Origin: Methylomonas methanica | Lineage (GTDB): Bacteria > Pseudomonadota > Gammaproteobacteria > Methylococcales > Methylomonadaceae | DNA length: 64,000 nucleotides | NCBI GenBank assembly: GCA_001644045.1 | Contig: LUUF01000052.1 | Location: 1-64,000, forward strand | Direction of reading: 5' to 3' | Made by a program: the position numbers and the translations under genes | In this document: positions 1 through 64,000 of the stretch, piece by piece | Layout: each line of letters starts with the position of its first letter | Position numbering within the stretch: the stretch's first letter is position 1 | Notes under the pieces: model-generated | The model's input: the letters and a program-made list of their open reading frames with translations, nothing else | The model's database searches: none | Told to the model about the DNA's origin: nothing

Positions 1-250
1 GTGACGACACTATCTAGGAAAAGGTTGGTCACAAGTGACGCATTCAAGATAATAGACGGGAAGAGTATGCTATGGCTTGATTGAATTTAGCAGCTACTTT
101 ACTGCTTTAAGGGTGCGGTATGCTGTTGACTTTGTGGGTCTTTAACTATGGGTAGAATCAACAGATGATTGTTCTATTAAAAAGTAACGCCAATAGCTCG
201 CGCATTAGTGATTGTTATTGAAATCAAAAATAGGGTAGGGAGTAGGGTAG
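1..250. other. Gene-free left edge, AT-rich
   Basis: I see no convincing gene here. The stretch is AT-rich and holds a 5-bp-arm palindrome at 28-39 and a direct repeat of TAGGGTAG at 231-238 and 243-250. It lies just beyond the terminator of the tRNA-Ser gene. tRNA 3' ends are common attachment sites for integrative elements, but no integrase or duplicated tRNA end is visible in the window. Confidence 0.5.
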
Positions 251-296
251 AAAAAATTAAGGCCCTGATAAAATGTTATTTATCAAGGCCTTAATT
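251..296 (-). terminator. Rho-independent terminator of tRNA-Ser
   Basis: Read on the minus strand this is a long hairpin. The arms lie at about 255-273 and 279-296, pair over about 18 bp with one wobble, and enclose a 5-nt loop. A run of U follows (AAAAAA on the plus strand at 251-256). It lies directly downstream of the tRNA-Ser gene in its direction of transcription. Confidence 0.85.
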
Positions 297-304
297 AGGT
301 ATTA

Positions 305-394
305 TGGCGGAGAGCTAGGGATTCGAACCCCAGGAAGGGATAAACCTTCAACGGTTTTCAAGACCGCCGCTTTCGACCGCTCAGCCAGCTCTCC
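305..394 (-). tRNA. tRNA-Ser (anticodon UGA)
   Basis: Read on the minus strand, the 7-bp acceptor stem pairs 388-394 (5' side) with 309-315 (3' side), and a genome-encoded CCA lies at 305-307. The T arm carries GGTTCGAATCC. The anticodon loop reads CTTGAAA, giving anticodon UGA, which decodes UCA. A long variable arm and a total length near 90 nt fit a class II serine tRNA. An AT-rich TAATAAT-like -10 element lies about 10 nt upstream on the minus strand. Confidence 0.95.
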
Positions 395-469
395 AACAGC
401 CGCGTATTATTACAGAAAATATTTTAAAATCCAGCGTTTTTTGCCGGTCCACTTTCATGCTGCAGCCGA

Positions 470-1570
470 ATGCAATCTTCTTTAATGCCTAAGTGTTTGT
501 TAGTAATTGCCAAATCGGCGCGGATGTTGGTGCAAATGTGCGTCGATTCCGGGTGTGAAGTGGTGGCTATCGATTGCTTTGCCGATAGCGATACGCGGCA
601 AATGGCGAAGCAGAGTTGCCAAGTCGCTTCGTTGGCATTGGATGATATTAGAACTGTGGTGGCTGGCGTTCGGAAAATGTACGGTTTAACCGAATTGATA
701 TACGGCAGTGGTTTGGAAATGTACCCGGAAACCTTGGTATATCTGGAAAAGGATTGGCGGATTATCGGGAATTCGGCCGCTACTTTTCAACGCGTCCAAG
801 ATAAACGTGATTTTTTTGCTCGGCTCGATTCGTTGTCAATTCGGCGCCCACTGCTGGTGTTCACAAAACCTGAGGATAGCGTTGACTGGTTGTTAAAGCC
901 ATGGCGAGGTGAGGGCGGCTTGGGAATAAGGCACCGTAACAGTGGCGATGTTGCTGACGGCTATTGGCAGCGCTATGTCGAAGGTCGTTCTCTGTCCGTG
1001 CTGTTTGCGGCGAGTCGCGATGAAGTTGAATTGATCGGTTTTAACGAGCAGTGGGTTGACGACTGTTATAGCGAGCACCCGTTTATGTTCGGTGGGATTG
1101 CCAGTCATGCCGAGGTTCCTGTAGCTATTCAAACTGAGATTGCCGATTGCTTAGGCAGGCTTGCAAAGGCTTATCAGTTGCGGGGTTTAAATAGCCTGGA
1201 TTTTATGTTGCAGGACGGCAATTACTATGTGTTGGAGATTAATGCGCGGATTTCCGCTAGTGCTCAGCTTTACGGCAAATCGCTGCTACTGAAGCATCTA
1301 CAAGCTTGTCGAAACCGCTTGGACGATAGTGTCGAATTATCGACGGAGCCGAGTGCGTATCAGATAGTTTATGCGCAAAAAAAAGTGACGATTTCCGATC
1401 GGCTGGAATGGCCTGCATGGGCAGTGGATAGGCCGAATCCCGGCGCAATTGTTGCCACAGGCGAGCCGATATGCAGTATTATTGCCACCGGAAAAAACTC
1501 GGGGCAGGTGCTGGATAATCTGCATCGCCAACAACGCATCCTTGCAAATCTTTTGGAAACAGGTCTTTAA
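470..1570 (+). CDS. ATP-grasp protein of the H4MPT/methylofuran cluster (OrfY type)
   Basis: This 366-residue protein has an ATP-grasp fold. A glycine-rich nucleotide loop, [12 protein letters not shown], lies near residue 142, and the metal-binding EINARISAS lies near residue 257. ATP-grasp enzymes join a carboxylate to an amine or thiol through an acyl-phosphate. It begins 5 nt before mch and probably shares its transcript. By gene order it matches the archaeal-like OrfY of methylotrophs such as Methylobacterium extorquens, which is needed for C1 transfer but whose exact substrate is not known to me. Two ATGs (470 and 485) could be the start and neither has a clear ribosome site. The family call is firm; the substrate is unknown. 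Confidence 0.85.
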
Positions 1571-1575
1571 AAATC

Positions 1576-2559
1576 ATGCAATACCAGGCAAGCGTCAATA
1601 AATTTTCCCAGCCCTTGGTTCAACAACTGCTGGATAACGCGGATAAATTACGGTTGGGTATCGAAAAGCTGGAAAACGGCTGTACTATTATCGATGCCGG
1701 TATCAAAGTGCCGGGCGGCCTGGAAGCTGGACGGATTATTACCGAAATCTGCATGGGCGGCTTGGGTACTGCAACGATCTCGCAAAGCCCGTACACGAGT
1801 AATTGGCCGCTGACGATTAACGTTCACGCCAGCAATCCGGTGTTGTCTTGTTTGGGTAGCCAATATGCGGGTTGGAGTTTGTCGCACGGCAAATATTACG
1901 CTTTGGGTTCCGGCCCCGCACGGGCGATGGCGACCAAGTTGAAAGACGGCGCAGTCGAACCTGTAGAAGAGCTTTATAAAGAACTTGAATACCGCGATAG
2001 CGCGGCGCAGACCGCATTGGTCATAGAAAACGACGCGCTGCCGCCGGTGGAAATCGTCGAGAAAGTCGCAGCGGCTTGTGGCGTATCACCGGCGAATTTG
2101 ACGATCATTGTCACGCCTACCAGCAGTTTGGCGGGTGGTGTACAAGTAGTCGGTCGGGTGTTGGAAGTAGCGATGCACAAAGCCCACGCGCTGCATTTTC
2201 CATTGGAAAACATTATCGACGGTTCCGGCAGTGCGCCGATTTGTCCTCCGCATCCCAATTTCGTTAAAGCGATGGGTCGGACTAACGACGCAATTTTATT
2301 CGCAGGCCAAGTGCATTTGTTTGTGAAAGGCAGCGACGAAGCGGCGGAAAAATTGGCCAAGGAATTGCCAAGTTCGACCTCAAAAGATTACGGCAAACCC
2401 TTCGCCGATATTTTCAAAGCCTACGAGTACGATTTTTTCAAAGTCGATGCGATGTTGTTTAGCCCGGCCAGCGTTATCGTCACCGCGGTCGAGTCCGGCA
2501 AAAGTTTCCGCGCCGGCAAATTGGATAATGCTTTGCTCGATCTTTCGTTCGGGGCTTAA
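1576..2559 (+). CDS. mch: Methenyltetrahydromethanopterin cyclohydrolase
   Basis: Mch hydrolyses N5,N10-methenyl-H4MPT to N5-formyl-H4MPT in the cytoplasm. It is the third step of H4MPT-linked formaldehyde oxidation after Fae and methylene-H4MPT dehydrogenase. The 327-residue length is normal for the family. The N-terminal half carries the conserved run containing ICMGGLGTA (near residue 57), and later segments include [11 protein letters not shown] and [14 protein letters not shown], all typical of Mch. It follows the ATP-grasp gene by 5 nt and precedes the RimK-like and CitG-like genes, the usual mch-orf5-orf7-fae order in methylotrophs. The enzyme is absent from bacteria lacking H4MPT, so it anchors the interpretation of the whole cluster. 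Confidence 0.97.
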
Positions 2560-2647
2560 TCCGCTCTAAATCTCTTCGACAGTTGACTGGCCTTGCCGCG
2601 CAAGGTCGGTTAGCTTGTATCGCTAACTTCATTCGTAACACATTCCC

Positions 2648-3550
2648 TTGCGCCGAATTGCAATTATCACCGACGATCCCGGCTGGCATGGCAAGCAGTT
2701 GTGCTTGGCTTTTGCCGAGCGCGGTTATGCAGCCGATTATGTCTCGCTGACTGCATGCAAATTGCAGTTAACAGTCGCCGATTTGCCCATTTTCATGCCG
2801 GGTTTTGAGCAAGAATTGCCGTCGGCGGTTTTCGTGCGCGGCGTACCTGGAGGTTCGCTGGAAGAGGTGGTGTTTTATCTGGATGTCTTGCACGGCTTAA
2901 AGATAATGGGGGTGCCGGTTTATAACGATGCCGGCGCAATTGAACGTAGCGTCGATAAGGGCATGACCAGTTTTTTATTGCAGCATGTCGGCTTGCCGAC
3001 TGCGTTGACCTGGGTGTTGCGGGATCGTGACGCAGCACTGGTGATTGCCGAGCAACAGTTACGCGAGGGCTATTATCTAATCAGCAAGCCTTTGTTCGGT
3101 TCGCAAGGCGAAGGCATTCGGCGCATCGAAAAATCCACCGATTTGTTATGGCTGACCAGTAGTCGCGGTATTTATTATTTGCAGCGCTTTGTGGAATGTG
3201 TGGGAGACGGTTATTCGGATGTGCGGGTGTTCGTGATCAACGGCAGAGCGGTTGCCGCTATGCGGCGGCGCGGTATTTCCTGGCTGAATAATGTGGCCAG
3301 AGGCGCGTCTTGCGAATGCATCGAACTGGAACCTGATTTAGCTGAGCTGGCGATTGCCGCTGTCAATGCGTTAAAAATGGATTACGCCGGTGTGGATGTC
3401 ATTCAGGATGAGGACGGCTGTTATCGCATCATCGAAGTAAACAGCGTGCCGGCCTGGAAAGGCTTGCAAAGTGTTTGCGATATCAACATCGCCGAATACC
3501 TGGTGGCCGATTTGCTCGATCGTTATTGCGTACAGGACAAAATATGCTGA
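2648..3550 (+). CDS. RimK-like ATP-grasp ligase (orf5 position)
   Basis: This 300-residue ATP-grasp protein resembles RimK, which adds glutamate to carboxyl groups. The ATP-binding region SKPLFGSQGEGIRR is near residue 145, and the magnesium site IIEVNSVPAWKGLQ is near residue 264. The start taken is TTG at 2648, because the conserved N-terminus RRIAIITDDPGWH begins there and no ATG lies nearby. It sits between mch and the CitG-like gene, in the position of orf5 of the M. extorquens cluster. Its product is probably a ligase adding an amino acid or similar group to the pterin or methylofuran cofactor, but the substrate is inference. Its end overlaps the next start by 7 nt, so the two are translationally coupled. 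Confidence 0.85.
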   Translation: MRRIAIITDDPGWHGKQLCLAFAERGYAADYVSLTACKLQLTVADLPIFMPGFEQELPSAVFVRGVPGGSLEEVVFYLDVLHGLKIMGVPVYNDAGAIERSVDKGMTSFLLQHVGLPTALTWVLRDRDAALVIAEQQLREGYYLISKPLFGSQGEGIRRIEKSTDLLWLTSSRGIYYLQRFVECVGDGYSDVRVFVINGRAVAAMRRRGISWLNNVARGASCECIELEPDLAELAIAAVNALKMDYAGVDVIQDEDGCYRIIEVNSVPAWKGLQSVCDINIAEYLVADLLDRYCVQDKIC

Positions 3551-4410
3551 GCAGGCAGCAATTGATAGACGTTTATCTGCAAGCTTGCGAAACCGAGTTA
3601 CAAGCCTTCAAGCCAGGTAATGTCAGCGTTTATAGCGCTGCCGACGATATGACGGTTGAGGATTTTCGTGTCAGCGCTTGGGTTAGTAGCGAGCCTATTA
3701 CCAATCCGCAATATAGCTTGGGTGAAAAAATTTATTACGCAGTCAAGGCTACCCGCGAGGCGGTGGCTTGCAATACCAATCTGGGTATTATTCTGCTCTG
3801 CGCGCCATTGTTGCAGGTGGCTGCTAGCCTGAATAATGGCGAAAACTTGCGCGATGGTTTACGACAACTGCTGGAAAATACTACCCGCGAGGATGCCGAT
3901 TGGGTTTTCAAGGCTGTAACCTTGGCCGCGCCGGCGGGCTTGGGTGAATCCGCGCAACACGACGTACAAAAACCGGCCGATGTAACGCTGACCGAGGCCA
4001 TGGCTTTTGCCGCTGGCAAGGACAGAATTGCGCTGCAATACGCAACAATTTTTAAAGACGTTTTTGATTTCGGTGTTTTACGATATAATCGTGCTTTCGT
4101 TTTGTCTGGCGATTGTGCTTGGGCTGCGTTAGCGGTTTTTGCCGCAATGTTGGCTCAATATCCCGATAGTCATATTGAGCGGAAGTATGGAGAGCGGTAT
4201 TCAGAGTGGATCAAGGCTGAGATGCACAAGCTCGATAGAGCGATGCAAACAGCTTGTGAGCCTAAAGAGCTTTTGCCAGTATTGTATGATCTGGACAAAG
4301 CTTTTAAGGCACAAAGGATCAATCCGGGTACAACAGCTGACATAACTGTAGCGACAGTACTGGTGGTGCTTCTGGAACAACTTATCGGTGAAGAAACCGG
4401 TGGGTTATAG
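3544..4410 (+). CDS. Triphosphoribosyl-dephospho-CoA synthase-like protein (orf7 position)
   Basis: This 288-residue protein resembles the CitG/MdcB family. Recognisable segments are ELQAFKPGNVSVYS near residue 20, NLGIILLCAPLL near residue 80, and a C-terminal NPGTTADITVATVLVVLLE. The family normally condenses dephospho-CoA with ATP for citrate or malonate decarboxylases, but no such enzyme is near. In methylotrophs a CitG-like gene between mch and fae is part of the H4MPT set and presumably transfers a ribosyl-phosphate-like group there. The ATG at 3544 lies in the ATGCTGA overlap with the previous stop. An upstream in-frame extension would run through the preceding gene and is rejected. 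Confidence 0.82.
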   Translation: MLSRQQLIDVYLQACETELQAFKPGNVSVYSAADDMTVEDFRVSAWVSSEPITNPQYSLGEKIYYAVKATREAVACNTNLGIILLCAPLLQVAASLNNGENLRDGLRQLLENTTREDADWVFKAVTLAAPAGLGESAQHDVQKPADVTLTEAMAFAAGKDRIALQYATIFKDVFDFGVLRYNRAFVLSGDCAWAALAVFAAMLAQYPDSHIERKYGERYSEWIKAEMHKLDRAMQTACEPKELLPVLYDLDKAFKAQRINPGTTADITVATVLVVLLEQLIGEETGGL

Positions 4411-4438
4411 AGGGAACTAAGCAGAAACTACAATCTTG

Positions 4439-4462
4439 AGACACTAACGTGTCTATTTTTTT
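4439..4462 (+). terminator. Hairpin with U-run between the CitG-like gene and fae
   Basis: A 6-bp stem (AGACAC/GTGTCT) with a 4-nt loop lies at 4439-4454, followed by ATTTTTTT. It should end transcripts from the mch operon or act as an attenuator in a fae leader. Only 33 nt separate the last T from the fae ATG. Confidence 0.7.
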
Positions 4463-4495
4463 GGTTCAATCTTATCTTTAGGGGATAAATTTAAA

Positions 4496-5011
4496 ATGGC
4501 AAAAATCAATAACTTGCGTGTTGGCGAATCTTTGGTTGGTGAAGGCAACGAAATTGCTCACATCGATTTGATCATCGGCCCACGCGGCTCAGCAGCTGAA
4601 ACTGCTTTCGCAAATGCTTTGACAAACAACAAAGACGGTTTTTCTACTCTGTTGGCTGTTGTTGCTCCTAACCTGTTGGTTAAACCTGCAACCATCCTGT
4701 TCAACAAAGTAACCATCAAAGGCGCAAAACAAGCTGTTCAAATGTTTGGACCAGCTCAACGCGCTGTTGCTATGGCTGTTGCTGATTCCGTTGAAGACGG
4801 CACTATCCCTGCTGACGAAGCTGACGATTTGTTCATTTCTGTTGGTGTTTTCATCCACTGGTTGGCTGAAGACGATGCAAAAATCGAAGAATTCAACTAC
4901 AAAGCTACCAAAGAAGCAATCGCTCGCGCTGTTGCCGGCACTCCAACTGCTAAAGAAGTAGTTGCTGCTAAATCTGGTGCAAAACACCCATTTGCTGCTA
5001 ACAACGTTTAA
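4496..5011 (+). CDS. fae: Formaldehyde-activating enzyme
   Basis: Fae condenses formaldehyde with tetrahydromethanopterin to give methylene-H4MPT. It is usually one of the most abundant proteins in methylotrophs. The 171-residue length is typical. The active-site histidine lies in [13 protein letters not shown] (His22 here), and the [14 protein letters not shown] and [13 protein letters not shown] segments are well conserved. A good ribosome site, AGGGGA, precedes the ATG. Codon use is strongly biased (GCT for Ala, GTT for Val, CTG and TTG for Leu), as expected for a very highly expressed gene. Hairpins lie on both sides, at 4439 and 5037, which suggests an independently transcribed, abundant monocistronic message. 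Confidence 0.98.
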
Positions 5012-5036
5012 GTTTTAGCGTCAAAGGCTGTCGAAG

Positions 5037-5064
5037 ATACCCCGGCTTGCCGGGGTATTTTTTT
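5037..5064 (+). terminator. Rho-independent terminator of fae
   Basis: A strong GC-rich hairpin, ATACCCCGGC-TTGC-CGGGGTAT-like, is followed by seven T residues. It lies 25 nt after the fae stop codon and just before the end of the convergent HisA-like gene. Confidence 0.93.
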
Positions 5065-5066
5065 GC

Positions 5067-5750
5067 CTAAAATTTTTGTAAGGTCTTGGTATCGAGGCTG
5101 CCGTTATGCAGTGCCGAGGCTAATAACACGCCTGCAACGCCAATGGCTTTCAATTGAGTCAGGTCATTGATATCGCGAACACCTCCGGCTGCGACAAAGC
5201 GTTTATCGAGATGATCCTGGCAAAGCTTGCTCAGTTTCTCAAAGTCCGGACCCTTATTGCTACCAACCAAATCCAAGGTCATCACCACAACGGTGTCCGG
5301 CCAGAGTTCAGGACTTTCCTGCCAGCCCGGATGACCCAAAGCCTGGTTATGTTTAAAATCCAGCGATAGGATGAGATCGGTCTTTTGTAAAGATACTGGC
5401 AGTCGTTGCGATTCGGTACCGATGACCGGTTTGCAGTTACCGGGGCGAGTAGCTTTAGATACGACTTTATAGCTGCTACCGTTATCCACCCAAAATTCCC
5501 GGTTTGGATATTGGCTAAGCAAGTCGTCGATGGCCTCGTCGTGATTGCCGTTGCCGTCAATAGCGTCAAGGTCTGCAATGTAAAATGTCTGAAATGGATA
5601 CAGCTTTAAAAAACGGGTCACGACATCGGTTATCTCGCTACTATCGCATAGTGACGACCTGTAATGTACGGGTCGATAACAATTGCGGTCGCCGCCGGCG
5701 GCATGCACCACTTGGCCGCCTTTTAAATCAATGACTGGAATAATCTGCAT
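5067..5750 (-). CDS. HisA/HisF-related TIM-barrel protein of the C1 cluster
   Basis: This 227-residue protein has the (beta/alpha)8 signature of HisA/HisF. It starts IIPVIDLKGGQVVHA, has FYIADLDAIDG near residue 55, and ends with RFVAAGGVRDINDL and a VLLASALH segment that would bind phosphate. It is not a histidine enzyme by context: no other his genes are near, and the gene is embedded in the H4MPT/methylofuran cluster. Archaeal-type relatives (COG1411) accompany these clusters in methylotrophs, with no assigned reaction that I know of. It is the only gene of the cluster on the minus strand. Its ATG lies 20 nt from the divergent TTG start of the next gene. Confidence 0.82.
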   Translation of the reverse strand: MQIIPVIDLKGGQVVHAAGGDRNCYRPVHYRSSLCDSSEITDVVTRFLKLYPFQTFYIADLDAIDGNGNHDEAIDDLLSQYPNREFWVDNGSSYKVVSKATRPGNCKPVIGTESQRLPVSLQKTDLILSLDFKHNQALGHPGWQESPELWPDTVVVMTLDLVGSNKGPDFEKLSKLCQDHLDKRFVAAGGVRDINDLTQLKAIGVAGVLLASALHNGSLDTKTLQKF

Positions 5751-5770
5751 AGGCCAAGCGAGTTTTAGAA

Positions 5771-6760
5771 TTGAGAATTCTGGTATTTGAATATATCACC
5801 GGCGGCGGTTTGGTCGGGCAGGCATTGCCTGCTTCGCTGGCGGCGGAAGGCGGCCTGATGTTACAGGCTTTGCTTACTGAACTGAAGTGTCTGCAAGATA
5901 TTCAGCTCTGTGTACCGCTGGACCAACGTTGCGCGAGACCGATTATGCTGCAGGAAGTGGAAATTGTAACGGTAAGCGCCGATTGCGATATCTTTGCGCT
6001 GTTGTGGGATTTACTGGTAGAAGTCGACTTGTTTTGGCCAATCGCGCCGGAAAGCGATGGCATTTTGCAACGCTTGGCCGAGCTGGCTATTGCCGCGAAT
6101 GTCGAGATTTTGCTATCCAACCCAGCGACGCTGGCAATCTGTGCCGATAAATTTGCAACCTACCAAGAGCTGGCAAAACAGGCGATTCCGGTTGTGGAAA
6201 CTCGCTTGCTCGGCCAGGGGGCGGATGGCCTGGACGATAATGTCGTAGTGAAAATCGCCGACGGTGTCGGTTGCATGAACAGTTTTGTCATTGACGCCGA
6301 ACAGTTGGCAACCGCTGTTGCCGGATTGAGCGATCCGCAACGTTATGTTTTACAACCTTATACTAGCGGTCAGGCCGCCAGTTTGTCCTGCTTGTTCAAG
6401 AGCGGCCGCGCCTGGCTGATTTGTTACAACCATCAGCAAATCGTTTTAGAAAATGGCCGATTTAGCTTGCAAGGCTGTTTAGTCAATATGCCAACCGATA
6501 AACTGGATTTTTATCGGAACCTGATAAAAGCAATCGCCGAAGCGCTGCCCGGCTTGTGGGGCTATGTCGGTATCGACATCATCGAGAACGCCGAACATGG
6601 GCCTCTGGTGTTGGAAATTAATCCGCGTTTGACCAGTTCATATGTTGGTATCCAGCAAGCGACCGGCATTAATGTGGCCGAACAGGTACTAAGCTTACGA
6701 CACGCCGAACCGGATTTGCAGATAAGTCGAAATGAAACGGTACAGATCAGTATCAATTAA
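5771..6760 (+). CDS. ATP-grasp ligase, MfnD-like (tyramine-glutamate ligase type)
   Basis: This 329-residue ATP-grasp protein begins RILVFEYITGGGL, a start shared with archaeal MfnD-type ligases. MfnD joins tyramine and glutamate by a gamma-glutamyl bond in methanofuran synthesis. The nucleotide-binding region includes VVKIADGVGC near residue 158, and the metal site is VLEINPRLTSSYVG near residue 279. The TTG at 5771 is chosen because the conserved N-terminus starts there. It is followed 8 nt later by the MfnF-like gene, consistent with one methylofuran operon. The ATP-grasp call is sure; the precise substrate is inference from neighbours. Confidence 0.8.
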   Translation: MRILVFEYITGGGLVGQALPASLAAEGGLMLQALLTELKCLQDIQLCVPLDQRCARPIMLQEVEIVTVSADCDIFALLWDLLVEVDLFWPIAPESDGILQRLAELAIAANVEILLSNPATLAICADKFATYQELAKQAIPVVETRLLGQGADGLDDNVVVKIADGVGCMNSFVIDAEQLATAVAGLSDPQRYVLQPYTSGQAASLSCLFKSGRAWLICYNHQQIVLENGRFSLQGCLVNMPTDKLDFYRNLIKAIAEALPGLWGYVGIDIIENAEHGPLVLEINPRLTSSYVGIQQATGINVAEQVLSLRHAEPDLQISRNETVQISIN

Positions 6761-6768
6761 AAGACACC

Positions 6769-7815
6769 ATGAATAAACAAATTGCAGGTTGGGATATTGG
6801 CGGCGCGCATGTCAAGTTGGCACTGTTGGGCGAATCCGGCCAAATCCAGGTAGTTGCTCAGCAAGCTTGTCCGCTGTGGAAGGGTGTGGATTACCTACGT
6901 CGCACGCTGGCCGATTTGGCTGGTCAGTTCGATTTGCAAGATTGCCGTAATGCTGTGACGATGACCGGCGAACTGGTGGATTGCTTCACCAGCCGCGAGC
7001 AAGGCGTCAATGCTATCGTCCAAGCTGTTTGTGAACAATTCAATGCCGAGCAGGTGTCGGTATTCGCCGGCTTGCGCGGCTTTTTGCCGGCAGCGCAAAT
7101 TCAGCCGGCCGATTGCATGGACATTGCCTCCGCTAACTGGTTGGCCAGTCTGTTATGGGTGGCAAAACGCCAGCCGAACGCCTTATTTGTGGATATAGGC
7201 AGCACCACAAGCGATATTCTGCTTGCCGAAAATCACCAGCTTAAAGTGCAAGGGTTCACCGACTATCAACGCCTGGTGTCCGGCGAATTGGTGTATACCG
7301 GCATTGTCCGCACGGCGGTAATGGCGATAGCACAAGAAGCGGAATTCAACGGCCAAGCAATGGGCCTGATGGCCGAGTATTTCGCGACGATGGCCGATGT
7401 GTATCGTTTGACCGGCGACTTGAACGAAGCGCACGATCAGAGCGACACCGCCGATGGTGCGGAAAAGTCGGTTTCGGCCAGCGCCCGCCGCTTGTCGCGG
7501 CTGACCGGTTACGAGTTCAGCGAGAGCGATCACGCGCTTTGGCTGGCATTTGCAGAACAATTAAAAGCCAAGCAAATACAAAAAATTAGTCTGGCTTGTG
7601 CCAGACAATTGCAAAGAGCGGAAACCCGCTCGGCGATTAAATTAGTCGGCGCCGGCGTCGGCCGGTTCTTGGCGCGGGACATCGCCCGCGATTTGGGAGT
7701 TGATTATCTGGACTTTAAGGATTTACTGCCATCAGTCAATAATATCCAGGCTATCGATGCCGCCGACTGCGCGCCGGCCGCCGCCGTGGCTTATCTTGCC
7801 GGCGGGTTTGGTTAA
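6769..7815 (+). CDS. H4MPT-linked C1-transfer protein, MfnF-like (hydantoinase/oxoprolinase fold)
   Basis: This 348-residue protein has the ASKHA phosphate-binding loops AGWDIGGAHVKLA (residue 6) and VDIGSTTSDI (residue 143). Near the end, IKLVGAGVGRFLAR provides the adenosine-like site. In archaea the homologous MfnF couples gamma-glutamyltyramine to the aminomethylfuran phosphate to form the core ether of methanofuran. Bacterial relatives are known as H4MPT-linked C1-transfer pathway proteins. It lies between the MfnD-like ligase and pabB on the same strand, 8 nt after the ligase gene. Function in methylofuran synthesis is inferred from family and context. Confidence 0.85.
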   Translation: MNKQIAGWDIGGAHVKLALLGESGQIQVVAQQACPLWKGVDYLRRTLADLAGQFDLQDCRNAVTMTGELVDCFTSREQGVNAIVQAVCEQFNAEQVSVFAGLRGFLPAAQIQPADCMDIASANWLASLLWVAKRQPNALFVDIGSTTSDILLAENHQLKVQGFTDYQRLVSGELVYTGIVRTAVMAIAQEAEFNGQAMGLMAEYFATMADVYRLTGDLNEAHDQSDTADGAEKSVSASARRLSRLTGYEFSESDHALWLAFAEQLKAKQIQKISLACARQLQRAETRSAIKLVGAGVGRFLARDIARDLGVDYLDFKDLLPSVNNIQAIDAADCAPAAAVAYLAGGFG

Positions 7816-7894
7816 AGCCGGCCGCTGGGTTAAAATCGGCATATTGCAAATCATGTCCTTGCGGCACATTCCGGCCGCTTAACAGCACCTCTTA

Positions 7895-9268
7895 ATGCCT
7901 TTAGCAAACCCCATCAAACAATCGCTGCCTTATTTTCAAGACAGTGCATCATTATTTGCCCCGCTGGCGCGGCAGCCTTGGGCGGTGTTTCTGGACAGTG
8001 CCCGGCCCTATAGCCAGCAGGACAGGTTCGATATTATCGCCTATGCGCCCGTCGCAACCTTGCAAACGCGCGGCAATATCACCCGTATCGAACGCGACGG
8101 CGTGGTGACCGAAAGCTCGGCGGATCCTTTTGAATTATTGAAACAGCAGTTAGCCGCGCCATTAGCCAGCGTCGACGGCTTGCCGTTTAACGGTGGTGCA
8201 ATCGGTTATTTTGCTTACGATCTTGCTCGACGCATAGAGCGCCTCCCGGCTATGGCTGGCGACGCGGAGCAACTAGCGGAAATGGCGGTGGGTATTTACC
8301 GCTGGGCGGTGATTGTCGATCATCAACATCGGCAAAGCTGGCTGGTCAGTGTCGACTTGCCGGAAAGCGAGCGGCAAAGGCTAATAGCTGAATTCAGCGC
8401 GATTACGACGTCGGCGAAAACTGCGGAATTTAAAGTATTGCAAGCGCCGCGAGCCAATATGGACAGAGCGGAATACGCCACGGCTTTTCAGCGTATCAAA
8501 CACTATCTGAAAGAGGGCGACTGCTATCAGATCAATCTGACTCAGCGCTTCGAAAGTCCTTGCCAAGGCGAGCCATGGCAAGCCTATCAAGTACTGCGGC
8601 AGATCAATGCCGCACCTTTCAGTGCCTATCTGAATTTCCCGGATGTGCAGGTTTTAAGTTCTTCGCCGGAGCGCTTTTTAAAAGTAACCGACGGCGCGGT
8701 GGAAACCAAACCCATCAAAGGTACCCGGCCGCGCAGGAGTAATTGGGAAGAAGATCAAGCGCAGATCGAAGACTTGGTGTCCAGCACCAAGGACCGGGCC
8801 GAGAATGTGATGATCGTCGATCTGTTACGCAACGATTTGGGCAAAAGCTGCAAAAAGGGTTCGGTGTGGGTACCCAGCTTGTTCTCCGTGGAAAGTTATG
8901 CCACCGTACATCATTTGGTCAGTACCGTGACCGGCCAGCTAGCCGCCGGCCAACATGCCATCGATTTATTGCGCAGCTGTTTTCCGGGCGGCTCGATTAC
9001 CGGTGCGCCCAAGATTCGAGCAATGGAAATCATCGAGGAGTTGGAACCGCATCGGCGCGGCATCTATTGCGGCGCGATAGGCTATATCGGTTTTGATGGC
9101 AATATGGACACCAATATCGCCATCCGTACCTTGGTGCACAATCACGGCACGATACGTTTTTGGGCGGGCGGCGGCATCGTCAACGATTCGGTGCTGGACG
9201 AGGAATACCAGGAATGCTTCGATAAGGCCGCTGCCTTATTGCAGTTGCTCAAAGAATTCAGCGTATGA
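7895..9268 (+). CDS. pabB: Aminodeoxychorismate synthase component I
   Basis: PabB converts chorismate and ammonia to 4-amino-4-deoxychorismate, the precursor of p-aminobenzoate. The 457-residue chorismate-binding protein shows the PabB hallmark KPIKGTRPRR near residue 272 with its catalytic lysine, then STKDRAENVMIVDLLRND and the C-terminal PGGSITGAPKIRAMEII. Anthranilate synthases lack the PIKGT lysine. The glutaminase partner PabA is not in the window. Placement inside the C1-cofactor cluster makes sense because p-aminobenzoate is the arylamine used by beta-RFAP synthase for methanopterin as well as for folate. The end overlaps the MfnE-like gene by 4 nt (ATGA). Confidence 0.94.
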   Translation: MPLANPIKQSLPYFQDSASLFAPLARQPWAVFLDSARPYSQQDRFDIIAYAPVATLQTRGNITRIERDGVVTESSADPFELLKQQLAAPLASVDGLPFNGGAIGYFAYDLARRIERLPAMAGDAEQLAEMAVGIYRWAVIVDHQHRQSWLVSVDLPESERQRLIAEFSAITTSAKTAEFKVLQAPRANMDRAEYATAFQRIKHYLKEGDCYQINLTQRFESPCQGEPWQAYQVLRQINAAPFSAYLNFPDVQVLSSSPERFLKVTDGAVETKPIKGTRPRRSNWEEDQAQIEDLVSSTKDRAENVMIVDLLRNDLGKSCKKGSVWVPSLFSVESYATVHHLVSTVTGQLAAGQHAIDLLRSCFPGGSITGAPKIRAMEIIEELEPHRRGIYCGAIGYIGFDGNMDTNIAIRTLVHNHGTIRFWAGGGIVNDSVLDEEYQECFDKAAALLQLLKEFSV

Positions 9269-9831
9269 CTTGCGTGATCAAGCTGGGCGGCAGCTTGCTG
9301 GAAACAGCCGCCTTGCCCGCTTGCCTGGCGGCAATTGCAAATTGCGCCGGCCCCGTTGTTATTGTGCCCGGCGGCGGACCGTTTGCCGAACAGGTGCGCA
9401 TCGCGCAAAATCAGTGGCATTTTGATGATGTTGCCGCGCACCGGATGGCAATTCTGGCGATGCAGCAAATGGCCTTATTGATGCACGGCATGATGCCAGA
9501 ATTTGCTATCGTCGCTGACGCGGCGAGTTTAGGCGCCGCATCGCAAGTAAAGCCTGTTCTGATTTGGTCTCCGCAAGTCGAGCAATTGGATGAAGCCAAT
9601 ATAGCCGCCGGCTGGGATATTACTTCCGATAGTCTGGCGGCCTGGTTGGCTGGTTTTGTCGCAGCCGATGAGCTAATTATCGTTAAATCGGCACACGTTC
9701 CGGAGCAAGTAAGTTTGCAGGATTTACAACGACAAGGCGTCCTCGATGCCGCTTTCCAGCGTTTCGCCGCCCAGGCACACTACAAAATCACCGTGATTAA
9801 TAAAGACCGTTTCCTGTCCCGCCATGATTAA
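9265..9831 (+). CDS. Amino-acid-kinase-family protein, MfnE-like
   Basis: The protein has 188 residues. The start CVIKLGGSLLE and the loop VVIVPGGGPFAEQVR (near residue 31) are the two glycine-rich motifs of the aspartate/glutamate/uridylate kinase fold. In archaea MfnE of this fold phosphorylates aminomethylfuran phosphate to the diphosphate used by MfnF. The presence of an MfnF-like enzyme two genes upstream supports the same role here. The protein is short for an amino-acid kinase, as are other members of this subgroup. It overlaps pabB by 4 nt and the following DUF2959 gene by 8 nt, so it is translationally coupled on both sides. Confidence 0.8.
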   Translation: MTCVIKLGGSLLETAALPACLAAIANCAGPVVIVPGGGPFAEQVRIAQNQWHFDDVAAHRMAILAMQQMALLMHGMMPEFAIVADAASLGAASQVKPVLIWSPQVEQLDEANIAAGWDITSDSLAAWLAGFVAADELIIVKSAHVPEQVSLQDLQRQGVLDAAFQRFAAQAHYKITVINKDRFLSRHD

Positions 9832-10483
9832 TTTTATTAAAGCCATTCTGAACAAGCGTTTGCGTAAGGCTTATTATCAAAGCCGCGAGTCCTTGCTGGG
9901 TCATCAAAAGCGCGACATCGTGGTAGTACAGGTCGGGCAGGCGTGCGAGAGTTTGAAGGATAGCCGGGATCAATTCGTCGATGCGCTGGATAAATTCAAA
10001 AGCATCGTCAGTCTGCCGGATAGTTCGCTGGAACAACGCTATCAGCAACTCAAGCGCCGTTACGATCTGTGCAAGGGTAAGGCCGACCAAGTCAGTCAAA
10101 AAATTCAGGCGGTAGAAGAGATTAGCGAAGCCTTGTTTGCGGAATGGGAGGCCGAGCTGGCTTTATATAGTAACCGGGCCTTGAAGGCCCGCAGCCAGCA
10201 GCAGTTGAAAAAATCCCGGCAGCAATACGCCCGTTTGTTAAAAGCCTTGCAGACTGCGGAAACCCGCATGCATCCGGTGTTGGCGGCGTTTCAGGATCAG
10301 GTATTGTTTTTAAAGCACAACTTGAATGCCCATGCGATAGCGGCATTGCGGCACGAATTTATGGAAATTGGCGTGGATATTTCGAGATTGATCGAGGTGA
10401 TGGAGAAAACCATCAGCGAGGCCAGCCAGTTTGTCGCGGTTCTGGTGGAACAGAAACAACTGCCGGCCCCGGTGCGCAAATAA
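9824..10483 (+). CDS. DUF2959-like coiled-coil protein
   Basis: The 219-residue, highly charged protein is predicted mostly helical with long coiled coils. It has the features I associate with DUF2959: HQKRDIVVVQVGQACESLKD near residue 27, ALFAEWEAELALYSN near residue 103, and QDQVLFLKHNLNAHAIAAL near residue 155. Family members are often exported or lipid-anchored, whereas this one starts MINFIKAILNKRLRK with no clear signal peptide. Function is unknown. It overlaps the MfnE-like gene by 8 nt, so it is co-translated with the cofactor cluster, which may be accidental. It ends one base from the end of the convergent lipoprotein gene. Confidence 0.75.
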   Translation: MINFIKAILNKRLRKAYYQSRESLLGHQKRDIVVVQVGQACESLKDSRDQFVDALDKFKSIVSLPDSSLEQRYQQLKRRYDLCKGKADQVSQKIQAVEEISEALFAEWEAELALYSNRALKARSQQQLKKSRQQYARLLKALQTAETRMHPVLAAFQDQVLFLKHNLNAHAIAALRHEFMEIGVDISRLIEVMEKTISEASQFVAVLVEQKQLPAPVRK

Positions 10484-10484
10484 A

Positions 10485-10919
10485 TTACATGGAATGCATT
10501 TTGTAATCGACCCGAGCCGGCGGATTTTTGTCCCGTTGGTCAGGGGTTTTCTTGCGGTTTTGATCGATACGTTCTTGCGAGTATTGGGAAATCATTTGGT
10601 CCCAGCTTGTGTATTTTTCGTAGTCTTTGCTGCCGGCGGCTTTACGTTTGGCGAATAACTCTTTGCCGGCTTCCACCAATTGCTCAGGTGTCTTGCCATC
10701 GATAGCGTCCAAAAACTCCTTGTTATTGCGGATTTCATCGCGTAAGGTCCAGAAAGACACTTCAAACTCGATGCGTTGGTCCAGCGGCAATTTTTCCTTG
10801 ATTTGACTGATTGATCGATTGACCGTTTTTAAACTGCTGCCGTTGATTTGATTGCTTTTATTGCAACCAGCCAAAAGTACACAGGTTAAAAAAACCAAAA
10901 CAGTTGACGCTTTTTTCAT
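10485..10919 (-). CDS. Small lipoprotein of unknown function
   Basis: The 144-residue protein begins MKKASTVLVFLTCVLLAGCN, a clear type II signal peptide with lipobox LLAGC and the lipidated Cys at residue 19. The mature part is charged and helical, with a Lys/Arg/Asp-rich tail. It may belong to a DUF6694-like lipoprotein group, but this is a weak recollection. It is transcribed convergently to the DUF2959 gene and away from the GTPase pair. Confidence 0.75.
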   Translation of the reverse strand: MKKASTVLVFLTCVLLAGCNKSNQINGSSLKTVNRSISQIKEKLPLDQRIEFEVSFWTLRDEIRNNKEFLDAIDGKTPEQLVEAGKELFAKRKAAGSKDYEKYTSWDQMISQYSQERIDQNRKKTPDQRDKNPPARVDYKMHSM

Positions 10920-11034
10920 GATGCAGCCCCCCAGTGGCTAAATAAACAAACCCGAATTTTGTATTTATAATGGTTGCAACGCGGGTTACCAAACAAACCA
11001 AATTACTCGGTAATTAAAAACACAAGCTTACCAC

Positions 11035-12777
11035 ATGCTGGAATTTATCCAACTTCTCAAACAGCGTTACCAAACTGTGCTACAGCAGCTGGATAAAAAA
11101 AATCCTCAGTACCTGGATTTTCAGCAACGTATCGAACAACTGTTGCACGGCGAAGCTTTCATTCGCAAGGGCGAGCTGCTGGACGGCAACCCCGGTTTTC
11201 CGTTGCAAGTCGCCGTCATCGGGCCGACGCAGGCCGGTAAAAGTTCCGTCGTTAATCTGCTGTTAAATGCCAATGCCGCCGGCGTGAGTCCGCTGGCCGG
11301 TTACACGGTACAGGCCCAGGGTTTTTGCCATGGCTTAACACCGGACGACTGCGACGGGATGCAACATTATTTCGGCCGTTTTCAGCGTTTGCAACAAACC
11401 GAATTGCGGCCGGGGCGATACGATTGCTATTCCCTGAGTCCAAGCGCCGGTGCTTCGGTCTTGTTGCCGGCTTGCGTTTGTTGGGATACCCCGGATTTCG
11501 ATTCGATAGATGCCGCCGACTATCGCGAAGGCGTGATCCGTACCATCGCGCTGGCCGACATCGTGGTATTGGTGGTGAGTAAGGAAAAATACGCCGATCA
11601 ATCGGTTTGGGAAATGATGAAAGCCATCGAGGCTTTCCAACAGCCCACCTTGATTTGCGTGAATAAGCTCAACGAGGGTAGTGAGTCGGTGATTCTGGAT
11701 TCCCTGGGGCAAAAATGGCTGCAGACCCGTCATGATCCTTTACCTACTGTGGTACCCTTGTTATTCCAAAAAGCCCCGGCCGTGCCGAGCTGGCCGCAGT
11801 TGGCCGCGCACGTATTCGCCGATCTGGCGAAAAAGGTCACCCGACATAAACACGCCGCTCGCCAGCAGCAATTACTCAGCCGTTATTGGTTGGACTGGCT
11901 GCAACCGGTGTTTGCCGAACACCATGCCCAGCATCATTGGCAAACTTTGGTAGATCAAGCTTTGGCGCAGGCGGTTAAGGAGTACCAGCGCGATTACCTT
12001 AACCATCCGCATCATTACGAAACCTTTCAAAACGCCTTATTAAACCTGCTGACGCTGCTGGAAATTCCCGGTATCGCCAAAGCCTTGGGCAAGACCCGGC
12101 GGGCCATGACTTGGCCGTTTCGTAAGTTGTTTGCCTTGGGTAGCGGTAACGCCGCCATCAATCCCAATCAGGAACTCGGGGTGCTGAATCAGCTAGGCGA
12201 GCACCTGTTGATTCAAATTGCCGACCGCTTACTGGAGAAAACCGAAACCGAGCCGGCCGATAGCCGCTGGTGGAAAGAAACCGCGATGGCGCTTAGACAA
12301 AAACGCGGCGATCTGTTGCAGATTTACCGGCAGGCGGTGACCGATTACCACAGCGATTTTCAACAGGATGTGGAGGCTTCGGCGCAGCGCTTATATGTAA
12401 AGTTGCAAGAGCAGCCGGTGATACTGAACAGCCTGCGTGCTACCCGTGTCACCACCGATGCCGGTGCTTTATTGCTGGCGATCCAGGCCGGCGGCATCGG
12501 CATCCACGATTTGGTGATTACGCCATTGATGCTGACCATTACCTCGTTGCTGGCGGAAAGCGCCATCGGCAGTTATATGCATAAGGTCGAAGCCGAATTA
12601 AAACAGCATCAGCTCAACACCGTGAAAACCGCGCTGTTCGAGGCCTGCCTGAAACAACGTTTATATTTGTTGCCGCAAGGCGTGCTGTCGCCCACCCGCT
12701 TTAATATCTCCGAACAACAATGCCACGCCGCGGAACTGGCGCTGAAAGAGAAGAAACATGGCTTACGATTACTCTGA
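11035..12777 (+). CDS. Dynamin-like GTPase, first of a pair
   Basis: The 580-residue protein has a GTPase domain with P-loop GPTQAGKS (63-70), G3 DTPDFD (151-156) and G4 NKLN (210-213). Helical stalk-like sequence follows, with a hydrophobic stretch near 330-360 and a second one near 470-505 (AGALLLAIQAGGIGIHDL) that could insert into membrane. The size, the order (GTPase, helices, hydrophobic paddle) and the companion gene fit bacterial dynamin-like proteins, which act on membranes as hetero-pairs. No close named relative is recognised. The ATG at 11035 has only a weak ribosome site. The 3' end overlaps the second GTPase gene by 20 nt. Confidence 0.8.
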   Translation: MLEFIQLLKQRYQTVLQQLDKKNPQYLDFQQRIEQLLHGEAFIRKGELLDGNPGFPLQVAVIGPTQAGKSSVVNLLLNANAAGVSPLAGYTVQAQGFCHGLTPDDCDGMQHYFGRFQRLQQTELRPGRYDCYSLSPSAGASVLLPACVCWDTPDFDSIDAADYREGVIRTIALADIVVLVVSKEKYADQSVWEMMKAIEAFQQPTLICVNKLNEGSESVILDSLGQKWLQTRHDPLPTVVPLLFQKAPAVPSWPQLAAHVFADLAKKVTRHKHAARQQQLLSRYWLDWLQPVFAEHHAQHHWQTLVDQALAQAVKEYQRDYLNHPHHYETFQNALLNLLTLLEIPGIAKALGKTRRAMTWPFRKLFALGSGNAAINPNQELGVLNQLGEHLLIQIADRLLEKTETEPADSRWWKETAMALRQKRGDLLQIYRQAVTDYHSDFQQDVEASAQRLYVKLQEQPVILNSLRATRVTTDAGALLLAIQAGGIGIHDLVITPLMLTITSLLAESAIGSYMHKVEAELKQHQLNTVKTALFEACLKQRLYLLPQGVLSPTRFNISEQQCHAAELALKEKKHGLRLL

Positions 12778-14341
12778 ATTGCTGACCCAAGCCCGGCAAT
12801 GGGCCGCAGCTGCGCAAGCCGAAGGCCGATTGAGCGCGGATCGGGCTCAATTATTGACCACGATAGACGCGCGCAGCACGGAAAGCCTATTCGCCGCGAG
12901 TCAAACCGATCCGGATACCAGGCCCTTGATTGTGGCCTTCATGGGCGGCACCGGCGTCGGTAAAAGCAGCTTGCTGAATCGTTTGGCGGGGCAGGCGATA
13001 GCCCGGGCCGGTATCGAGCGGCCGACCTCGCGGGAAGTGACTTTGTATCATCATCAAAGCCTGGCGATTAACAAACTGCCGGCCGGCTTGCCGCTGGATA
13101 GTATCAAGATCAGCCAGCACAATGACGCGGTCAACAGCCATATCGTCTGGATCGACATGCCGGATTTCGACAGCATAGAACTCGGCAACAAGCGTCTGGT
13201 ACTGGAGTGGCTGCCGCATATCGACGTGCTGCTGTATGTAGTCAGCCCCGAGCGCTACCGCGACAACAAAGCCTGGCAATTGCTGCTGGCGGAAGGTGCA
13301 AAACACGCCTGGCTGTTTGTGATGAATCAGTGGGATCGCGGCCAACCGGTGCAATACGACGATTTTAAACAGCAGCTGGGTAAGGCCGGTTTTACCGATC
13401 CCTTCATCTTTCGCACCAGTTGCAGCGAACCGGACGGCGACGAATTTGCCGCCTTGCTGGAGCAGTTGCGGCAACTCTCCGGACAGCATAGCGTCGCCCA
13501 ATTGGAGCAGCGCGGCGAACAACTGCGCCGCCAGCATCTAAAGCAGACCTTGCAACAACTGGTCGACGACTTTTCCGCGCAAGACTACGCGCAATTACAG
13601 CAGAGTTTCGATGCACTATGGCAGCATACGGAAGCCAGCTTGCAACAAGGTCTGGCCTGGCCGATCAAGCAACTCGCACAATTCTGGGCGGAGAATCTGG
13701 GTCAACCAGCGGACATCAAGCTTTGGGACGAATGGGCGCAGAACCGCCTAAACGATTTGCTGGACGAGCTGGTTTTGCAAGCCGCGCAAGCCAATATCCC
13801 CAGCAAACCCTTGAAAAGCGCATTGCAAAACGTGCGCGAGCAAACCGAGAAAAATCTCACCGCCCAAACCGAGCTGGCCGGCAGGCAGGCTTTATTGAAG
13901 CCCGGTAACGGTGCTCAGCGTTTTCTGCTGAGATTAACCGCAATCTGCGAAACTGTCTTACCGCTGGCGGCTATGGGCGTAGTCGGTTACCAGGTGTTCT
14001 CCGGCTACTACCACAGCGCAGCCGACGCCACCGCTTACCTGGGTACCGACTTCGCGGTTCACAGCGTGCTATTGATCGGCCTGAGCTGGCTGATCCCGTT
14101 TTTCCTGCACAAAAAAATTCAGCCATCCTTGCAAAAGGCTGCTTTGAAAGGCTTGCAGAAAGGCTATCAACAAGCGTTGTCGGCGGTTAGGGCTGAAATC
14201 GAGCAAATATTACTGGTCGAGCAGCAACGCAATGAACGGTTACAGCAGCAATTACAAACAATACTGGCCAAGTGCGGCGCCGGGCCGGCCGTGGCAATAG
14301 AGAAGGGGAGTTTGTTGGGCCGGGTTTTGTTGGCGGATTGA
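12758..14341 (+). CDS. Dynamin-like GTPase, second of a pair, membrane-anchored
   Basis: The 527-residue protein has P-loop GGTGVGKSS (63-71), G3 DMPDFDS (133-139) and G4 NQWD (190-193). A Gln-rich helical middle follows, with two hydrophobic segments near residues 395-420 and 428-450 (LLIGLSWLIPFFL) separated by a short loop, and a C-terminal coiled coil. The two membrane segments would anchor it, and the helices would form the stalk. It overlaps the upstream GTPase gene by 20 nt, so production should be coupled. The two proteins share the PDFDS version of G3, suggesting an old duplication. The role is unknown; membrane remodelling is inference from architecture. Confidence 0.82.
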   Translation: MAYDYSELLTQARQWAAAAQAEGRLSADRAQLLTTIDARSTESLFAASQTDPDTRPLIVAFMGGTGVGKSSLLNRLAGQAIARAGIERPTSREVTLYHHQSLAINKLPAGLPLDSIKISQHNDAVNSHIVWIDMPDFDSIELGNKRLVLEWLPHIDVLLYVVSPERYRDNKAWQLLLAEGAKHAWLFVMNQWDRGQPVQYDDFKQQLGKAGFTDPFIFRTSCSEPDGDEFAALLEQLRQLSGQHSVAQLEQRGEQLRRQHLKQTLQQLVDDFSAQDYAQLQQSFDALWQHTEASLQQGLAWPIKQLAQFWAENLGQPADIKLWDEWAQNRLNDLLDELVLQAAQANIPSKPLKSALQNVREQTEKNLTAQTELAGRQALLKPGNGAQRFLLRLTAICETVLPLAAMGVVGYQVFSGYYHSAADATAYLGTDFAVHSVLLIGLSWLIPFFLHKKIQPSLQKAALKGLQKGYQQALSAVRAEIEQILLVEQQRNERLQQQLQTILAKCGAGPAVAIEKGSLLGRVLLAD

Positions 14342-14531
14342 ATATTCTCGTGGAGCTTTGGAGAGTTGCAGTCCATGGCATAGTTTTACCGAGCGCCAAT
14401 ACGCCTCAGAATATCGGCACGCAAAAGATCAAATTACTGAAAAAATCAGCCTATCGATTAAACTCATCCAACCAGGCGTTGCTAACTGATAGTTTGTAGC
14501 GGGTCACTGTCTTCTGCCAGGAAGTATTCTT

Positions 14532-17500
14532 ATGATCACATTGCCAAATGTCTCAAGGCGGCTAAAACTATTCCTCTCGATTCTGTTGCCGTTTGCGGCC
14601 TGCTTTCTGCAGATCCTACTCTGGGACGTCATCCAGCCATTCGTTTTTTTCTTATTTTATCCGGCGGTTTTTTTTAGCGGCAGATTGGGCGGCTTAGTCG
14701 GTGGCGTGCTGGCGACTCTCATTTCGGTGCTGTTGATAAACTGGTTTTTCATCGAACCTGTACATAGTTTCGCTTTCAGTAAATCGATACACATTGCTGC
14801 TGTTGCGGTGTTTTTCATCGTCGGCTGTTTGATGGCATTGGTTCACTACCAATTAGAACGTAACACCAGCACATTGCTGGAAACCCAGCGCAATTTGCAA
14901 CATGCTTTAGCAAAAACGCATGTTGCCGAAGCCCGTTTCAAAGCCATGTTTCAACAGTCTCCATTGGGAACTGCCTTGATCGATTCTCATACCGGACACC
15001 TGTATGAAGTCAACCAAACCTATGCGGACATTGTCGGCAGGCCGTTGGAACAACTCACGGACATTGATTGGATGCAAATTACGCATCCCGACGATATTCA
15101 AGCCGACCTGGACAATATGGCACGCCTGAACGCCGGAGAAATTGACGGATTTCAGATGAACAAACGCTATATCCGTCCCGATCAGTCAATTGTCTGGATC
15201 AGCATGACGATCGCCCCCGTCAAAGTAAGCAATGGGGAAAGTCCAAGACATTTATGCTTGATTAAAGACATCACGCAACGTCTGGAAACAGAAAAACAGC
15301 TCGCCGAAGCGCAAGCCATTGCCGCCAAATTTCATAGCGAACAGCGCTACGCCGCCTTGGTCGATCAGGATATTGTCGGTATCGCCGAAGCAGATCTTAC
15401 CGGTAGGCTCACGTTCGTCAATGATCGCTACTGCGCAATTACCGGCCATACGCGGGAGCAATTACTCGGCAGGGAGGTGTTGTCTATTACGCATCCCGAC
15501 GATAGGGAGCATAACGCGGACCAGTTTGCGCATATGGCGGCCAGCGGCAAAAGCTTTGTCATCGAAAAACGCTATGTGCGTGCCGATGGCGAAATTTCTT
15601 GGGCTTTGAATACCGTTTCGGCAATCCGCGATGAGTCAGGGCTTCCAGTCACTTTCTCGGCCATGGTATTGGACATTACCGAGCGTAAACAGCAAGAAAA
15701 ACGCCTGCAGCAAACCCTGGATCTTCTCCACTTAGCCGAGCGATCCGCTACTGCCGGTGCCTGGAGTTGGGATATAAAAAGTGGCGAACTGGAATGGTCG
15801 GACGCGCTTTTTATACTGTTCGGCTTATCTCCGGAAACCGCCTCAGCCAGCTTTGACACATGGCATTCGGTACTGCATCCCGATGATCGGGAAGAGGTTG
15901 AAAATAAAATCGCCTTAGCCATCCGGGATCGCCACGCCTTAGTCTCGACGTATCGCATTGTGTTGCCCGACGCATCCATGCGTTGGATTGACACCTATGG
16001 CAACGCCAGTTACAACGCCGCCGGCGAGCCGTTACGATTTGCCGGCCTGTGTGTTGATGTTACTCAGCGCAAGCAAGCCGATAGTTTGCTTCGCGACAGT
16101 GAGCAACGCTTTCGCAAGCTGTTTGAACATTTGCCCGTTGCTTACCAATCCCTGGATATCGACGGACGTTGGCTGGATTGCAACCAAAAAATGGCGGATT
16201 TACTGGGCTTCGACTCTCCGGAGCAAATGGCCGGTTTGGATTTTGTCGACTACTGGCACAAAGTATTGCGAGAAGGATTTACCCCAGCATACGATCACTT
16301 CAAAACCACCCATAGCATCGATGGCGAAATTCAACTGTATCGACGGGATGGTCAGCTGATCGACGTCATCGTTGCCGGCCGGATTCAGCGCGATGCGGAA
16401 GGCAAATTCATGCGCACTCATTGTGTGGTCATCGACATCTCGGAACGTCATGTTCTGGAGAGAGCGATGCGTGAGCTGAACAGCAGTTTGGAACGGAAGG
16501 TGGCGGAGCGCACTGAAGCGCTACGCATAAGTGAAAGTCGAGCCAAGCAAATTTTGGCCAGTCATCCGATTGCGGTAATGCTGATTGATGGGCAAGGCAT
16601 CATTCAAGATGCAAATAAAAAAGCCGGCGAATTGATTCGTTGCGCACCGGAAGCCTTGCTGGGTTGCTCAGTCGATGACTTGATTCCTTCGGTTAAGCGC
16701 CATAACCATGCGCAGCATCGCGCCGAGTATGCCCAAAGCCCGCAACATCGGCAGATGTCCGCGAACCGGGAAGTCTCGGTGCTGGCGAACGATGGCGTCG
16801 AAATTCCGGTCGAGATTGGCCTGGGCCCGATTACGTTGGAAGGCGTACCGCATGTCATCGTTGCGCTAAACGATATCTCCCGGCGCAAGCAGGCCGAACA
16901 AGCGCTCCGGGAAAGCCAGGAGAATCTGGAGCGGGCGCAAGCCGTCGCTAAAGTCGGCAGCTGGAAATTGGCTGGATCAACAGACTATTTTGCGGTCTCC
17001 GATGAAACTCGCAGGATGTTTAATTTTGAGGGTGAGGGCTTAGTGGCTTACGCCGACTGGTTTGCCCCCATCCACCCCGACGATCGAGCCGCGGTGGAAA
17101 GCGCGTGGCACGCGGCCTGTCAGGGAGTTCCTTTCGAAGTGGTTTTTCGTATTGAAGTCCAGGGTCAACTAAAGTGGATCAAGGGGATGGCCGAATTGAC
17201 TTTCGATGCGGCGAATAATGTGATTAGCGGTATCGGTATTGTCCAGGACATTACCTCGCTCAAGCAAGCGGAACTGCAAATCCGTGAGACGATGCAATAT
17301 CTCCAGTTGGCGACCAAAGCCTCGGGGATAGGGGTCTGGACCTGGAATATCAGCAGCGGTCAAATTGAATGGGATGATCGTATGCACGAGCTTTACGGAA
17401 TAGACAACGACGGTAGCGCTATCTGTTATGAACTATGGCGGTCTCGCATACATCCCGATGATTTACTCGAAACCGAAGCGGCGCTTAAAGTAGCCGTTTC

Positions 17501-19139
17501 TAACGAAACCAGCTTTGCCAAGATATTTCGAATCGTGTTAGCGGATGGCCGGATTCGCTATATCAAGCCTGATTCCATCTTTGAATACGATTTCAACGGC
17601 AAGCAGACTAGATTAATTGGTATCAATCGTGATATTTCCGAGGAGATCAAACAACAGGACATCCTGCACGAAGCCCGGCAAGCCGCGGAAGCAGCCAATC
17701 AGGCCAAAAGCAGTTTCTTGGCCAATATGAGTCACGAAATCCGCACGCCAATGAATGCCATTATCGGCTTGTCTTCGTTAGTGCTGGATACCGAACTGAC
17801 CCGGCAGCAACGCGATTATCTCGGTAAGGTGCAAGCCGCCAGCAAATCTCTTTTGAATTTAATCAATGACATTCTGGATTATTCCAAAATCGAAGCGGGC
17901 CATTTACATTTTGAAAAAGCGCCATTCCGACTAGAGGATGTGATCCACAACACGACACTCTTGTTCTCGCTCAGGCTGGAGGAAAAAGGCCTCAGGTTTA
18001 CTGCCGAATTAGGGGCCGACCTGCCATCGGTCTTGATTGGCGACAGCATGCGCTTGGAGCAAGTGCTGAACAATTTGCTCGGCAATGCCATCAAGTTCAC
18101 CGAACACGGCAGCATTAGTCTCAAGGTGGAATTAGTGCCCTTGCTCGACGCAAGTCCAAATGTCGCGATCCTGCGCTTTAGCATTCGCGATACCGGCATT
18201 GGTATTCGACAAGAACAGCTGGAACAATTATTTACACCGTTTACCCAGGCCGATACGACCATTAGTCGCCGTTTTGGCGGGACTGGCCTGGGCTTGTCTA
18301 TTTCCAGGCGCCTGGTGGAACTGATGGGTGGAGAAATTGGCGTCAGTAGTATCGAAGGCCAAGGCAGCATCTTCACCTTTACTGCCCGCTTCGAATCCGC
18401 TAGTCCTCAGCTTGCTGCCACAGTCGAAGCCAATAGCTTGGCCGATAGCCGAACGTTGGAATCAAGCTCACTGATCAGCACCATCCGAGGCGCGGAAATT
18501 CTGTTGGTGGAAGACAGCCCTACCAATCAACTGGTTGCACAGAAATTTTTGGAAAAAATGCAGCTTAACGTGACATTGGCGGTAAATGGCCTGGAAGCGG
18601 TCCATTGGGTGAGCAAAAAAGCCTTTGATGCGGTGTTGATGGATGTACAAATGCCCATCATGGACGGCTATGAAGCAACTCGGCAGATTCGCGCACTGCC
18701 GGAAGGTCAACAGCTACCGATTATCGCTATCTCTGCGTCGGTGATGGCGGATGCCAAGCAAGCCTGTCTGGAAGCGGGTATGAATGACCATGTGCCCAAA
18801 CCCTTTAATATTGAGCTGTTGACCAAGAGCTTGCTGAAGTGGATAAAGCCCAGGGCGCATCAACCGACGCCACTGTTGGATACGAATTCCGAAGCTACAA
18901 TTGTTCAACCAAAGCTCGTCAAAATAGACCAGGTGGCACTTCAGCCTTTATTGCTGGAGTTGGAGCGATTTCTCAGCGAAAACATGTTGGACGCCAAGAA
19001 AGTGGCGGGGCGGATAGACACGCTGTTAGGCAACACATCGCTAGCCACCGCATTCTTCGCGGTCAGCGATCTCGTTAGAAAAATGCGTTTTAAAGATGCG
19101 CTATCGGCATTGGACGCGTTTAAGCGTCAACTGGACTAA
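14532..19139 (+). CDS. Hybrid sensor histidine kinase with DUF4118, seven PAS domains and REC
   Basis: This protein has 1535 residues. The first 110 form a four-helix membrane module of the DUF4118 (KdpD-like) type. About seven PAS domains follow, near 135-250, 270-390, 395-515, 520-645, 665-780, 795-915 and 920-1040, several ending in the PAC-like HPDD pattern. Next come HisKA with FLANMSHEIRTPMN (phospho-His) near 1065, HATPase with NAIKF, DTGIGI and GGTGLGLSIS, and a receiver with LMDVQMPIMDGYEA near 1370. The last 80 residues are helical and untyped. AGGAAG precedes the ATG. It lies 24 nt before a REC-kinase-REC gene, so the two probably form one phosphorelay. Confidence 0.95.
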   Translation: MITLPNVSRRLKLFLSILLPFAACFLQILLWDVIQPFVFFLFYPAVFFSGRLGGLVGGVLATLISVLLINWFFIEPVHSFAFSKSIHIAAVAVFFIVGCLMALVHYQLERNTSTLLETQRNLQHALAKTHVAEARFKAMFQQSPLGTALIDSHTGHLYEVNQTYADIVGRPLEQLTDIDWMQITHPDDIQADLDNMARLNAGEIDGFQMNKRYIRPDQSIVWISMTIAPVKVSNGESPRHLCLIKDITQRLETEKQLAEAQAIAAKFHSEQRYAALVDQDIVGIAEADLTGRLTFVNDRYCAITGHTREQLLGREVLSITHPDDREHNADQFAHMAASGKSFVIEKRYVRADGEISWALNTVSAIRDESGLPVTFSAMVLDITERKQQEKRLQQTLDLLHLAERSATAGAWSWDIKSGELEWSDALFILFGLSPETASASFDTWHSVLHPDDREEVENKIALAIRDRHALVSTYRIVLPDASMRWIDTYGNASYNAAGEPLRFAGLCVDVTQRKQADSLLRDSEQRFRKLFEHLPVAYQSLDIDGRWLDCNQKMADLLGFDSPEQMAGLDFVDYWHKVLREGFTPAYDHFKTTHSIDGEIQLYRRDGQLIDVIVAGRIQRDAEGKFMRTHCVVIDISERHVLERAMRELNSSLERKVAERTEALRISESRAKQILASHPIAVMLIDGQGIIQDANKKAGELIRCAPEALLGCSVDDLIPSVKRHNHAQHRAEYAQSPQHRQMSANREVSVLANDGVEIPVEIGLGPITLEGVPHVIVALNDISRRKQAEQALRESQENLERAQAVAKVGSWKLAGSTDYFAVSDETRRMFNFEGEGLVAYADWFAPIHPDDRAAVESAWHAACQGVPFEVVFRIEVQGQLKWIKGMAELTFDAANNVISGIGIVQDITSLKQAELQIRETMQYLQLATKASGIGVWTWNISSGQIEWDDRMHELYGIDNDGSAICYELWRSRIHPDDLLETEAALKVAVSNETSFAKIFRIVLADGRIRYIKPDSIFEYDFNGKQTRLIGINRDISEEIKQQDILHEARQAAEAANQAKSSFLANMSHEIRTPMNAIIGLSSLVLDTELTRQQRDYLGKVQAASKSLLNLINDILDYSKIEAGHLHFEKAPFRLEDVIHNTTLLFSLRLEEKGLRFTAELGADLPSVLIGDSMRLEQVLNNLLGNAIKFTEHGSISLKVELVPLLDASPNVAILRFSIRDTGIGIRQEQLEQLFTPFTQADTTISRRFGGTGLGLSISRRLVELMGGEIGVSSIEGQGSIFTFTARFESASPQLAATVEANSLADSRTLESSSLISTIRGAEILLVEDSPTNQLVAQKFLEKMQLNVTLAVNGLEAVHWVSKKAFDAVLMDVQMPIMDGYEATRQIRALPEGQQLPIIAISASVMADAKQACLEAGMNDHVPKPFNIELLTKSLLKWIKPRAHQPTPLLDTNSEATIVQPKLVKIDQVALQPLLLELERFLSENMLDAKKVAGRIDTLLGNTSLATAFFAVSDLVRKMRFKDALSALDAFKRQLD

Positions 19140-19163
19140 AAACCTTATCAATTAGGATGATAC

Positions 19164-20810
19164 ATGAGCGAATTTGCCGCTAAATCCCGACCACTCATTT
19201 TGATCATCGACGATATCCTCGACAACGTCGAAGCCGTGGGAGAAGTACTATCCGCTGAGTATGCCGTTCAGTTCGCGACTTCGGGACCGGAGGGGCTGGA
19301 TTTAATTCAGAGAAAAGCGCCGGATTTAATCTTGTTGGACGTGATGATGCCGGAGATGGACGGTTATGCGGTATTTGCCGAATTAAGCCGCAATCCGGAA
19401 ACCGCTAAAATCCCGGTTATTTTTGTTACCTCCCACAACGATATCGAGAATGAACTGAAAGCGCTGAGCGTGGGCGCGGTGGATTTTATTTCCAAACCTA
19501 TCATTCCGGAAATAGTCCGGGCCCGCGTTCATACCCATTTAAGCTTGCGCCAACGCGAACGGGATATTCAACAACTCAATACGCTACTTGAAAGCAAAGT
19601 CCAGGAGCGTACCCAACAAGTGCAATCTCTGAATAGCGCACTCGAAGAGCGTGCCAAACAAGCGGAAGCCGCCAGCAAAGCTAAAACGCTGTTCCTGAAT
19701 GCGATGAGTCATGAGCTGCGCACTCCGATGTCGGCCATCATTGGTTTTAGCCATTTATTGCTGCAAAAAATCACAGATCCGGGCGTAGCCAACCAACTTT
19801 CAAGTATTCGCAAGGCCGCCAATCATCTGTCCGATACGATTAACGAGATCCTGGAGTTTACGCAAATAGAATCCGGGGGAATGACTAAGGTTAGCAATGA
19901 TCTTGACCTGGCGGATATTTTCCGGCATGTCAATGAAAGTACTGAAGATCAAGCGCTGGCAAAAAATCTCAGGTATTCGAGCCGGATTGATCCCAACATT
20001 CCGCGACATCTGATCGGTGATCCGCTCAAATTGGAACAGGTATTGCGCAATCTGACCGCCAATGCGATTAAGTTCACGCGCGAGGGGTCCGTCACGCTGG
20101 AGGCCTGGCTCATTGACCGATCTGAGCATGCGGTTGATCTCCGGTTTACGGTGCAGGATACGGGTATCGGGATCGAGTCGGCTAAATTGGAACACATATT
20201 CAAACCCTTTGAGCAAGCCGACTCCGGCCTTACCCGGCAATATGGCGGCGTCGGGCTGGGCTTGTCCATCAATCGCAAGTTGATTGAAATGATCGGCGGC
20301 ACGATGGGCGTGGCATCGGAAGTCGGCGTAGGCAGTAAATTTTGGGTCGCGCTAAAACTGAAGCTAGGCAAACCGCCCATTGATCAGCAATTTAGTCTGC
20401 CGCCGCTGCAAATGCTGCGGGGCCTGGCGCCCAAACCCCGTATCTTGCTGGTGGACGATGATCGCATCAATCAAAGTATTTTCAGCATGTTCCTGGAAGA
20501 TGCCGGACTACCCTTTCATATCGCCAGCGACGGTACCGAAGCCGTTTCCAACGCGCAAATACATGCGTATGACCTGATTTTGATGGATGTCCAGATGCCG
20601 ATCATGAACGGTCTGGATGCTACCCGTGCCATTCGGCAACTGCCGGAGAAAGCGCTGACCCCCATCGTGGCGATATCGGCCAATGCGTTTGACGAAGACA
20701 GGGCGCGCTGTGTTGAAGCCGGCATGAATGCATTCTTGGCCAAACCGGTTTTGCCTGAACCATTCTATGCTGAACTAGCCAAGTGGCTAATGAAGTCAAC
20801 CCTTAGCTAG
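19164..20810 (+). CDS. REC-histidine kinase-REC hybrid regulator
   Basis: The 548-residue soluble protein has a receiver at about 8-125 (LILLDVMMPEMDGY), a coiled-coil linker, HisKA with LNAMSHELRTPMSA near 177, HATPase with NAIKF, DTGIGI and GGVGLGLSIN, and a second receiver at about 425-540 (LMDVQMPIMNGLDA). It has no membrane segment or sensor domain, so it is expected to take phosphate from, or signal alongside, the upstream membrane-bound hybrid kinase. AGGATG precedes the ATG. The 3' end faces the end of the REC-GGDEF gene across 18 nt. Confidence 0.94.
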   Translation: MSEFAAKSRPLILIIDDILDNVEAVGEVLSAEYAVQFATSGPEGLDLIQRKAPDLILLDVMMPEMDGYAVFAELSRNPETAKIPVIFVTSHNDIENELKALSVGAVDFISKPIIPEIVRARVHTHLSLRQRERDIQQLNTLLESKVQERTQQVQSLNSALEERAKQAEAASKAKTLFLNAMSHELRTPMSAIIGFSHLLLQKITDPGVANQLSSIRKAANHLSDTINEILEFTQIESGGMTKVSNDLDLADIFRHVNESTEDQALAKNLRYSSRIDPNIPRHLIGDPLKLEQVLRNLTANAIKFTREGSVTLEAWLIDRSEHAVDLRFTVQDTGIGIESAKLEHIFKPFEQADSGLTRQYGGVGLGLSINRKLIEMIGGTMGVASEVGVGSKFWVALKLKLGKPPIDQQFSLPPLQMLRGLAPKPRILLVDDDRINQSIFSMFLEDAGLPFHIASDGTEAVSNAQIHAYDLILMDVQMPIMNGLDATRAIRQLPEKALTPIVAISANAFDEDRARCVEAGMNAFLAKPVLPEPFYAELAKWLMKSTLS

Positions 20811-20828
20811 CTATTGACACGGGTAAAA

Positions 20829-21743
20829 TCAATTGGACGCCACGCAATTTCGACCATTGGCTTTTGCCTGATAGAGCTGCTGATCGGCCGCCTGCAACAA
20901 TGCCGAGGCATCCGGCATTTCCGCTATTGGCGAGTATGTGGCTGCCCCGACAGAGATCGTCACTATGGGGGCGGCTAGGGAATGTCGATGCGGAATTTTT
21001 AACGTTTCAACGGATAGGCGTATCCTTTCGCCAATCGCTACCGCGCCGGCTTCATCGGTTTGGGGCAGGATTGCGACAAATTCTTCACCGCCATATCGTG
21101 CAAGAAAATCTGTCGGCCGGTTCAATGCACTTTTCATGGCGCGCGCCACGTTCTGCAAGCAGGTATCGCCACCGCCATGCCCGTAGTGATCATTGAATTG
21201 CTTGAAGTAGTCGATATCCATGATAAGCACGGAAAGCGGTATGCGCTCTCGTTGGCTGCGCTTCCATTCGAGTTCGAGTTGTTCGTCAAAACGGCGGCGG
21301 TTTGACAGATGCGTTAGCGCATCGATCATCGCGAAGGACTCGAGCAAGTCGGCACGACGCTTAAATTCGATATGATTCTTCGCCCGCATCCGAACCAGCG
21401 CCGGGTTGAAGGGCTTTTTGATGTAATCAACAGCCCCTAGCGTTAAGCCAACCCCCTCATCATCGTCCGAATCCTTGGCGGTCACGAAAATCACCGGGAT
21501 ATGACGCGTCGCGTTGTTGGATTTTAAGCGCTTGCAAACTTCAAACCCGTCCATCTCCGGCATCATCACATCCAAAAATATCAGATCGGGAAGATAGGAT
21601 TCCGCCAGAGCCAGGCCTTCCAAGCCTGATGTCGCAAATTGAACCTGGTTGTCCGCCGCTAGCGCATCGCCCAACACTTCAACATTATTGGGGATGTCAT
21701 CAACAATAAGAATTCGTGGTTTGGAATGAGCAATACTGGGCAT
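20829..21743 (-). CDS. Response regulator with diguanylate cyclase domain (PleD-like)
   Basis: The 304-residue protein has a receiver domain at about 10-125 (LIFLDVMMPEMDGFE, phospho-Asp) and a GGDEF domain at about 140-300. The active site reads RYGGEEF, an active variant, and an upstream RPTD forms an RxxD inhibitory site for c-di-GMP feedback. It should make c-di-GMP when phosphorylated. Its receiver closely resembles the first receiver of the neighbouring REC-kinase-REC protein, and the two genes converge. This points to a local phosphorelay ending in c-di-GMP synthesis, though the partner match is inference. Confidence 0.95.
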   Translation of the reverse strand: MPSIAHSKPRILIVDDIPNNVEVLGDALAADNQVQFATSGLEGLALAESYLPDLIFLDVMMPEMDGFEVCKRLKSNNATRHIPVIFVTAKDSDDDEGVGLTLGAVDYIKKPFNPALVRMRAKNHIEFKRRADLLESFAMIDALTHLSNRRRFDEQLELEWKRSQRERIPLSVLIMDIDYFKQFNDHYGHGGGDTCLQNVARAMKSALNRPTDFLARYGGEEFVAILPQTDEAGAVAIGERIRLSVETLKIPHRHSLAAPIVTISVGAATYSPIAEMPDASALLQAADQQLYQAKANGRNCVASN

Positions 21744-22242
21744 GGCAGTTTATGGAATTCTAATAGACACCATTTCAAAGGTCTTCAGTTCGCTACGGAT
21801 GTAGATGTTTAAAACATAGTACTATTTTTGTAAATCGACTGAATACCTTCGTGGTGAGTATCCTATTTGGGGCGATAGCGCCAATCCACTAGTTCCAAAA
21901 GCAGTCACTCAACAGCACAATCCTATCGGAATGCGCGGCCGTGGCGCGAACGAAATTCGCGGTTTTTTTAAAGCGGAATAGAGGGTCGGTATAGATAAGA
22001 ATGCGCTTTGCGGGGCCGTTATTTTCAATCGGTCTTCAGTTCCCGGTTTCTCCTGTCTTTTGGTACAGCTCTTGCTCGGTAGCTAACCGAGCCTTGAAAT
22101 GGCCGGGAATTTAAACATTTCCTGTCATCTTCATAACATTGCTCAAGCTCGAATGTTCGATGGCCGACAGCCGCTTGGTCGAACGAGTAGCCTGCCGGTT
22201 TCAAACGAATGTCCGCATAACAAATTTCAAGAGGATTAGACC
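21744..22242. other. 500-bp intergenic region with orphan hairpins
   Basis: No protein gene is apparent. It contains a terminator-like hairpin at 21945-21969, a second hairpin at 22074-22092 (GCTCGGT/ACCGAGC), and a 12-bp direct repeat GGTCTTCAGTTC at 21780-21791 and 22031-22042. The region could carry a small RNA and the promoters of the two flanking divergent genes. Confidence 0.5.
21945..21969 (+). terminator. Orphan rho-independent terminator
   Basis: A 6-bp stem CGCGAA/TTCGCG with a 5-nt loop is followed by G and seven T residues on the plus strand. No plus-strand protein gene lies between 20829 and this point, so it may end a small non-coding transcript beginning after about 21750. Confidence 0.55.
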
Positions 22243-22437
22243 ATGGCTGAATTTTTTATTGAGATAAGCGCCCAGGAAACTGGCGAGCACCTGATTCATA
22301 AATCCACATGCTCGGCGCTACCGGCCAAGGATGCGATTTACTATCTGGGATCGATCAGCAATGTGGTAAGCGCCGCAAAGAAAGCCGGCGAGCGATTCGC
22401 CAAGCCTACCGCATGTCCGCAGTGTTCGCCGGCGTGA
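22243..22437 (+). CDS. Small Ada-type metal-site-like protein
   Basis: The 64-residue protein has a good ribosome site (AGAGGA) before the ATG. The pattern HLIHKSTCSALP, then YYLGSIS, then an alanine-rich helix, then CPQC resembles the small zinc domain seen in Ada N-termini and in short stand-alone bacterial proteins. A first Cys follows a His, and a CxxC pair closes the fold. It would bind one metal through Cys residues 23, 58 and 61 and possibly His. Its function is unknown. It lies convergent to the norB end across a perfect palindrome. Confidence 0.7.
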   Translation: MAEFFIEISAQETGEHLIHKSTCSALPAKDAIYYLGSISNVVSAAKKAGERFAKPTACPQCSPA

Positions 22438-22477
22438 TCGAGTCGATGAAACGAATTATTGTAACTTGAATAGTCTT

Positions 22478-22513
22478 TCGCAGACGGATTGCCGGCCGGC
22501 AATCCGTCTGCGA
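22478..22513. terminator. Perfect 36-bp palindrome between the small gene and norB
   Basis: Eighteen-base arms (TCGCAGACGGATTGCCGG and its complement) meet with no spacer. The transcript would fold into a very stable hairpin on either strand. It lies between two convergent genes, so bidirectional termination is the simplest role, although no U-run follows on either side. Confidence 0.65.
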
Positions 22514-22518
22514 CTGCG

Positions 22519-24024
22519 TTAAGGGTTAACGGCTTCGCTATCGATTACCGCCGCAGGTCGTTGTTCGCCTTTGCCGATCTCCAGCAAGTCCCAAAACAAC
22601 AAACCGCCGCCGGCGGCCGTCATCAAGCCGAATACCATGCGCCAGACCATCGCTTGCATAAACCAGGGATGATTTTGCGCTGCGAAATAGCCGGCCCAGG
22701 TTGAGCCTTCGACCGCGCGTTCGATGAAGGATTGTTCATAGCCGGCGATCAATAAGGCTATGGTCATACCCATCACACCCAGATTCAAAAGTACCGCTGC
22801 GGTTTTCCAGCGCCAGCCATTGACCAATTCGCCACCCATCCAGACATTACCGCGGGCTTGCTGTGCGGCCAGGTAGAAGAAGGCAATGTTGATAGTGGCA
22901 TAAGCGCCGAAGAAAGCTAAATGGCCGTGCGAAGCGGACCATTGGGTACCGTGGGTATACAGATTGATTTGCGGCAGCGTGTGCATGAATCCCCAAACGC
23001 CGGCACCGAGAAAGTTACCGAAGGCATGGGCGATGATCCAGGCCAGGGCCGGGTGATTGCTGTTTTTAAATTTATGCGCGCCGGCATCGTAAATCGAATG
23101 CACCACCATCGCGACCAGCGGAATCGGTTCCAGGGCGGAGAAGAAGCCGCCGATGGTAAACCAATATTCCGGCGTACCGATCCAGAAATAGTGATGCCCA
23201 AGGCCCAAGATGCCGGAGCCGAACATCAACGCCACTTCGATATACAGCCAGGTTTGCACGACCTTGCGGCGTACGCCCAGCAATTTCATCAAGCTCCAGG
23301 CCATGATGCAGCCCACCAGCACTTCCCAGGTGGCTTCCACCCACAAATGGATCACCCACCACCACCAGTACTGATCGACGGAAATGTTGGTCACATAAAA
23401 CATGCCGGCCAGATACAAACCGGCCAAGGCTACCAAATCCAAGGTCAACACCCCGGCGATGCCCGACCATTTGCCTTTGGCAAAGGTGGCGGCGACGTTG
23501 TAGAAAAAGGTTAGTACCACGACGACGATGCCGATGTCGGCCCAGCGCGGCGCTTCGATGTACTCGCGGCCTTCATTGATCAGCCATAGCGACGTGTCGG
23601 TGCCGCTGCCGATTTGAATCAGCAAGTACACCAAGACTACGATGGTGACGGCGCCGGTCAGCACCCAAAACGCCAGTTGACCCCATTTCAGGCCGACGAT
23701 CTCGACGCCGCTTTCATCTTCCAGAAACCAGTACACCGAGCCGAGAAAGCCGTACAGCATCCATACCACCATCGCGTTGATATGCACCATGCGGTTAACG
23801 TTGAAATCGAGGATTTCGTATAAAAAGCTCGGGAAGATGAACTGCAAACCGGCCAGCAGGCCGAAGAGCAACTGTGCCATGAACAACACCATGGCGACGG
23901 TGAAATAGTGTACCGCCAGTTTTTGACCGCCGCTCAAATTCGGATTGGCCATTAAGCTGGCATGTTTTTGTTGGCAACCGGCCCAGCAGGCAGCGGCTTT
24001 CTCTTGATAGGCTTGTAGCGTCAT
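22519..24024 (-). CDS. norB: Nitric-oxide reductase, catalytic subunit B
   Basis: NorB reduces two NO to N2O in the inner membrane using haem b and a haem b3-non-haem iron centre. The 501-residue protein has about 12 hydrophobic segments of the haem-copper oxidase fold. Diagnostic are VIHLWVEATWEVL (iron-ligand His and conserved Glu), GLGHHYFWIGTPEYW with its paired His, and a C-terminal SHGHLAFFGAYA haem site. There is a short hydrophilic N-terminus with two Cys. It starts directly after the norC stop, so the subunits are co-translated. With NorC present this is the cytochrome c-dependent type. Control by NsrR is expected from the site upstream of the operon. Confidence 0.96.
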   Translation of the reverse strand: MTLQAYQEKAAACWAGCQQKHASLMANPNLSGGQKLAVHYFTVAMVLFMAQLLFGLLAGLQFIFPSFLYEILDFNVNRMVHINAMVVWMLYGFLGSVYWFLEDESGVEIVGLKWGQLAFWVLTGAVTIVVLVYLLIQIGSGTDTSLWLINEGREYIEAPRWADIGIVVVVLTFFYNVAATFAKGKWSGIAGVLTLDLVALAGLYLAGMFYVTNISVDQYWWWWVIHLWVEATWEVLVGCIMAWSLMKLLGVRRKVVQTWLYIEVALMFGSGILGLGHHYFWIGTPEYWFTIGGFFSALEPIPLVAMVVHSIYDAGAHKFKNSNHPALAWIIAHAFGNFLGAGVWGFMHTLPQINLYTHGTQWSASHGHLAFFGAYATINIAFFYLAAQQARGNVWMGGELVNGWRWKTAAVLLNLGVMGMTIALLIAGYEQSFIERAVEGSTWAGYFAAQNHPWFMQAMVWRMVFGLMTAAGGGLLFWDLLEIGKGEQRPAAVIDSEAVNP

Positions 24025-24630
24025 TTATTTATCCTCTTCGCCCAGCGCGATGAAATTATGCGGGAAGCCGTTGGTGTCGATGGACGACATCCATTTCAGG
24101 AAAGCGACGATGGCTTCCGCTTCCGGCGGCGTGATGTCCAGATTCGGCATCTTGCGGTTGGAGCCGTAAGTGCGGGCATTTTTTTCCGGATCGAGCAGGA
24201 AATTCACCATCATCTGTTCGCGCGATTCCTTGGCGCCCCAGCCCTGATCCAGCCAGGCTTTAGTCAAGTCCGGCGCGAAATAGGCGCCGTTGCCGAGCAA
24301 GGTATGGCAGTTCATACAGTTTTTGGCTTGCACGGTTTTTTTGCCGTGATCGACCAGTTTTTCCGCTTCTTCTTCGCTCAGGGTTTTGCCGAACAATGGC
24401 GCGTCATTGCCTATGGTCGGTTGATAGCGCTGTTTGGCCTTGTCGAAGCGATAACTGACGTCTTTGTTAATCACGCTATAAGCCGGCACGCGTGGACCGC
24501 CGGCGCTGATTTGTTTCATCGAATCGAAGCTTAAAATTACTAATAACACAAAGGAACCGCCGGTGACCCAGATCGCGGTTTTTTTCCAGAATGTTTCCGA
24601 CGCCCAGCGGGGCGGGCTTTGCTCAGTCAT
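24025..24630 (-). CDS. norC: Nitric-oxide reductase, cytochrome c subunit
   Basis: NorC takes electrons from soluble cytochromes and passes them to NorB. The 201-residue protein has one N-terminal membrane anchor (TAIWVTGGSFVLLVIL) and a periplasmic c-type haem domain with CMNCH near residue 104. A downstream methionine in KMPNLDI would be the second haem ligand. Its length is slightly above the usual 150 residues. It overlaps the upstream small membrane gene by 8 nt and abuts norB, so all three are one operon. Confidence 0.95.
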   Translation of the reverse strand: MTEQSPPRWASETFWKKTAIWVTGGSFVLLVILSFDSMKQISAGGPRVPAYSVINKDVSYRFDKAKQRYQPTIGNDAPLFGKTLSEEEAEKLVDHGKKTVQAKNCMNCHTLLGNGAYFAPDLTKAWLDQGWGAKESREQMMVNFLLDPEKNARTYGSNRKMPNLDITPPEAEAIVAFLKWMSSIDTNGFPHNFIALGEEDK

Positions 24631-24961
24631 GATGACCTCCAGATTGATGAGAGTGGTGAGTTTCGTCGTCGTGCGTCGCGGCGCACAATTTCCAGATCAG
24701 ACGTGGCATCCAGCCGTAGCCAAGTACCATTAACAGCGACAGCAACAGCCAATAATCGTTAAAATGATTGACGTAGCTGAACACGCCGACGCAAATCAGC
24801 AACGCGGCGTAGATTAACCAAGCGGCAATCCCGAACGCGCGGCGGCCGCTGATCTTGGACCAGGCATACAATGCGGCGTATACGGTAGCCAGCAAGATGA
24901 TCAACGCCGCGCTGAAAAAGCTCAGGAAAAAATCGGACAGGGCAACGGGTTCGATCAACAT
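24623..24961 (-). CDS. Membrane protein with His-rich tail, first gene of the nor operon
   Basis: The 112-residue protein has three predicted membrane helices (about 9-31, 43-63 and 67-86) and a cytoplasmic or periplasmic tail with six histidines in 17 residues (DDETHHSHQSGGHHD). It is the first gene after the NsrR site, overlapping norC by 8 nt. The tail suggests metal binding, so it may help assemble the NorB non-haem iron centre or the haems. I recognise no named family. Function is inferred only from operon position. Confidence 0.75.
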   Translation of the reverse strand: MLIEPVALSDFFLSFFSAALIILLATVYAALYAWSKISGRRAFGIAAWLIYAALLICVGVFSYVNHFNDYWLLLSLLMVLGYGWMPRLIWKLCAATHDDETHHSHQSGGHHD

Positions 24962-24986
24962 TTAATTTACCGCCGGAAAGTTTTAT

Positions 24987-25009
24987 AACATGCGTTTAGA
25001 ATGCAACTT
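24987..25009. promoter_or_regulatory. NsrR-type operator between nor operon and nsrR
   Basis: The 23-bp stretch AACATGCGTTT-A-GAATGCAACTT follows the 11-1-11 inverted-repeat pattern of the NsrR consensus AAGATGCATTT-n-AAATGCATCTT, matching 18 of 22 arm positions. It starts 26 nt upstream of the first nor operon gene. This supports NO-relieved repression of norCB, and possibly autoregulation of the regulator gene. Confidence 0.8.
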
Positions 25010-25071
25010 TTTGGCAAGTGTAAGCGTCATTAACGTTTATTTCAAATACAGCTTTAATTAGACTCATCGAC

Positions 25072-25518
25072 ATGCAATTGACTGCACACACCGATTACGC
25101 GCTGCGCGTATTGATTTATCTGACTATTAACACCGAGAAATTGGTGACAATTACCGAATTGGCCGAGTTTTTCGGCGTTTCCAGAAACCACTTGGTCAAG
25201 GTGGTGCACAAATTGGGTATTAAGGGCTTTGTGCAAACTGTAAGAGGCAAGGGCGGCGGCATTCGTTTATCGCGGCCGGCGCGGGAGATTAGTGTCGGCA
25301 ATGTGGTACGGGAAGTGGAGGGGCGCTTTCAGATGGCCGAATGTTTCAATCCCAAAAAACAAGGCCATTGCGCCCTGCAAACCAACTGCGGACTGATCGG
25401 TTTATTGGGTGGTGCGCTGGAGCAGTTTTTACAAACGCTGGATAAGGCGGTATTGAGCGACTTGGTGCCCGGACCAGTGCCGGGTGGCTTGGACGCAGTG
25501 CCGCCAAAACAGGGTTAG
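25072..25518 (+). CDS. nsrR: NsrR-type Rrf2-family NO-sensing repressor
   Basis: The 148-residue protein has an N-terminal winged helix (TITELAEFFGVSRNHLVKVVHKL) and the RGKGGGIRLSRPA wing of the Rrf2 family. Cys91, Cys100 and Cys106 form a cluster in the order C-x8-C-x5-C that would hold an iron-sulfur centre destroyed by NO. It is transcribed divergently from the nor operon across a near-perfect NsrR operator. The direct neighbourhood of norCB fits repression released by NO. The tail after residue 115 is longer than some homologues. It ends 20 nt from the end of the convergent metallo-hydrolase gene. Confidence 0.9.
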   Translation: MQLTAHTDYALRVLIYLTINTEKLVTITELAEFFGVSRNHLVKVVHKLGIKGFVQTVRGKGGGIRLSRPAREISVGNVVREVEGRFQMAECFNPKKQGHCALQTNCGLIGLLGGALEQFLQTLDKAVLSDLVPGPVPGGLDAVPPKQG

Positions 25519-25538
25519 GGCATTGCGGCTCGGCGCGG

Positions 25539-26177
25539 TTAGCGATAGGCGCCGACGTAAGGATTGCTGCGCATTTCCGCGTCAAAGGTAGACATCGGGC
25601 CGTGGCCGGGGATGAATTTCACGTCCTCGCCCAAGGGCCAAAGTTTTAACTGAATCGAGTCGATTAAGGTTTCATAGTTGCCTTTCGGAAAATCGGTGCG
25701 ACCTATCGAGCCTTTGAATAACACATCGCCCACCAGCGCCAGGCGCTGTGTTTCGCTAAAAAACACCACATGGCCGGGCGTATGACCGGGGCAGTGGATA
25801 ACCTGTAACACTTCGTTGCCAACGTTAACCGTGTCGCCGTCGTTCAACCAACGCTGCGGGGTGAAGCCGGCCGATTCCGGAAAACCGAACATCCGGCATT
25901 GCTCCGACAGGGCTGCGATCCAGAAATCATCTTCAATATGCGGGCCGATGATCGGCAACGAGAGTTTTTCAGCCAACTCGGCCACGCCGCCGACATGATC
26001 GAGATGGCCATGGGTGACCAGAATCGATTCCAACTCCACGCCTTGCTTTTTGACTTCCTTCAGCAATACATCGATGTCGCCGCCCGGATCGACCAGGGCA
26101 GCTATATTGGTTTGTTCGCAGACCAGTAAGGTGCAGTTTTGTTGGTAGGCGGTGACGGGGATGATGGTGTAGCGCAT
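25539..26177 (-). CDS. MBL-fold metallo-hydrolase (glyoxalase II-like)
   Basis: The 212-residue protein has the binuclear zinc motif THGHLDHVGG near residue 55, then HCPGHTPGHVVFF near 128, GDVLFKGSIGRTD near 150 and a final HGPMS. This is the small YcbL/GloB-like class that opens thioesters such as S-lactoylglutathione. In formaldehyde-handling bacteria such enzymes can also act on S-formyl adducts, but nothing here shows that. It lies between the nsrR gene and sucB, convergent with nsrR, and has its own ATG at 26177. The fold is certain; the substrate is unknown. Confidence 0.85.
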   Translation of the reverse strand: MRYTIIPVTAYQQNCTLLVCEQTNIAALVDPGGDIDVLLKEVKKQGVELESILVTHGHLDHVGGVAELAEKLSLPIIGPHIEDDFWIAALSEQCRMFGFPESAGFTPQRWLNDGDTVNVGNEVLQVIHCPGHTPGHVVFFSETQRLALVGDVLFKGSIGRTDFPKGNYETLIDSIQLKLWPLGEDVKFIPGHGPMSTFDAEMRSNPYVGAYR

Positions 26178-26202
26178 GCTTGGTCAGTATTGGATTTGCA
26201 GG

Positions 26203-26222
26203 GCTCCCGTTTGCACGGGAGC
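26203..26222 (-). terminator. Hairpin after sucB
   Basis: A perfect 8-bp stem GCTCCCGT/ACGGGAGC with a 4-nt loop lies 14 nt beyond the sucB stop on the minus strand. There is no U-run, so termination strength is uncertain. Confidence 0.45.
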
Positions 26223-26235
26223 GAGAGTATGGGAT

Positions 26236-27414
26236 TTAGATGTTCAACAGCAAATGCGCGGGCGCTTCCAAACATTCCTTGATGATACCCAAAAACTGTA
26301 CCGCTTCCTTGCCGTCCACCAATCGATGGTCGTAGGACAAGGCCAGGTACATGATCGGCCGGATCACGATTTCGCCGTTTTCCACTACCGGCCGGTCTTT
26401 AATCGCATGCATACCCAGAATCGCGCATTGCGGCGGATTCAGGATAGGTGTGGACAACATGGAACCGAAGATGCCGCCGTTGGTAATGGTAAAGGTACCG
26501 CCGCTCAGATCTTCGACGCTGATCGAGCCGTTGCGGGCTTTGTTGCCGAAATCGTGGATGCCTTTTTCGATGCCGGCAAAATCCAGTTGGTCGGCGTCGC
26601 GCAGAATCGGCACGATCAAGCCGCGCGGCGTGGTGACGGCAATGCCGATGTCGTAATAGCCGTGGTAAATGATGTCGCTGCCGTCTATTGACGCGTTGAT
26701 GGCCGGAAAGCGTTTCAGCGCTTCGATCGAGGCTTTCACGAAAAAGGACATGAAGCCCAGTTTGATATTGTGTTTGGTCTCGAAGCGGTCTTTGTATTGA
26801 TTGCGCAGATCGATCACCGCTTTTAAGTTCACCTCATTGAAGGTGGTTAGCATCGCGGCGTTTTGTTGGGCTTGCAGCAAGCGCTCGGCAACTTTCGCGC
26901 GCAGGCGGGTCATCGGCACCCGTTGTTCCGGACGCAGGCTGGCGATGGCGGTTGCCGACAGTGGCGAGTGAGTTTCCGCCGCCGGCGCGGGAGCGGGTGG
27001 GGCGTCCTGCTGTTGTTCGTTCAAGAAGCCCAATACATCACTTTTCAGAATTCGGCCGTGTTTGCCGGAGCCGGCAATAGCTTGCGGATCAAGGTCTTTT
27101 TCGGCGACCAGTTTGCGAACGGAAGGGCTAAGAATGGCTTCTTCGGCTTTTTCGTTCGCCGGAGCCGGTTTGGCTTGCTGGGCGTCCAGTTTGGCCAGCA
27201 GTTGACCGCCGACCACGGTTTCGCCGTCCTGAACCACCAGCTCGACCAGCGTGCCGGATTTTGGCGCCGGTACTTCCAGGATGACTTTGTCGGTTTCGAG
27301 ATCGGCCAGATTATCGCCTTCGTTCACCCATTCGCCGGCCTGTTTGTGCCATGCGACCAGGGTGGCGTCGGACACGGATTCGGGAAGGCTGGGGACCAGA
27401 ATTTCAAAGCTCAT
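26236..27414 (-). CDS. sucB: 2-oxoglutarate dehydrogenase E2 (dihydrolipoyl succinyltransferase)
   Basis: SucB transfers the succinyl group from E1 to CoA. The 392-residue protein has an N-terminal lipoyl domain ([12 protein letters not shown], lipoyl Lys near 43), a linker, a peripheral-subunit-binding domain ([15 protein letters not shown] near 110) and a catalytic domain ending with [17 protein letters not shown]. The start is taken at 27414, [13 protein letters not shown], because the conserved lipoyl domain begins there; an extension to 27528 would only read sucA sequence. It overlaps the sucA end by 11 nt, so the genes are coupled. No lpd or sucCD follows in the window. Confidence 0.96.
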
Positions 27415-30247
27415 GTGTATTTCCTTCGTTGCTGCCATAGAGCGCGGCGTGAACCACCGCGCGTTGTTCGTTAAGATGGGTTTTGTAATTACCGACCGCC
27501 GGTGCCGCCGATGCGACCCGGCCGGCATAGCTGATAGGAATATTCTTGTCTATCAGGTCGAAAAAATGGTGTTTGCTTTGGTACCAGGCGCCTTGGTTTT
27601 TCGGCTCCTCCTGACACCAGACAATATGTTCGATATTAGGATATTTGTCGATTTCGCGTTTGAATTGCTCGTTTGGGAAAGGATAGAGCTGCTCGATGCG
27701 AATAATGGCGACGTGGCGCAGTTGCTCTTGTTCCAGGCGGCGGGCTTCCAGCAGGTCGAAATACACCTTGCCGGCGCACAAGACGATGCGCGTGACATGG
27801 TAGGGGTCGATATCGTCCTGTTCGCCAATCACGTTCAAAAATTCGCCATCGGTCAAATCGCTCAGCGTCGATACCGCCAGTTTGTGGCGCAATAAGCTTT
27901 TGGGGCTCATGACGATGAGCGGCTTACGATATTGGCGCAGCATTTGCCGGCGCAGCAAATGAAAAATTTGCGCAGGTGTAGTGGGGACGCAGACTTGAAT
28001 ATTATGGTCGGCGCATAGCTGTAAATAGCGCTCCAGGCGGGCCGAGGAATGTTCCGGGCCTTGGCCTTCGAAACCGTGCGGCAATAGCATCACCAAGCCG
28101 CTGAGCTTGCCCCATTTGGTTTCGCCGGAGGCGATGAACTGGTCGATTACCACTTGCGCGCCGTTGGCGAAGTCGCCGAATTGCGCTTCCCAAATCACCA
28201 GTTTATTCGGTTCGGTGGAACTGTAACCGTATTCGAAACCCAATACGCCCGCTTCCGAGAGCAGCGAGTTGAAGATTTGCGCCCGGCCCTGGTCTTCGCT
28301 TAGATGCTTGAGCGGGATGAAGTTTTCACCGTTGGCCTGATTCAGCAAAATGGCGTGGCGGTGAGAAAAAGTGCCGCGGCCGATGTCCTGGCCGGTCAGG
28401 CGCATATTGTATTTTTCCAATAGCAGCGTCGCATAAGCCAGATTTTCCGCGAAGCCCCAATCCATCGGGATTTCGCCGGCCGCCATTTTATTGCGGTCTT
28501 CCATGACCTTGGCGACTCTGGGGTGTAATTCAAAACCCTCAGGCAAGCTTTGCAGGCGTTGGTTGCAAAACTGAATATGCTCTAAGGTTATCGAGGTGTC
28601 GGCGGGCGTGTCCCAATGTTTGTTTTGATAAGGCACCCAGCGCGCGGAGTATGAATAAACGTTGTTTTCGATAATCGGCCGCGACACCGGCTGGCCTTCG
28701 TTGAGCAACTGCTGGTAATCCTGCTCCATTTTCTGCACCATGTCTTCCGTGATCACGCCTTCCGCGATTAATTTTTGCGCGTAGATTTGCGGCGGGGTTT
28801 GATGATCGCGGATGGATTTGTACATCATCGGCTGGGTAGCCGCCGGTTCGTCCGCTTCGTTGTGGCCGTGGCGGCGGTAGCAAATCAGATCGATCACGAC
28901 ATCTTTATGAAAGGTGTTCCGGTAATCCAGCGCCAGTTGCGTGACGAAAATCACCGCTTCCGGATCGTCGCCGTTGACGTGAAAAACCGGCGCCTGAATC
29001 ATGTTGGCAACGTCGGTGCAATATAGGGTGGAACGCGCGTCGAACGGATTGCTGGTAGTAAAACCGATTTGATTGTTGATGACGATATGTACGGTGCCGC
29101 CGGTGGAGAAGGCGCGCGTTTCCGACATGTTCAAGGTTTCCATCACAATGCCCTGGCCGGCAAACGCGGCGTCGCCATGAATCAATATCGGCAGAATCGC
29201 ATCGAAACCATCGACGCCGTGCCGATCTTGCCGGGCTTTTACCGAACCTTCCACCACCGGATTGATGATTTCCAGGTGAGAAGGGTTGAAGGCCAATGTC
29301 AAATGAATCGGGCCGCCTGGCGTGGCGATATTGGAGGAAAAACCTTGATGGTATTTGACGTCGCCGGTCAACACGCCGGGCGAGGACGTGTGGGTACCCT
29401 CGAATTCGCCGAACAGTACCGCCGGGCTTTTGCCCAATATATTAATGAGTACGTTCAAGCGGCCGCGATGGGCCATGCCGATCACGATTTCCTTGCCTTT
29501 GTGTTCGCCGGCGCGCTGGATTAATTCGTCCAGAACCGGAATCAAGGACTCGCCGCCTTCCAGTGAAAAACGTTTTTGGCCGACATATTTGCGGTGCAGG
29601 AACCGTTCCAGGCCTTCGGCGGCAATCAGCAATTTCAAAAGCCACTGGCGTTTTTCCGGATGGCTGCTGAAATCCGGTTTGGCACCTTCCAGTTTATCCT
29701 TGATCCAGCGCTTTTTTTCGTCATCGACGATGTGCATGTATTCGCTGCCGATGCTGCCGCAGTAAATCTCGTTAAGCGTTTGAATAATCGCTTTTAAGGG
29801 CAAGCGGTCGACGCCGCACAGGCCGCCGGTGTCGAACAGCGTGCTCATGTCCGCTTCCGTCAAACCATAATATATGGGTTCCAAATCGGCGGGGACGCTT
29901 TGCGATTGACTAAGCGGGTTGTTAGAGGCTATCTGATGGCCTTTGACCCGGTAATGATTGATCAAGCGGGCTACCGCCGATTGTTTCTTGACGCTTTGCT
30001 CGGTAAAGCCCTGCATTCTGGCCAGCCTGCCCGGTTCCGCAATCGCCAGTTTTTCGAAGCGTTCCACAATCACGCTGTGTGGAGTGTCTTCGGTGGCGCC
30101 GCTGCGAATGTGGTCGAAGCGTTGCCGCCAGCTCGGGCTGATGGATTCCGGGTTGCTCAGGTACTGTTCGTATAAGTACTCGATGAAGTGGGCGTTGCCT
30201 CCGTACAATGAGGAGGACTCTTCGAATTGTTTAAGCAGGCTACTCAT
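27404..30247 (-). CDS. sucA: 2-oxoglutarate dehydrogenase E1
   Basis: SucA is the thiamine-diphosphate decarboxylase of the complex, 947 residues long as usual. It begins with the [16 protein letters not shown] helix that docks to E2. Other features are [18 protein letters not shown] near 255, [19 protein letters not shown] near 355, [10 protein letters not shown] near 410, and the C-terminal [12 protein letters not shown]. It is divergent from the DUF2914 gene across about 140 bp that should contain its promoter. Type I methanotrophs were long thought to have a broken tricarboxylic acid cycle, so a full sucAB is noteworthy. Activity cannot be judged from the sequence. Confidence 0.97.
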
Positions 30248-30386
30248 GCAAACATCCAGGTTTTCGGCAAGTTGAGCCGATTATGTTAGAACTAAAATGT
30301 TATATTACCAAGGACAAAGTGTTGTAACGAGCTAGTGCATCAAGTGATTCCAGTTTCATTTGGTTGATTCAATATTGGGAAAAAAC

Positions 30387-31082
30387 ATGGCTGATAATAA
30401 AGTAGTTATCAAAATTAATTATGATAAGAAACACTCAGGCATAAACACGGAGCCGCAAACGGTAACGGTTTGGCATATTCGCAGGATACTGGTTGCAGTC
30501 CTGGCGTTAGTTTTGATGGCAATATTATTATTTTCATGGTTTGGCGGCGATGACGAAGATAGTCATACTCAGATCGATGCCACGGAAAAAGTTCAACAAT
30601 TTAATAAGCCTGACGTTGAAGTTGTTGCGCAACAAGAGTCGGCGACAGTGGAAAAACCGGTGCCGGCGATTGTTCGTAAGGAATCGGTCAACTCGGAAAG
30701 TGTTAAAAAAATCGACACTATTAAAAAGCCGGCGGCGATTATATTTGATCGCAAGATTATCAGAGCATCTTTAAATAGTAAGCCCAAGGATGACGAACCT
30801 GGCGAGCCGATTAAGTCGCCGCTGAGAGTTATTCCTAATCAAACCACGGAGGTTTTTTATTTTAGCGAGATAAAGAACATGAAAGGTAAGGCTTTGTACC
30901 ATCAATGGTCGCGCAACGGTCAAATCGTGCAGCAAAAACAATTGGATTTAAAAGATAAAATAGCCAAGGTGTGGACTAGTAAAACCTTGTCGGTTAAAGA
31001 TAAAGGCGAATGGCAAGTACAGTTGACGGACAAAAAAGGTAAGGTATATTCCGAGGTCAATTTTTTAGTAAACGCCGAATAA
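30387..31082 (+). CDS. DUF2914 membrane-anchored protein
   Basis: The 231-residue protein has one membrane segment at about 37-55 (ILVAVLALVLMAILLFSW), then a charged, low-complexity linker and a C-terminal DUF2914 domain of about 90 residues (TTEVFYFSEIKNMKGKALYHQW, then GEWQVQLTDKKGKV). DUF2914 has a beta-sandwich feel and no assigned function. The ATG at 30387 has a GGGAA ribosome site; an upstream TTG at 30360 is rejected. It is divergent from sucA and precedes the H-NS-like gene by 62 nt. Confidence 0.8.
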   Translation: MADNKVVIKINYDKKHSGINTEPQTVTVWHIRRILVAVLALVLMAILLFSWFGGDDEDSHTQIDATEKVQQFNKPDVEVVAQQESATVEKPVPAIVRKESVNSESVKKIDTIKKPAAIIFDRKIIRASLNSKPKDDEPGEPIKSPLRVIPNQTTEVFYFSEIKNMKGKALYHQWSRNGQIVQQKQLDLKDKIAKVWTSKTLSVKDKGEWQVQLTDKKGKVYSEVNFLVNAE

Positions 31083-31144
31083 TAGTTTTATTTAGAAACG
31101 CCGGGTGATAGAATTGATTGCGTTTTTTGATTAACGAGGAAAAT

Positions 31145-31462
31145 ATGACTGACTTTAATAAACTCTCCGAAGCCGAATTACAGGCTGTTATTGATAATGC
31201 CGAAAAAGCATTAAAAGAAAGACAATCCAGTAAACGTAAAGAAGTTATCGCGCAAATAAAGGAATTGGCGGCTTCTATTGGCGTAACTGTCGATATTCAA
31301 GACGGCGAGAAGAAATCTGAAAGAAAAACCGGTAAAGTCGCGGCTAGATACCGCAGCCCTAACGATGCATCGTTAACTTGGTCTGGCCGCGGTTTGGCGC
31401 CAAAATGGATGCAGGAACTGTTGGCGTCCGGTCGCAATAAAGCCGAGTTTGAAATCAAATAA
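31145..31462 (+). CDS. H-NS family nucleoid-associated protein
   Basis: The 105-residue protein has an N-terminal helical oligomerisation part (KLSEAELQAVIDNAEKALKE) and a C-terminal DNA-binding domain with YRSPNDASLTWSGRGLAPKW, the H-NS hallmark with the TWSGRG core that grips the AT-rich minor groove. It probably silences AT-rich or foreign DNA. The start is taken at the ATG at 31145 with a GAGGA site, 9 codons inside a longer frame. It is short for H-NS and nearer the Burkholderia/Xanthomonas type. It ends 9 nt before the end of the convergent hydrolase gene. Confidence 0.9.
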   Translation: MTDFNKLSEAELQAVIDNAEKALKERQSSKRKEVIAQIKELAASIGVTVDIQDGEKKSERKTGKVAARYRSPNDASLTWSGRGLAPKWMQELLASGRNKAEFEIK

Positions 31463-31471
31463 TCTTCGGAT

Positions 31472-32245
31472 TTAAACCGTCGGCTGGTTCATCCAGTCTT
31501 TTAAGCGGTTTGCTACCCAGGCTCCATCGTCCAAACACAGATCATGGCCCGCCCACGGGTGCGTGAAGATATCGATTTGCCATTTGTCATGAATGGCGTC
31601 GGAACAAGCCGGTGCGACTAAACGGTCGCCCCGGCCATTCAATAACAGCAATGGCGTCTCCGGTTTTTTCTGGCTAGGCCGATACCGAGCGGCTGCTTTT
31701 AGCTGTTTGACACAATTTGCAAAACTGATAGGCCGGGCTTGCTGTATCGCAGTCCACGCTTCAGCCGTTTGCGGGTAGTGCTCTGGCCGGTTGCTAACTA
31801 ATTGAATGATCGACAATTCCCGTTCGTATAAATCCCGTTCCAGTAATAAGCCAAGAAACTGCGGATAACTCTGCCAACGCATGCGTCGGTAAAACGGGCT
31901 TAGGCCGGCAAAGCTGGTATTGAGCAGAGCGGTTGCGGCGATGTCTTGCGGATAGCGTTGCAGCCATTCCCAGGTCACCATGCCGCCGAGGGAGAAGGCC
32001 AGTACCGTTACCGGCTTTGCCAGTAAGCCGTCCGCTAAAGCCTGGCGGCGGACTTGTATCGTTATCGCTTCAATGCTGTGCGGGCTATGTCCTTGGTAGA
32101 ACCGGCCGGTGCCAGGTAAATCGATGGTGTTAACGGTCGATTGCGGAAAAGTCTGTTGCAATAACTCCGGGAATTTCCCCCAGTGCGCCGCCTCTCGGCA
32201 TAATCCACGCAGTAATAGCCAATGCCGGCCAGCTAACTTATGCAT
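31472..32245 (-). CDS. Alpha/beta-hydrolase
   Basis: The 257-residue protein has the nucleophile elbow FSLGGMV near residue 86, the oxyanion region RGLCREAAHW near 13, an acid region LLNGRGDR near 200, and the catalytic His in WAGHDL near 232. The fold is like BioH, but nothing ties it to biotin: no bio genes are near. It overlaps the M14 peptidase gene by 8 nt, so the two are probably co-transcribed. The substrate is unknown. Confidence 0.82.
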   Translation of the reverse strand: MHKLAGRHWLLLRGLCREAAHWGKFPELLQQTFPQSTVNTIDLPGTGRFYQGHSPHSIEAITIQVRRQALADGLLAKPVTVLAFSLGGMVTWEWLQRYPQDIAATALLNTSFAGLSPFYRRMRWQSYPQFLGLLLERDLYERELSIIQLVSNRPEHYPQTAEAWTAIQQARPISFANCVKQLKAAARYRPSQKKPETPLLLLNGRGDRLVAPACSDAIHDKWQIDIFTHPWAGHDLCLDDGAWVANRLKDWMNQPTV

Positions 32246-33254
32246 ACCAAAGTTCCATGGCCTGCCGCCGCTTATGCTCTTGTTGTTGGCTGTTCAACGT
32301 CGCCCATTTTTGCGGGTAGAGCAGGCTGCGATACAAAAAATCGAACAAGGTTAGATGCCGGCGCATAATGCGCTGTTGGCGATGCGGCAGTAGAGGGTGG
32401 AACAAACCGTGGCGTTGAAACAAATGCGTCGGACTCTTGCGCAGCCAAAGCCAGGAGCCCATTTCCAGGGTTAACGGTAGGAACACGCGTTGCTTGCCGT
32501 GCCGGTCGATAAATTCGTCGTACAGATAATCCCATAAGTCGCCGCTAATCACATATTCCTGGCTCATAGGCTCGATTTTATAGAAATGATGCGGGTAGCA
32601 GCGATCAAACAATTGTTTTAAGCCATATGCTTCCGCGATGCCCGGAAACGGTGTCTGGCAGGACGCATAGGGAAACCATAATCTATCGTGGATACCAAAT
32701 CCGGAATGCAGATCGATAGCAATCGATAGCGGCGCGTCGAACAGATGTTTGTGTACCACCCGGCACAGCGCCTGGGCTTCTTTTTCCATTTTCGATTCAT
32801 CGCCGCGATACCAGGGCAGCTTGGCACTGAAACGCTGGCCGCTGTATAGTCGGGTATTGCCGACGCTTTCGATCGGCGAATTGCGCATCAAATCCACGCC
32901 GTGGCCGTTACATCGGGTGCCCCGAAATACGCCTACCGGGTTGACGATGGGCACGAATACCAACCGCGAGTGTTGCAAGCGGGCGTTAAATTCCTCGTCC
33001 CAATCCAATAGGTGCAAAATGGTTTGTAAGTAGGCCAGTATCACTTCCGAGCCGATTTTCTCTAAACCATGCACGCCGCCGAAAAAAGCTAATACGGGGA
33101 CGTCGGGGCTGTTCGAGCCCAGGCTGATGCAATGGATCGGAAATTGCCTGTGTTTGTAGTTTATCTGCTCGACGATCTCGCAACGGGCGCGGTCGCCGAA
33201 TTGCTCGATCAGCGTTTCCAGCTGTTCCAGCTCCGGGAATGAGCGATTTTCCAT
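32238..33254 (-). CDS. M14-family zinc carboxypeptidase-like protein
   Basis: The 338-residue protein has the zinc motif HGLE within FFGGVHGLEKIGSE near residue 58 (HxxE) and a downstream zinc ligand in AIDLHSGFG near 158. The RNSP segment and the TLEMGSWLWL Glu region (near 268) complete the carboxypeptidase site. No signal peptide is evident, so it may be cytoplasmic. It follows the OlsF-like gene by 13 nt on the same strand and overlaps the hydrolase gene, so these three form a likely operon. The peptidase family is firm; the substrate is unknown. Confidence 0.85.
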   Translation of the reverse strand: MENRSFPELEQLETLIEQFGDRARCEIVEQINYKHRQFPIHCISLGSNSPDVPVLAFFGGVHGLEKIGSEVILAYLQTILHLLDWDEEFNARLQHSRLVFVPIVNPVGVFRGTRCNGHGVDLMRNSPIESVGNTRLYSGQRFSAKLPWYRGDESKMEKEAQALCRVVHKHLFDAPLSIAIDLHSGFGIHDRLWFPYASCQTPFPGIAEAYGLKQLFDRCYPHHFYKIEPMSQEYVISGDLWDYLYDEFIDRHGKQRVFLPLTLEMGSWLWLRKSPTHLFQRHGLFHPLLPHRQQRIMRRHLTLFDFLYRSLLYPQKWATLNSQQQEHKRRQAMELWYA

Positions 33255-33267
33255 TGAGTGCGATTCT

Positions 33268-34989
33268 CTAGCAGGCTAACGATTTTTCGATATAGCGCTG
33301 TCGCTTCTTGGGTGCGATTTTATCGACTTCCACCATGATCAGGCTGTCGATGCAGTTATTAAAGTCCGGATCGATATTGAAGTCGATGAAATGGCAACCT
33401 TTATCGACGCACAATTCCACGTACTGTTTATAAAGCGTGGGGACTTTTACTCCCAATTTTTTCAGCTCGCTATTCAATATTTTGAAGCTGGTGGAATAAT
33501 CTGCGCTAAATTCGGTTGCCGCGAAAGCCTTGCCTTGTTGGGAAATCACGAACGGCGTTCTGGCCTTGGTGTGCTGTAAATCGGAGGCGAACTGTTGTTG
33601 ATAAAAACCGATAATCAGTTCCTTGGCGGCCTGCGGATAGGCATTGCTGATACTGACCGGGCCGAATAGATATTTGATGTCCGGCCGTTCGCGCAAATAA
33701 GCGCCGATGCCGTACCAGAGATAATCCAGGCTGTGCTGTCCCCAATAGCGCGGTTGCACGAAACTGCGGCCCAATTCGATGCTGTAGGGTAGATAGGCCT
33801 CGAATTCGCTGCGCAAATCGAACAGGGTTTGCGTATAAAAACCGTCCACGCCGTGGCTGGCCATGATGGCCGGGCCTTCGCCGACCCGATACGCGCCGAC
33901 GATTTCCAGATCGTTGTCGTCCCAGAGCACGATATGGCTGTAATAAATATCGAATTTGTCCAGATCCAAAGCCAGTCCTGTGCCTTCTTCGACGGTTCTG
34001 AAGGTCAGCTCGCGCAAACGGGCGATTTCCCGCATTACCGGGCAATCGTCCCGAAACTGGTATAAAAAGATCTTCTTGCCGTCGCGGGTTTCGCCGAGTA
34101 ATCGCGACTGGTACAGCGCCTTCTTCACGGCTTTGGTATCGGAAGGATGCACCACGGTGGCGACCGTCTCGAATAGCGCCGGCTTGTTTTTCTTGCCCAG
34201 GTTTTGCACGTGCTTACGGAAGCGCTGACTGAGCTGTTTGTTGCTTTCCTCGCTGTCGGCGATGACTTGGTAAGGCACCGGCGCGCCGACCATGAATTTG
34301 ATTTCCTGGCCTTTCTTGTTGAACATTTCCTTCACCAGCAACATCGTGCCCAGCGGTTTGTACAGCGTCGATGCGCTGTAGAACAAGGCCGAGTTCTTGG
34401 CTTTAATAAAGATAGGCAAGATCGGGCATTGCGCCCGGCGCGCCAACTTAATAAAACCGGATTGCCAGGCGCCGTCGCGGATGCCTTTGGGGGTGATGCG
34501 CGAAACCTCGCCGGCCGGGAAGAAGATGATCGCCTCTTCGTTTTCCAGAGCCTCCAGCATCACCTTATAAACGTCTTTGAGTTTTTTCTTATCAGATAAC
34601 ACATCGACCGGCAGAAAGATCGATTGCAACGGCTCCATGTGCGACAAGACCCGGTTGGCGACGATACGCACATCGGGCCGCACCGAACGAATCAATTTCA
34701 CCAAGGCCAAGCCATCGAGTGTGCCGATAGGGTGATTGGCGACGATCAGCAAGCGGCCTTCGGAGGGGATATTGTTATAGCAATCGTTGCTGACTTGATA
34801 ATTGAATTTGAAGTAATTCAGTAGCTTGTCGAGAAAAGCGAAGCCGCGTAGATGTTGGTTTTTGCGGATAACGTCGTTGAAATCGTCTTCGTGAATCAGT
34901 TTTTTTAAAGCGTTTACTACCAGCTTATTGTCCTTGCCTAATTTAAAGTCCGGATAGGTTTCTTGCAGAATGCGTTCAGCATCGATCAT
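33268..34989 (-). CDS. Fused lysophospholipid acyltransferase and GNAT-like acyltransferase (OlsF type)
   Basis: The 573-residue protein has an N-terminal glycerolipid acyltransferase domain with NHPIGTLDG (HX4D) near residue 86 and FFPAGEVSR near 156. The C-terminal half is of the OlsB/acyl-homoserine-lactone-synthase-like GNAT fold, with IARLRELTFRTVEEGTG near 323 and RSFVQPRYWG near 412. That order is the one described for bifunctional OlsF enzymes, which make ornithine lipids in two acylations. Whether it makes ornithine lipids here or other aminolipids is not shown. It precedes the M14 peptidase gene by 13 nt. Confidence 0.85.
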   Translation of the reverse strand: MIDAERILQETYPDFKLGKDNKLVVNALKKLIHEDDFNDVIRKNQHLRGFAFLDKLLNYFKFNYQVSNDCYNNIPSEGRLLIVANHPIGTLDGLALVKLIRSVRPDVRIVANRVLSHMEPLQSIFLPVDVLSDKKKLKDVYKVMLEALENEEAIIFFPAGEVSRITPKGIRDGAWQSGFIKLARRAQCPILPIFIKAKNSALFYSASTLYKPLGTMLLVKEMFNKKGQEIKFMVGAPVPYQVIADSEESNKQLSQRFRKHVQNLGKKNKPALFETVATVVHPSDTKAVKKALYQSRLLGETRDGKKIFLYQFRDDCPVMREIARLRELTFRTVEEGTGLALDLDKFDIYYSHIVLWDDNDLEIVGAYRVGEGPAIMASHGVDGFYTQTLFDLRSEFEAYLPYSIELGRSFVQPRYWGQHSLDYLWYGIGAYLRERPDIKYLFGPVSISNAYPQAAKELIIGFYQQQFASDLQHTKARTPFVISQQGKAFAATEFSADYSTSFKILNSELKKLGVKVPTLYKQYVELCVDKGCHFIDFNIDPDFNNCIDSLIMVEVDKIAPKKRQRYIEKSLAC

Positions 34990-35248
34990 CGCTCAGTGTC
35001 CTGGAAAAAGGAGTATGGCGGTGATTCTAGTGAGCGAATATGTCAGAAATATGTCAGTCGCAGGCTGATGAAAAAGCTGATCAACCAACCGTTGGCTGGC
35101 GCGTAACGAAGTACGCCATATTGGGGGAGGAGAATGTCGTTGATGTCTATTCTAAGGTGAGATTGTGGTTCTGCTTATCTGATGTCGGCGGGTCGGAACA
35201 GGGTGTCCGGCCCGTTTCAGTCTTCCCTTTACAACGTAATAACGACAA

Positions 35249-36904
35249 TCAGTGAGCTTTCCGGCCGGGTTTTTTCGGTGTCAACACTGTGTTTTGCGGT
35301 GGCTGGTTGTTGTCCAGATCCGGGTAATCCTTGGTGTAATGTAAGCCTCGGCTTTCCTTACGCTGTTGCGCGCAGCGGATGATCAGCTCGGCGACGATGA
35401 CCAGATTGCGCAGTTCCAGCAGGTCGCTGGTGATACGAAACTGGCCGTAGTACTCGGCGATTTCCTCTTTCAACAAGACCAGGCGGTTCATCGCGCGTTC
35501 CAGTCGCTTATTAGTACGGACGATGCCGACGTAATCCCACATGAAACGGCGCAATTCGTCCCAGTTGTGAGAGATCACTACTTCCTCGTCCGAGTCGCTG
35601 ACTTTGGATTCGTCCCAATCCGGCAATGGCAGTGGTGCCGGCAATTGAGCGAAGGTGCGGCGAATATCTTGATTGGCTTGTTCGGCGAACACCAGGCATT
35701 CCAGTAAGGAGTTGCTGGCCATGCGATTGGCACCGTGCAATCCGGTGCAGGCGACCTCGCCGATGGCGTACAAACCGGGAATGTCGGTGCGGGCGTTGGC
35801 GTCGGTCAACACCCCGCCGCAGGTGTAATGCGCCGCCGGTACCACAGGAATCGGTTGCTGGCTGATGTCGATATCCAGTTCCAGGCATTGCATATATATG
35901 GTAGGAAAATGCTTCTGGATGAACTCTCGCGATTTGTGGCTGATGTCCAGGTAGACGCATTCGATACCGTGTTTTTTGATTTCGCTATCGATGGCGCGGG
36001 CGACGATGTCGCGCGGCGCCAGTTCCATGCGCTCGTCGTAACGGCGCATGAAGCGCTCGCCATCAGGCAAGATCAAATGTGCGCCTTCGCCGCGCACCGC
36101 TTCGCTGATTAAAAACGAACGAGCGGTCGGGTGATACAGGCAAGTCGGATGAAATTGCATGAATTCCATATTGCTGATCCGGCAGCCGGCCCGCCAGGCC
36201 AGCGCGATACCATCGCCGCTGGAAATGTGCGGATTGGTCGAATACAGATAAACCTTGTTGGCGCCGCCGGTCGCCAGTACCACCACCTTGGCGGCTATCG
36301 ATTTGATACTGCCGGATTTGCTGTCCAACACATAGGCGCCGCATATGCGTTGTTCGCTCGCCCCCAATTTGCTGGCGGTGATTAGCTCGACGACGTTGTG
36401 GTATTCCAGTAGGGTAATGTTGGGGTGAGCCTGGGCGCGTTCGATCAACGATAGCGATACCGCTTTGCCGGTGGCGTCGTCGGTATGCACAATGCGGCGG
36501 TGTGAGTGGCCGCCTTCGCGGTTTAAATGCAATTGCTTGGCGCCGTCGGCGTTACGCTCTTCGGTAAAGTTTACCCCTTGCCGACGCAGCCACTCGATGC
36601 TTTGCCGGCCTTGAGCGACGGTCAGTCTGACGATTCCCGGATCGCAAAGGCCGGCGCCGGCGATTAAAGTGTCTTCGATATGCGATTCTATGGAATCGTA
36701 TTCGTCGTCGAATACCGCGGAGATACCGCCTTGGGCGTAGTAGGTACTACATTCGGTCAAGGCGAATTTGGCGAGCACCGCCACCTTGTAGGTGTCGGCT
36801 AGATGTAACGCAAGACTCAGGCCGGCGCCGCCGCTGCCGGCGATAAGAATGTCATAATAAGAATCAGCGGTGTTGGTGAGTTGGTTTGCTGTCAATGTGG
36901 TCAA
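35249..36904 (-). CDS. nadB: L-aspartate oxidase
   Basis: NadB oxidises aspartate to iminoaspartate in NAD biosynthesis, using FAD. The 551-residue protein has the Rossmann FAD motif [17 protein letters not shown] near residue 20, the flavin loop [13 protein letters not shown] near 51, the substrate region [12 protein letters not shown]-like [11 protein letters not shown] near 136, and the C-terminal [20 protein letters not shown]. The arginine-rich catalytic region includes [19 protein letters not shown]. It is divergent from rpoE across a 127-bp region, a frequent gamma-proteobacterial arrangement. The tail carries a Lys/Arg-rich end. Confidence 0.96.
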
Positions 36905-36983
36905 CTTTGCGGCCGAATGAATAGTTTTAGCGTTTTTGAATAATATCTCGTTTTAATCTTGCGGTAATTTTTTTTGTGTTGCC

Positions 36984-37010
36984 AGAACTAATGAGGTTTA
37001 ATTCTGTCCA
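36984..37010 (+). promoter_or_regulatory. Possible sigma-E promoter of rpoE
   Basis: AGAACTA at 36984-36990 resembles the sigma-E -35 (GGAACTT), and GTCCA at 37006-37010, 15 nt on, resembles the -10 (GTCTAA). It lies about 20 nt before the rpoE start. The match is imperfect. Autoregulation is normal for rpoE. Confidence 0.35.
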
Positions 37011-37031
37011 CTTCATTATCAAAATAGAGCA

Positions 37032-37622
37032 GTGAACGAACAAGTAAGGAATACCGAAGATCTGGATCAAGAACTCGTGCAGCGTGTGCAGCAAGGGGAT
37101 AAATCTGCCTTCGATCTTTTGGTGATCAAATACCAGCATAAGATCGTTCACTTGGTGAATCGTTATGTCAAAGATCCGAGCGAAGCTCAGGATGTCGCGC
37201 AGGATACTTTCATCAAGGCTTATCGGGCCTTGGGAGATTTCCGGGGCGAGAGCGCTTTTTACACTTGGTTGTACCGGATAGCGATTAACACGGCCAAAAA
37301 TTATTTGTTGTCGCGCTCGCGCCGTCATTTTGATTACGAGATCGATGTTCAAGATGCCGAACAAGTTGAAAACGCGCCGCAACTGAAAGATATAGAAACG
37401 CCGGAAAATTTGTTGATGAACGAACAAATAGTGGCGGTGATTAAATCGGCTATCGAGAGGTTACCGGAAGAGATGCGGATTGCAATTACGCTCAGGGAGT
37501 TTGAAGGGATGAGTTACGAGGAAATCGCGGAAGCGATGGATTGCCCCATCGGTACGGTACGTTCGCGGATTTTTAGGGCCCGCGAAGCCATAGACCAAAA
37601 ATTAAACCCATTGCTCGACTAA
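37032..37622 (+). CDS. rpoE: RNA polymerase sigma factor RpoE (sigma-24)
   Basis: This ECF sigma factor of 196 residues controls the envelope-stress response. Region 2 includes VNRYVKDPSEAQDVAQDTFIKAYR near residue 45, with YTWLYRIAINTAKNYL next. Region 4 has LPEEMRIAITLREFEGMSYEEIA near residue 137. The start is GTG at 37032, since the conserved N-terminus EDLDQELVQRVQQGD begins there. It heads the rpoE-rseA-rseB-mucD order, the next gene beginning 11 nt on. Its activity should be held down by the RseA product. Confidence 0.97.
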   Translation: MNEQVRNTEDLDQELVQRVQQGDKSAFDLLVIKYQHKIVHLVNRYVKDPSEAQDVAQDTFIKAYRALGDFRGESAFYTWLYRIAINTAKNYLLSRSRRHFDYEIDVQDAEQVENAPQLKDIETPENLLMNEQIVAVIKSAIERLPEEMRIAITLREFEGMSYEEIAEAMDCPIGTVRSRIFRAREAIDQKLNPLLD

Positions 37623-37632
37623 AGGTGTATCG

Positions 37633-38139
37633 ATGCAAGAACAACTTAACGAAAAACTTTCTCAATTCATAGACGACGAACTGGACAGTCAGCAGGCGCT
37701 GTCGCTGTTGAAATCGGTGCAGAATGACGGATTGCTAAAAGACAAACTGCGACGCTATCAAATTGCCAGCCAGGTATTGAAGAGCGGCGAATATTCGCTG
37801 GTTAGCAGTGATTTCGTCGACAAGATTCATGAACAGATTCGACAAGAACCGACTTACTTTCTGCCGCGGAAAAAGTCCGCGGTAAATTGGCAAAAAGCCG
37901 CGTTGGCGATTGCCGCTTCGGTAGCTCTGGCCGTAGTGTGGGTCAGTAGCAAGGTCGACAAACAAATGCATAATCCTTTCGCCACAGCCGAGATCGTTGC
38001 CGATGCCAATAACGTATCCGCCGAGGAAATGCATGCTCGATTCAAGGATTATCTGGAAGCCCACGATAACGCATTGTATGTAAATAGCGTGCAAGCGGGG
38101 CAACCCTACGCGCGGGTGGTGGGCTATCGGCAGGAATAA
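37633..38139 (+). CDS. rseA: Anti-sigma-E factor RseA/MucA
   Basis: The 168-residue inner-membrane protein opens with the sigma-binding helix (KLSQFIDDELDSQQALSLL). One membrane segment lies at about residues 88-105 (ALAIAASVALAVVWV) and a periplasmic tail follows. Proteolysis of the tail under envelope stress frees sigma-E. The start has an AGGTG-like site, and the gene ends 5 nt before rseB. Sequence conservation is low, as is usual for this family, but order and topology make the call firm. Confidence 0.93.
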   Translation: MQEQLNEKLSQFIDDELDSQQALSLLKSVQNDGLLKDKLRRYQIASQVLKSGEYSLVSSDFVDKIHEQIRQEPTYFLPRKKSAVNWQKAALAIAASVALAVVWVSSKVDKQMHNPFATAEIVADANNVSAEEMHARFKDYLEAHDNALYVNSVQAGQPYARVVGYRQE

Positions 38140-38143
38140 TCGC

Positions 38144-39088
38144 GTGAGAGTTTTAAAAGCTTTTTTGCTGTGCGTTATTTGCCAAAGCGCTTTTGCCGAT
38201 AAGGATCAAGTTACGGCGCGACAATGGCTGGATAATATGAGTCGGGCGATGAAAACCCTTAACTATCGAGGGACCGTGATTTTCATGAAAAACGGCCAGC
38301 TCGATACGATGAAATATCAACATAGTGTGGAAAACGGCGTCGAACAGGAACGTCTGGCCTCCTTGAATTCGCCGATGCGGGAAGTGACCCGTAAAGCTAA
38401 CGAAGTGACCTGCGTATTCAAGGAAACCAGTCAAAAAGTGGTGAATCACCATCCGCTGGATAGTTCGTTTATCGTCAATTTGCCGCAGAACACCTCAACC
38501 CTGGAAAGATATTACCGCTTAGGTTTGTCCGGTCAGGAAGCTATCGCGATGTTGCCCACGCAAATCGTTAGTGTCGAACCCACCGATGCACTGCGTTACC
38601 GGAGAAAAATCTGGGTGGATACCCAGCATTTTTTACCGTTGAAAGTTGAAGTTTATAACTTCGACGGCAGCATCCTGGAGCAAGTAGTTTTCACCGATTT
38701 AACAACCGACGCATTGGCTGAGCCGCGTATCAGCAATGTCGACGAAGACAAATTTCATGTCAAACACATCCACGCCACCCAAGCCGAGCCGTTTGAAAAC
38801 GCCACATTCGTGTTGAAGAATTGGCCGGCCGGGTTTGAGCCGGTATTTTTTATTCGCAATTCCATCCAGCAATCCCAGAAAGCCGTGGATCATTTACTGA
38901 TCAGCGACGGATTCTCTACGGTGTCGGTATATTTGGAGGCCAAAGAATCGCAGGGTATGAATGGTTTGCATAGTCTGGGTTCTGTCAATTCTTTCAGTAA
39001 GGTGATCGGCGATACCCAATTTACCGTGCTCGGTGAAGTACCCGCCAAAACAGTCGAACTAATCGCTGACGGCATAGCGCTACGTTAA
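38144..39088 (+). CDS. rseB: Sigma-E regulatory protein RseB/MucB
   Basis: RseB binds the periplasmic part of RseA and senses mislocalised lipids and LPS. The 314-residue protein has a signal peptide (MRVLKAFLLCVICQSAFAD), then a lolA-like domain with QWLDNMSRAMKTLNYRGTVIFM, and a C-terminal beta domain with NWPAGFEPVF. The start is GTG at 38144, 4 nt after the rseA stop. The family call is supported by position between rseA and mucD. Confidence 0.94.
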   Translation: MRVLKAFLLCVICQSAFADKDQVTARQWLDNMSRAMKTLNYRGTVIFMKNGQLDTMKYQHSVENGVEQERLASLNSPMREVTRKANEVTCVFKETSQKVVNHHPLDSSFIVNLPQNTSTLERYYRLGLSGQEAIAMLPTQIVSVEPTDALRYRRKIWVDTQHFLPLKVEVYNFDGSILEQVVFTDLTTDALAEPRISNVDEDKFHVKHIHATQAEPFENATFVLKNWPAGFEPVFFIRNSIQQSQKAVDHLLISDGFSTVSVYLEAKESQGMNGLHSLGSVNSFSKVIGDTQFTVLGEVPAKTVELIADGIALR

Positions 39089-39133
39089 AGCGTCCTTTTT
39101 TTGCAACAAATCAAATGTATGAGTGGAGATTAC

Positions 39134-40540
39134 ATGCTTAATAAGCTGTTTTATGGAGTTTTGATATTTTTATTGGCGATTGACGCAAGCTATGCGCAAT
39201 TGCCTGACTTTACCGAAATGGTGAAAACCAATGGCGATGCAGTGGTCAACATCAGTACCACGCAAAAAGCCCCCGATCCGCAAGCCGGCGCCGATCAACA
39301 GCAAATGCCGGAGGATATGCCGCCGGAAATGGAAGAGTTTTTTCGGCGATTTTTCCAGGGGCCTGGGCGTGGTGGTAATACACCACGAGAAACCAATTCC
39401 CTCGGTTCGGGGTTTGTGATTTCCAAAGACGGATACGTATTGACTAATCACCACGTGGTCAACAATGCTTCCGAGATTGTCGTCAAATTGAAAGACCGCC
39501 GGGAATTAATCGCCAAATTGATCGGCTCCGACGAAAGTACCGATGTGGCCTTGTTGAAGGTAGAGGCTAAAGACCTGCCGGTAGTGGAAGTCGGTTCTCC
39601 CGAACAATTGCAAGTGGGCGAGTGGGTGCTGGCTATCGGTACGCCGTTCGGTTTCGACCAATCCGTCACCGCCGGTATCGTCAGTGCCAAGGGGCGTAGT
39701 CTGCCCGATGGTAATTATGTGCCGTTCATCCAAACCGACGTGGCCATCAATCCGGGCAATTCCGGCGGCCCCTTATTCAATATGCAAGGCAAGGTGGTAG
39801 GGATTAACTCGCAAATTTATAGCCGTTCCGGCGGTTATATGGGTTTATCGTTTGCGATTCCCATTGATGTGGCGATGAATGTCGTCGAACAAATTAAAAG
39901 TAAAGGTAAAGTCTCGCGGGGTTGGTTGGGTGTACAAATTCAGGATGTGACCCGGCAGTTGGCTGAATCCTTTGGCATGGACCGGCCGCATGGCGCCTTG
40001 GTTTCTAAAGTGATACCCGGCGGACCCGCGGAAAAAGCCGGTATTCAAATAGGCGACATCATTGTTGAGTTTAACGGCCAAGTCATCGAAACCTCCGGCG
40101 AATTACCGCCTCGTGTGGGCATGACGCCTATCGATGAAAAAGCCAAGGTTAAAATCATTCGCCAGGGTGATAAGCAGGATCTTAGCGTGAAAATCGGCTT
40201 GCTGCCCGCGCAACCCTCAGCCATGGCAAACGCGCCTGCTGCTGCCCCGGAAATGGCTGTGAATCGCCTGGGATTGGCCGTTGCCGACTTAACGGCCGAA
40301 CAACGCCAGCAATTGCAGGTGGAGAAAAACGGCGTATTGGTACAAAAAGTTAACAAAGGCATTGCAATGGATGCCGGCATCCAACCCGGAGACATTATTT
40401 TACGGATCCAAAATAATGTGGTGCGCGATGCCGCCGAGTTTAATTCCATCGTGGCGAAATTACCGGTTGAAAAATCGATAGCACTTTTGGTACAACGTAA
40501 CGGCAGTCCGGTGTTTTTAGCGTTTAAAATCGAGAAATAG
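39134..40540 (+). CDS. mucD: Periplasmic serine protease, MucD/DegQ family
   Basis: The 468-residue HtrA protease degrades misfolded envelope proteins. After a signal peptide (KLFYGVLIFLLAIDASYA), the catalytic triad is seen as LTNHHVV (His), STDVALLKV (Asp) and NPGNSGGPL (Ser). Two PDZ domains follow, near 265-360 (VSRGWLGVQIQ) and 370-465 (GIQPGDIILRI). The start at 39134 is chosen for its GGAG ribosome site and signal peptide; an earlier ATG at 39101 would add 11 residues before the signal. It ends the rpoE operon. Confidence 0.95.
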   Translation: MLNKLFYGVLIFLLAIDASYAQLPDFTEMVKTNGDAVVNISTTQKAPDPQAGADQQQMPEDMPPEMEEFFRRFFQGPGRGGNTPRETNSLGSGFVISKDGYVLTNHHVVNNASEIVVKLKDRRELIAKLIGSDESTDVALLKVEAKDLPVVEVGSPEQLQVGEWVLAIGTPFGFDQSVTAGIVSAKGRSLPDGNYVPFIQTDVAINPGNSGGPLFNMQGKVVGINSQIYSRSGGYMGLSFAIPIDVAMNVVEQIKSKGKVSRGWLGVQIQDVTRQLAESFGMDRPHGALVSKVIPGGPAEKAGIQIGDIIVEFNGQVIETSGELPPRVGMTPIDEKAKVKIIRQGDKQDLSVKIGLLPAQPSAMANAPAAAPEMAVNRLGLAVADLTAEQRQQLQVEKNGVLVQKVNKGIAMDAGIQPGDIILRIQNNVVRDAAEFNSIVAKLPVEKSIALLVQRNGSPVFLAFKIEK

Positions 40541-40553
40541 TTGAGGTAACTCA

Positions 40554-41462
40554 ATGCCTACCGCCAGCAATGTAACGCAATTGATCGGCAATACGCCGCT
40601 AGTGAAATTACAGAAAGTCGTGTTGGATAACTCCGCGACGGTGTTGGCAAAGTTGGAATCGAGAAACCCCGGCGGCTCGGTCAAGGACAGAATAGGTCTG
40701 GCCATGATTCAAGCCGCCGAAAAAATGGGGCGCTTGCGCAATGGCGGTACTATCGTCGAGCCGACCTCGGGTAATACCGGTATTGCCTTAGCCATGGTCG
40801 CCGCCGCGCGCGGTTACCACTGCATTTTGACGATGCCGGAAACCATGTCTATCGAACGTAGGCAATTATTGGCCTTGTATGGTGCTGAAATCGTGTTGAC
40901 GCCGGGTGCCGAAGGCATGACGGGCGCTATTGCCAAGGCGCAAGAAATAGTCAGGCAGACGCCGGGGGCATTTATGCCTCATCAGTTCGAAAATCCGGCA
41001 AATCCGGAAGTTCACCGACAAACCACCGCCCAGGAAATCTGGTCGGCTACCGACGGCCAGATCGACGCCTTTGTGTGTGGAGTCGGCACCGGTGGCACTA
41101 TTTCCGGGGTTGCTGATGTGATAAAGAACCGCAAGCCGCAATTTCAAGTGATTGCGGTGGAGCCGGCCGAGTCGCCGGTAATCTCCGGCGGTACGCATTC
41201 GCCGCACAAAATTCAAGGCATAGGCGCTGGCTTCGTGCCGAAAAATCTGGAAGTCGATCTGTTGGATGGTATTGAATTAGTCACAACGGAGGAAGCCTTT
41301 ACAATGCGCAGAAGACTGATTGAGGAAGAGGGCATTATGGCCGGTATTTCTTCCGGCGCCAGTGTTTGCGCGGCGGTTCGCGTCGCGGCGCAGTTGGGCG
41401 CCGGTAAAACCGTGGTGACCATTGTTCACGATACCGGTGAGCGTTATTTGAGTATGAGTTAA
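40554..41462 (+). CDS. cysK: Cysteine synthase A (O-acetylserine sulfhydrylase)
   Basis: The enzyme makes cysteine from O-acetylserine and sulfide, with pyridoxal phosphate bound to the lysine in [11 protein letters not shown] (near residue 45). [20 protein letters not shown] (near 71) and the phosphate loop [12 protein letters not shown] (near 180) follow, then [15 protein letters not shown] at the C-terminus. The length of 302 residues and [15 protein letters not shown] fit CysK better than CysM. It starts 13 nt after mucD on the same strand, perhaps sharing its transcript. Confidence 0.93.
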
Positions 41463-41505
41463 GCGCGTTTTTTCCGCATTCTGCTGGAGCAAAAAAATAA
41501 TAACA

Positions 41506-42762
41506 ATGAACAATCCCAGCATCAAAATACGTTCCACCGGACTCGGTTATTTTATTAACCGCATTCAAACCCTGTTTGTCAGCATGTTGCGTATCTGGAC
41601 GATACCCATCGTCTTGATGCTCAGTCTGTCGTCCGGTTTTACTACCTACTACGGTTTATCGCATTTCATCACGCCCTGGATTGCGTTGGTGATCACCGTC
41701 GCCATTCAATCCATCATCGTTATCTGTTCCCTGGAAATGGCCGGCATCCATTGGAAGGCCAACAGGATGCGCTACTTTACCGTAGTAGCGTCGTTGTCGG
41801 TGGCGATTGCCGCTTCGGTGACTTTTTCCTATTTCAAGTTTTACGAAATATCCGAGCAGGAAACCCTGCATATCAATCGGCTGAATCAGCTGCGCCAGCA
41901 AACCAAGGATTATCTAGACGGCATTTTGCAAGTTAAAAGCCAGATGCTGCACCAACAAAAACTGGATCTGGAAAAAGCTTCGCTGGATGCCAGTCAGGCG
42001 TATTTCGGCACACACAATCAGATCGGGCCCGGCTATAAAAACCAGGTAGGCGAGGGGCCGTTCTGGCGACATTACAATCAAATTTATCAGGAAAAAAAGC
42101 AGACCCTGCAACAGCAGGAACAAGCTTTTCAGGCGCTGGACAGCAATATTCGCCTGCTGCAAAGTAACCTGAATCAGCTGGATGTGACCAACGACAAGGA
42201 AGCCACTTATTCACAATTCTTAAAAAATTATCAGGACATACAGCTCGGGGTGAACCAGCTGGCGAGCAGCATGGGCATGTCGTTACCCGATGCGCCCTTG
42301 CTAATGACCTATAAACAGTTTGTCGAGGAAGTTAAACCCTCGTTTGCGATGTGGCGCGGGTTTTCCTGGTTCGCGTTTGCTTGTGCGGCGATGGTGGATT
42401 TTTTCACGGTGCTGCTGTCTTATCGTTTGGAGTTTACCGCGCCGGGCCCGTTGACGATTCAGGAAGAAGAGCTGGTTTTCGAATGCCTGCGCCAATTTAC
42501 CGAGTTTCGGATCAACGAGAACGACGAACTGGAAATGGTCATCGAAAAGTCGGAACTGGAAAAAGCCCGACGTTATTCGGATTGGTCGCGTATGTTCGTG
42601 GTCGGGCTACTACTTAGTCGCGGCTTCTTGCGTAAAGTGGACGACAGGACCGTGGAGTTTGCGCCGAATCTGTATCCGCTGATTGCGGAAAAAATGTCCG
42701 ACAAAATCGCCGCGCTTAAACAAAAAGCCGCTGCCGCGCCCAGCGCCGTTAGCCATGAATAG
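41506..42762 (+). CDS. Polytopic membrane protein with coiled coil, unknown
   Basis: The 418-residue protein has three membrane segments in the first 110 residues (IWTIPIVLMLSLSSGF, WIALVITVAIQSIIVICSL, FTVVASLSVAIAASVTFSYF) and a fourth near 285-305. Between them lies a roughly 150-residue coiled coil with many Gln, rich in KSQMLHQQKLDLEKA-type heptads. No family is recognised. It overlaps the following SPFH-like gene by 8 nt, which in turn overlaps a lipoprotein gene, so it heads a three-gene cassette. Confidence 0.75.
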   Translation: MNNPSIKIRSTGLGYFINRIQTLFVSMLRIWTIPIVLMLSLSSGFTTYYGLSHFITPWIALVITVAIQSIIVICSLEMAGIHWKANRMRYFTVVASLSVAIAASVTFSYFKFYEISEQETLHINRLNQLRQQTKDYLDGILQVKSQMLHQQKLDLEKASLDASQAYFGTHNQIGPGYKNQVGEGPFWRHYNQIYQEKKQTLQQQEQAFQALDSNIRLLQSNLNQLDVTNDKEATYSQFLKNYQDIQLGVNQLASSMGMSLPDAPLLMTYKQFVEEVKPSFAMWRGFSWFAFACAAMVDFFTVLLSYRLEFTAPGPLTIQEEELVFECLRQFTEFRINENDELEMVIEKSELEKARRYSDWSRMFVVGLLLSRGFLRKVDDRTVEFAPNLYPLIAEKMSDKIAALKQKAAAAPSAVSHE

Positions 42763-43816
42763 CCCCGGAACCGAACTGGAAGCCTGGCTGGCGGGCGGCG
42801 ATTTATTCGAAGAGTCGCTGGCCGATACCGAGCAGTGGATTGCCGGTTTCGACGCCGACCGGCAGGTGGTGCAGCTAAAACTCGGGCCGTATAAAAAGCT
42901 CTATTTACGGCCCAAGAAATTCGTCAAACGTTTCTATCATCATATCCACCCGCTGACAATAGAAAGCTGGCAATACCGGCGGCAGCTGAATATGTTCGAC
43001 GATTTTTGCACCGTGGACTTGGCGCTGGACTTGCGCTTTCAGGCCACCTTGGCGTACGTGCTGAAAAACAGCGAGATGCTGCCCACGATTAACCAACACA
43101 TCAAGCAACTGTACGCCGACATTATCGACGATGTGGTGAATCTTGAGCTGCAAACCCTGGCAGACGGTAACTGGATTCACACCGGTTTAATCGAAACCGA
43201 GAAACGCATTGCGCTGGCCATTAACCAAATGTTGATGCAACAGCAAATTCAGTCACAGGCCTTGTGCAGCCTAGCTGCCAATTTTAACGAATTTCCGACT
43301 GTGAAGTTGGGCCGCGACAGCGTTTATCTGAACGTGTTGAAAAAGACGTTTGAATTGAATGAAGAGCGCACCCGCGAGCTGTCCCGGCAGCAACGCTTGC
43401 TGGAGGAGGAGGAAATACACGAAAAGCGCCAGCAACTGGAACATTTGCGCCGCGTATCCGAGCTGGAATTGCAGATGCAGGCTCAGGAAGCCGAAAAACA
43501 GCGGCGCCTGATGGAAGACAAGCAAGAACAGCTTAGTCGGCAGTTGGAACTTGAAAAGCGTTTGTATGCCGAACAGCTACGCCACGAAAACGAGTTAAAG
43601 GATATGCGCCAGGAAGCGGAACTGCTTGCCCAGGAAACCCAGCAAGCCAGGCAAAGAGTTGCGGAAAGCCGGCAACTTACCGAGCAATTGGCGCATCAGG
43701 CGATGTTACACGACAAAAAGGTGCTTGCCGATATTCGCTTGCAGCAGCGCACGCAAAGCTTATGGCAAGAGAATGGTTCAACGAGCGAAACAGGGAGTGA
43801 ACATGAACAGCAATAA
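42755..43816 (+). CDS. SPFH-like coiled-coil protein
   Basis: The 353-residue soluble protein has an N-terminal half (about residues 60-200) that looks like a band-7/SPFH domain. It has TVDLALDLRFQATLAYVLKN, then helices with NQHIKQLYADIIDDVV and MLMQQQIQSQALCSL. From about 205 to 345 it is one long Glu/Gln/Arg-rich coiled coil. This order is that of flotillin-type scaffolds, although no membrane anchor is evident. The start at 42755 is chosen since the conserved part begins there and it overlaps the upstream stop. The function is unknown; the SPFH resemblance is my reading and unverified. Confidence 0.7.
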   Translation: MNSPGTELEAWLAGGDLFEESLADTEQWIAGFDADRQVVQLKLGPYKKLYLRPKKFVKRFYHHIHPLTIESWQYRRQLNMFDDFCTVDLALDLRFQATLAYVLKNSEMLPTINQHIKQLYADIIDDVVNLELQTLADGNWIHTGLIETEKRIALAINQMLMQQQIQSQALCSLAANFNEFPTVKLGRDSVYLNVLKKTFELNEERTRELSRQQRLLEEEEIHEKRQQLEHLRRVSELELQMQAQEAEKQRRLMEDKQEQLSRQLELEKRLYAEQLRHENELKDMRQEAELLAQETQQARQRVAESRQLTEQLAHQAMLHDKKVLADIRLQQRTQSLWQENGSTSETGSEHEQQ

Positions 43817-44531
43817 ATTGAAAGGTTTAAGTTACCGGGTGTTGATGGTTTTGCTGACTGCGTTACTGACGGCCTGCAGTACCACACCAAGGCCGTTGCA
43901 ATTTCGCACGGAGATCGATGCGCTGGCTGCCGTTAGTCATCCGCAGGGCAATATGCGCTTTGTGGTGTTGCCGGGCAATGTCGGCGCTAACGAGCAGGAT
44001 TTGCAGTTTATCGAGTTTAAAACCTATATCGAAAAAGTTCTGGCCAATCGCGGCTACAGCAAGGCCAGCAGTCTGCAGGACAGCAATTTGGTGATGTTCC
44101 TGAGTTACGGGGTCGGTGCGCCGGAAGTGCATCAATATAGCTACGAAGTACCGATGTGGAACGACATGGGTTATTACTATCCGTACCGAATGTCCAGATT
44201 CTACAACGGCTATTATCCGGGCTTCGGCGTCGGCGGTTATTCGCAGCGCACCGAATCCTATACTACATTCCGGCGCTATTTGGTGCTGGAAGCCTGCGAT
44301 AAAGACGCCTATCTGCAGCAGCAACAGCGTAAGCAGCTGTGGAAAACCAGCGTACAAAGCAGCGGGGCCAGCAACGATTTGCGTCTGGTGTTCCCGTATA
44401 TGGCCGCGGCGATGCAGGCCTATCTCGGTACAAACACAGGGCACATGATTACCGTGGATATAGACGAAACCGACCCTTTGGCGCGTAGCCTGCTTGGCCC
44501 GTATCAACCCAGTGTGCCGCAGCCGCGATAA
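43803..44531 (+). CDS. Lipoprotein, DUF4136-like
   Basis: The 242-residue protein starts MNSNKLKGLSYRVLMVLLTALLTACS, with lipobox LLTAC and lipidated Cys at residue 25. The mature part resembles small lipoproteins of the DUF4136 type, with RFVVLPGNVG and a Tyr/Gly-rich stretch (YYYPYRMSRFYNGYYPGFG) near 120-140. The start is 14 nt inside the preceding gene, so it is translationally coupled. It would sit at the outer membrane or periplasmic face, facing the membrane protein and the coiled-coil protein of the same cassette. Confidence 0.75.
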   Translation: MNSNKLKGLSYRVLMVLLTALLTACSTTPRPLQFRTEIDALAAVSHPQGNMRFVVLPGNVGANEQDLQFIEFKTYIEKVLANRGYSKASSLQDSNLVMFLSYGVGAPEVHQYSYEVPMWNDMGYYYPYRMSRFYNGYYPGFGVGGYSQRTESYTTFRRYLVLEACDKDAYLQQQQRKQLWKTSVQSSGASNDLRLVFPYMAAAMQAYLGTNTGHMITVDIDETDPLARSLLGPYQPSVPQPR

Positions 44532-44721
44532 AGATTGGATTTAGTTTTCCGCCTCCTGCTTTGCTTGATCGCAGGCAAAATATTGACAACACCTAGTGCC
44601 GGATACAGACTGGGTGCTCACCTCGCTAAGCTAAATTGGGATTAGATTTGATGTCTAGTTTTCGGTTGGCCAAGCCGAATGTTTAGGGATGAAAATTAAC
44701 AATAATAATCAGGAGAGCAGC

Positions 44722-45249
44722 ATGAAAATAATCGTTTTGGGATTTATCCTGGCTTTTACTAGCCTAGCTACACACGCTGCAAAATACGGTCTGGAGCCGG
44801 GCGATGCGGTACTGACCAATTGCCACGAAATTTATACCAAGGGGGTAGTTAAAGCCAAGGTAGACGATGGCTACACCGTACATTTTCCAAAGAACAGCGG
44901 CCCTATCCAATGCCCGCCGTTTCGTTGGCATGCGGAATTTGTGCTGCCGTTTCAATCCGTTTCGGAATACCGTTTGAAGTTTTTAGGCGGCTTAAAACGC
45001 GACATCGTCTTCCAGGTGGGCGAGCCCGTTACTTTTCGGGTCGATACCGACAAACGCGTCGTCAAGAACAAAGCCAGCATCGACATAGATGCGCAAATTA
45101 CCGACATCAGCAGCAACGGCGCGATAGCCGTAAAATTAATCAGTACCGACCCGGAAGCAGCGGCGACCTTTTGGCAATGGATAGGCGGCAACTATGTGGA
45201 TTTGCGGCATAAATATTTGGAACTGGAACGGGATAAAAGATCGCGATAA
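44722..45249 (+). CDS. Periplasmic protein with Tudor-like domain, unknown
   Basis: The 175-residue protein has a signal peptide (KIIVLGFILAFTSLATHAA). A short beta-barrel-like module with GDAVLTNCHEIYTKGVVKAK and DGYTVHFP follows, recalling Tudor-like small barrels with two conserved Cys. The C-terminal half is a mixed charged beta domain. The ATG at 44722 is used because AGGAGAGC precedes it; an ATG at 44689 is rejected. It follows a 190-nt spacer after the lipoprotein gene. The function is unknown. Confidence 0.7.
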   Translation: MKIIVLGFILAFTSLATHAAKYGLEPGDAVLTNCHEIYTKGVVKAKVDDGYTVHFPKNSGPIQCPPFRWHAEFVLPFQSVSEYRLKFLGGLKRDIVFQVGEPVTFRVDTDKRVVKNKASIDIDAQITDISSNGAIAVKLISTDPEAAATFWQWIGGNYVDLRHKYLELERDKRSR

Positions 45250-45280
45250 TCCGGATAAATTGAGTTAAAGATTTTCATGT

Positions 45281-45306
45281 ATTTGCCAACTCAAGCGTTG
45301 GCAAAT
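45281..45306. repeat. Inverted repeat ATTTGCCAAC/GTTGGCAAAT
   Basis: Ten-base perfect arms at 45281-45290 and 45297-45306 enclose 6 nt (TCAAGC), just before the HD-GYP gene. A similar element with arms TAATTGCCAA/TTGGCAATTA lies at 48556-48588 beyond the kinase gene. It may be a terminator without a U-run or a boundary element. Confidence 0.65.
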
Positions 45307-45341
45307 TGTAACTATTTAGTGAATCGCAAAGCTCTGCGCCG

Positions 45342-46622
45342 ATGCAAGATAACTTCAACATTACCATGGATCAGCTGCGAATCGGGTTGTATATCCACCT
45401 CGATCTCAAGTGGTTTGATCACCCTTTCTCGTTCAGTAATTTCAAGATAAAGAACGAGGCGCAGATCAAGACCATCCAGAGTCTCGGACTCAAGTCGATT
45501 CGTTACGATCCGGTCCTCAGCGATTTCAATCCGCTACCTCAAAAGACACAGCAGATACAGGAGACACAAGTACAGGTTGCAGCCAAACCGGATATTTCGC
45601 CGGTGTTGGCGGCCAAGCTCGCGCTAGTCGAGCGAATTCAGCTGCAGCGGGAGGCGGCGGCGCGGATTGAAAATGCTTTTGTCAATACCGCTAAAACGAT
45701 TCATGGCATCGAGAAAAACCTGTTTACCATGCCGGCGGAAACCGTGCGAAAGGCGACACAACTGGTGGACCAAATTATCGACTCGCTTCTTTCCTCGCCG
45801 GAACTCGCTATTCACGCCATGATAGGCAAGGCGGGTGCCGAGGAAATGTATTTCCACTCCTTGAATGTCACCATGCTTTCCCTGATGATGGCTCGCGACA
45901 TCGAGTTGCCCCAAGAGGTGGTCAGCACCTTGGGAATAGGCGCACTTTTCCACGATATAGGCCATAAGGAGATTCCCTCAAAAATCCTTATGAAAAAGGA
46001 CCCGCTCAATCAGGCTGAGCGCCATTTATTCGAAATGCATTGTGAGTACGGCGTGGGTATCGGCCAGCGACTGGGGCTTACACCGGCCGTCTTGGCCATC
46101 ATCCGCGAACATCACGAATTGTTCGATGGGACTGGCTACCCCAGTAAACTCAAAGGCGAAGCTATCGGTTTACTTTCCCGCATTGTCGTCATTGCCAACC
46201 ATTACGATGAACTTTGCAACCCGGTGAATATTAACGATGCGCTGACGCCCCACGAGGCTCTGTCGACGATGTTCGCCAAGTTGCGTAACAAATTCGATCA
46301 GAAAATGCTCCAGGTCTTCATCCGTTGTCTTGGCGTTTATCCACCTGGCACGATCGTGCAGTTTTCCAATGGCGTGATCGGCATGGTGGTTACCGTCAAT
46401 ACCGCCAAGCCGATGAAACCGCTGGTGCTCATTTACGACGCGGATATTCCCAGGGATGAAGCGATCCTGGTGGACATGGAGTGCGAAGCGGATGCGAATA
46501 TTGCGAAGGCGATCAGACCGGCACAGGTTCCGCGGGAAATATACAACTATCTTAGTCCACGCAAACGGGTCAATTATTATTTCGATCCGAGCAAACCCGG
46601 GCAGGAGCAAGCCGCCAGATGA
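45342..46622 (+). CDS. HD-GYP c-di-GMP phosphodiesterase
   Basis: The 426-residue protein has a small N-terminal DUF3391-like domain (MDQLRIGLYIHLDLKWFDHP) and an HD-GYP domain with LFHDIGHKEIP near residue 200, REHHELFDGTGYPSKLKGE near 247 and NHYDELCNP near 285. These are the metal ligands and the GYP motif that hydrolyse c-di-GMP to GMP. It shares four bases (ATGA) with the PAS kinase gene downstream. Codon use differs visibly from the neighbours, with more CTC, ATC and AAG, which suggests transfer. Confidence 0.94.
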   Translation: MQDNFNITMDQLRIGLYIHLDLKWFDHPFSFSNFKIKNEAQIKTIQSLGLKSIRYDPVLSDFNPLPQKTQQIQETQVQVAAKPDISPVLAAKLALVERIQLQREAAARIENAFVNTAKTIHGIEKNLFTMPAETVRKATQLVDQIIDSLLSSPELAIHAMIGKAGAEEMYFHSLNVTMLSLMMARDIELPQEVVSTLGIGALFHDIGHKEIPSKILMKKDPLNQAERHLFEMHCEYGVGIGQRLGLTPAVLAIIREHHELFDGTGYPSKLKGEAIGLLSRIVVIANHYDELCNPVNINDALTPHEALSTMFAKLRNKFDQKMLQVFIRCLGVYPPGTIVQFSNGVIGMVVTVNTAKPMKPLVLIYDADIPRDEAILVDMECEADANIAKAIRPAQVPREIYNYLSPRKRVNYYFDPSKPGQEQAAR

Positions 46623-48271
46623 GCAGCCTCGAACATCTGATGATTGATTACAGCCAAAATATGATGCTGCTGGTTGAACCCAGTGAGTTGCGGATCATCA
46701 TTGCCAACAGGGTTGTAGAGAAGATGCTTGGCTATTCGGAACAGGAATTGCTTGCCATGGCAATCACGAATATCGAAAGTTCATTGCAAGACGTCTTTTA
46801 TTGGGAAGATGTCCGTAACGGCCAATATCTCGATATCGAGACCCAGGATGGACTTTATCAATGCGCCGATGGTTCGATGCTGATGGTGACGAAATCCGTC
46901 AAGGTCATTCACCATGAAGGGAGCCCTCTGATTCTGATACAGGCCAGGGATGTACAGAACGAACACAAGGCCGAGGATGCCCTGGCCCAAATATTGTCCC
47001 AATTGAGGGCAACGCTGGAATCGACAGGCAACGGCATTCTGGTCATCGATTGGCATGGCAAGATCGCCAACATGAACCGCCAGTTCAGTAGCATGTGGGG
47101 CATTTCAGACGATTTGCTGCTTGAGAGGGAGGAAGCGGATATTCTCGAATTCATTGCCGGGCTGGTCGTCGAGCCGGAAGCATTTCGTGCTCGCCTGCAG
47201 GAGCTCGTCGGCAGCAGGGAAACCGAAGATATCCTGAGTCTTAAGGATGGCCGGATTTTCGAATGCAGATCGCGGCCGCAATATCTTGGTGAGCACATCA
47301 TCGGCCGCGTCTTCGGATTCAACGATATCACCGAACACAAACGGGCAGAGGAAGCTTTGCGCGATTCCCGAGACAAACTTGAAGAGCAGGTACATAAGCG
47401 CACTGAGTCCCTGCAAATGGCGAATACGCAATTGCTGGCCGAGAAGGCGCGTCAAGAGGATCTCATCAGGCAACTTGAAGAAACCCAGATGCAACTGCTG
47501 CAATCCGAAAAAATGGCTTCGATTGGCCAGCTTGCTGCTGGAGTGGCACACGAGATCAACAATCCCATTGGCTTCGTCAACTCCAACTTGAGTACGTTGC
47601 AAGAGTATGTCGATGGGATGCTCAGACTGCTTGCGGCTTACGAAGATATCGAAAGTACTTTGGTGAATGAGGCGTTGCAAGATATCACGCATCTGAAAGA
47701 GGAAGTCAATATCGGCTATCTGCGCGGCGATATCGGCAATCTTCTGGCGGAATCCCTCGACGGCTTACAGCGAGTGCGGCGCATCGTTAAAGACCTGAAG
47801 GATTTCTCTCACGTCGGCGAATTGGAACAGCAATTGGCAAATCTTGAGTCGGGTCTCGACAGTACGCTTAATGTGGTGTGGAACGAAATCAAGTACAAAG
47901 CCGAAGTCGTCAAGGAATATGGAAGAATCCCTGAGATTAACTGCATCGCGTCCCAACTCAACCAGGTGTTCATGAACCTTCTGATCAATGCGGTGCAAGC
48001 GATCGAGGATCACGGCCGAATTACGATTCGCACCGGTCATGACGAGAAAAAAGTCTGGGTTGAGGTGGAGGATACCGGCAAGGGCATCAAACCCGAACAG
48101 CTCGGAAAAATCTTCGATCCGTTCTTTACCACCAAGTCGGTCGGCATGGGCACAGGCTTGGGTCTATCGTTATCCTATGGGATTGTTAAAAAGCACAATG
48201 GATGGATAGAGGTGAAGAGCGAACTCGGTAAGGGCACGTCCTTTCGCGTATTTTTGCCGCGGACTAGCTGA
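46619..48271 (+). CDS. PAS-domain sensor histidine kinase
   Basis: The 550-residue protein has two PAS domains (about 10-115 and 125-245, the second ending [20 protein letters not shown]), a coiled-coil linker and a HisKA-like dimerisation part with [20 protein letters not shown] near 303. The HATPase domain has [20 protein letters not shown] and [18 protein letters not shown]. The kinase has no membrane segment. It overlaps the upstream HD-GYP gene by 4 nt, so it probably controls c-di-GMP breakdown by phosphorylation or contact. Base use matches the HD-GYP gene and not pntB. Confidence 0.92.
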
Positions 48272-48609
48272 CAGGCTTTTTAAGAGTTGAACGGCTGCTC
48301 TGTGGCCATTAAGCTAAAATGCCTATTCGGCTGTTCTTGGTAGATTTGGAGAAACGTAACCGATGGGAATGGGCGGGGTTTGCATGTCAAAATCGCCACA
48401 TGCCTTTGGGCCTATTGAAGTTTGCATGTCCCTTGAGCGGGATGGAGTATTAACTCCTGTGCCGAACCGATCAATTAATATTGCGGAAATGGAAAACGTT
48501 CCGCGCGGGTTGCGTAACCCACTCGGGACTAAAGATAAAGCCCCGTCGTGTTTGACGTAATTGCCAACAACTAGCATTGGCAATTACGGGCCTATAAGTG
48601 TCCTCAGCG
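48272..48609. other. Spacer with inverted repeat, no convincing gene
   Basis: A 65-codon open frame at 48363-48560 has no ribosome site and no recognisable domain, and I do not accept it. The region ends with an inverted repeat at 48556-48588. It separates the kinase gene from the convergent pntB gene. Confidence 0.55.
48556..48588. repeat. Inverted repeat CGTAATTGCCAA/TTGGCAATTACG
   Basis: Twelve-base perfect arms at 48556-48567 and 48577-48588 with a 9-nt loop lie between the kinase and the convergent pntB gene. It shares the ATTGCCAA/TTGGCAAT core with the element at 45281-45306. Confidence 0.65.
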
Positions 48610-49998
48610 TTAACCCTGCAAAGCCTTCAATAAGCCCTGCAACTTGTCGTTGGCATCACCGAACAGCATGCGGGTATTTTCATGCACGAACAGTGGATTG
48701 CCGACGCCGGCGTAACCGGAGGCCATCGAGCGCTTCAGCACGATGGTGGTGGCGCCTTTCCAACATTCAAGCACCGGCATGCCGGCTATCGGGCTGTTGG
48801 GGTCGTCTAAAGCCGACGGGTTGACGATGTCGTTGGCGCCGATGACGATGGAGACATCGACATGTGGGAAGTCTTCGTTGATTTCGTCCATTTCAAACAC
48901 GATGTCATACGGGACTTTTGCTTCCGCCAACAATACGTTCATGTGCCCAGGCATCCGCCCGGCGACCGGATGGATTGCAAAGCGGACTTTTTTGCCGTGG
49001 CTGGTCAGGTATTTGGTGATTTCGTTGACTGTGTGCTGCGCTTGCGCCACCGCCATGCCGTAGCCGGGGATAATCACGATCTCTTTGGCGTCGCGCAGTA
49101 ATTGCGCGGTTTCTTCGACTTCGATTGGTTGCACGTCGCCGACCACTTCCGCCGCTTCGCCACCCGCACTACCGAAACCGCCGGCTATCACACTAAGAAA
49201 GTGCCGATTCATCGCCCGGCACATGATGTAACTCAGAATCGCACCGCTGGAGCCGACCAAGGCGCCGGTCACGATCAGCAAATCATTGCTGAGCATGAAG
49301 CCGGTGGCCGCAGCGGCCCAACCCGAATAGCTGTTCAGCATCGATACCACCACCGGCATATCGGCGCCTCCGATGGCCATCACCATATGCACGCCAAAAG
49401 CCAAGGCAATAACTGTCATGATCAACAGCGGAATCGAACCGCCGCCGGTTTCGGCGCCGTCCAAAAAGCTGCCGCCCAAGATGAAAGTCACAACGAACAT
49501 GGCCAGATTCAGCCAATGCCGTGCCGGCAGTAACATCGGTTTGCCGCTAATCCGTCCGCACAGCTTGCCGAAAGCAATCACCGAGCCGGAAAAGGTCACC
49601 GCGCCGATGAAAATGCCTATGTAGATTTCCAATTCGTGGATGGTTTTTTCCGCGCCTTCCAGGCTGGTGGAATGATCCATGAAGTTGGCGTAACCCACCA
49701 GCACGGCCGCCATACCGACCAAACTGTGCATTAAAGCCACCAGCTCCGGCATTTGCGTCATTTCCACCTTGGCGGCGGCTTTGGTGCCGATAAAACCGCC
49801 AATCAACAGCGCGATGGTCAGCATCGTATAGGCGGTGACGCTGCCGCCGAATACCGTGGCGACAATCGCAATCGCCATGCCGGTCATACCGAAGTAGTTG
49901 CCGCGCCGCGACGTGTCTTGCTTGCTCAGGCCGCTAAGGCTGAGAATGAATAGAATCGAGGCTGCAATGTACGCCATTGTAACTAGACCGTTTGACAT
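48610..49998 (-). CDS. pntB: NAD(P) transhydrogenase subunit beta
   Basis: PntB and PntA form the proton-pumping transhydrogenase that makes NADPH from NADH and NADP+. The 462-residue protein has about eight N-terminal membrane helices and a C-terminal NADP-binding domain with [19 protein letters not shown] near 315 and [20 protein letters not shown] near 351. It lies 10 nt after the pntA stop on the same strand. NADPH supply is important for C1 assimilation; the link is inference. Confidence 0.97.
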
Positions 49999-50008
49999 GT
50001 AGCTCTCC

Positions 50009-51565
50009 TTATTTTCTGAACATTTCGAGCATGCGGCGCGTCACCAGGAAGCCGCCGGCAATATTGATGGACGCGATCAGGATGGCCAGCGCGGACAAGA
50101 TGCTGACTATGGCACTGGGCGCGGAGACTTGCACCAACGCGCCAATCACGATAATGCCGCTGATAGCGTTGGTGACGCTCATCAAGGGCGTGTGCAGCGA
50201 CGGCGAGACATTCCAAATCACCTGATAGCCGACGAAGCAAGCCAGCACGAATACGGTGAAGTGCGACAAAAACGAAGTGGGCGCGACCGCGCCTACGCCG
50301 AATAGTGCCAAACCTGCCAACAAGATCGGCAGCCATTGCTTGACCGGTTCGGGCAGCAGCGATTTGGTTTCGGTGGCTGCGGCAGTTTCGGTTGCCGCGG
50401 CTTGCTTGGGCGCGGCTGATAATTTAGGCGGTGGTGGCGGCCAGGTAATATTGCCTTCCTTGATCACGGTAGCGCCGCGAATCACTTCGTCCTCCATATT
50501 GATGACGGTGTTGCCGTCCTTGCCGGGGGTGAGATCGGTCAGCAGATGCCGCAGGTTGGTGGCGTAAAGCTGGCTGGATTGATTGGCCAAGCGGCTGGGT
50601 AAATTGGTGTAACCGATGATGGTCACATCGTGTTTCACCACCACCTGATTTTTCTCGGTCAAGGCGCAGTTGCCGCCTTGTTCGGCGGCCAAATCCACGA
50701 TCACGCTGCCGGGTTTCATCGAAGCTACCATCTCGGCGGTAATCAGCTCGGGCGCCGGTTTGCCGGGGATCAAGGCGGTGGTGACGATGATGTCTACTTC
50801 CTTGGCTTGTTGAGCAAACAAGGCCATCTCGGCTTCGATAAATTCCTTGGACATGGTCTTGGCGTAGCCGCCGCTACCGGAACCGTCTTCCTGAAAGTCC
50901 AGCATCAGAAACTCAGCGTCCATACTTTCGATTTGTTCTTTCACTTCCGGCCGGGTATCGAAAGCGCGGACGATGGCGCCCATGCCTTTCGCGGCGCCGA
51001 TGGCCGCCAGACCGGCGACGCCGGCGCCGATCACTAACACCTTGGCCGGCGGGATCTTGCCGGCGGCAGTGATCTGGCCGGTAAAGAAGCGGCCGAAATG
51101 CTGGGCGGCTTCCACAATCGCTCGATAGCCGGCGATATTGGCCATGGAACTCAGAGCGTCCATTTTTTGCGCGCGGGACATGCGCGGCACGCTGTCCATC
51201 GCCAGCACCGTGACTTTCTTCGCTGCCAGCTTTTGCATCAGCGCTTCGTTTTGCGCCGGCCAGATAAAGCTGATCAATTGTTGGCCTTCGCGCAGCAAAT
51301 CGGCTTCGTCGATAGCCAGTTGCGGATGAAACTCGGGTGCCCGGACTTTCATGACGATGTCGCTGCTTTGCCATAATTCCTGCGCCGAGGCGACGACTTG
51401 CACGCCAGCCGCGCGGTAAGCGTCATCGGAAATATTGGCATTGTCGCCGGCACCGCTTTCCACCAAGACTTCAAAGCCGAGTTTAATGATTTTTTCCGCG
51501 GCGTCTGGCGTGGTAGCGACGCGCTTTTCGCCGTCGTGAACTTCTTTGGGAACACCGATTTTCAT
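50009..51565 (-). CDS. pntA: NAD(P) transhydrogenase subunit alpha
   Basis: The 518-residue subunit carries the NAD-binding domain at the N-terminus ([20 protein letters not shown], then [20 protein letters not shown] near 174) and four membrane helices at the C-terminus. The two parts are fused as in Escherichia coli, not split into PntAA and PntAB. An Ala/Thr-rich linker at about 380-400 joins them. It precedes pntB by 10 nt on the same strand. Confidence 0.97.
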
Positions 51566-51723
51566 GATTTCTCCTAAGGTTTGGAGGGAAAGAACGGATT
51601 GTTATCAGGCCGAAAAGCCAGCGGGCGAGGATAGGGGATTGAACCGGTTTTATCAATTGTTTTCTGTGAGCGTAGCGAATTACGCTAGAATCCAAAGGTC
51701 TGCTTAAGCCAACTAGAAGAACG

Positions 51724-52650
51724 ATGAAAATATTGGTGGTCGATGATAGCAAAGTGATCAGGCAGCTGGTTGCGGAATGCCTAAAGGAAATGGGACATGC
51801 GGTGGCTTATGCCGGAAACGGTTCGGAAGCTCTGCAATATGTCGCCGACCATGATGTGGACTTGATTCTGATGGATGTGGAAATGCCGTTTCTAAGCGGT
51901 TTCGAAGCGACCAAGGCGATCCGCGAGTTGAAAAAGTCTGATTGGTTTCCAATCATTTTTCTTACCATGCACGACGACGATCAATCGTTCGTCAATGGCA
52001 TTTTGGCTGGTGGCGACGCCTATCTGCCCAAGCCGCTGAATCCAACCCGTTTGCGCCTGACGGTAATCGCGATGGAGAGGATTTACGTGATGCGGCAAAA
52101 ACTGCAAAAGACCCAACGGGAATTACAGGCCGCCAATCTGGAATTGGAGCGTTTGTCATTGCGCGATCAATTGACCGGCTTGGGCAATCGCCGCCATTTC
52201 GATAGCAATCTAACCATGCAATTTGCGCTGTCCCGCCGTAACAAAGCGCCTTTGTCGCTGATCATCTGCGATATCGATTATTTTAAAAACTACAACGATT
52301 CATTGGGTCACCCGCAAGGTGATGCTTGTTTGATTGAAGTGGCCAAAGTGATTACGGAGCAGTTGGAACGCAGCAGCGATCTAATTTGTCGCTATGGCGG
52401 CGAGGAATTTGTAGCAATCTTGCCCGATACGCCTTTACACGATGCGCGCACGTTGGCCGAAAATATTCGCCGGCAAGTTTTCGAAACCGATATTAGTTAT
52501 GGAGAAGCTGAAGCTCGGCGCGTGAGCCTGAGTTTGGGCGTGGCCACTTATGTTGGCCAGTATAAAACCGAACAAGAGATGGTCGAAGCGGCCGATGCCG
52601 CATTGTATAAGGCCAAGCAAAATGGCCGTAACCGGGTGGAAATAAATTAA
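51724..52650 (+). CDS. Response regulator with diguanylate cyclase domain
   Basis: The 308-residue protein has a receiver at about 1-120 (LILMDVEMPFLSGFE, phospho-Asp) and a GGDEF domain at about 145-305. The active site reads RYGGEEF, with an RSSD inhibitory site before it. It is divergent from pntA and precedes the nucleotidyltransferase gene by 3 nt. It resembles the other REC-GGDEF protein at 20829-21743 in design. No cognate histidine kinase is adjacent. Confidence 0.94.
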   Translation: MKILVVDDSKVIRQLVAECLKEMGHAVAYAGNGSEALQYVADHDVDLILMDVEMPFLSGFEATKAIRELKKSDWFPIIFLTMHDDDQSFVNGILAGGDAYLPKPLNPTRLRLTVIAMERIYVMRQKLQKTQRELQAANLELERLSLRDQLTGLGNRRHFDSNLTMQFALSRRNKAPLSLIICDIDYFKNYNDSLGHPQGDACLIEVAKVITEQLERSSDLICRYGGEEFVAILPDTPLHDARTLAENIRRQVFETDISYGEAEARRVSLSLGVATYVGQYKTEQEMVEAADAALYKAKQNGRNRVEIN

Positions 52651-52653
52651 AAC

Positions 52654-53580
52654 GTGTATCGAGCCAAGGACTTTATAGAAACCGCGGAAGGTCTGATCTT
52701 CGCGGTAGTGGCCGAAGGCCAGGAACAGGGGAAGGTGTTATGTTTTCTGCGCTACCTCTGTCTGGAGGGTGTCTGGCGCAAGGTCGATACCGAACTGGCT
52801 AATCGCCATCTTGACCAATATTACCCGCAGTATCTGCATTATTCGGCGCTGCTCGATGCGCATTTACATGCCGTGCCGGTTACTGCGATTGCTCGGCATT
52901 ACCAACCTAGACATGTCTTGCAACGTTTATTGGCTGACGCACCCGGCGACCCGGTGTTGGCCGATTTGCATAAACTGTGCGGCTTGTTGCGAGACAATGG
53001 CTTGGTGCTTACCCGATTCGGTGTTACCGGCTCGCTACTGGTGGGTATGCAAAAACACAGTTCCGATATTGATCTAGTATGCTACGAGCGCAGCGAGTTT
53101 CATCGCGCGCGCAATATCGTCCAAGCCTTGATCGCCGAAGATCGTTGTCAGGCGTTAAACGACGAGGATTGGTTGGAGGCTTATAAGCGGCGGGCCTGCG
53201 ATTTTGCCTTTGACGAATATGTCTGGCACGAGCTGCGCAAGTACAACAAGGCGATGATCAACGGGCGTAAATTCGATTTGTCGTTAACGGTTGCCGACCC
53301 GGAAGCACGGGAGCGAAGCCACCGTAAACTGGGCTTTATCAGTATCGACGCCGAAGTGTGCGAAGACCAATTCAGTTTCGATTATCCCGCTCGGTTTGGC
53401 ATCAAACACCCGCAAGTCGGTAGCGTGGTGTGTTTTACCGCTACTTATAACGGTCAGGCGCAAACCGGCGAACGGGTTCGCGTGGCCGGGCAGTTAGAAG
53501 TCGATCAAGACGGGGTCCAGCGCATAGTGGTTGGCTCCAACCGGGAAGCCATAGGCGAATTTATCAAGGTAATCCGGTGA
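52654..53580 (+). CDS. Archaeal-type nucleotidyltransferase-like protein
   Basis: The 308-residue protein starts with GTG at 52654. The nucleotidyltransferase core is FGVTGSLLVGMQKHSSDIDLVCY near residue 125 (the GS and DxD of the Pol-beta fold). The family is reminiscent of archaeal predicted nucleotidyltransferases (COG1665-like). A C-terminal beta domain follows (about 240-300, TGERVRVAGQLEVDQDG). It lies between a diguanylate cyclase gene and a HAD phosphatase, in a run ending with beta-RFAP synthase. Its role is unknown, but co-occurrence with mptG suggests work on the pterin cofactor. Confidence 0.72.
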   Translation: MYRAKDFIETAEGLIFAVVAEGQEQGKVLCFLRYLCLEGVWRKVDTELANRHLDQYYPQYLHYSALLDAHLHAVPVTAIARHYQPRHVLQRLLADAPGDPVLADLHKLCGLLRDNGLVLTRFGVTGSLLVGMQKHSSDIDLVCYERSEFHRARNIVQALIAEDRCQALNDEDWLEAYKRRACDFAFDEYVWHELRKYNKAMINGRKFDLSLTVADPEARERSHRKLGFISIDAEVCEDQFSFDYPARFGIKHPQVGSVVCFTATYNGQAQTGERVRVAGQLEVDQDGVQRIVVGSNREAIGEFIKVIR

Positions 53581-54254
53581 AAGAGCGTTGCTGGCGGGCG
53601 GTTATCTTCGATATGGACGGTCTTGTTTTGGATAGCGAACCTACCTACGTGCGGGCTTGGCAGGCGGCGATCGATGAGCTTGGTTTTACGATGCCGGCCC
53701 AATTTTGGACAAGCTTGTCGGGTTGCTCCGGAAAGACGGTTACTCAGCGTTTGCAGGAGCAATGCGGCGTTGACTTCGATCTGGAACGGTTTCAGCAGTT
53801 AAGTAGCGTTTACTGGCTAGCCCATGTTCAGCAGCACGGAATAGCGGTAAAGCCCGGTTTTTTTGTTTTACTGGATGTACTTGCCCAGTACGGTTTGCCG
53901 TTCTGTCTGGCAACTAATAGCCCGCTGGCGGCGGCGCGGCAGTGCCTGGCCTGGGCCGGATTGACGGATATTTTCCCCCGTATCGTTGCCGGCGATACGG
54001 TACGCGCCGCCAAACCCGCCCCGGATATTTTTTTACGCGCGTCAGCCGAACTGGCACAACCGGTTCAAGATTGTTTGGTGTTGGAAGATTCGCCGATCGG
54101 TATCCGCGCCGCGCTCGCCGCCGGAGCTTCTTGCGTTTTCGTGCCGTCTTTGCAACCCGCTGACGCATGGGCCGCCGAACACGCCGATTATCTACTGGAC
54201 GATCTGCAACAAGTGGCCGATTTTATCTCGGCCCGCCAACATCATCCGCTATAA
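53577..54254 (+). CDS. HAD-family phosphatase
   Basis: The 225-residue protein has the motifs VIFDMDGLVLDSEPTY near residue 10 (nucleophile Asp and acid Asp), CLATNSPLAAARQCLAWAG near 110 and VLEDSPIGIRAALAAGA near 165. The size and DMDG start are those of the beta-phosphoglucomutase/sugar-phosphatase subclass. The GTG start overlaps the nucleotidyltransferase stop by 4 nt, so the two are coupled. It is followed by beta-RFAP synthase. A phosphatase beside mptG could remove the ribose phosphate at an intermediate of methanopterin synthesis, which is inference. Confidence 0.82.
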   Translation: MKERCWRAVIFDMDGLVLDSEPTYVRAWQAAIDELGFTMPAQFWTSLSGCSGKTVTQRLQEQCGVDFDLERFQQLSSVYWLAHVQQHGIAVKPGFFVLLDVLAQYGLPFCLATNSPLAAARQCLAWAGLTDIFPRIVAGDTVRAAKPAPDIFLRASAELAQPVQDCLVLEDSPIGIRAALAAGASCVFVPSLQPADAWAAEHADYLLDDLQQVADFISARQHHPL

Positions 54255-54255
54255 T
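54250..54255 (+). promoter_or_regulatory. TATAAT -10 element before mptG
   Basis: A perfect TATAAT lies at the end of the HAD gene, 31 nt before the mptG GTG. No good TTGACA-like -35 is at the proper distance, so this may be an internal promoter or chance. Confidence 0.3.
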
Positions 54256-54285
54256 GCCCGCTCCTTACTAATCGATGGAATCCAG

Positions 54286-55248
54286 GTGGTGAAAGCGCGG
54301 TACCAAACAGTCACGGTTATAGCTCCGGCTCGCTTGCATATGGGCTTTATCGATTTAAGCGGGGCGTTGGGGCGGCATTTCGGTAGCATCGGTTTGGCTC
54401 TGAACGAAATCAATACCAGGCTCACCATAACTACAGGGGATAGCATGCAGGTCAGTGGCCCGTCCGCTGATCGCGCTCTGAAATGTACCCGGCAATTTTG
54501 TCAGTTGCTGGGCGTTTCCGATGCACTCAATATTACTATCGATAATGCCATCCCCGAACATATTGGGTTAGGATCGGGCACGCAAATGGCTTTGGCTGTC
54601 GGTGCCGCGTTGAATGCCTTTTACGGTTTGGGGCTGTCGGTGCGGGAAATAGCGCAACTCTCAGATCGCGGCGCGCGTTCCGGTATCGGCATCGGTATCT
54701 TTGAAAAAGGCGGCTTGGTGGTAGACGGCGGTCGCGGACCGGATACCAAGACCCCGCCGATGATTGCGCAGATGGCTGTGCCTGAAGACTGGCGATTTAT
54801 TTTGGTATTTGATCAACGCGGCCAAGGATTGCACGGCGAACAAGAAGTCAGCGCTTTCCAACAGTTGCCGCCGTTTCCACAAGCACAGGCCGAACGCTTG
54901 TGTTACTTGCTGCTGATGCAGGGTTTGCCGGCTCTGGCTGAACGCGATCTTGATAAATTCGGCGAAGTGATTACCTGGTTGCAACAGGCGGTGGGTGAGC
55001 ATTTCGCGCCGGTACAGGGCGGGGTGTTTACCAGTCCGGATGTCGCGGCAGCGATGGCTAGTCTGGCCGCGCAAGGCGCGGTGGCGATAGGGCAGACCTC
55101 GTGGGGGCCGACCGGATTTTGCGCGGTTGCCGATCCGCAACGCGCGGCGGAGTTACTGGCTCGGTTGGAAGCGCAATTTGCTGCATCGCCGTTGAGTTTT
55201 TTGGTTGCCAGTGCTCGAAATCAGACAGCGGAAATTATTGTCAATTAG
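54286..55248 (+). CDS. mptG: Beta-ribofuranosylaminobenzene 5'-phosphate synthase (beta-RFAP synthase)
   Basis: This enzyme joins p-aminobenzoate and phosphoribosyl pyrophosphate, with loss of CO2, to start methanopterin synthesis. The 320-residue GHMP-kinase-fold protein has ARLHMGFIDLSGALGRHFGS near residue 14, the glycine-rich IGLGSGTQMALAVGAALNAFYG near 88 and RSGIGIGIFEKGGLVVDGG near 126. The start is set at GTG 54286, since ATG-poor sequence precedes it and the conserved part begins a few residues on; GTG 54289 is possible. It is a defining H4MPT gene and links this locus to the cluster at 470-9831, which supplies aminobenzoate. Confidence 0.93.
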   Translation: MVKARYQTVTVIAPARLHMGFIDLSGALGRHFGSIGLALNEINTRLTITTGDSMQVSGPSADRALKCTRQFCQLLGVSDALNITIDNAIPEHIGLGSGTQMALAVGAALNAFYGLGLSVREIAQLSDRGARSGIGIGIFEKGGLVVDGGRGPDTKTPPMIAQMAVPEDWRFILVFDQRGQGLHGEQEVSAFQQLPPFPQAQAERLCYLLLMQGLPALAERDLDKFGEVITWLQQAVGEHFAPVQGGVFTSPDVAAAMASLAAQGAVAIGQTSWGPTGFCAVADPQRAAELLARLEAQFAASPLSFLVASARNQTAEIIVN

Positions 55249-55256
55249 CGTTTGCT

Positions 55257-55568
55257 TCAGTCGAGCGGGTGTTCGGCGCTATCCTTGTTTTGTCTATTGT
55301 CAGTCCATTCGGCACTGAGCCTATCGCCGTTATTGCCGGCTTTTAATCTAAACGTAAAAAATGGGTTCTTGGAGATACTGCCGGCCATATTGGCAGTTAA
55401 GATAAGTTGACCGTTTAATTTAACCAGCAATTGCTCGATAAAATGCGCCGGAATCAATTCGCCGTTAGCATCGCGGTTGCGGCCGTTTTCCATCGGATGC
55501 GTGATCAGCAATTTAACTTCCGTATAGCCGCCGCGCCGCTGGCTTCTGATTTTAATACTGTTAGCCAT
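55257..55568 (-). CDS. soxZ: Thiosulfate-oxidation protein SoxZ
   Basis: SoxZ pairs with SoxY to carry the sulfur chain in the Sox system. The 103-residue protein begins ANSIKIRSQRRGGYTEVKL, the usual SoxZ start, and has FIEQLLVKLNGQLILTANM and SISKNPFFTFRLKAG further on. The start at 55568 is taken in preference to 55583 since the family starts at MANSIK. It follows soxY by one base. No soxX, A, B or C is in the window, so a full thiosulfate system is not shown. Confidence 0.93.
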   Translation of the reverse strand: MANSIKIRSQRRGGYTEVKLLITHPMENGRNRDANGELIPAHFIEQLLVKLNGQLILTANMAGSISKNPFFTFRLKAGNNGDRLSAEWTDNRQNKDSAEHPLD

Positions 55569-55569
55569 A

Positions 55570-56031
55570 TCAACCTGTTCCACAGCCGCCGCGCATTACA
55601 TTGACCCAGCTGCTGGTGCGCAATAGTTCGCCGTTGTGTTCGGCAAGCAAAATCACGTTGCAAGATTCGGCTAATTTAATCCGTGCGGTGAGGAAGGGGG
55701 CTATAAGTGGCGTGAGTTCGAATTCCGCCAGCAGCGGCGTAGGATTTTTATCGGCGAAAAGATACAGTTTCTCGATGCCGTCCAACTCACTAGCAATGCT
55801 CACCGGCACCACCGCGCCATCTTCGGCAATCTCGGGCAGGATCAAATTGATTTTATCGCTATTAATCACAGGCCGCTGCCCGATTATTTGCGTGTAGATG
55901 GTGGCGAATTCATCGGCGGCAAAATGCTTTGCCAGTCTCTCCGCGAACGCGATTGCGGATTTGCCTGCCAGCAACACTCCCGTGATCAGAATGCCTGAGT
56001 GCTGTAGAAATAAGCGGCGGGCACTAGGCAT
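55570..56031 (-). CDS. soxY: Sulfur-carrier protein SoxY
   Basis: SoxY carries sulfur intermediates on a C-terminal cysteine arm. The 153-residue protein has a twin-arginine signal (SARRLFLQHSGILITG) and ends RGGCGTG; the usual end is GGCGG. The Cys position is kept, but the last residues differ. Core segments NLILPEIAEDGAVVPVSI and FLTARIKLAESCNVILLA fit the family. It precedes soxZ by one base. The tail change might alter the swinging arm; this is speculative. Confidence 0.9.
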   Translation of the reverse strand: MPSARRLFLQHSGILITGVLLAGKSAIAFAERLAKHFAADEFATIYTQIIGQRPVINSDKINLILPEIAEDGAVVPVSIASELDGIEKLYLFADKNPTPLLAEFELTPLIAPFLTARIKLAESCNVILLAEHNGELLRTSSWVNVMRGGCGTG

Positions 56032-56153
56032 GGAATTTAATAACCATAAAATGTTTGATGTATATCAAAAAATATAAGCTTCCGTTTGTTATCTTCTGCC
56101 CCGTTGAAATTTTTTCAGCACCACCATCACAAACAACAAAAGGAAGGTACAAA

Positions 56154-56348
56154 ATGAGTGAAGTACAAGAAAAAGATAATTTCTGGCTCTATATCGTCAT
56201 TGCTGTCGTCTTGGCGGCTGGCGCTGTACTGATGGTAAAAAATGCCGAGCATGACAAATATGCTACCGCGGCAAAAAATATCGCCGAAGACTCCGCCAAC
56301 TCAGCTTACCGCAATGATGTACTTCACAGCGGTGGCGCGAAAAGATAA
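56154..56348 (+). CDS. Small single-pass membrane protein
   Basis: The 64-residue protein has an AAGGAAGG ribosome site ahead of the ATG. One membrane segment lies at about 11-28 (WLYIVIAVVLAAGAVLMV), followed by a charged C-terminal helix. I recognise no family. It is divergent from soxY. The open frame extends upstream to 56055, but that extension lacks a ribosome site. Confidence 0.72.
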   Translation: MSEVQEKDNFWLYIVIAVVLAAGAVLMVKNAEHDKYATAAKNIAEDSANSAYRNDVLHSGGAKR

Positions 56349-56395
56349 GTTCTTTTCAGCGTTTCGGGAAGTGTGATCTGCGTTTCCCAAATTCG

Positions 56396-56433
56396 CGGAT
56401 TTTGGCGGGGCATCCGGGCCTTGTCAAAATCCG
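56396..56433. terminator. Possible hairpin after the small membrane gene
   Basis: Nine-base arms CGGATTTTG/CAAAATCCG lie at 56396-56404 and 56425-56433 with a GC-rich loop that can pair further. The element sits between the small membrane gene and the convergent mtnP gene. Confidence 0.4.
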
Positions 56434-56444
56434 TTTCCGTTTCT

Positions 56445-57185
56445 TTAGTCGTTCAAGAACACCGTTGCTTTCAGCAAGGCTATGGCATTGGCCATGCCAA
56501 CCTCCAAGTTTTTCTCGATCTCCGCCATTGTGATTTCACCCTCGACCACACCGGCCGCCCAATTGGCGACCACCGAGATGTTTGCATAAGCCAAACCCAG
56601 TTCCCGCGCCAGTGAGGCCTCCGGCATGCCGGTCATCCCAACCAAATCGCAACCGTCCTTAGCCATGCGTTTGATTTCGGCGATTGTTTCCAGCCTCGGC
56701 CCTTGGGTACAGCCGTAAGTGCCCGAGGTACTGACCGAGATTTGCGCCTGTTGCGCGGCTTGAATAATTCGCGCGCGTAAGGAAGGCGAATAGGGCTCGG
56801 TGAAATCGATATGCGTGACATGCTCCAGATCGTCGGCAAAAAACGTATGTTCCCGGCCGTAGCTGTAGTCTATCAATTGATCTGGAATCGCAATAACGGC
56901 CGGTGCCATCTCCGCGCCTATGCCACCGACGGCGGCAACGCCGATAATCTCGGTAACGCCTAGCTGATTTAAACCCCAGATATTGGCCCGGTAGTTGATT
57001 TTGTGCGGCGGGATTCGATGCGGATTGCCGTGGCGGGCCAGGAAAACTAGTTTCTTGCCGTTTAGCTCGCCAAGCAAATAAGGCGCGGACGGTTCGCCGA
57101 AAGGTGTCGTTACACGTTCTTCACCAGTGATGGTTAACGCTTCGATTTGGGTGAGGCCGGTGCCGCCGATGATTGCCAATGTCAT
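56445..57185 (-). CDS. mtnP: S-methyl-5'-thioinosine/thioadenosine phosphorylase
   Basis: The 246-residue protein has FLARHGNPHRIPPHKINYRANI near residue 49 and LVGMTGMPEASLARELGLAYA near 179, motifs of the MTA/MTI phosphorylase family, and IGGTGLTQIE at the start. It phosphorolyses S-methyl-5'-thioinosine or thioadenosine to base and methylthioribose phosphate. It overlaps the hpt start region by 4 nt. The same nagZ-hpt-mtnP order is seen in Pseudomonas, where this protein prefers methylthioinosine. Confidence 0.92.
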   Translation of the reverse strand: MTLAIIGGTGLTQIEALTITGEERVTTPFGEPSAPYLLGELNGKKLVFLARHGNPHRIPPHKINYRANIWGLNQLGVTEIIGVAAVGGIGAEMAPAVIAIPDQLIDYSYGREHTFFADDLEHVTHIDFTEPYSPSLRARIIQAAQQAQISVSTSGTYGCTQGPRLETIAEIKRMAKDGCDLVGMTGMPEASLARELGLAYANISVVANWAAGVVEGEITMAEIEKNLEVGMANAIALLKATVFLND

Positions 57186-57736
57186 AACACTTCCTTGCAG
57201 GCAAATACGCCTGGCGCATTTCTAAGATAACCTTTGTAATCCATGCCGTAACCGAACAAGTAATGATTGGCGACAGTGAGGCCGATAAAATCCGGCTCGA
57301 TAGGTTTGGTGACTTGCAGATCTTTGTCGAACAGTGCGGCAGTGTATACGGCGCTAGCACCTTGTTCGCGGCAATATTCGACAATGGCTTGCAGCGTATG
57401 GCCTTCGTCGAGAATATCGTCCACCACCAATATTATTCTGCCAGCCAATGGTGTAGTGGGTTTGAATAGCCAATGTATGTCGCTACCCGAGGTGGTGTTG
57501 CGATAGCGGCTCGCGTGGACGCTATCCAGATTCAACGGGAAGTCCAGACGCGGCAGCAATTTGCCGGTAGCGATAATGCCGCCGTTGATTACGCACAGCA
57601 CCAGGGGGTTACTGTCTTGCAGTTTTTCGGTGATCGCCGCAGCCATTTTATTCAACGCCGCCTCGACTTCCTCGGCGCTATGCAGCAATAGCGCTTGTTG
57701 TTTAACGATGCCGATTTCTTCAAGCATGGGATTCAT
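57182..57736 (-). CDS. hpt: Hypoxanthine-guanine phosphoribosyltransferase
   Basis: The 184-residue protein returns hypoxanthine or guanine to nucleotides with PRPP. The PRPP loop is ILVVDDILDEGHTL near residue 104. The start is at 57736 (MNPMLEEIG), and a longer frame into nagZ is rejected. It overlaps the nagZ end by 17 nt and mtnP by 4 nt, which fits salvage of the hypoxanthine released by MtnP. Confidence 0.92.
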   Translation of the reverse strand: MNPMLEEIGIVKQQALLLHSAEEVEAALNKMAAAITEKLQDSNPLVLCVINGGIIATGKLLPRLDFPLNLDSVHASRYRNTTSGSDIHWLFKPTTPLAGRIILVVDDILDEGHTLQAIVEYCREQGASAVYTAALFDKDLQVTKPIEPDFIGLTVANHYLFGYGMDYKGYLRNAPGVFACKEVL

Positions 57737-58736
57737 AAAATTCCGAGATTTGTTTGGAAACTGTTTGCCATTTTTCATTTTTTGCCAAGGCGTCTTTATC
57801 GAGCAGGCATTTGCCGCGCATCGCTTGCAAGCGTTGTTCGCGTTTGCTGTTTTGGCTGATAGGCAGTTTATCCAGCACTTGTTCGGCGGCTGCCGAATTG
57901 TTGCAAACCAGCAGCATATCGCAGCCGGCTTGCTGGGCAAGGCCGGCGCGTTCGGTGAAATCGCCGATGCTGGCTGCGCCTTCCATACTCAGATCGTCGC
58001 TGAATATTGCACCGTCGAAACCCAGTTCGCCGCGCAAAATGTTCTGTAGCCAGAAGCTGGAAAAACCGGCCGGGTAGCGATCTACTTGCGGATAAGCAAC
58101 ATGAGCCGGCATGATAGCTTCCAGGCCTTGCGCTATCAGTTGCTTGAACGGCAGTAAATCTTGTTGGCGGATCGTTTCCAAGTCGCGCTCGTCAACCGGC
58201 AGGGTCAAATGCGAATCCAGCGCCACTGCACCATGGCCGGGGAAGTGTTTGCCGGTGGCTGCCATGCCGGCAGCGCGCATACCTTGCCGAAACGCGCCGG
58301 CCAGTTCTCCGGCTAATTTCGCATCTTGGGAAAACGAGCGGTTGCCGATGATTTCACTGACCCCACAATCCACATCCAACACCGGCGCGAAGCTGAAGTC
58401 CACATCCACCGTCAGCAGTTCGCTGGCCATCAACCAGCCGGCGGCTTCGGCCAGCTCGGGTTTATCCGCGTAATATGCAGCTGCCGGCAAGCGGGTAAAG
58501 CCGTTTTGAAAGCGTTGTACCCGGCCGCCTTCCTGATCGACCGCGATCAGGAAGTCGCCGTTGCGCGCGGCGCGGATTTGTTTGATCAAATCGGCGACTT
58601 GCCGAGGGTTGTCGTAATTTCTGGCAAATAGGATTAAGGCGCCGGTATTGGGATGAGCGATTTTTTCCTTGTCCAGCGCGCTGAGGCTGTGGGCCTCGAT
58701 GTCTATCATGACCGGGCCGATAGCTTGTGGTTTCAT
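57720..58736 (-). CDS. nagZ: Beta-N-acetylhexosaminidase NagZ
   Basis: NagZ cleaves N-acetylglucosamine from anhydromuropeptides in the cytoplasm for cell-wall recycling. The 338-residue protein has the family-3 glycosidase motif KHFPGHGAVALDSHLTLP near residue 163, and FSDDLSMEGA near 245 with the nucleophile Asp. The 3' end overlaps hpt by 17 nt. It is divergent from the FliL-like gene across about 60 nt. Confidence 0.96.
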   Translation of the reverse strand: MKPQAIGPVMIDIEAHSLSALDKEKIAHPNTGALILFARNYDNPRQVADLIKQIRAARNGDFLIAVDQEGGRVQRFQNGFTRLPAAAYYADKPELAEAAGWLMASELLTVDVDFSFAPVLDVDCGVSEIIGNRSFSQDAKLAGELAGAFRQGMRAAGMAATGKHFPGHGAVALDSHLTLPVDERDLETIRQQDLLPFKQLIAQGLEAIMPAHVAYPQVDRYPAGFSSFWLQNILRGELGFDGAIFSDDLSMEGAASIGDFTERAGLAQQAGCDMLLVCNNSAAAEQVLDKLPISQNSKREQRLQAMRGKCLLDKDALAKNEKWQTVSKQISEFYESHA

Positions 58737-58798
58737 GGTGTTAAATGTCGAAATTGGAATATACTTTTGGTCTAATCACTACATTATATGAGGAAACC

Positions 58799-59206
58799 GT
58801 GCGAACATTTATTTTGTTGATCAGTTTGATGCTGTTGCCGATGATGACGTGGGCGAACTCCGGCGAGAAAAAAGCTGACGAAAGTGCTGGGCCTGTCATT
58901 GAATATCTGGAGATGAAACCCAAATTCACCGTCAATTTGGCTGAACCTAAAAAATACCTGATGTTGAACGTGCAGTTACTGGTGGAAGGTGCCGATCATT
59001 TGGAAGTCATTAAAAAACATATGCCGGTTTTGCGTCATGAGATGATCTTGATGCTCAGCGGCATGAAAAGTACCGACCTGCAAAGCATGGAACAGCGCGA
59101 AGCTTTACGCTTGAAAACCAAACAGATGATAACGGATCTGTTGAGCAAAATTCAAAATAGCGACGGTTTTCGCGACGTATTCTTCTCGGAATTTTTAATT
59201 AACTAG
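58799..59206 (+). CDS. FliL-like protein
   Basis: The 135-residue protein has a signal or membrane helix at the N-terminus (TFILLISLMLLPMMTW) and a FliL-like domain with KFTVNLAEPKKYLMLNVQL, RHEMILMLSGMKSTDL and SDGFRDVFFSEFLIN. FliL links flagellar stators, but no flagellar gene is near, so a different role is possible. The start is the GTG at 58799 with AGGAAACC before it; an earlier ATG lacks a site. Confidence 0.82.
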   Translation: MRTFILLISLMLLPMMTWANSGEKKADESAGPVIEYLEMKPKFTVNLAEPKKYLMLNVQLLVEGADHLEVIKKHMPVLRHEMILMLSGMKSTDLQSMEQREALRLKTKQMITDLLSKIQNSDGFRDVFFSEFLIN

Positions 59207-59243
59207 ACGCTGCAGTAAATCATTGTCACAAACAAAAACTAAG

Positions 59244-59269
59244 GCTCGCAGCGATGCGAGCTTTTTTTT
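59244..59269 (+). terminator. Rho-independent terminator of the FliL-like gene
   Basis: A 7-bp stem GCTCGCA/TGCGAGC with a GCGA tetraloop is followed by eight T residues. Confidence 0.92.
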
Positions 59270-59330
59270 GCACTTTAGTTTTTGCTCGGCTATTTATTGG
59301 ACGCCGTTGGGATAGCCGATTTTCACAAAC

Positions 59331-59843
59331 TTACAGGCGTTCGATAATCTCCAGGCAGCGCTGGAAAGCACTGCGGACGATGAATAAGGTCATTGCAATA
59401 GGATAAGATAAATAGTGCTCCGGCAATGCCAGACAGACGAGTACCAACGCGGCCACTAAGCAGGGATCGAAGCGGGATAAATATTTTTGTAAATAGCGCA
59501 AGGCTTCTTGCGATTCCCAATCGAACTGTGGGCTTTTGTTAATTAAGCCGAGCAACATCCAGCTGCTAAGCAAGGCGAAATAGACCGGAAACACACTGAA
59601 CTGAGGCGACCCGTCGCTGAATTGCGGACTCCAGTAACCGTACCAAGTCCATAAGCCGGTGCTGGCAAAGCCATCGTGCCATACTTTACTGGGTGCTAAT
59701 TTCAAACAACCGCTCAACAGGAACAGTACCGCCAGGCAGGCGCCGGAAACCCAGACGGCCTCTATATTGAGTAACGGTAAAAACCCATTTTGGGTTAGGG
59801 TGAGGGTGCTTAGTACTAAACAGCAGATGATGAAAATAGGCAT
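59331..59843 (-). CDS. Small polytopic membrane protein, unknown
   Basis: The 170-residue protein has four hydrophobic segments (about 3-18, 31-46, 80-100 and 128-150), and a Trp/Tyr-rich loop with HDGFASTGLWTWYGYWSPQF. No family is recognised. The gene stands alone on the minus strand between a FliL-like gene and an empty stretch. A plausible ATG is at 59843. Confidence 0.6.
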   Translation of the reverse strand: MPIFIICCLVLSTLTLTQNGFLPLLNIEAVWVSGACLAVLFLLSGCLKLAPSKVWHDGFASTGLWTWYGYWSPQFSDGSPQFSVFPVYFALLSSWMLLGLINKSPQFDWESQEALRYLQKYLSRFDPCLVAALVLVCLALPEHYLSYPIAMTLFIVRSAFQRCLEIIERL

Positions 59844-60233
59844 GGTAGTAACAATGGTTCGTGAATTTTTACATAGTCATTCCCAGTTTCTGATACATCC
59901 CAACTATCGATAGATTGGCTTGGGCGAGCGGGAAAAATCGGGTTAGCTGAAAGTGTAAAGGTCCTGTAGTTACAAGCATTGGCTGCACGAGTGAGACCTT
60001 ACTTTGCGACTATTCGTCGATTGTGACGCGCTTGTATAGTTAGCGTCAATCACATAAAAACTAGGTTATTTCAACGGCCGACAGCTTATGCCGTATTATT
60101 ACTATTGTCGGTCATTCTCATGTTGGAGTATTTCAGTTATTGAATGTTATTTTATTGCTTTGTGTTTTTTGTTAGCAAACAACTGGAATATCAGCCATTG
60201 CGGCACACTAAATAAAATAACTAAATTTAGTAA
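59844..60233. other. 390-bp stretch without a gene
   Basis: No gene is apparent. It is AT-rich after 60060. It has a possible hairpin between GCCGACA near 60078 and TGTCGGT near 60110 and several AT-rich promoter-like stretches. No terminator or repeat family is clear. Confidence 0.5.
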
Positions 60234-60656
60234 TCAATTGATTAAATGATTGCTCAACGCCGAGCGGAGCTGGGTGATTCGTTGTTCCGGCTGGTCGCCG
60301 GCATAGGGCAGGCTGGCGAATTTCCCCCATACCGGCGCGGGCCAAGCCTTATCGGTTTGATAGCGCACCACATGATGCACATGCAACTGCGGGACTAGAT
60401 TGCCGATAGCGGCAATATTCAGTTTGTCGGGACGATAAATGTCGGCAAGCGCTTCGGCAAGTAGGCAGGACTCGGCTTGCAAAGCCTGTCTATCCAGCGA
60501 GTTAAGCTGATAAATTTCTTTAATATTATGGCGCCTCGGTACCAGGATGAACCATGGATACTGGCTATCGTTCATCATTAACAATTCCGATAGGCTAAAA
60601 CTTCCAACCTTGAAACAATCTTGTGCTAGCTGTGGATGAAGTAAGAATTCGGGCAT
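60234..60656 (-). CDS. HIT-family hydrolase
   Basis: The 140-residue protein has the histidine triad QLHVHHVVRYQ near residue 90, with the HxHxx core and a FILVPRRHNIKEIYQL substrate segment near 36. HIT proteins cleave nucleotide phosphoramidates or Ap4A-like compounds. The protein is close to the standalone HIT class of proteobacteria. The gene lies alone between a gene-free stretch and the autotransporter promoter region. Confidence 0.88.
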   Translation of the reverse strand: MPEFLLHPQLAQDCFKVGSFSLSELLMMNDSQYPWFILVPRRHNIKEIYQLNSLDRQALQAESCLLAEALADIYRPDKLNIAAIGNLVPQLHVHHVVRYQTDKAWPAPVWGKFASLPYAGDQPEQRITQLRSALSNHLIN

Positions 60657-60747
60657 TGCTATCTCAACGTAAGAATAAAGTTTTATTGTAACTATTTCTC
60701 TATTGGCGATGCCGGTTTTTACGCAGATTAAGCAAGCGGATTTAAAT

Positions 60748-60769
60748 TTTGTTATTACCCAATAACAAA
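60748..60769. promoter_or_regulatory. 9-bp inverted repeat upstream of the autotransporter
   Basis: TTTGTTATT-ACCC-AATAACAAA is a perfect inverted repeat in the region upstream of the autotransporter. It could be an operator or a weak terminator. A second palindrome, TACCCGCGGGTA, lies at 60836-60847. Confidence 0.45.
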
Positions 60770-60892
60770 TTCACGTTGTGCAATTTCGCACTGAGTTGGT
60801 AGGTATTTAGGTTGTCGGCTATGCTATGCCTAAATTACCCGCGGGTATTTAGCTTTTTAAAGCGAGTAAACATTTTTCATGGGGGAGAAATA

Positions 60893-62272
60893 ATGAAGAA
60901 TACACAAAATAAGACCGGAGAAATATCCGACCGGACCGCCCACAGCAGCTACCTACAGGTACCGTTAAAACTTGGCGTGATACTGATAGCATCGATCCTC
61001 TCGGCCGCAACGCATGCCGCGTCTCCGATTGCGGGATTGCTGCAAAATACTAGCGGCATCAATTCCAGCCAGAGCAATATGGCCAATGTCATCGAAATCG
61101 CTTGTCCCGGTGGTCGGGGGATAAACGCGGACGATTTTCAGGATCGCTGCGATGCGGTGGTTAATTCCGCGCTTAACCGATCGATACCACAGACGTTTAA
61201 CGCGCTACAACAAACCTCACCCGAGCAAATACCGTCGCAAGGCGTTTCCGCCACGCGCACCTCTTTCAATGCTATTGCCGGACGGATGTCCGCATTGCGT
61301 GCCGGCGCTCGCGGTTTCCAGGTCGCCGGTATGGGTAGCGGCGCGGTGCCGATCAATTTGGCTTCGCTGGCAAATCCGCTTGGCGGCGCGGCGGGCGATA
61401 GCAGCGGCGTTTGGGACCGGTTGGGCGGGTTCGTCAACGGCAATTACAACACCGGCAATGTCGATACGGACGTCAATCAACTGGGTTATAACTTAAACAG
61501 CGGCAGCATTAATGCCGGCATCGATTATCGGTTTGGTAGCGATTTGATCGTGGGGGCGGCGTTTACCTATACGCGCACCGAGTCCAGTTTCGACCGCAGC
61601 GGCGGTACCTTGGACAGCGATGCTTATACCGGCGCGCTTTACAGCACCTACTACGCAACGGATAACTTGTATTTCGACGGTGTGGCGACGATGGGCGCCA
61701 TCGATTATGCATCGGTACGGCATATCCAATATACGGTACCGACTGAAACGGTGAACACGCTTGCCAAGGCCGCGCCTACCGGCAACCAATACTCGGTTAG
61801 CGTCGGCAGCGGCTATAACTTTGCAGTCAAACAATGGCTGTTTAATCCGTATGTAAAAGCCAATTACATCAAACTCGATGTAGACGGTTTTAGCGAATCG
61901 GGCGGCAGCGGCTGGGGCATGGCATTTGCCGATCAAGGCGTCGAGTCGGTCACCACCACGGTCGGCAATCAGATTTCGTACGCGGTCAGTACGGCATGGG
62001 GGGTGTTTACTCCCAATGTACGCGGCGAATGGCATCATCAGTACAAGGACGGCAGCCACAACATCGCGGTGCGCTTTCTGGGCGATAGCAGCAGCGGTTT
62101 AGCATTTAACACGGTCACCAACGCCCCGGACCGCAATTATTTTACGGTGGGTACGGGTGTCTCCGGCACTTTTGCGCAAGGCTTTAGCGCCTTCTTGAAC
62201 TACGACGCGCTGGTGGGATACCGCGACGTGGAAAGCCATTTATTTACGATGGGTGCCCGCCTGGAGTTTTAG
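60893..62272 (+). CDS. Outer-membrane autotransporter beta-barrel protein
   Basis: The 459-residue protein has a strong GGGGGAG ribosome site. A long signal segment at about 25-50 (LGVILIASILSAATHAA) is followed by a Ser/Ala-rich region and a beta-barrel of about 260 residues from 200 onward, with alternating aromatic strands and a final LEF (C-terminal Phe). The barrel begins SGVWDRLGGFVNGNY. No passenger domain of normal size is present: only about 150 residues lie between signal and barrel. It is therefore a short autotransporter or a porin-like barrel of that family. Confidence 0.88.
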   Translation: MKNTQNKTGEISDRTAHSSYLQVPLKLGVILIASILSAATHAASPIAGLLQNTSGINSSQSNMANVIEIACPGGRGINADDFQDRCDAVVNSALNRSIPQTFNALQQTSPEQIPSQGVSATRTSFNAIAGRMSALRAGARGFQVAGMGSGAVPINLASLANPLGGAAGDSSGVWDRLGGFVNGNYNTGNVDTDVNQLGYNLNSGSINAGIDYRFGSDLIVGAAFTYTRTESSFDRSGGTLDSDAYTGALYSTYYATDNLYFDGVATMGAIDYASVRHIQYTVPTETVNTLAKAAPTGNQYSVSVGSGYNFAVKQWLFNPYVKANYIKLDVDGFSESGGSGWGMAFADQGVESVTTTVGNQISYAVSTAWGVFTPNVRGEWHHQYKDGSHNIAVRFLGDSSSGLAFNTVTNAPDRNYFTVGTGVSGTFAQGFSAFLNYDALVGYRDVESHLFTMGARLEF

Positions 62273-62333
62273 CGCAATGATAGGAGACGGGCTTGCGGGA
62301 AAATTTACATTAAAGCCAGGTTTGCCGCGATAA

Positions 62334-63191
62334 TTAGGGTCGACGCAACAGCTGCTCGCACAACGCCGGTAACGGGGGTGGCGGCAGCGGTACGTTTTTC
62401 GACGGCGCTTTAGCTTCAGCGGAAAACCACCATGCCAGGCTGGCGTCGCAACCATCGCCGGCTGGCAACGGCTCTTGCGAATCGCAGTGCGGACTATGCG
62501 GCGGACATTTCAAGCGTACATGAAAATGATCGTCGTGTTTCCACCACGGGCGGATTTTGCGCAACCATTCGCCGGCCCCGGCACTTTTGGTGGTGCACAA
62601 TTCTTGTTTGATGCTGGGGTTCACAAAAATCCTGTCAACCTCCGGCTGGCGCGCAGCGGCTTCCAGCACCTTTGCCTGATCCAGCGACCAATGCCGGTAA
62701 TCGATAGTATCGTTTTGCATATCCACGACCGACGGAGCGCTCCAGGTTTCGCGTTCGTTGGCCGTTAGTTGCCGATTACTGGCTTGTTCCGATAACAAAA
62801 ACCATATATCTACATCCAGGCCCGATTGATGGCTGCGATGGCCGCTTAAAGTCGGGCCGCCGCGCGGTTGGCCCAAGTCGCCAATCAACAACGAGCCCCG
62901 TTTTTGCTCAGCGCTGAACCGGCCCAGGTGCTGGATAAAGCCGATTAAATTCGGGTGCCCGTAATAGCGATGGCGGGACAAGCGCATCACTTGATAGCCT
63001 TGGCCGTCTAGGGGCAGGGTAGCCGCGCCGCTGATGCAGCCGCTGGTATAGCTGCCTATGCTTTGGCTGGATTCTTGGGTTGGCGTGGTGATCTTGGCCC
63101 AGTCTTGAGCAGTCGAGCCGGCCGTAGCGTCGGTGTTAACGCTCAACGCGGCAACGCTTAATAAAATTGATGAAATGCTAGCTAGGCGCAT
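62334..63191 (-). CDS. mepA: Penicillin-insensitive murein endopeptidase
   Basis: MepA cuts D-alanyl-meso-diaminopimelate cross-links in peptidoglycan. The 285-residue protein has a signal peptide (ASISSILLSVAALSVNT), the zinc motif GPTLSGHRSHQSGLDVD near 131 and HDDHFHVRLKCPP near 228, the LAS-family ligands. The ATG at 63191 is used; an earlier ATG at 63227 adds 12 residues before the signal. It is convergent with the autotransporter gene. Confidence 0.94.
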   Translation of the reverse strand: MRLASISSILLSVAALSVNTDATAGSTAQDWAKITTPTQESSQSIGSYTSGCISGAATLPLDGQGYQVMRLSRHRYYGHPNLIGFIQHLGRFSAEQKRGSLLIGDLGQPRGGPTLSGHRSHQSGLDVDIWFLLSEQASNRQLTANERETWSAPSVVDMQNDTIDYRHWSLDQAKVLEAAARQPEVDRIFVNPSIKQELCTTKSAGAGEWLRKIRPWWKHDDHFHVRLKCPPHSPHCDSQEPLPAGDGCDASLAWWFSAEAKAPSKNVPLPPPPLPALCEQLLRRP

Positions 63192-63227
63192 GGTTAATTG
63201 GCAAGGAAATGGGATAACTGGCTGCAA

Positions 63228-64000
63228 TTATACCGTCGGCTTACCGATGGCGGCTATCGCGTCGGTTACTCGCCGCCCCAAACTCATGCTGGGTATCTCC
63301 AGCCAGTGATAAAACAATAAAGAAACGCCTTGTACGCAGACTATCGTAACAAGCCAGCCGCCAAACCAAAGCGCCAGCCGGTTTTCGGTAAATCCTTCCA
63401 GACATTTTAAGACAAGTGGCGTCAGGCAAATCAGGATGGCCATGTGGCTGAGATACGCGCTGTAAGACACTTTGCCGATTTGCCTTAATACCGGCTGCGA
63501 TAGCACCTGCTGTGCATCTTTAGAACCTAGCACGAACATCAAAATCAAGCCGGCGCCCAAGCCGGAGCCGAGCCAGACCGCCGTATCGCCAAATATATCG
63601 GACGGCACAAAAGTACCGCAGGTATAAAACGCTAAGCCGGCCAATAGCAACAAGCGCCTTTGCCAGCGCCGACCGGACAGGTAGCGGGTTAGGTCGGTAT
63701 AGTGTCTTGCAATAGTCATGCCCAATAGAAAATGCAGCAAGAAAATCGACACGCCCAACAGGCTAGTCGCCAGCAAACCAAAAAACACCAGCCAGGAAGT
63801 GCCGCGTCCGGCCAGCAATAAGCCCACCGGCAACAACAGCGACAGCACCAGCTCGATACTTAAAGTCCAGGCTTGCGGCAATAGCACGATCAGGTCGGGC
63901 AATTTCAATAAAAAGCTCTCGCGCAGCATATCGGGTGGGGTAAGCGGAAATTTATGCCACATGCCGGTTATCCACTCGGTGGCAGGCAGACTAGTCTTGA
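63228..64000 (-). CDS. Acyltransferase 3 family membrane protein (cut by window edge)
   Basis: This frame stays open to the right edge: 12 more codons upstream of the ATG at 63962 read through to 64000, so the start is outside the window. The visible 256 residues have about seven membrane helices, with PQAWTLSIELVLSLLLP and YSAYLSHMAILICL typical of acyltransferase 3 (OafA-like) proteins that acylate sugars at the cell surface. The active His region lies in the missing part or near AYLSHM. It lies immediately upstream of mepA on the same strand. Confidence 0.82.
   Translation of the reverse strand, partial: KTSLPATEWITGMWHKFPLTPPDMLRESFLLKLPDLIVLLPQAWTLSIELVLSLLLPVGLLLAGRGTSWLVFFGLLATSLLGVSIFLLHFLLGMTIARHYTDLTRYLSGRRWQRRLLLLAGLAFYTCGTFVPSDIFGDTAVWLGSGLGAGLILMFVLGSKDAQQVLSQPVLRQIGKVSYSAYLSHMAILICLTPLVLKCLEGFTENRLALWFGGWLVTIVCVQGVSLLFYHWLEIPSMSLGRRVTDAIAAIGKPTV

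Follow-up and report, generated by a model that had tools for sequence, protein, structure and literature searches.

The locus that we analyse here raises the question of what two genes, coding for a nucleotidyltransferase (NT) and a HAD-superfamily phosphatase (HAD), are doing directly upstream of mptG, and whether they belong to the H4MPT pathway. The window, i.e. the whole stretch of 64,000 nucleotides of Methylomonas methanica DNA (contig LUUF01000052.1), carries the following features at this place:

51724..52650, + strand: response regulator-GGDEF gene, with its stop 3 nt before NT
52654..53580, + strand: NT, pol-beta-superfamily nucleotidyltransferase (GTG at 52654 to TGA at 53580, 308 aa)
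53577..53580, + strand: GTGA overlap of the HAD start and the NT stop, read directly from the sequence
53577..54254, + strand: HAD-superfamily phosphatase (HAD-IA, sugar/alditol phosphatase type; GTG to TAA, 225 aa)
54286..55248, + strand: mptG, beta-ribofuranosylaminobenzene 5'-phosphate synthase family (GTG to TAG, 320 aa)

The preliminary description had reported three genes on the same strand, with the first two overlapping by GTGA and a gap of 31 nt between the HAD stop and the beta-RFAP synthase gene, and the open reading frames and the sequence bear this out exactly. Promoter and terminator scans gave results at chance level, and in an Rfam scan of the window a tRNA was the only family above its gathering score.

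To what extent is this arrangement conserved? The NT loci were the best 80 of 253 from genome contigs, of which 60 were left after dereplication at 85% NT identity (20 of the 80 being left out), and a further 9 were set aside for a short downstream region, so that 51 loci with 2.5 kb downstream were kept. HAD lies within 200 nt of NT in 48 of them, mptG is found within 2.5 kb of NT in 38, and the order NT-HAD-mptG is seen in 38 of the 51. The records with ordered triplets bear the names Methylomonas, Methylobacter, Crenothrix, Methylomicrobium, Methyloglobulus and others. One record titled Methylophaga (L117) also has the unit, which is there 98.9% identical to that of a Bathymodiolus methanotroph symbiont (L121), and it is therefore probably a mislabelled bin. 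The GGDEF gene, in contrast, is close to NT in only 9 of the 42 dereplicated loci whose representatives have more than 4 kb upstream; it is therefore ruled out as a member of the unit and is probably a bystander. The NT-HAD-mptG order, kept over many genera unlike this neighbour, exceeds chance, and the link is both real and old.

Most of the H4MPT/methylofuran island, which like the GGDEF gene was absent from the preliminary description, also lies inside the window, at 470-9831, apart from NT-HAD-mptG:

470..1570, + strand: ATP-grasp island protein, 32-34% to annotated Azospirillum and Thiodictyon island proteins
1576..2559, + strand: mch, methenyl-H4MPT cyclohydrolase (TIGR03120, 440.9 bits)
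2648..3550, + strand: RimK-type ligase, probably MyfB/Orf5 (by similarity and from parts of PMC8141765)
3475..4410, + strand: CitG-like protein (PF01874), true start uncertain
4496..5011, + strand: fae, formaldehyde-activating enzyme
5067..5750, - strand: HisA/HisF-like protein, probably Orf17 (by similarity and from parts of PMC8141765)
5771..6760, + strand: second ATP-grasp protein, MfnD-like, below cut-off
6769..7815, + strand: H4MPT-linked C1 pathway protein TIGR03123 / MfnF-like
7895..9268, + strand: pabB, aminodeoxychorismate synthase component I, which supplies pABA, the MptG substrate
9265..9831, + strand: amino acid kinase family protein, MfnE-like, below cut-off

In 19 of the 38 ordered loci (19 of the 51), the triplet runs into the ATP-grasp gene and mch, so that NT-HAD heads the island; the loci closest to the window (L072-L083) are not among these 19. 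In the families f2-f4 and f6, mptG is mostly at the head of the island and NT, with or without HAD, is elsewhere. Over the 16 loci of f2-f6, 13 nonetheless have HAD on the strand of NT and no more than 3 kb from it, and H4MPT-type genes (an mtdB-like pair, a RibD-C/DHFR-like reductase, a fae homologue) lie at most 5 kb from NT in 7 of the 16.

Co-occurrence can be examined with mptG as an imperfect proxy for H4MPT. The mptG of the window scores 177.5 bits against TIGR00144 (cut-off 113.5), as the sole match within its genome, and 189.7 bits against the equivalog model NF040726 (cut-off 328). The latter alignment is nearly full length yet below the cut-off, and the protein was therefore filed in the TIGR00144 family only. 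As to the imperfection of the proxy, a TIGR00144 match is present in the genome of Haloferax volcanii, and a passage of PMC8305020 says that haloarchaea are without H4MPT; two of the genomes (G075 and G234) carry divergent mptG copies with no island genes adjoining. Over 251 Methylococcales genomes, both NT and mptG were found in 216, NT alone in 6, mptG alone in 4 and neither in 25, counts that were made by hand, with the negatives of 9, 11 and 22 genomes obtained by subtraction, including 6 of the 20 f7/f8 genomes. NT is thus present in 216 of the 220 genomes with mptG, vs 6 of the 31 without. In a set of 17 genomes, HAD orthologues were found in 9 of the 10 that bear NT, at 174-322 bits vs at most 93 for other HADs, and the best HAD scores in the 7 mptG-negative f7/f8 genomes of this set did not exceed 65 bits. 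HAD is missing from 16 of the 220 mptG genomes, and genus g244, which keeps NT and mptG, lacks it in most of its genomes. Context and co-occurrence support a place for NT and HAD among the H4MPT genes of Methylococcales, and HAD is tied to the pathway less than NT. A place in the wider H4MPT/methylofuran gene set of this order is, in our view, very likely.

The two proteins appear to be catalytically competent. HAD matches the Pfam family HAD_2 (E 1.8e-24), and its motifs I-IV are intact, D12, D14, T113, K146, E170 and D171 being invariant throughout the 30 rows of an alignment of the window HAD and 29 loci. Among solved structures it is closest to the mannitol-1-phosphate phosphatase domain of MtlD (1.3e-23 by sequence; TM 0.88 and 27% identity by fold), and judged from sequence and model HAD seems to be an active phosphatase of sugar or alditol phosphates. 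Assignment as a beta-phosphoglucomutase was rejected, both scores being under the NCBIfam cut-offs (TIGR01990, 88.3 vs 189.4; TIGR02009, 126.2 vs 153.35). A pseudogene status of HAD in two genomes (G566 and G636) was also rejected, as the TGA falls outside the query residues aligned by tblastn (1-205).

NT is harder to place. The window protein alone scores 15.9 bits against PF01909, below the gathering cut-off of 21, and this family matches 20 of 21 aligned NT proteins, window protein included, at E of at most 1 (best 1.1e-6); no NCBIfam model matched. G126-S127, D138, D140 and D208 are invariant in all 21 rows of one alignment (window NT and 20 relatives) and all 38 rows of another (window NT and 37 of the 80 loci). 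Read from its sequence, NT meets the signature of the pol-beta superfamily (GS motif, DxD, third Asp) with an intact active site. The AlphaFold2 model predicts a beta-rich N-terminal part (about 1-83), an NT domain (about 95-213) and an OB-like C-terminal part (about 221-308). A fold search with the whole protein gave no match at E of at most 0.001, the rows being mostly LysRS and OB-type, and the NT domain alone is TUT7-like by fold; the sequence search found no solved structure. Matches to the MdcG family PF10620 are weak (2 of 21 members, best E 0.02). NT, called archaeal-type in the preliminary description, may belong to COG1665, an archaeal nucleotidyltransferase family. Relatives at 22-28% identity sit on Streptomyces plasmids, and the plasmid search gave no match on archaeal ones. 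An anti-phage role was rejected, with no PADLOC match and no relative on viral contigs.

It could be argued that the pair are neighbours without any biosynthetic step: HAD would be a phosphatase with a housekeeping role on sugar phosphates or in damage control, NT would transfer nucleotides to nucleic acids or proteins, and co-regulation with growth on methane would keep both by the island. The best relatives of HAD outside Methylococcales (39-genome sample) indeed occur in mptG-negative genomes, with scores of 150-164 bits in three gammaproteobacteria, and the scarcity of HAD in genus g244, the OB-like C-terminus and TUT7-like domain of NT and the different context of its Streptomyces relatives all speak in the same direction. 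Against this, the presence or absence of NT tracks mptG over the 251 genomes, and NT keeps HAD at its side where mptG is elsewhere (the 13 of 16 loci above). We regard this explanation as unlikely. That the pair would instead serve methylofuran, by modifying its core or its polyglutamate chain, is improbable. Several island neighbours, namely RimK (MyfB), the HisA-like protein (Orf17, which acts in methylofuran synthesis in Methylorubrum) and the MfnE/MfnF-like proteins, are methylofuran genes according to parts of PMC8141765. However, the gene next to the pair in Methylomonadaceae is mptG (38 of 51), no phosphatase or nucleotidyl-transfer step figures in the methylofuran route as described in those parts, and neither "phosphatase" nor "nucleotidyl" appears as a word in the main text of that paper. 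The broadest form, in which NT and HAD are general missing methanopterin enzymes common to bacteria and archaea, is highly improbable and already contradicted for the bacteria sampled outside Methylococcales: the linkage to mptG in Methylomonadaceae and the estimate of 7 unknown methanopterin proteins, with 3 known, in part of a 2011 Methanothermobacter review (PMC3087415) speak for it, but a 398-genome draw has 19 other proteobacterial genomes whose mptG-family gene passes the cut-off, all 19 of them without NT and 17 with further H4MPT genes adjoining mptG, and three named islands (Azospirillum, Paraburkholderia, Thiodictyon) list neither gene.

The earlier proposal therefore holds for Methylococcales in so far as the two are candidate H4MPT enzymes, and fails as a general rule for missing methanopterin enzymes. 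Within the order, NT is rarer in genomes without mptG than in those with it; HAD, proposed as the phosphatase, retains intact motifs and phosphatase-type relatives and is not specific to the pathway. The pair travels with the cofactor genes, and NT and HAD are therefore good candidates for lineage-specific steps. We consider it probable that they serve H4MPT rather than methylofuran, and, taking gene set, cofactor and some catalytic role for both together, we lean slightly towards lineage-specific accessory enzymes of H4MPT synthesis.

From the gene order, the co-occurrence, the intact catalytic motifs and the predicted folds, all directly seen, we infer a possible chemistry. MptG would couple pABA and PRPP into a C-ribofuranosyl 5'-phosphate, which pterin condensation and reduction would then convert into a 1-deoxyribitol 5-phosphate. 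HAD, a plausible though tentative candidate for the phosphatase of a side-chain intermediate, would strip the ribitol phosphate and free the hydroxyl to which the second ribose is then joined. CitG adds a 5-triphosphoribosyl group to dephospho-CoA, and the CitG-like island protein, presumably Orf7-like, may likewise draw on ATP to add this ribose in 5-triphosphoribosyl form; proteins of this family are encoded in 50 of 61 relatives, and among the control genomes they occur in E. coli and in four archaea, the same four that have mptG. NT might then use pol-beta chemistry at the distal end of the side chain, either joining a group to the 5-phosphoribosyl end and releasing pyrophosphate or activating part of the side chain by adding a nucleotide; its action at the ribose-phosphate end is proposed here as a doubtful possibility. 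A bolder conjecture, and quite an improbable one, builds on analogy with MdcG/CitX. Archaeal methanopterin bears 2-hydroxyglutarate and Methylorubrum stops at dephospho-H4MPT. Methylococcales might go past dephospho-H4MPT: once the CitG-like protein had made a 5-triphosphoribosyl end on the pterin side chain, NT would move the 5-phosphoribosyl end to a hydroxyl on another molecule and release PPi; this molecule would be 2-hydroxyglutarate or another cap, joined after HAD opens the ribitol hydroxyl. If true, these methanotrophs would contain an unrecognised phosphodiester-extended H4MPT, and NT-HAD would give a mechanism for the phosphodiester step of methanopterin.

Enzyme assignments are poor for the later part of methanopterin synthesis, and the pair offers two genes, catalytically intact at the level of motifs, that are tied to mptG across an order. 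With NT missing from the other mptG genomes sampled, Methylococcales and other methylotrophs would be expected to differ in the cofactor or in the route to it. Part of a Methylobacter draft genome paper reports cofactor synthesis genes as lacking (PMC7902576). In the open-licence literature, no title among the matches listed names the NT-HAD pair, which is no proof of its being unpublished, and we found nothing on COG1665, nor anything pairing triphosphoribosyl-dephospho-CoA synthase with methanopterin or haloacid dehalogenase with methanopterin biosynthesis.

Several known systems can be compared with this one. CitG/CitX and MdcB/MdcG are pairs of a triphosphoribosyl-dephospho-CoA synthase and a transferase; the likeness lies in the CitG-family protein of the island, which co-occurs with mptG, and in the pol-beta signature and weak MdcG match of NT, whereas there is no CoA or acyl-carrier context here and NT is at most a candidate MdcG member. 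The HAD domain of the bifunctional mannitol-1-phosphate dehydrogenase/phosphatase MtlD (7oct, 7ocu) is the best match by both sequence and fold, but the window HAD stands alone, without the dehydrogenase domain. The human pseudouridine-5'-phosphatase HDHD1A (3l5k, 9m7l) shares the HAD type (29% identity, E 1.5e-14 for 3l5k, by fold) and acts on a C-nucleoside 5'-phosphate; it is, however, eukaryotic and its substrate is other than the one proposed for HAD. The Streptomyces plasmid NT-domain proteins resemble NT in length and are 27% identical to it along most of the sequence, and one adjoins a phosphotransferase and two methyltransferases with no mptG annotated within 17 kb, unlike the window. 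Finally, "archaeal-like" H4MPT/methylofuran islands are known from methylotrophs, among them Methylorubrum (PMC8141765). The plasmid-borne ones of Azospirillum (L177), Paraburkholderia (L178) and Thiodictyon (L179) have mptG, ATP-grasp, mch, RimK, CitG-like and fae genes in a common order. The survey of mptG neighbourhoods suggested earlier finds the pair linked in Methylococcales and neither gene listed in these three. There, mtdB separates mptG from the ATP-grasp gene, whereas many Methylomonadaceae have NT-HAD added upstream of mptG, and in the window the island is split from mptG.

The genes for a pol-beta-type nucleotidyltransferase (NT), a HAD-superfamily phosphatase (HAD) and beta-RFAP synthase (mptG) are adjacent in the window, and the three reading frames, the GTGA overlap and the 31-nt gap of the preliminary description are exact. 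They are listed here with their neighbours and with the H4MPT/methylofuran gene cluster (the island), found with annotated Azospirillum, Paraburkholderia and Thiodictyon island proteins as queries.

470-9831: island, by similarity to those proteins: ATP-grasp, mch, RimK (MyfB type), CitG-like, fae, HisA-like, second ATP-grasp, TIGR03123/MfnF-like, MfnE-like
48610-51565, opposite strand to NT: PntA/PntB pyridine nucleotide transhydrogenase genes, just upstream of the unit
51724-52650, + strand: response regulator-GGDEF gene, ending 3 nt before NT
52654-53580, + strand: NT
53577-54254, + strand: HAD, its start overlapping the NT stop as GTGA
54286-55248, + strand: mptG (TIGR00144), 31 nt after HAD

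The mptG protein, the sole match in this 5.0 Mb genome, passes TIGR00144 (177.5 bits, cut-off 113.5) and is below the NF040726 equivalog cut-off. HAD is of the HAD-IA type, near sugar and alditol phosphatases by family and solved-structure comparison. The window NT alone is under the PF01909 cut-off; 20 of 21 aligned NT proteins match this family at E values up to 1. Two NT alignments show no variation at the pol-beta positions G126-S127, D138, D140 and D208. A second mptG-family gene occurs in some methanotrophs (genomes G014, G008, G016, G459, G545, G648 and others); that of G014 (locus L070, 4548-5528) is 25% identical to the window mptG and scores 171 bits with NF040726, under its cut-off.

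One scan of genome contigs confirmed 253 NT loci, and the best 80 of them are the basis of all counts in this paragraph; dereplication at 85% NT identity left 60, with at least 2.5 kb downstream in 51. In 48 of these 51, HAD comes no more than 200 nt after NT, mptG lies within 2.5 kb of NT in 38, and the order NT-HAD-mptG is likewise found in 38, half of which (19/38) continue with ATP-grasp and mch. Two further loci have mptG and the island 2.5-10 kb beyond NT-HAD, and in longer loci the series extends to RimK, CitG-like, fae and HisA-like genes. Since the series runs into the island, NT-HAD is the island head in Methylobacter, Crenothrix and Methylomicrobium records, and the layout found in the window and in its closest relatives seems to be a divided version of this, the NT start being about 43 kb beyond the island. 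Among named records, the four closest are all Methylomonas, with NTs 86-93% identical to that of the window. Where more than 4 kb is available upstream (42 dereplicated representatives), PntA is near NT in 18 and the GGDEF gene in 9. Most of the island is at the opposite end of the window, apart from mptG, with pabB among its genes; in Methylobacter-type genomes, it directly follows mptG.

Other Methylococcales families are organized differently. In 14 of the 15 mptG loci of f2, f3, f4 and f6 (L053-L065 and L069; exception L052), ATP-grasp and mch come after mptG and NT is absent. Among the 16 NT loci of f2-f6, 13 have a same-strand HAD no more than 3 kb away; of the other three, the genomes G046 and G057 have a HAD orthologue elsewhere, and none was found in the third genome, G038. 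An H4MPT-type gene lies within 5 kb of NT in 7 of the 16. A pair called mtdB-like from 50-57% identity to annotated proteins (an NCBIfam scan of five of the six proteins matched no model) is near NT at one locus each in f2, f4 and f5, accompanied in f2 and f5 by a RibD-C/DHFR-like reductase. A fae homologue is near NT in four f6 loci, and the one checked passes TIGR03126. At the f5 locus L034, NT-HAD stands between the mtdB-like/reductase genes and mptG-ATP-grasp.

Of 61 near relatives, 54 have NT and 53 have mptG; the seven without NT are also without mptG, and G050 (85% complete) has NT and lacks mptG. When 251 Methylococcales genomes were drawn evenly and HAD was called at E ≤1e-35, NT was found in 222, mptG in 220 and HAD in 209. 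NT and mptG occur together in 216, NT alone in 6, mptG alone in 4 and neither in 25 (20 of these in families f7 and f8, 14 listed and 6 by subtraction). These cases amount to few independent events, and incomplete Methylomonadaceae assemblies can drop linked genes jointly. HAD accompanies mptG in 204 genomes; 16 have mptG without HAD and 5 the reverse. HAD is kept less strictly than NT: the 12 genomes of genus g244 have NT in 12, mptG in 11 and HAD in 2 (10 without), and among seven g244 loci (L184-L190) HAD is absent from four with enough sequence beside NT, present in two, and one is too short to tell.

Among 398 Pseudomonadota genomes, 20 have mptG over cut-off, source genome included, and the NT search matched the source genome only. 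A lax search of the other 19 gave one 24-residue NT match (E 0.64); in 17 of them another H4MPT gene adjoins mptG. HAD-like proteins are common, and the three highest scores (164, 155 and 150 bits) come from mptG-negative genomes (19 mptG-positive compared with 20 negative), the best in the 19 positives scoring 131 bits. The idea that the two proteins supply missing methanopterin enzymes is partly supported: gene order and the way NT largely tracks mptG favor it in Methylococcales, but NT is in none of the 19 other mptG genomes, and the best HAD-like matches are in genomes without mptG. As far as sampled, NT-HAD extends the H4MPT gene set in Methylococcales only. The NT locus L117, on a MAG contig titled Methylophaga, likely belongs to a mislabelled bin, because over 3.5 kb it shares 98.9% identity with L121, from a Bathymodiolus methanotroph symbiont.

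NT relatives of 22-28% identity are found on Streptomyces plasmids; that of NZ_CP108475.1 (L153, 7998-9014; 27%), between a phosphotransferase and two methyltransferases, appears from its sequence context to be another use of the NT family. A histidine phosphatase is also near it. A Halobellus limi plasmid (L176) carries an mptG-family gene alongside DUF447, methionine synthase genes and a homologue of methylenetetrahydromethanopterin reductase, in contrast with the absence of H4MPT from haloarchaea reported in an excerpt of PMC8305020.

During H4MPT assembly, the ribitol phosphate is removed before the second ribose is joined. HAD may perform this removal; its solved relatives act on alditol phosphate and C-nucleoside 5'-phosphate, similar to H4MPT intermediates. 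The CitG reaction uses ATP to form a triphosphoribosyl product, and by analogy the CitG-like island protein might leave a triphosphate end on the side chain, on which NT could act to give a capped cofactor. The CitG-family protein is present in 50 of the 61 near relatives and, in archaeal controls, in the same four genomes as mptG; it is also in E. coli. Two of the 21 NT proteins match MdcG weakly. An excerpt of PMC8141765 describes a Methylorubrum H4MPT form without phosphate and hydroxyglutarate. Given this uncapped form, the CitG-like gene in the island and the finding of NT with mptG only in Methylococcales among the genomes sampled, we propose that NT could cap the triphosphate end. The chemistry of the pair is directly testable.

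The neighborhood survey suggested earlier bears out the association at 38 of 51 dereplicated NT loci and not in the named systems: the annotated islands of Azospirillum (L177), Paraburkholderia (L178) and Thiodictyon (L179) list neither NT nor HAD, whereas many Methylomonadaceae islands are headed by the pair.
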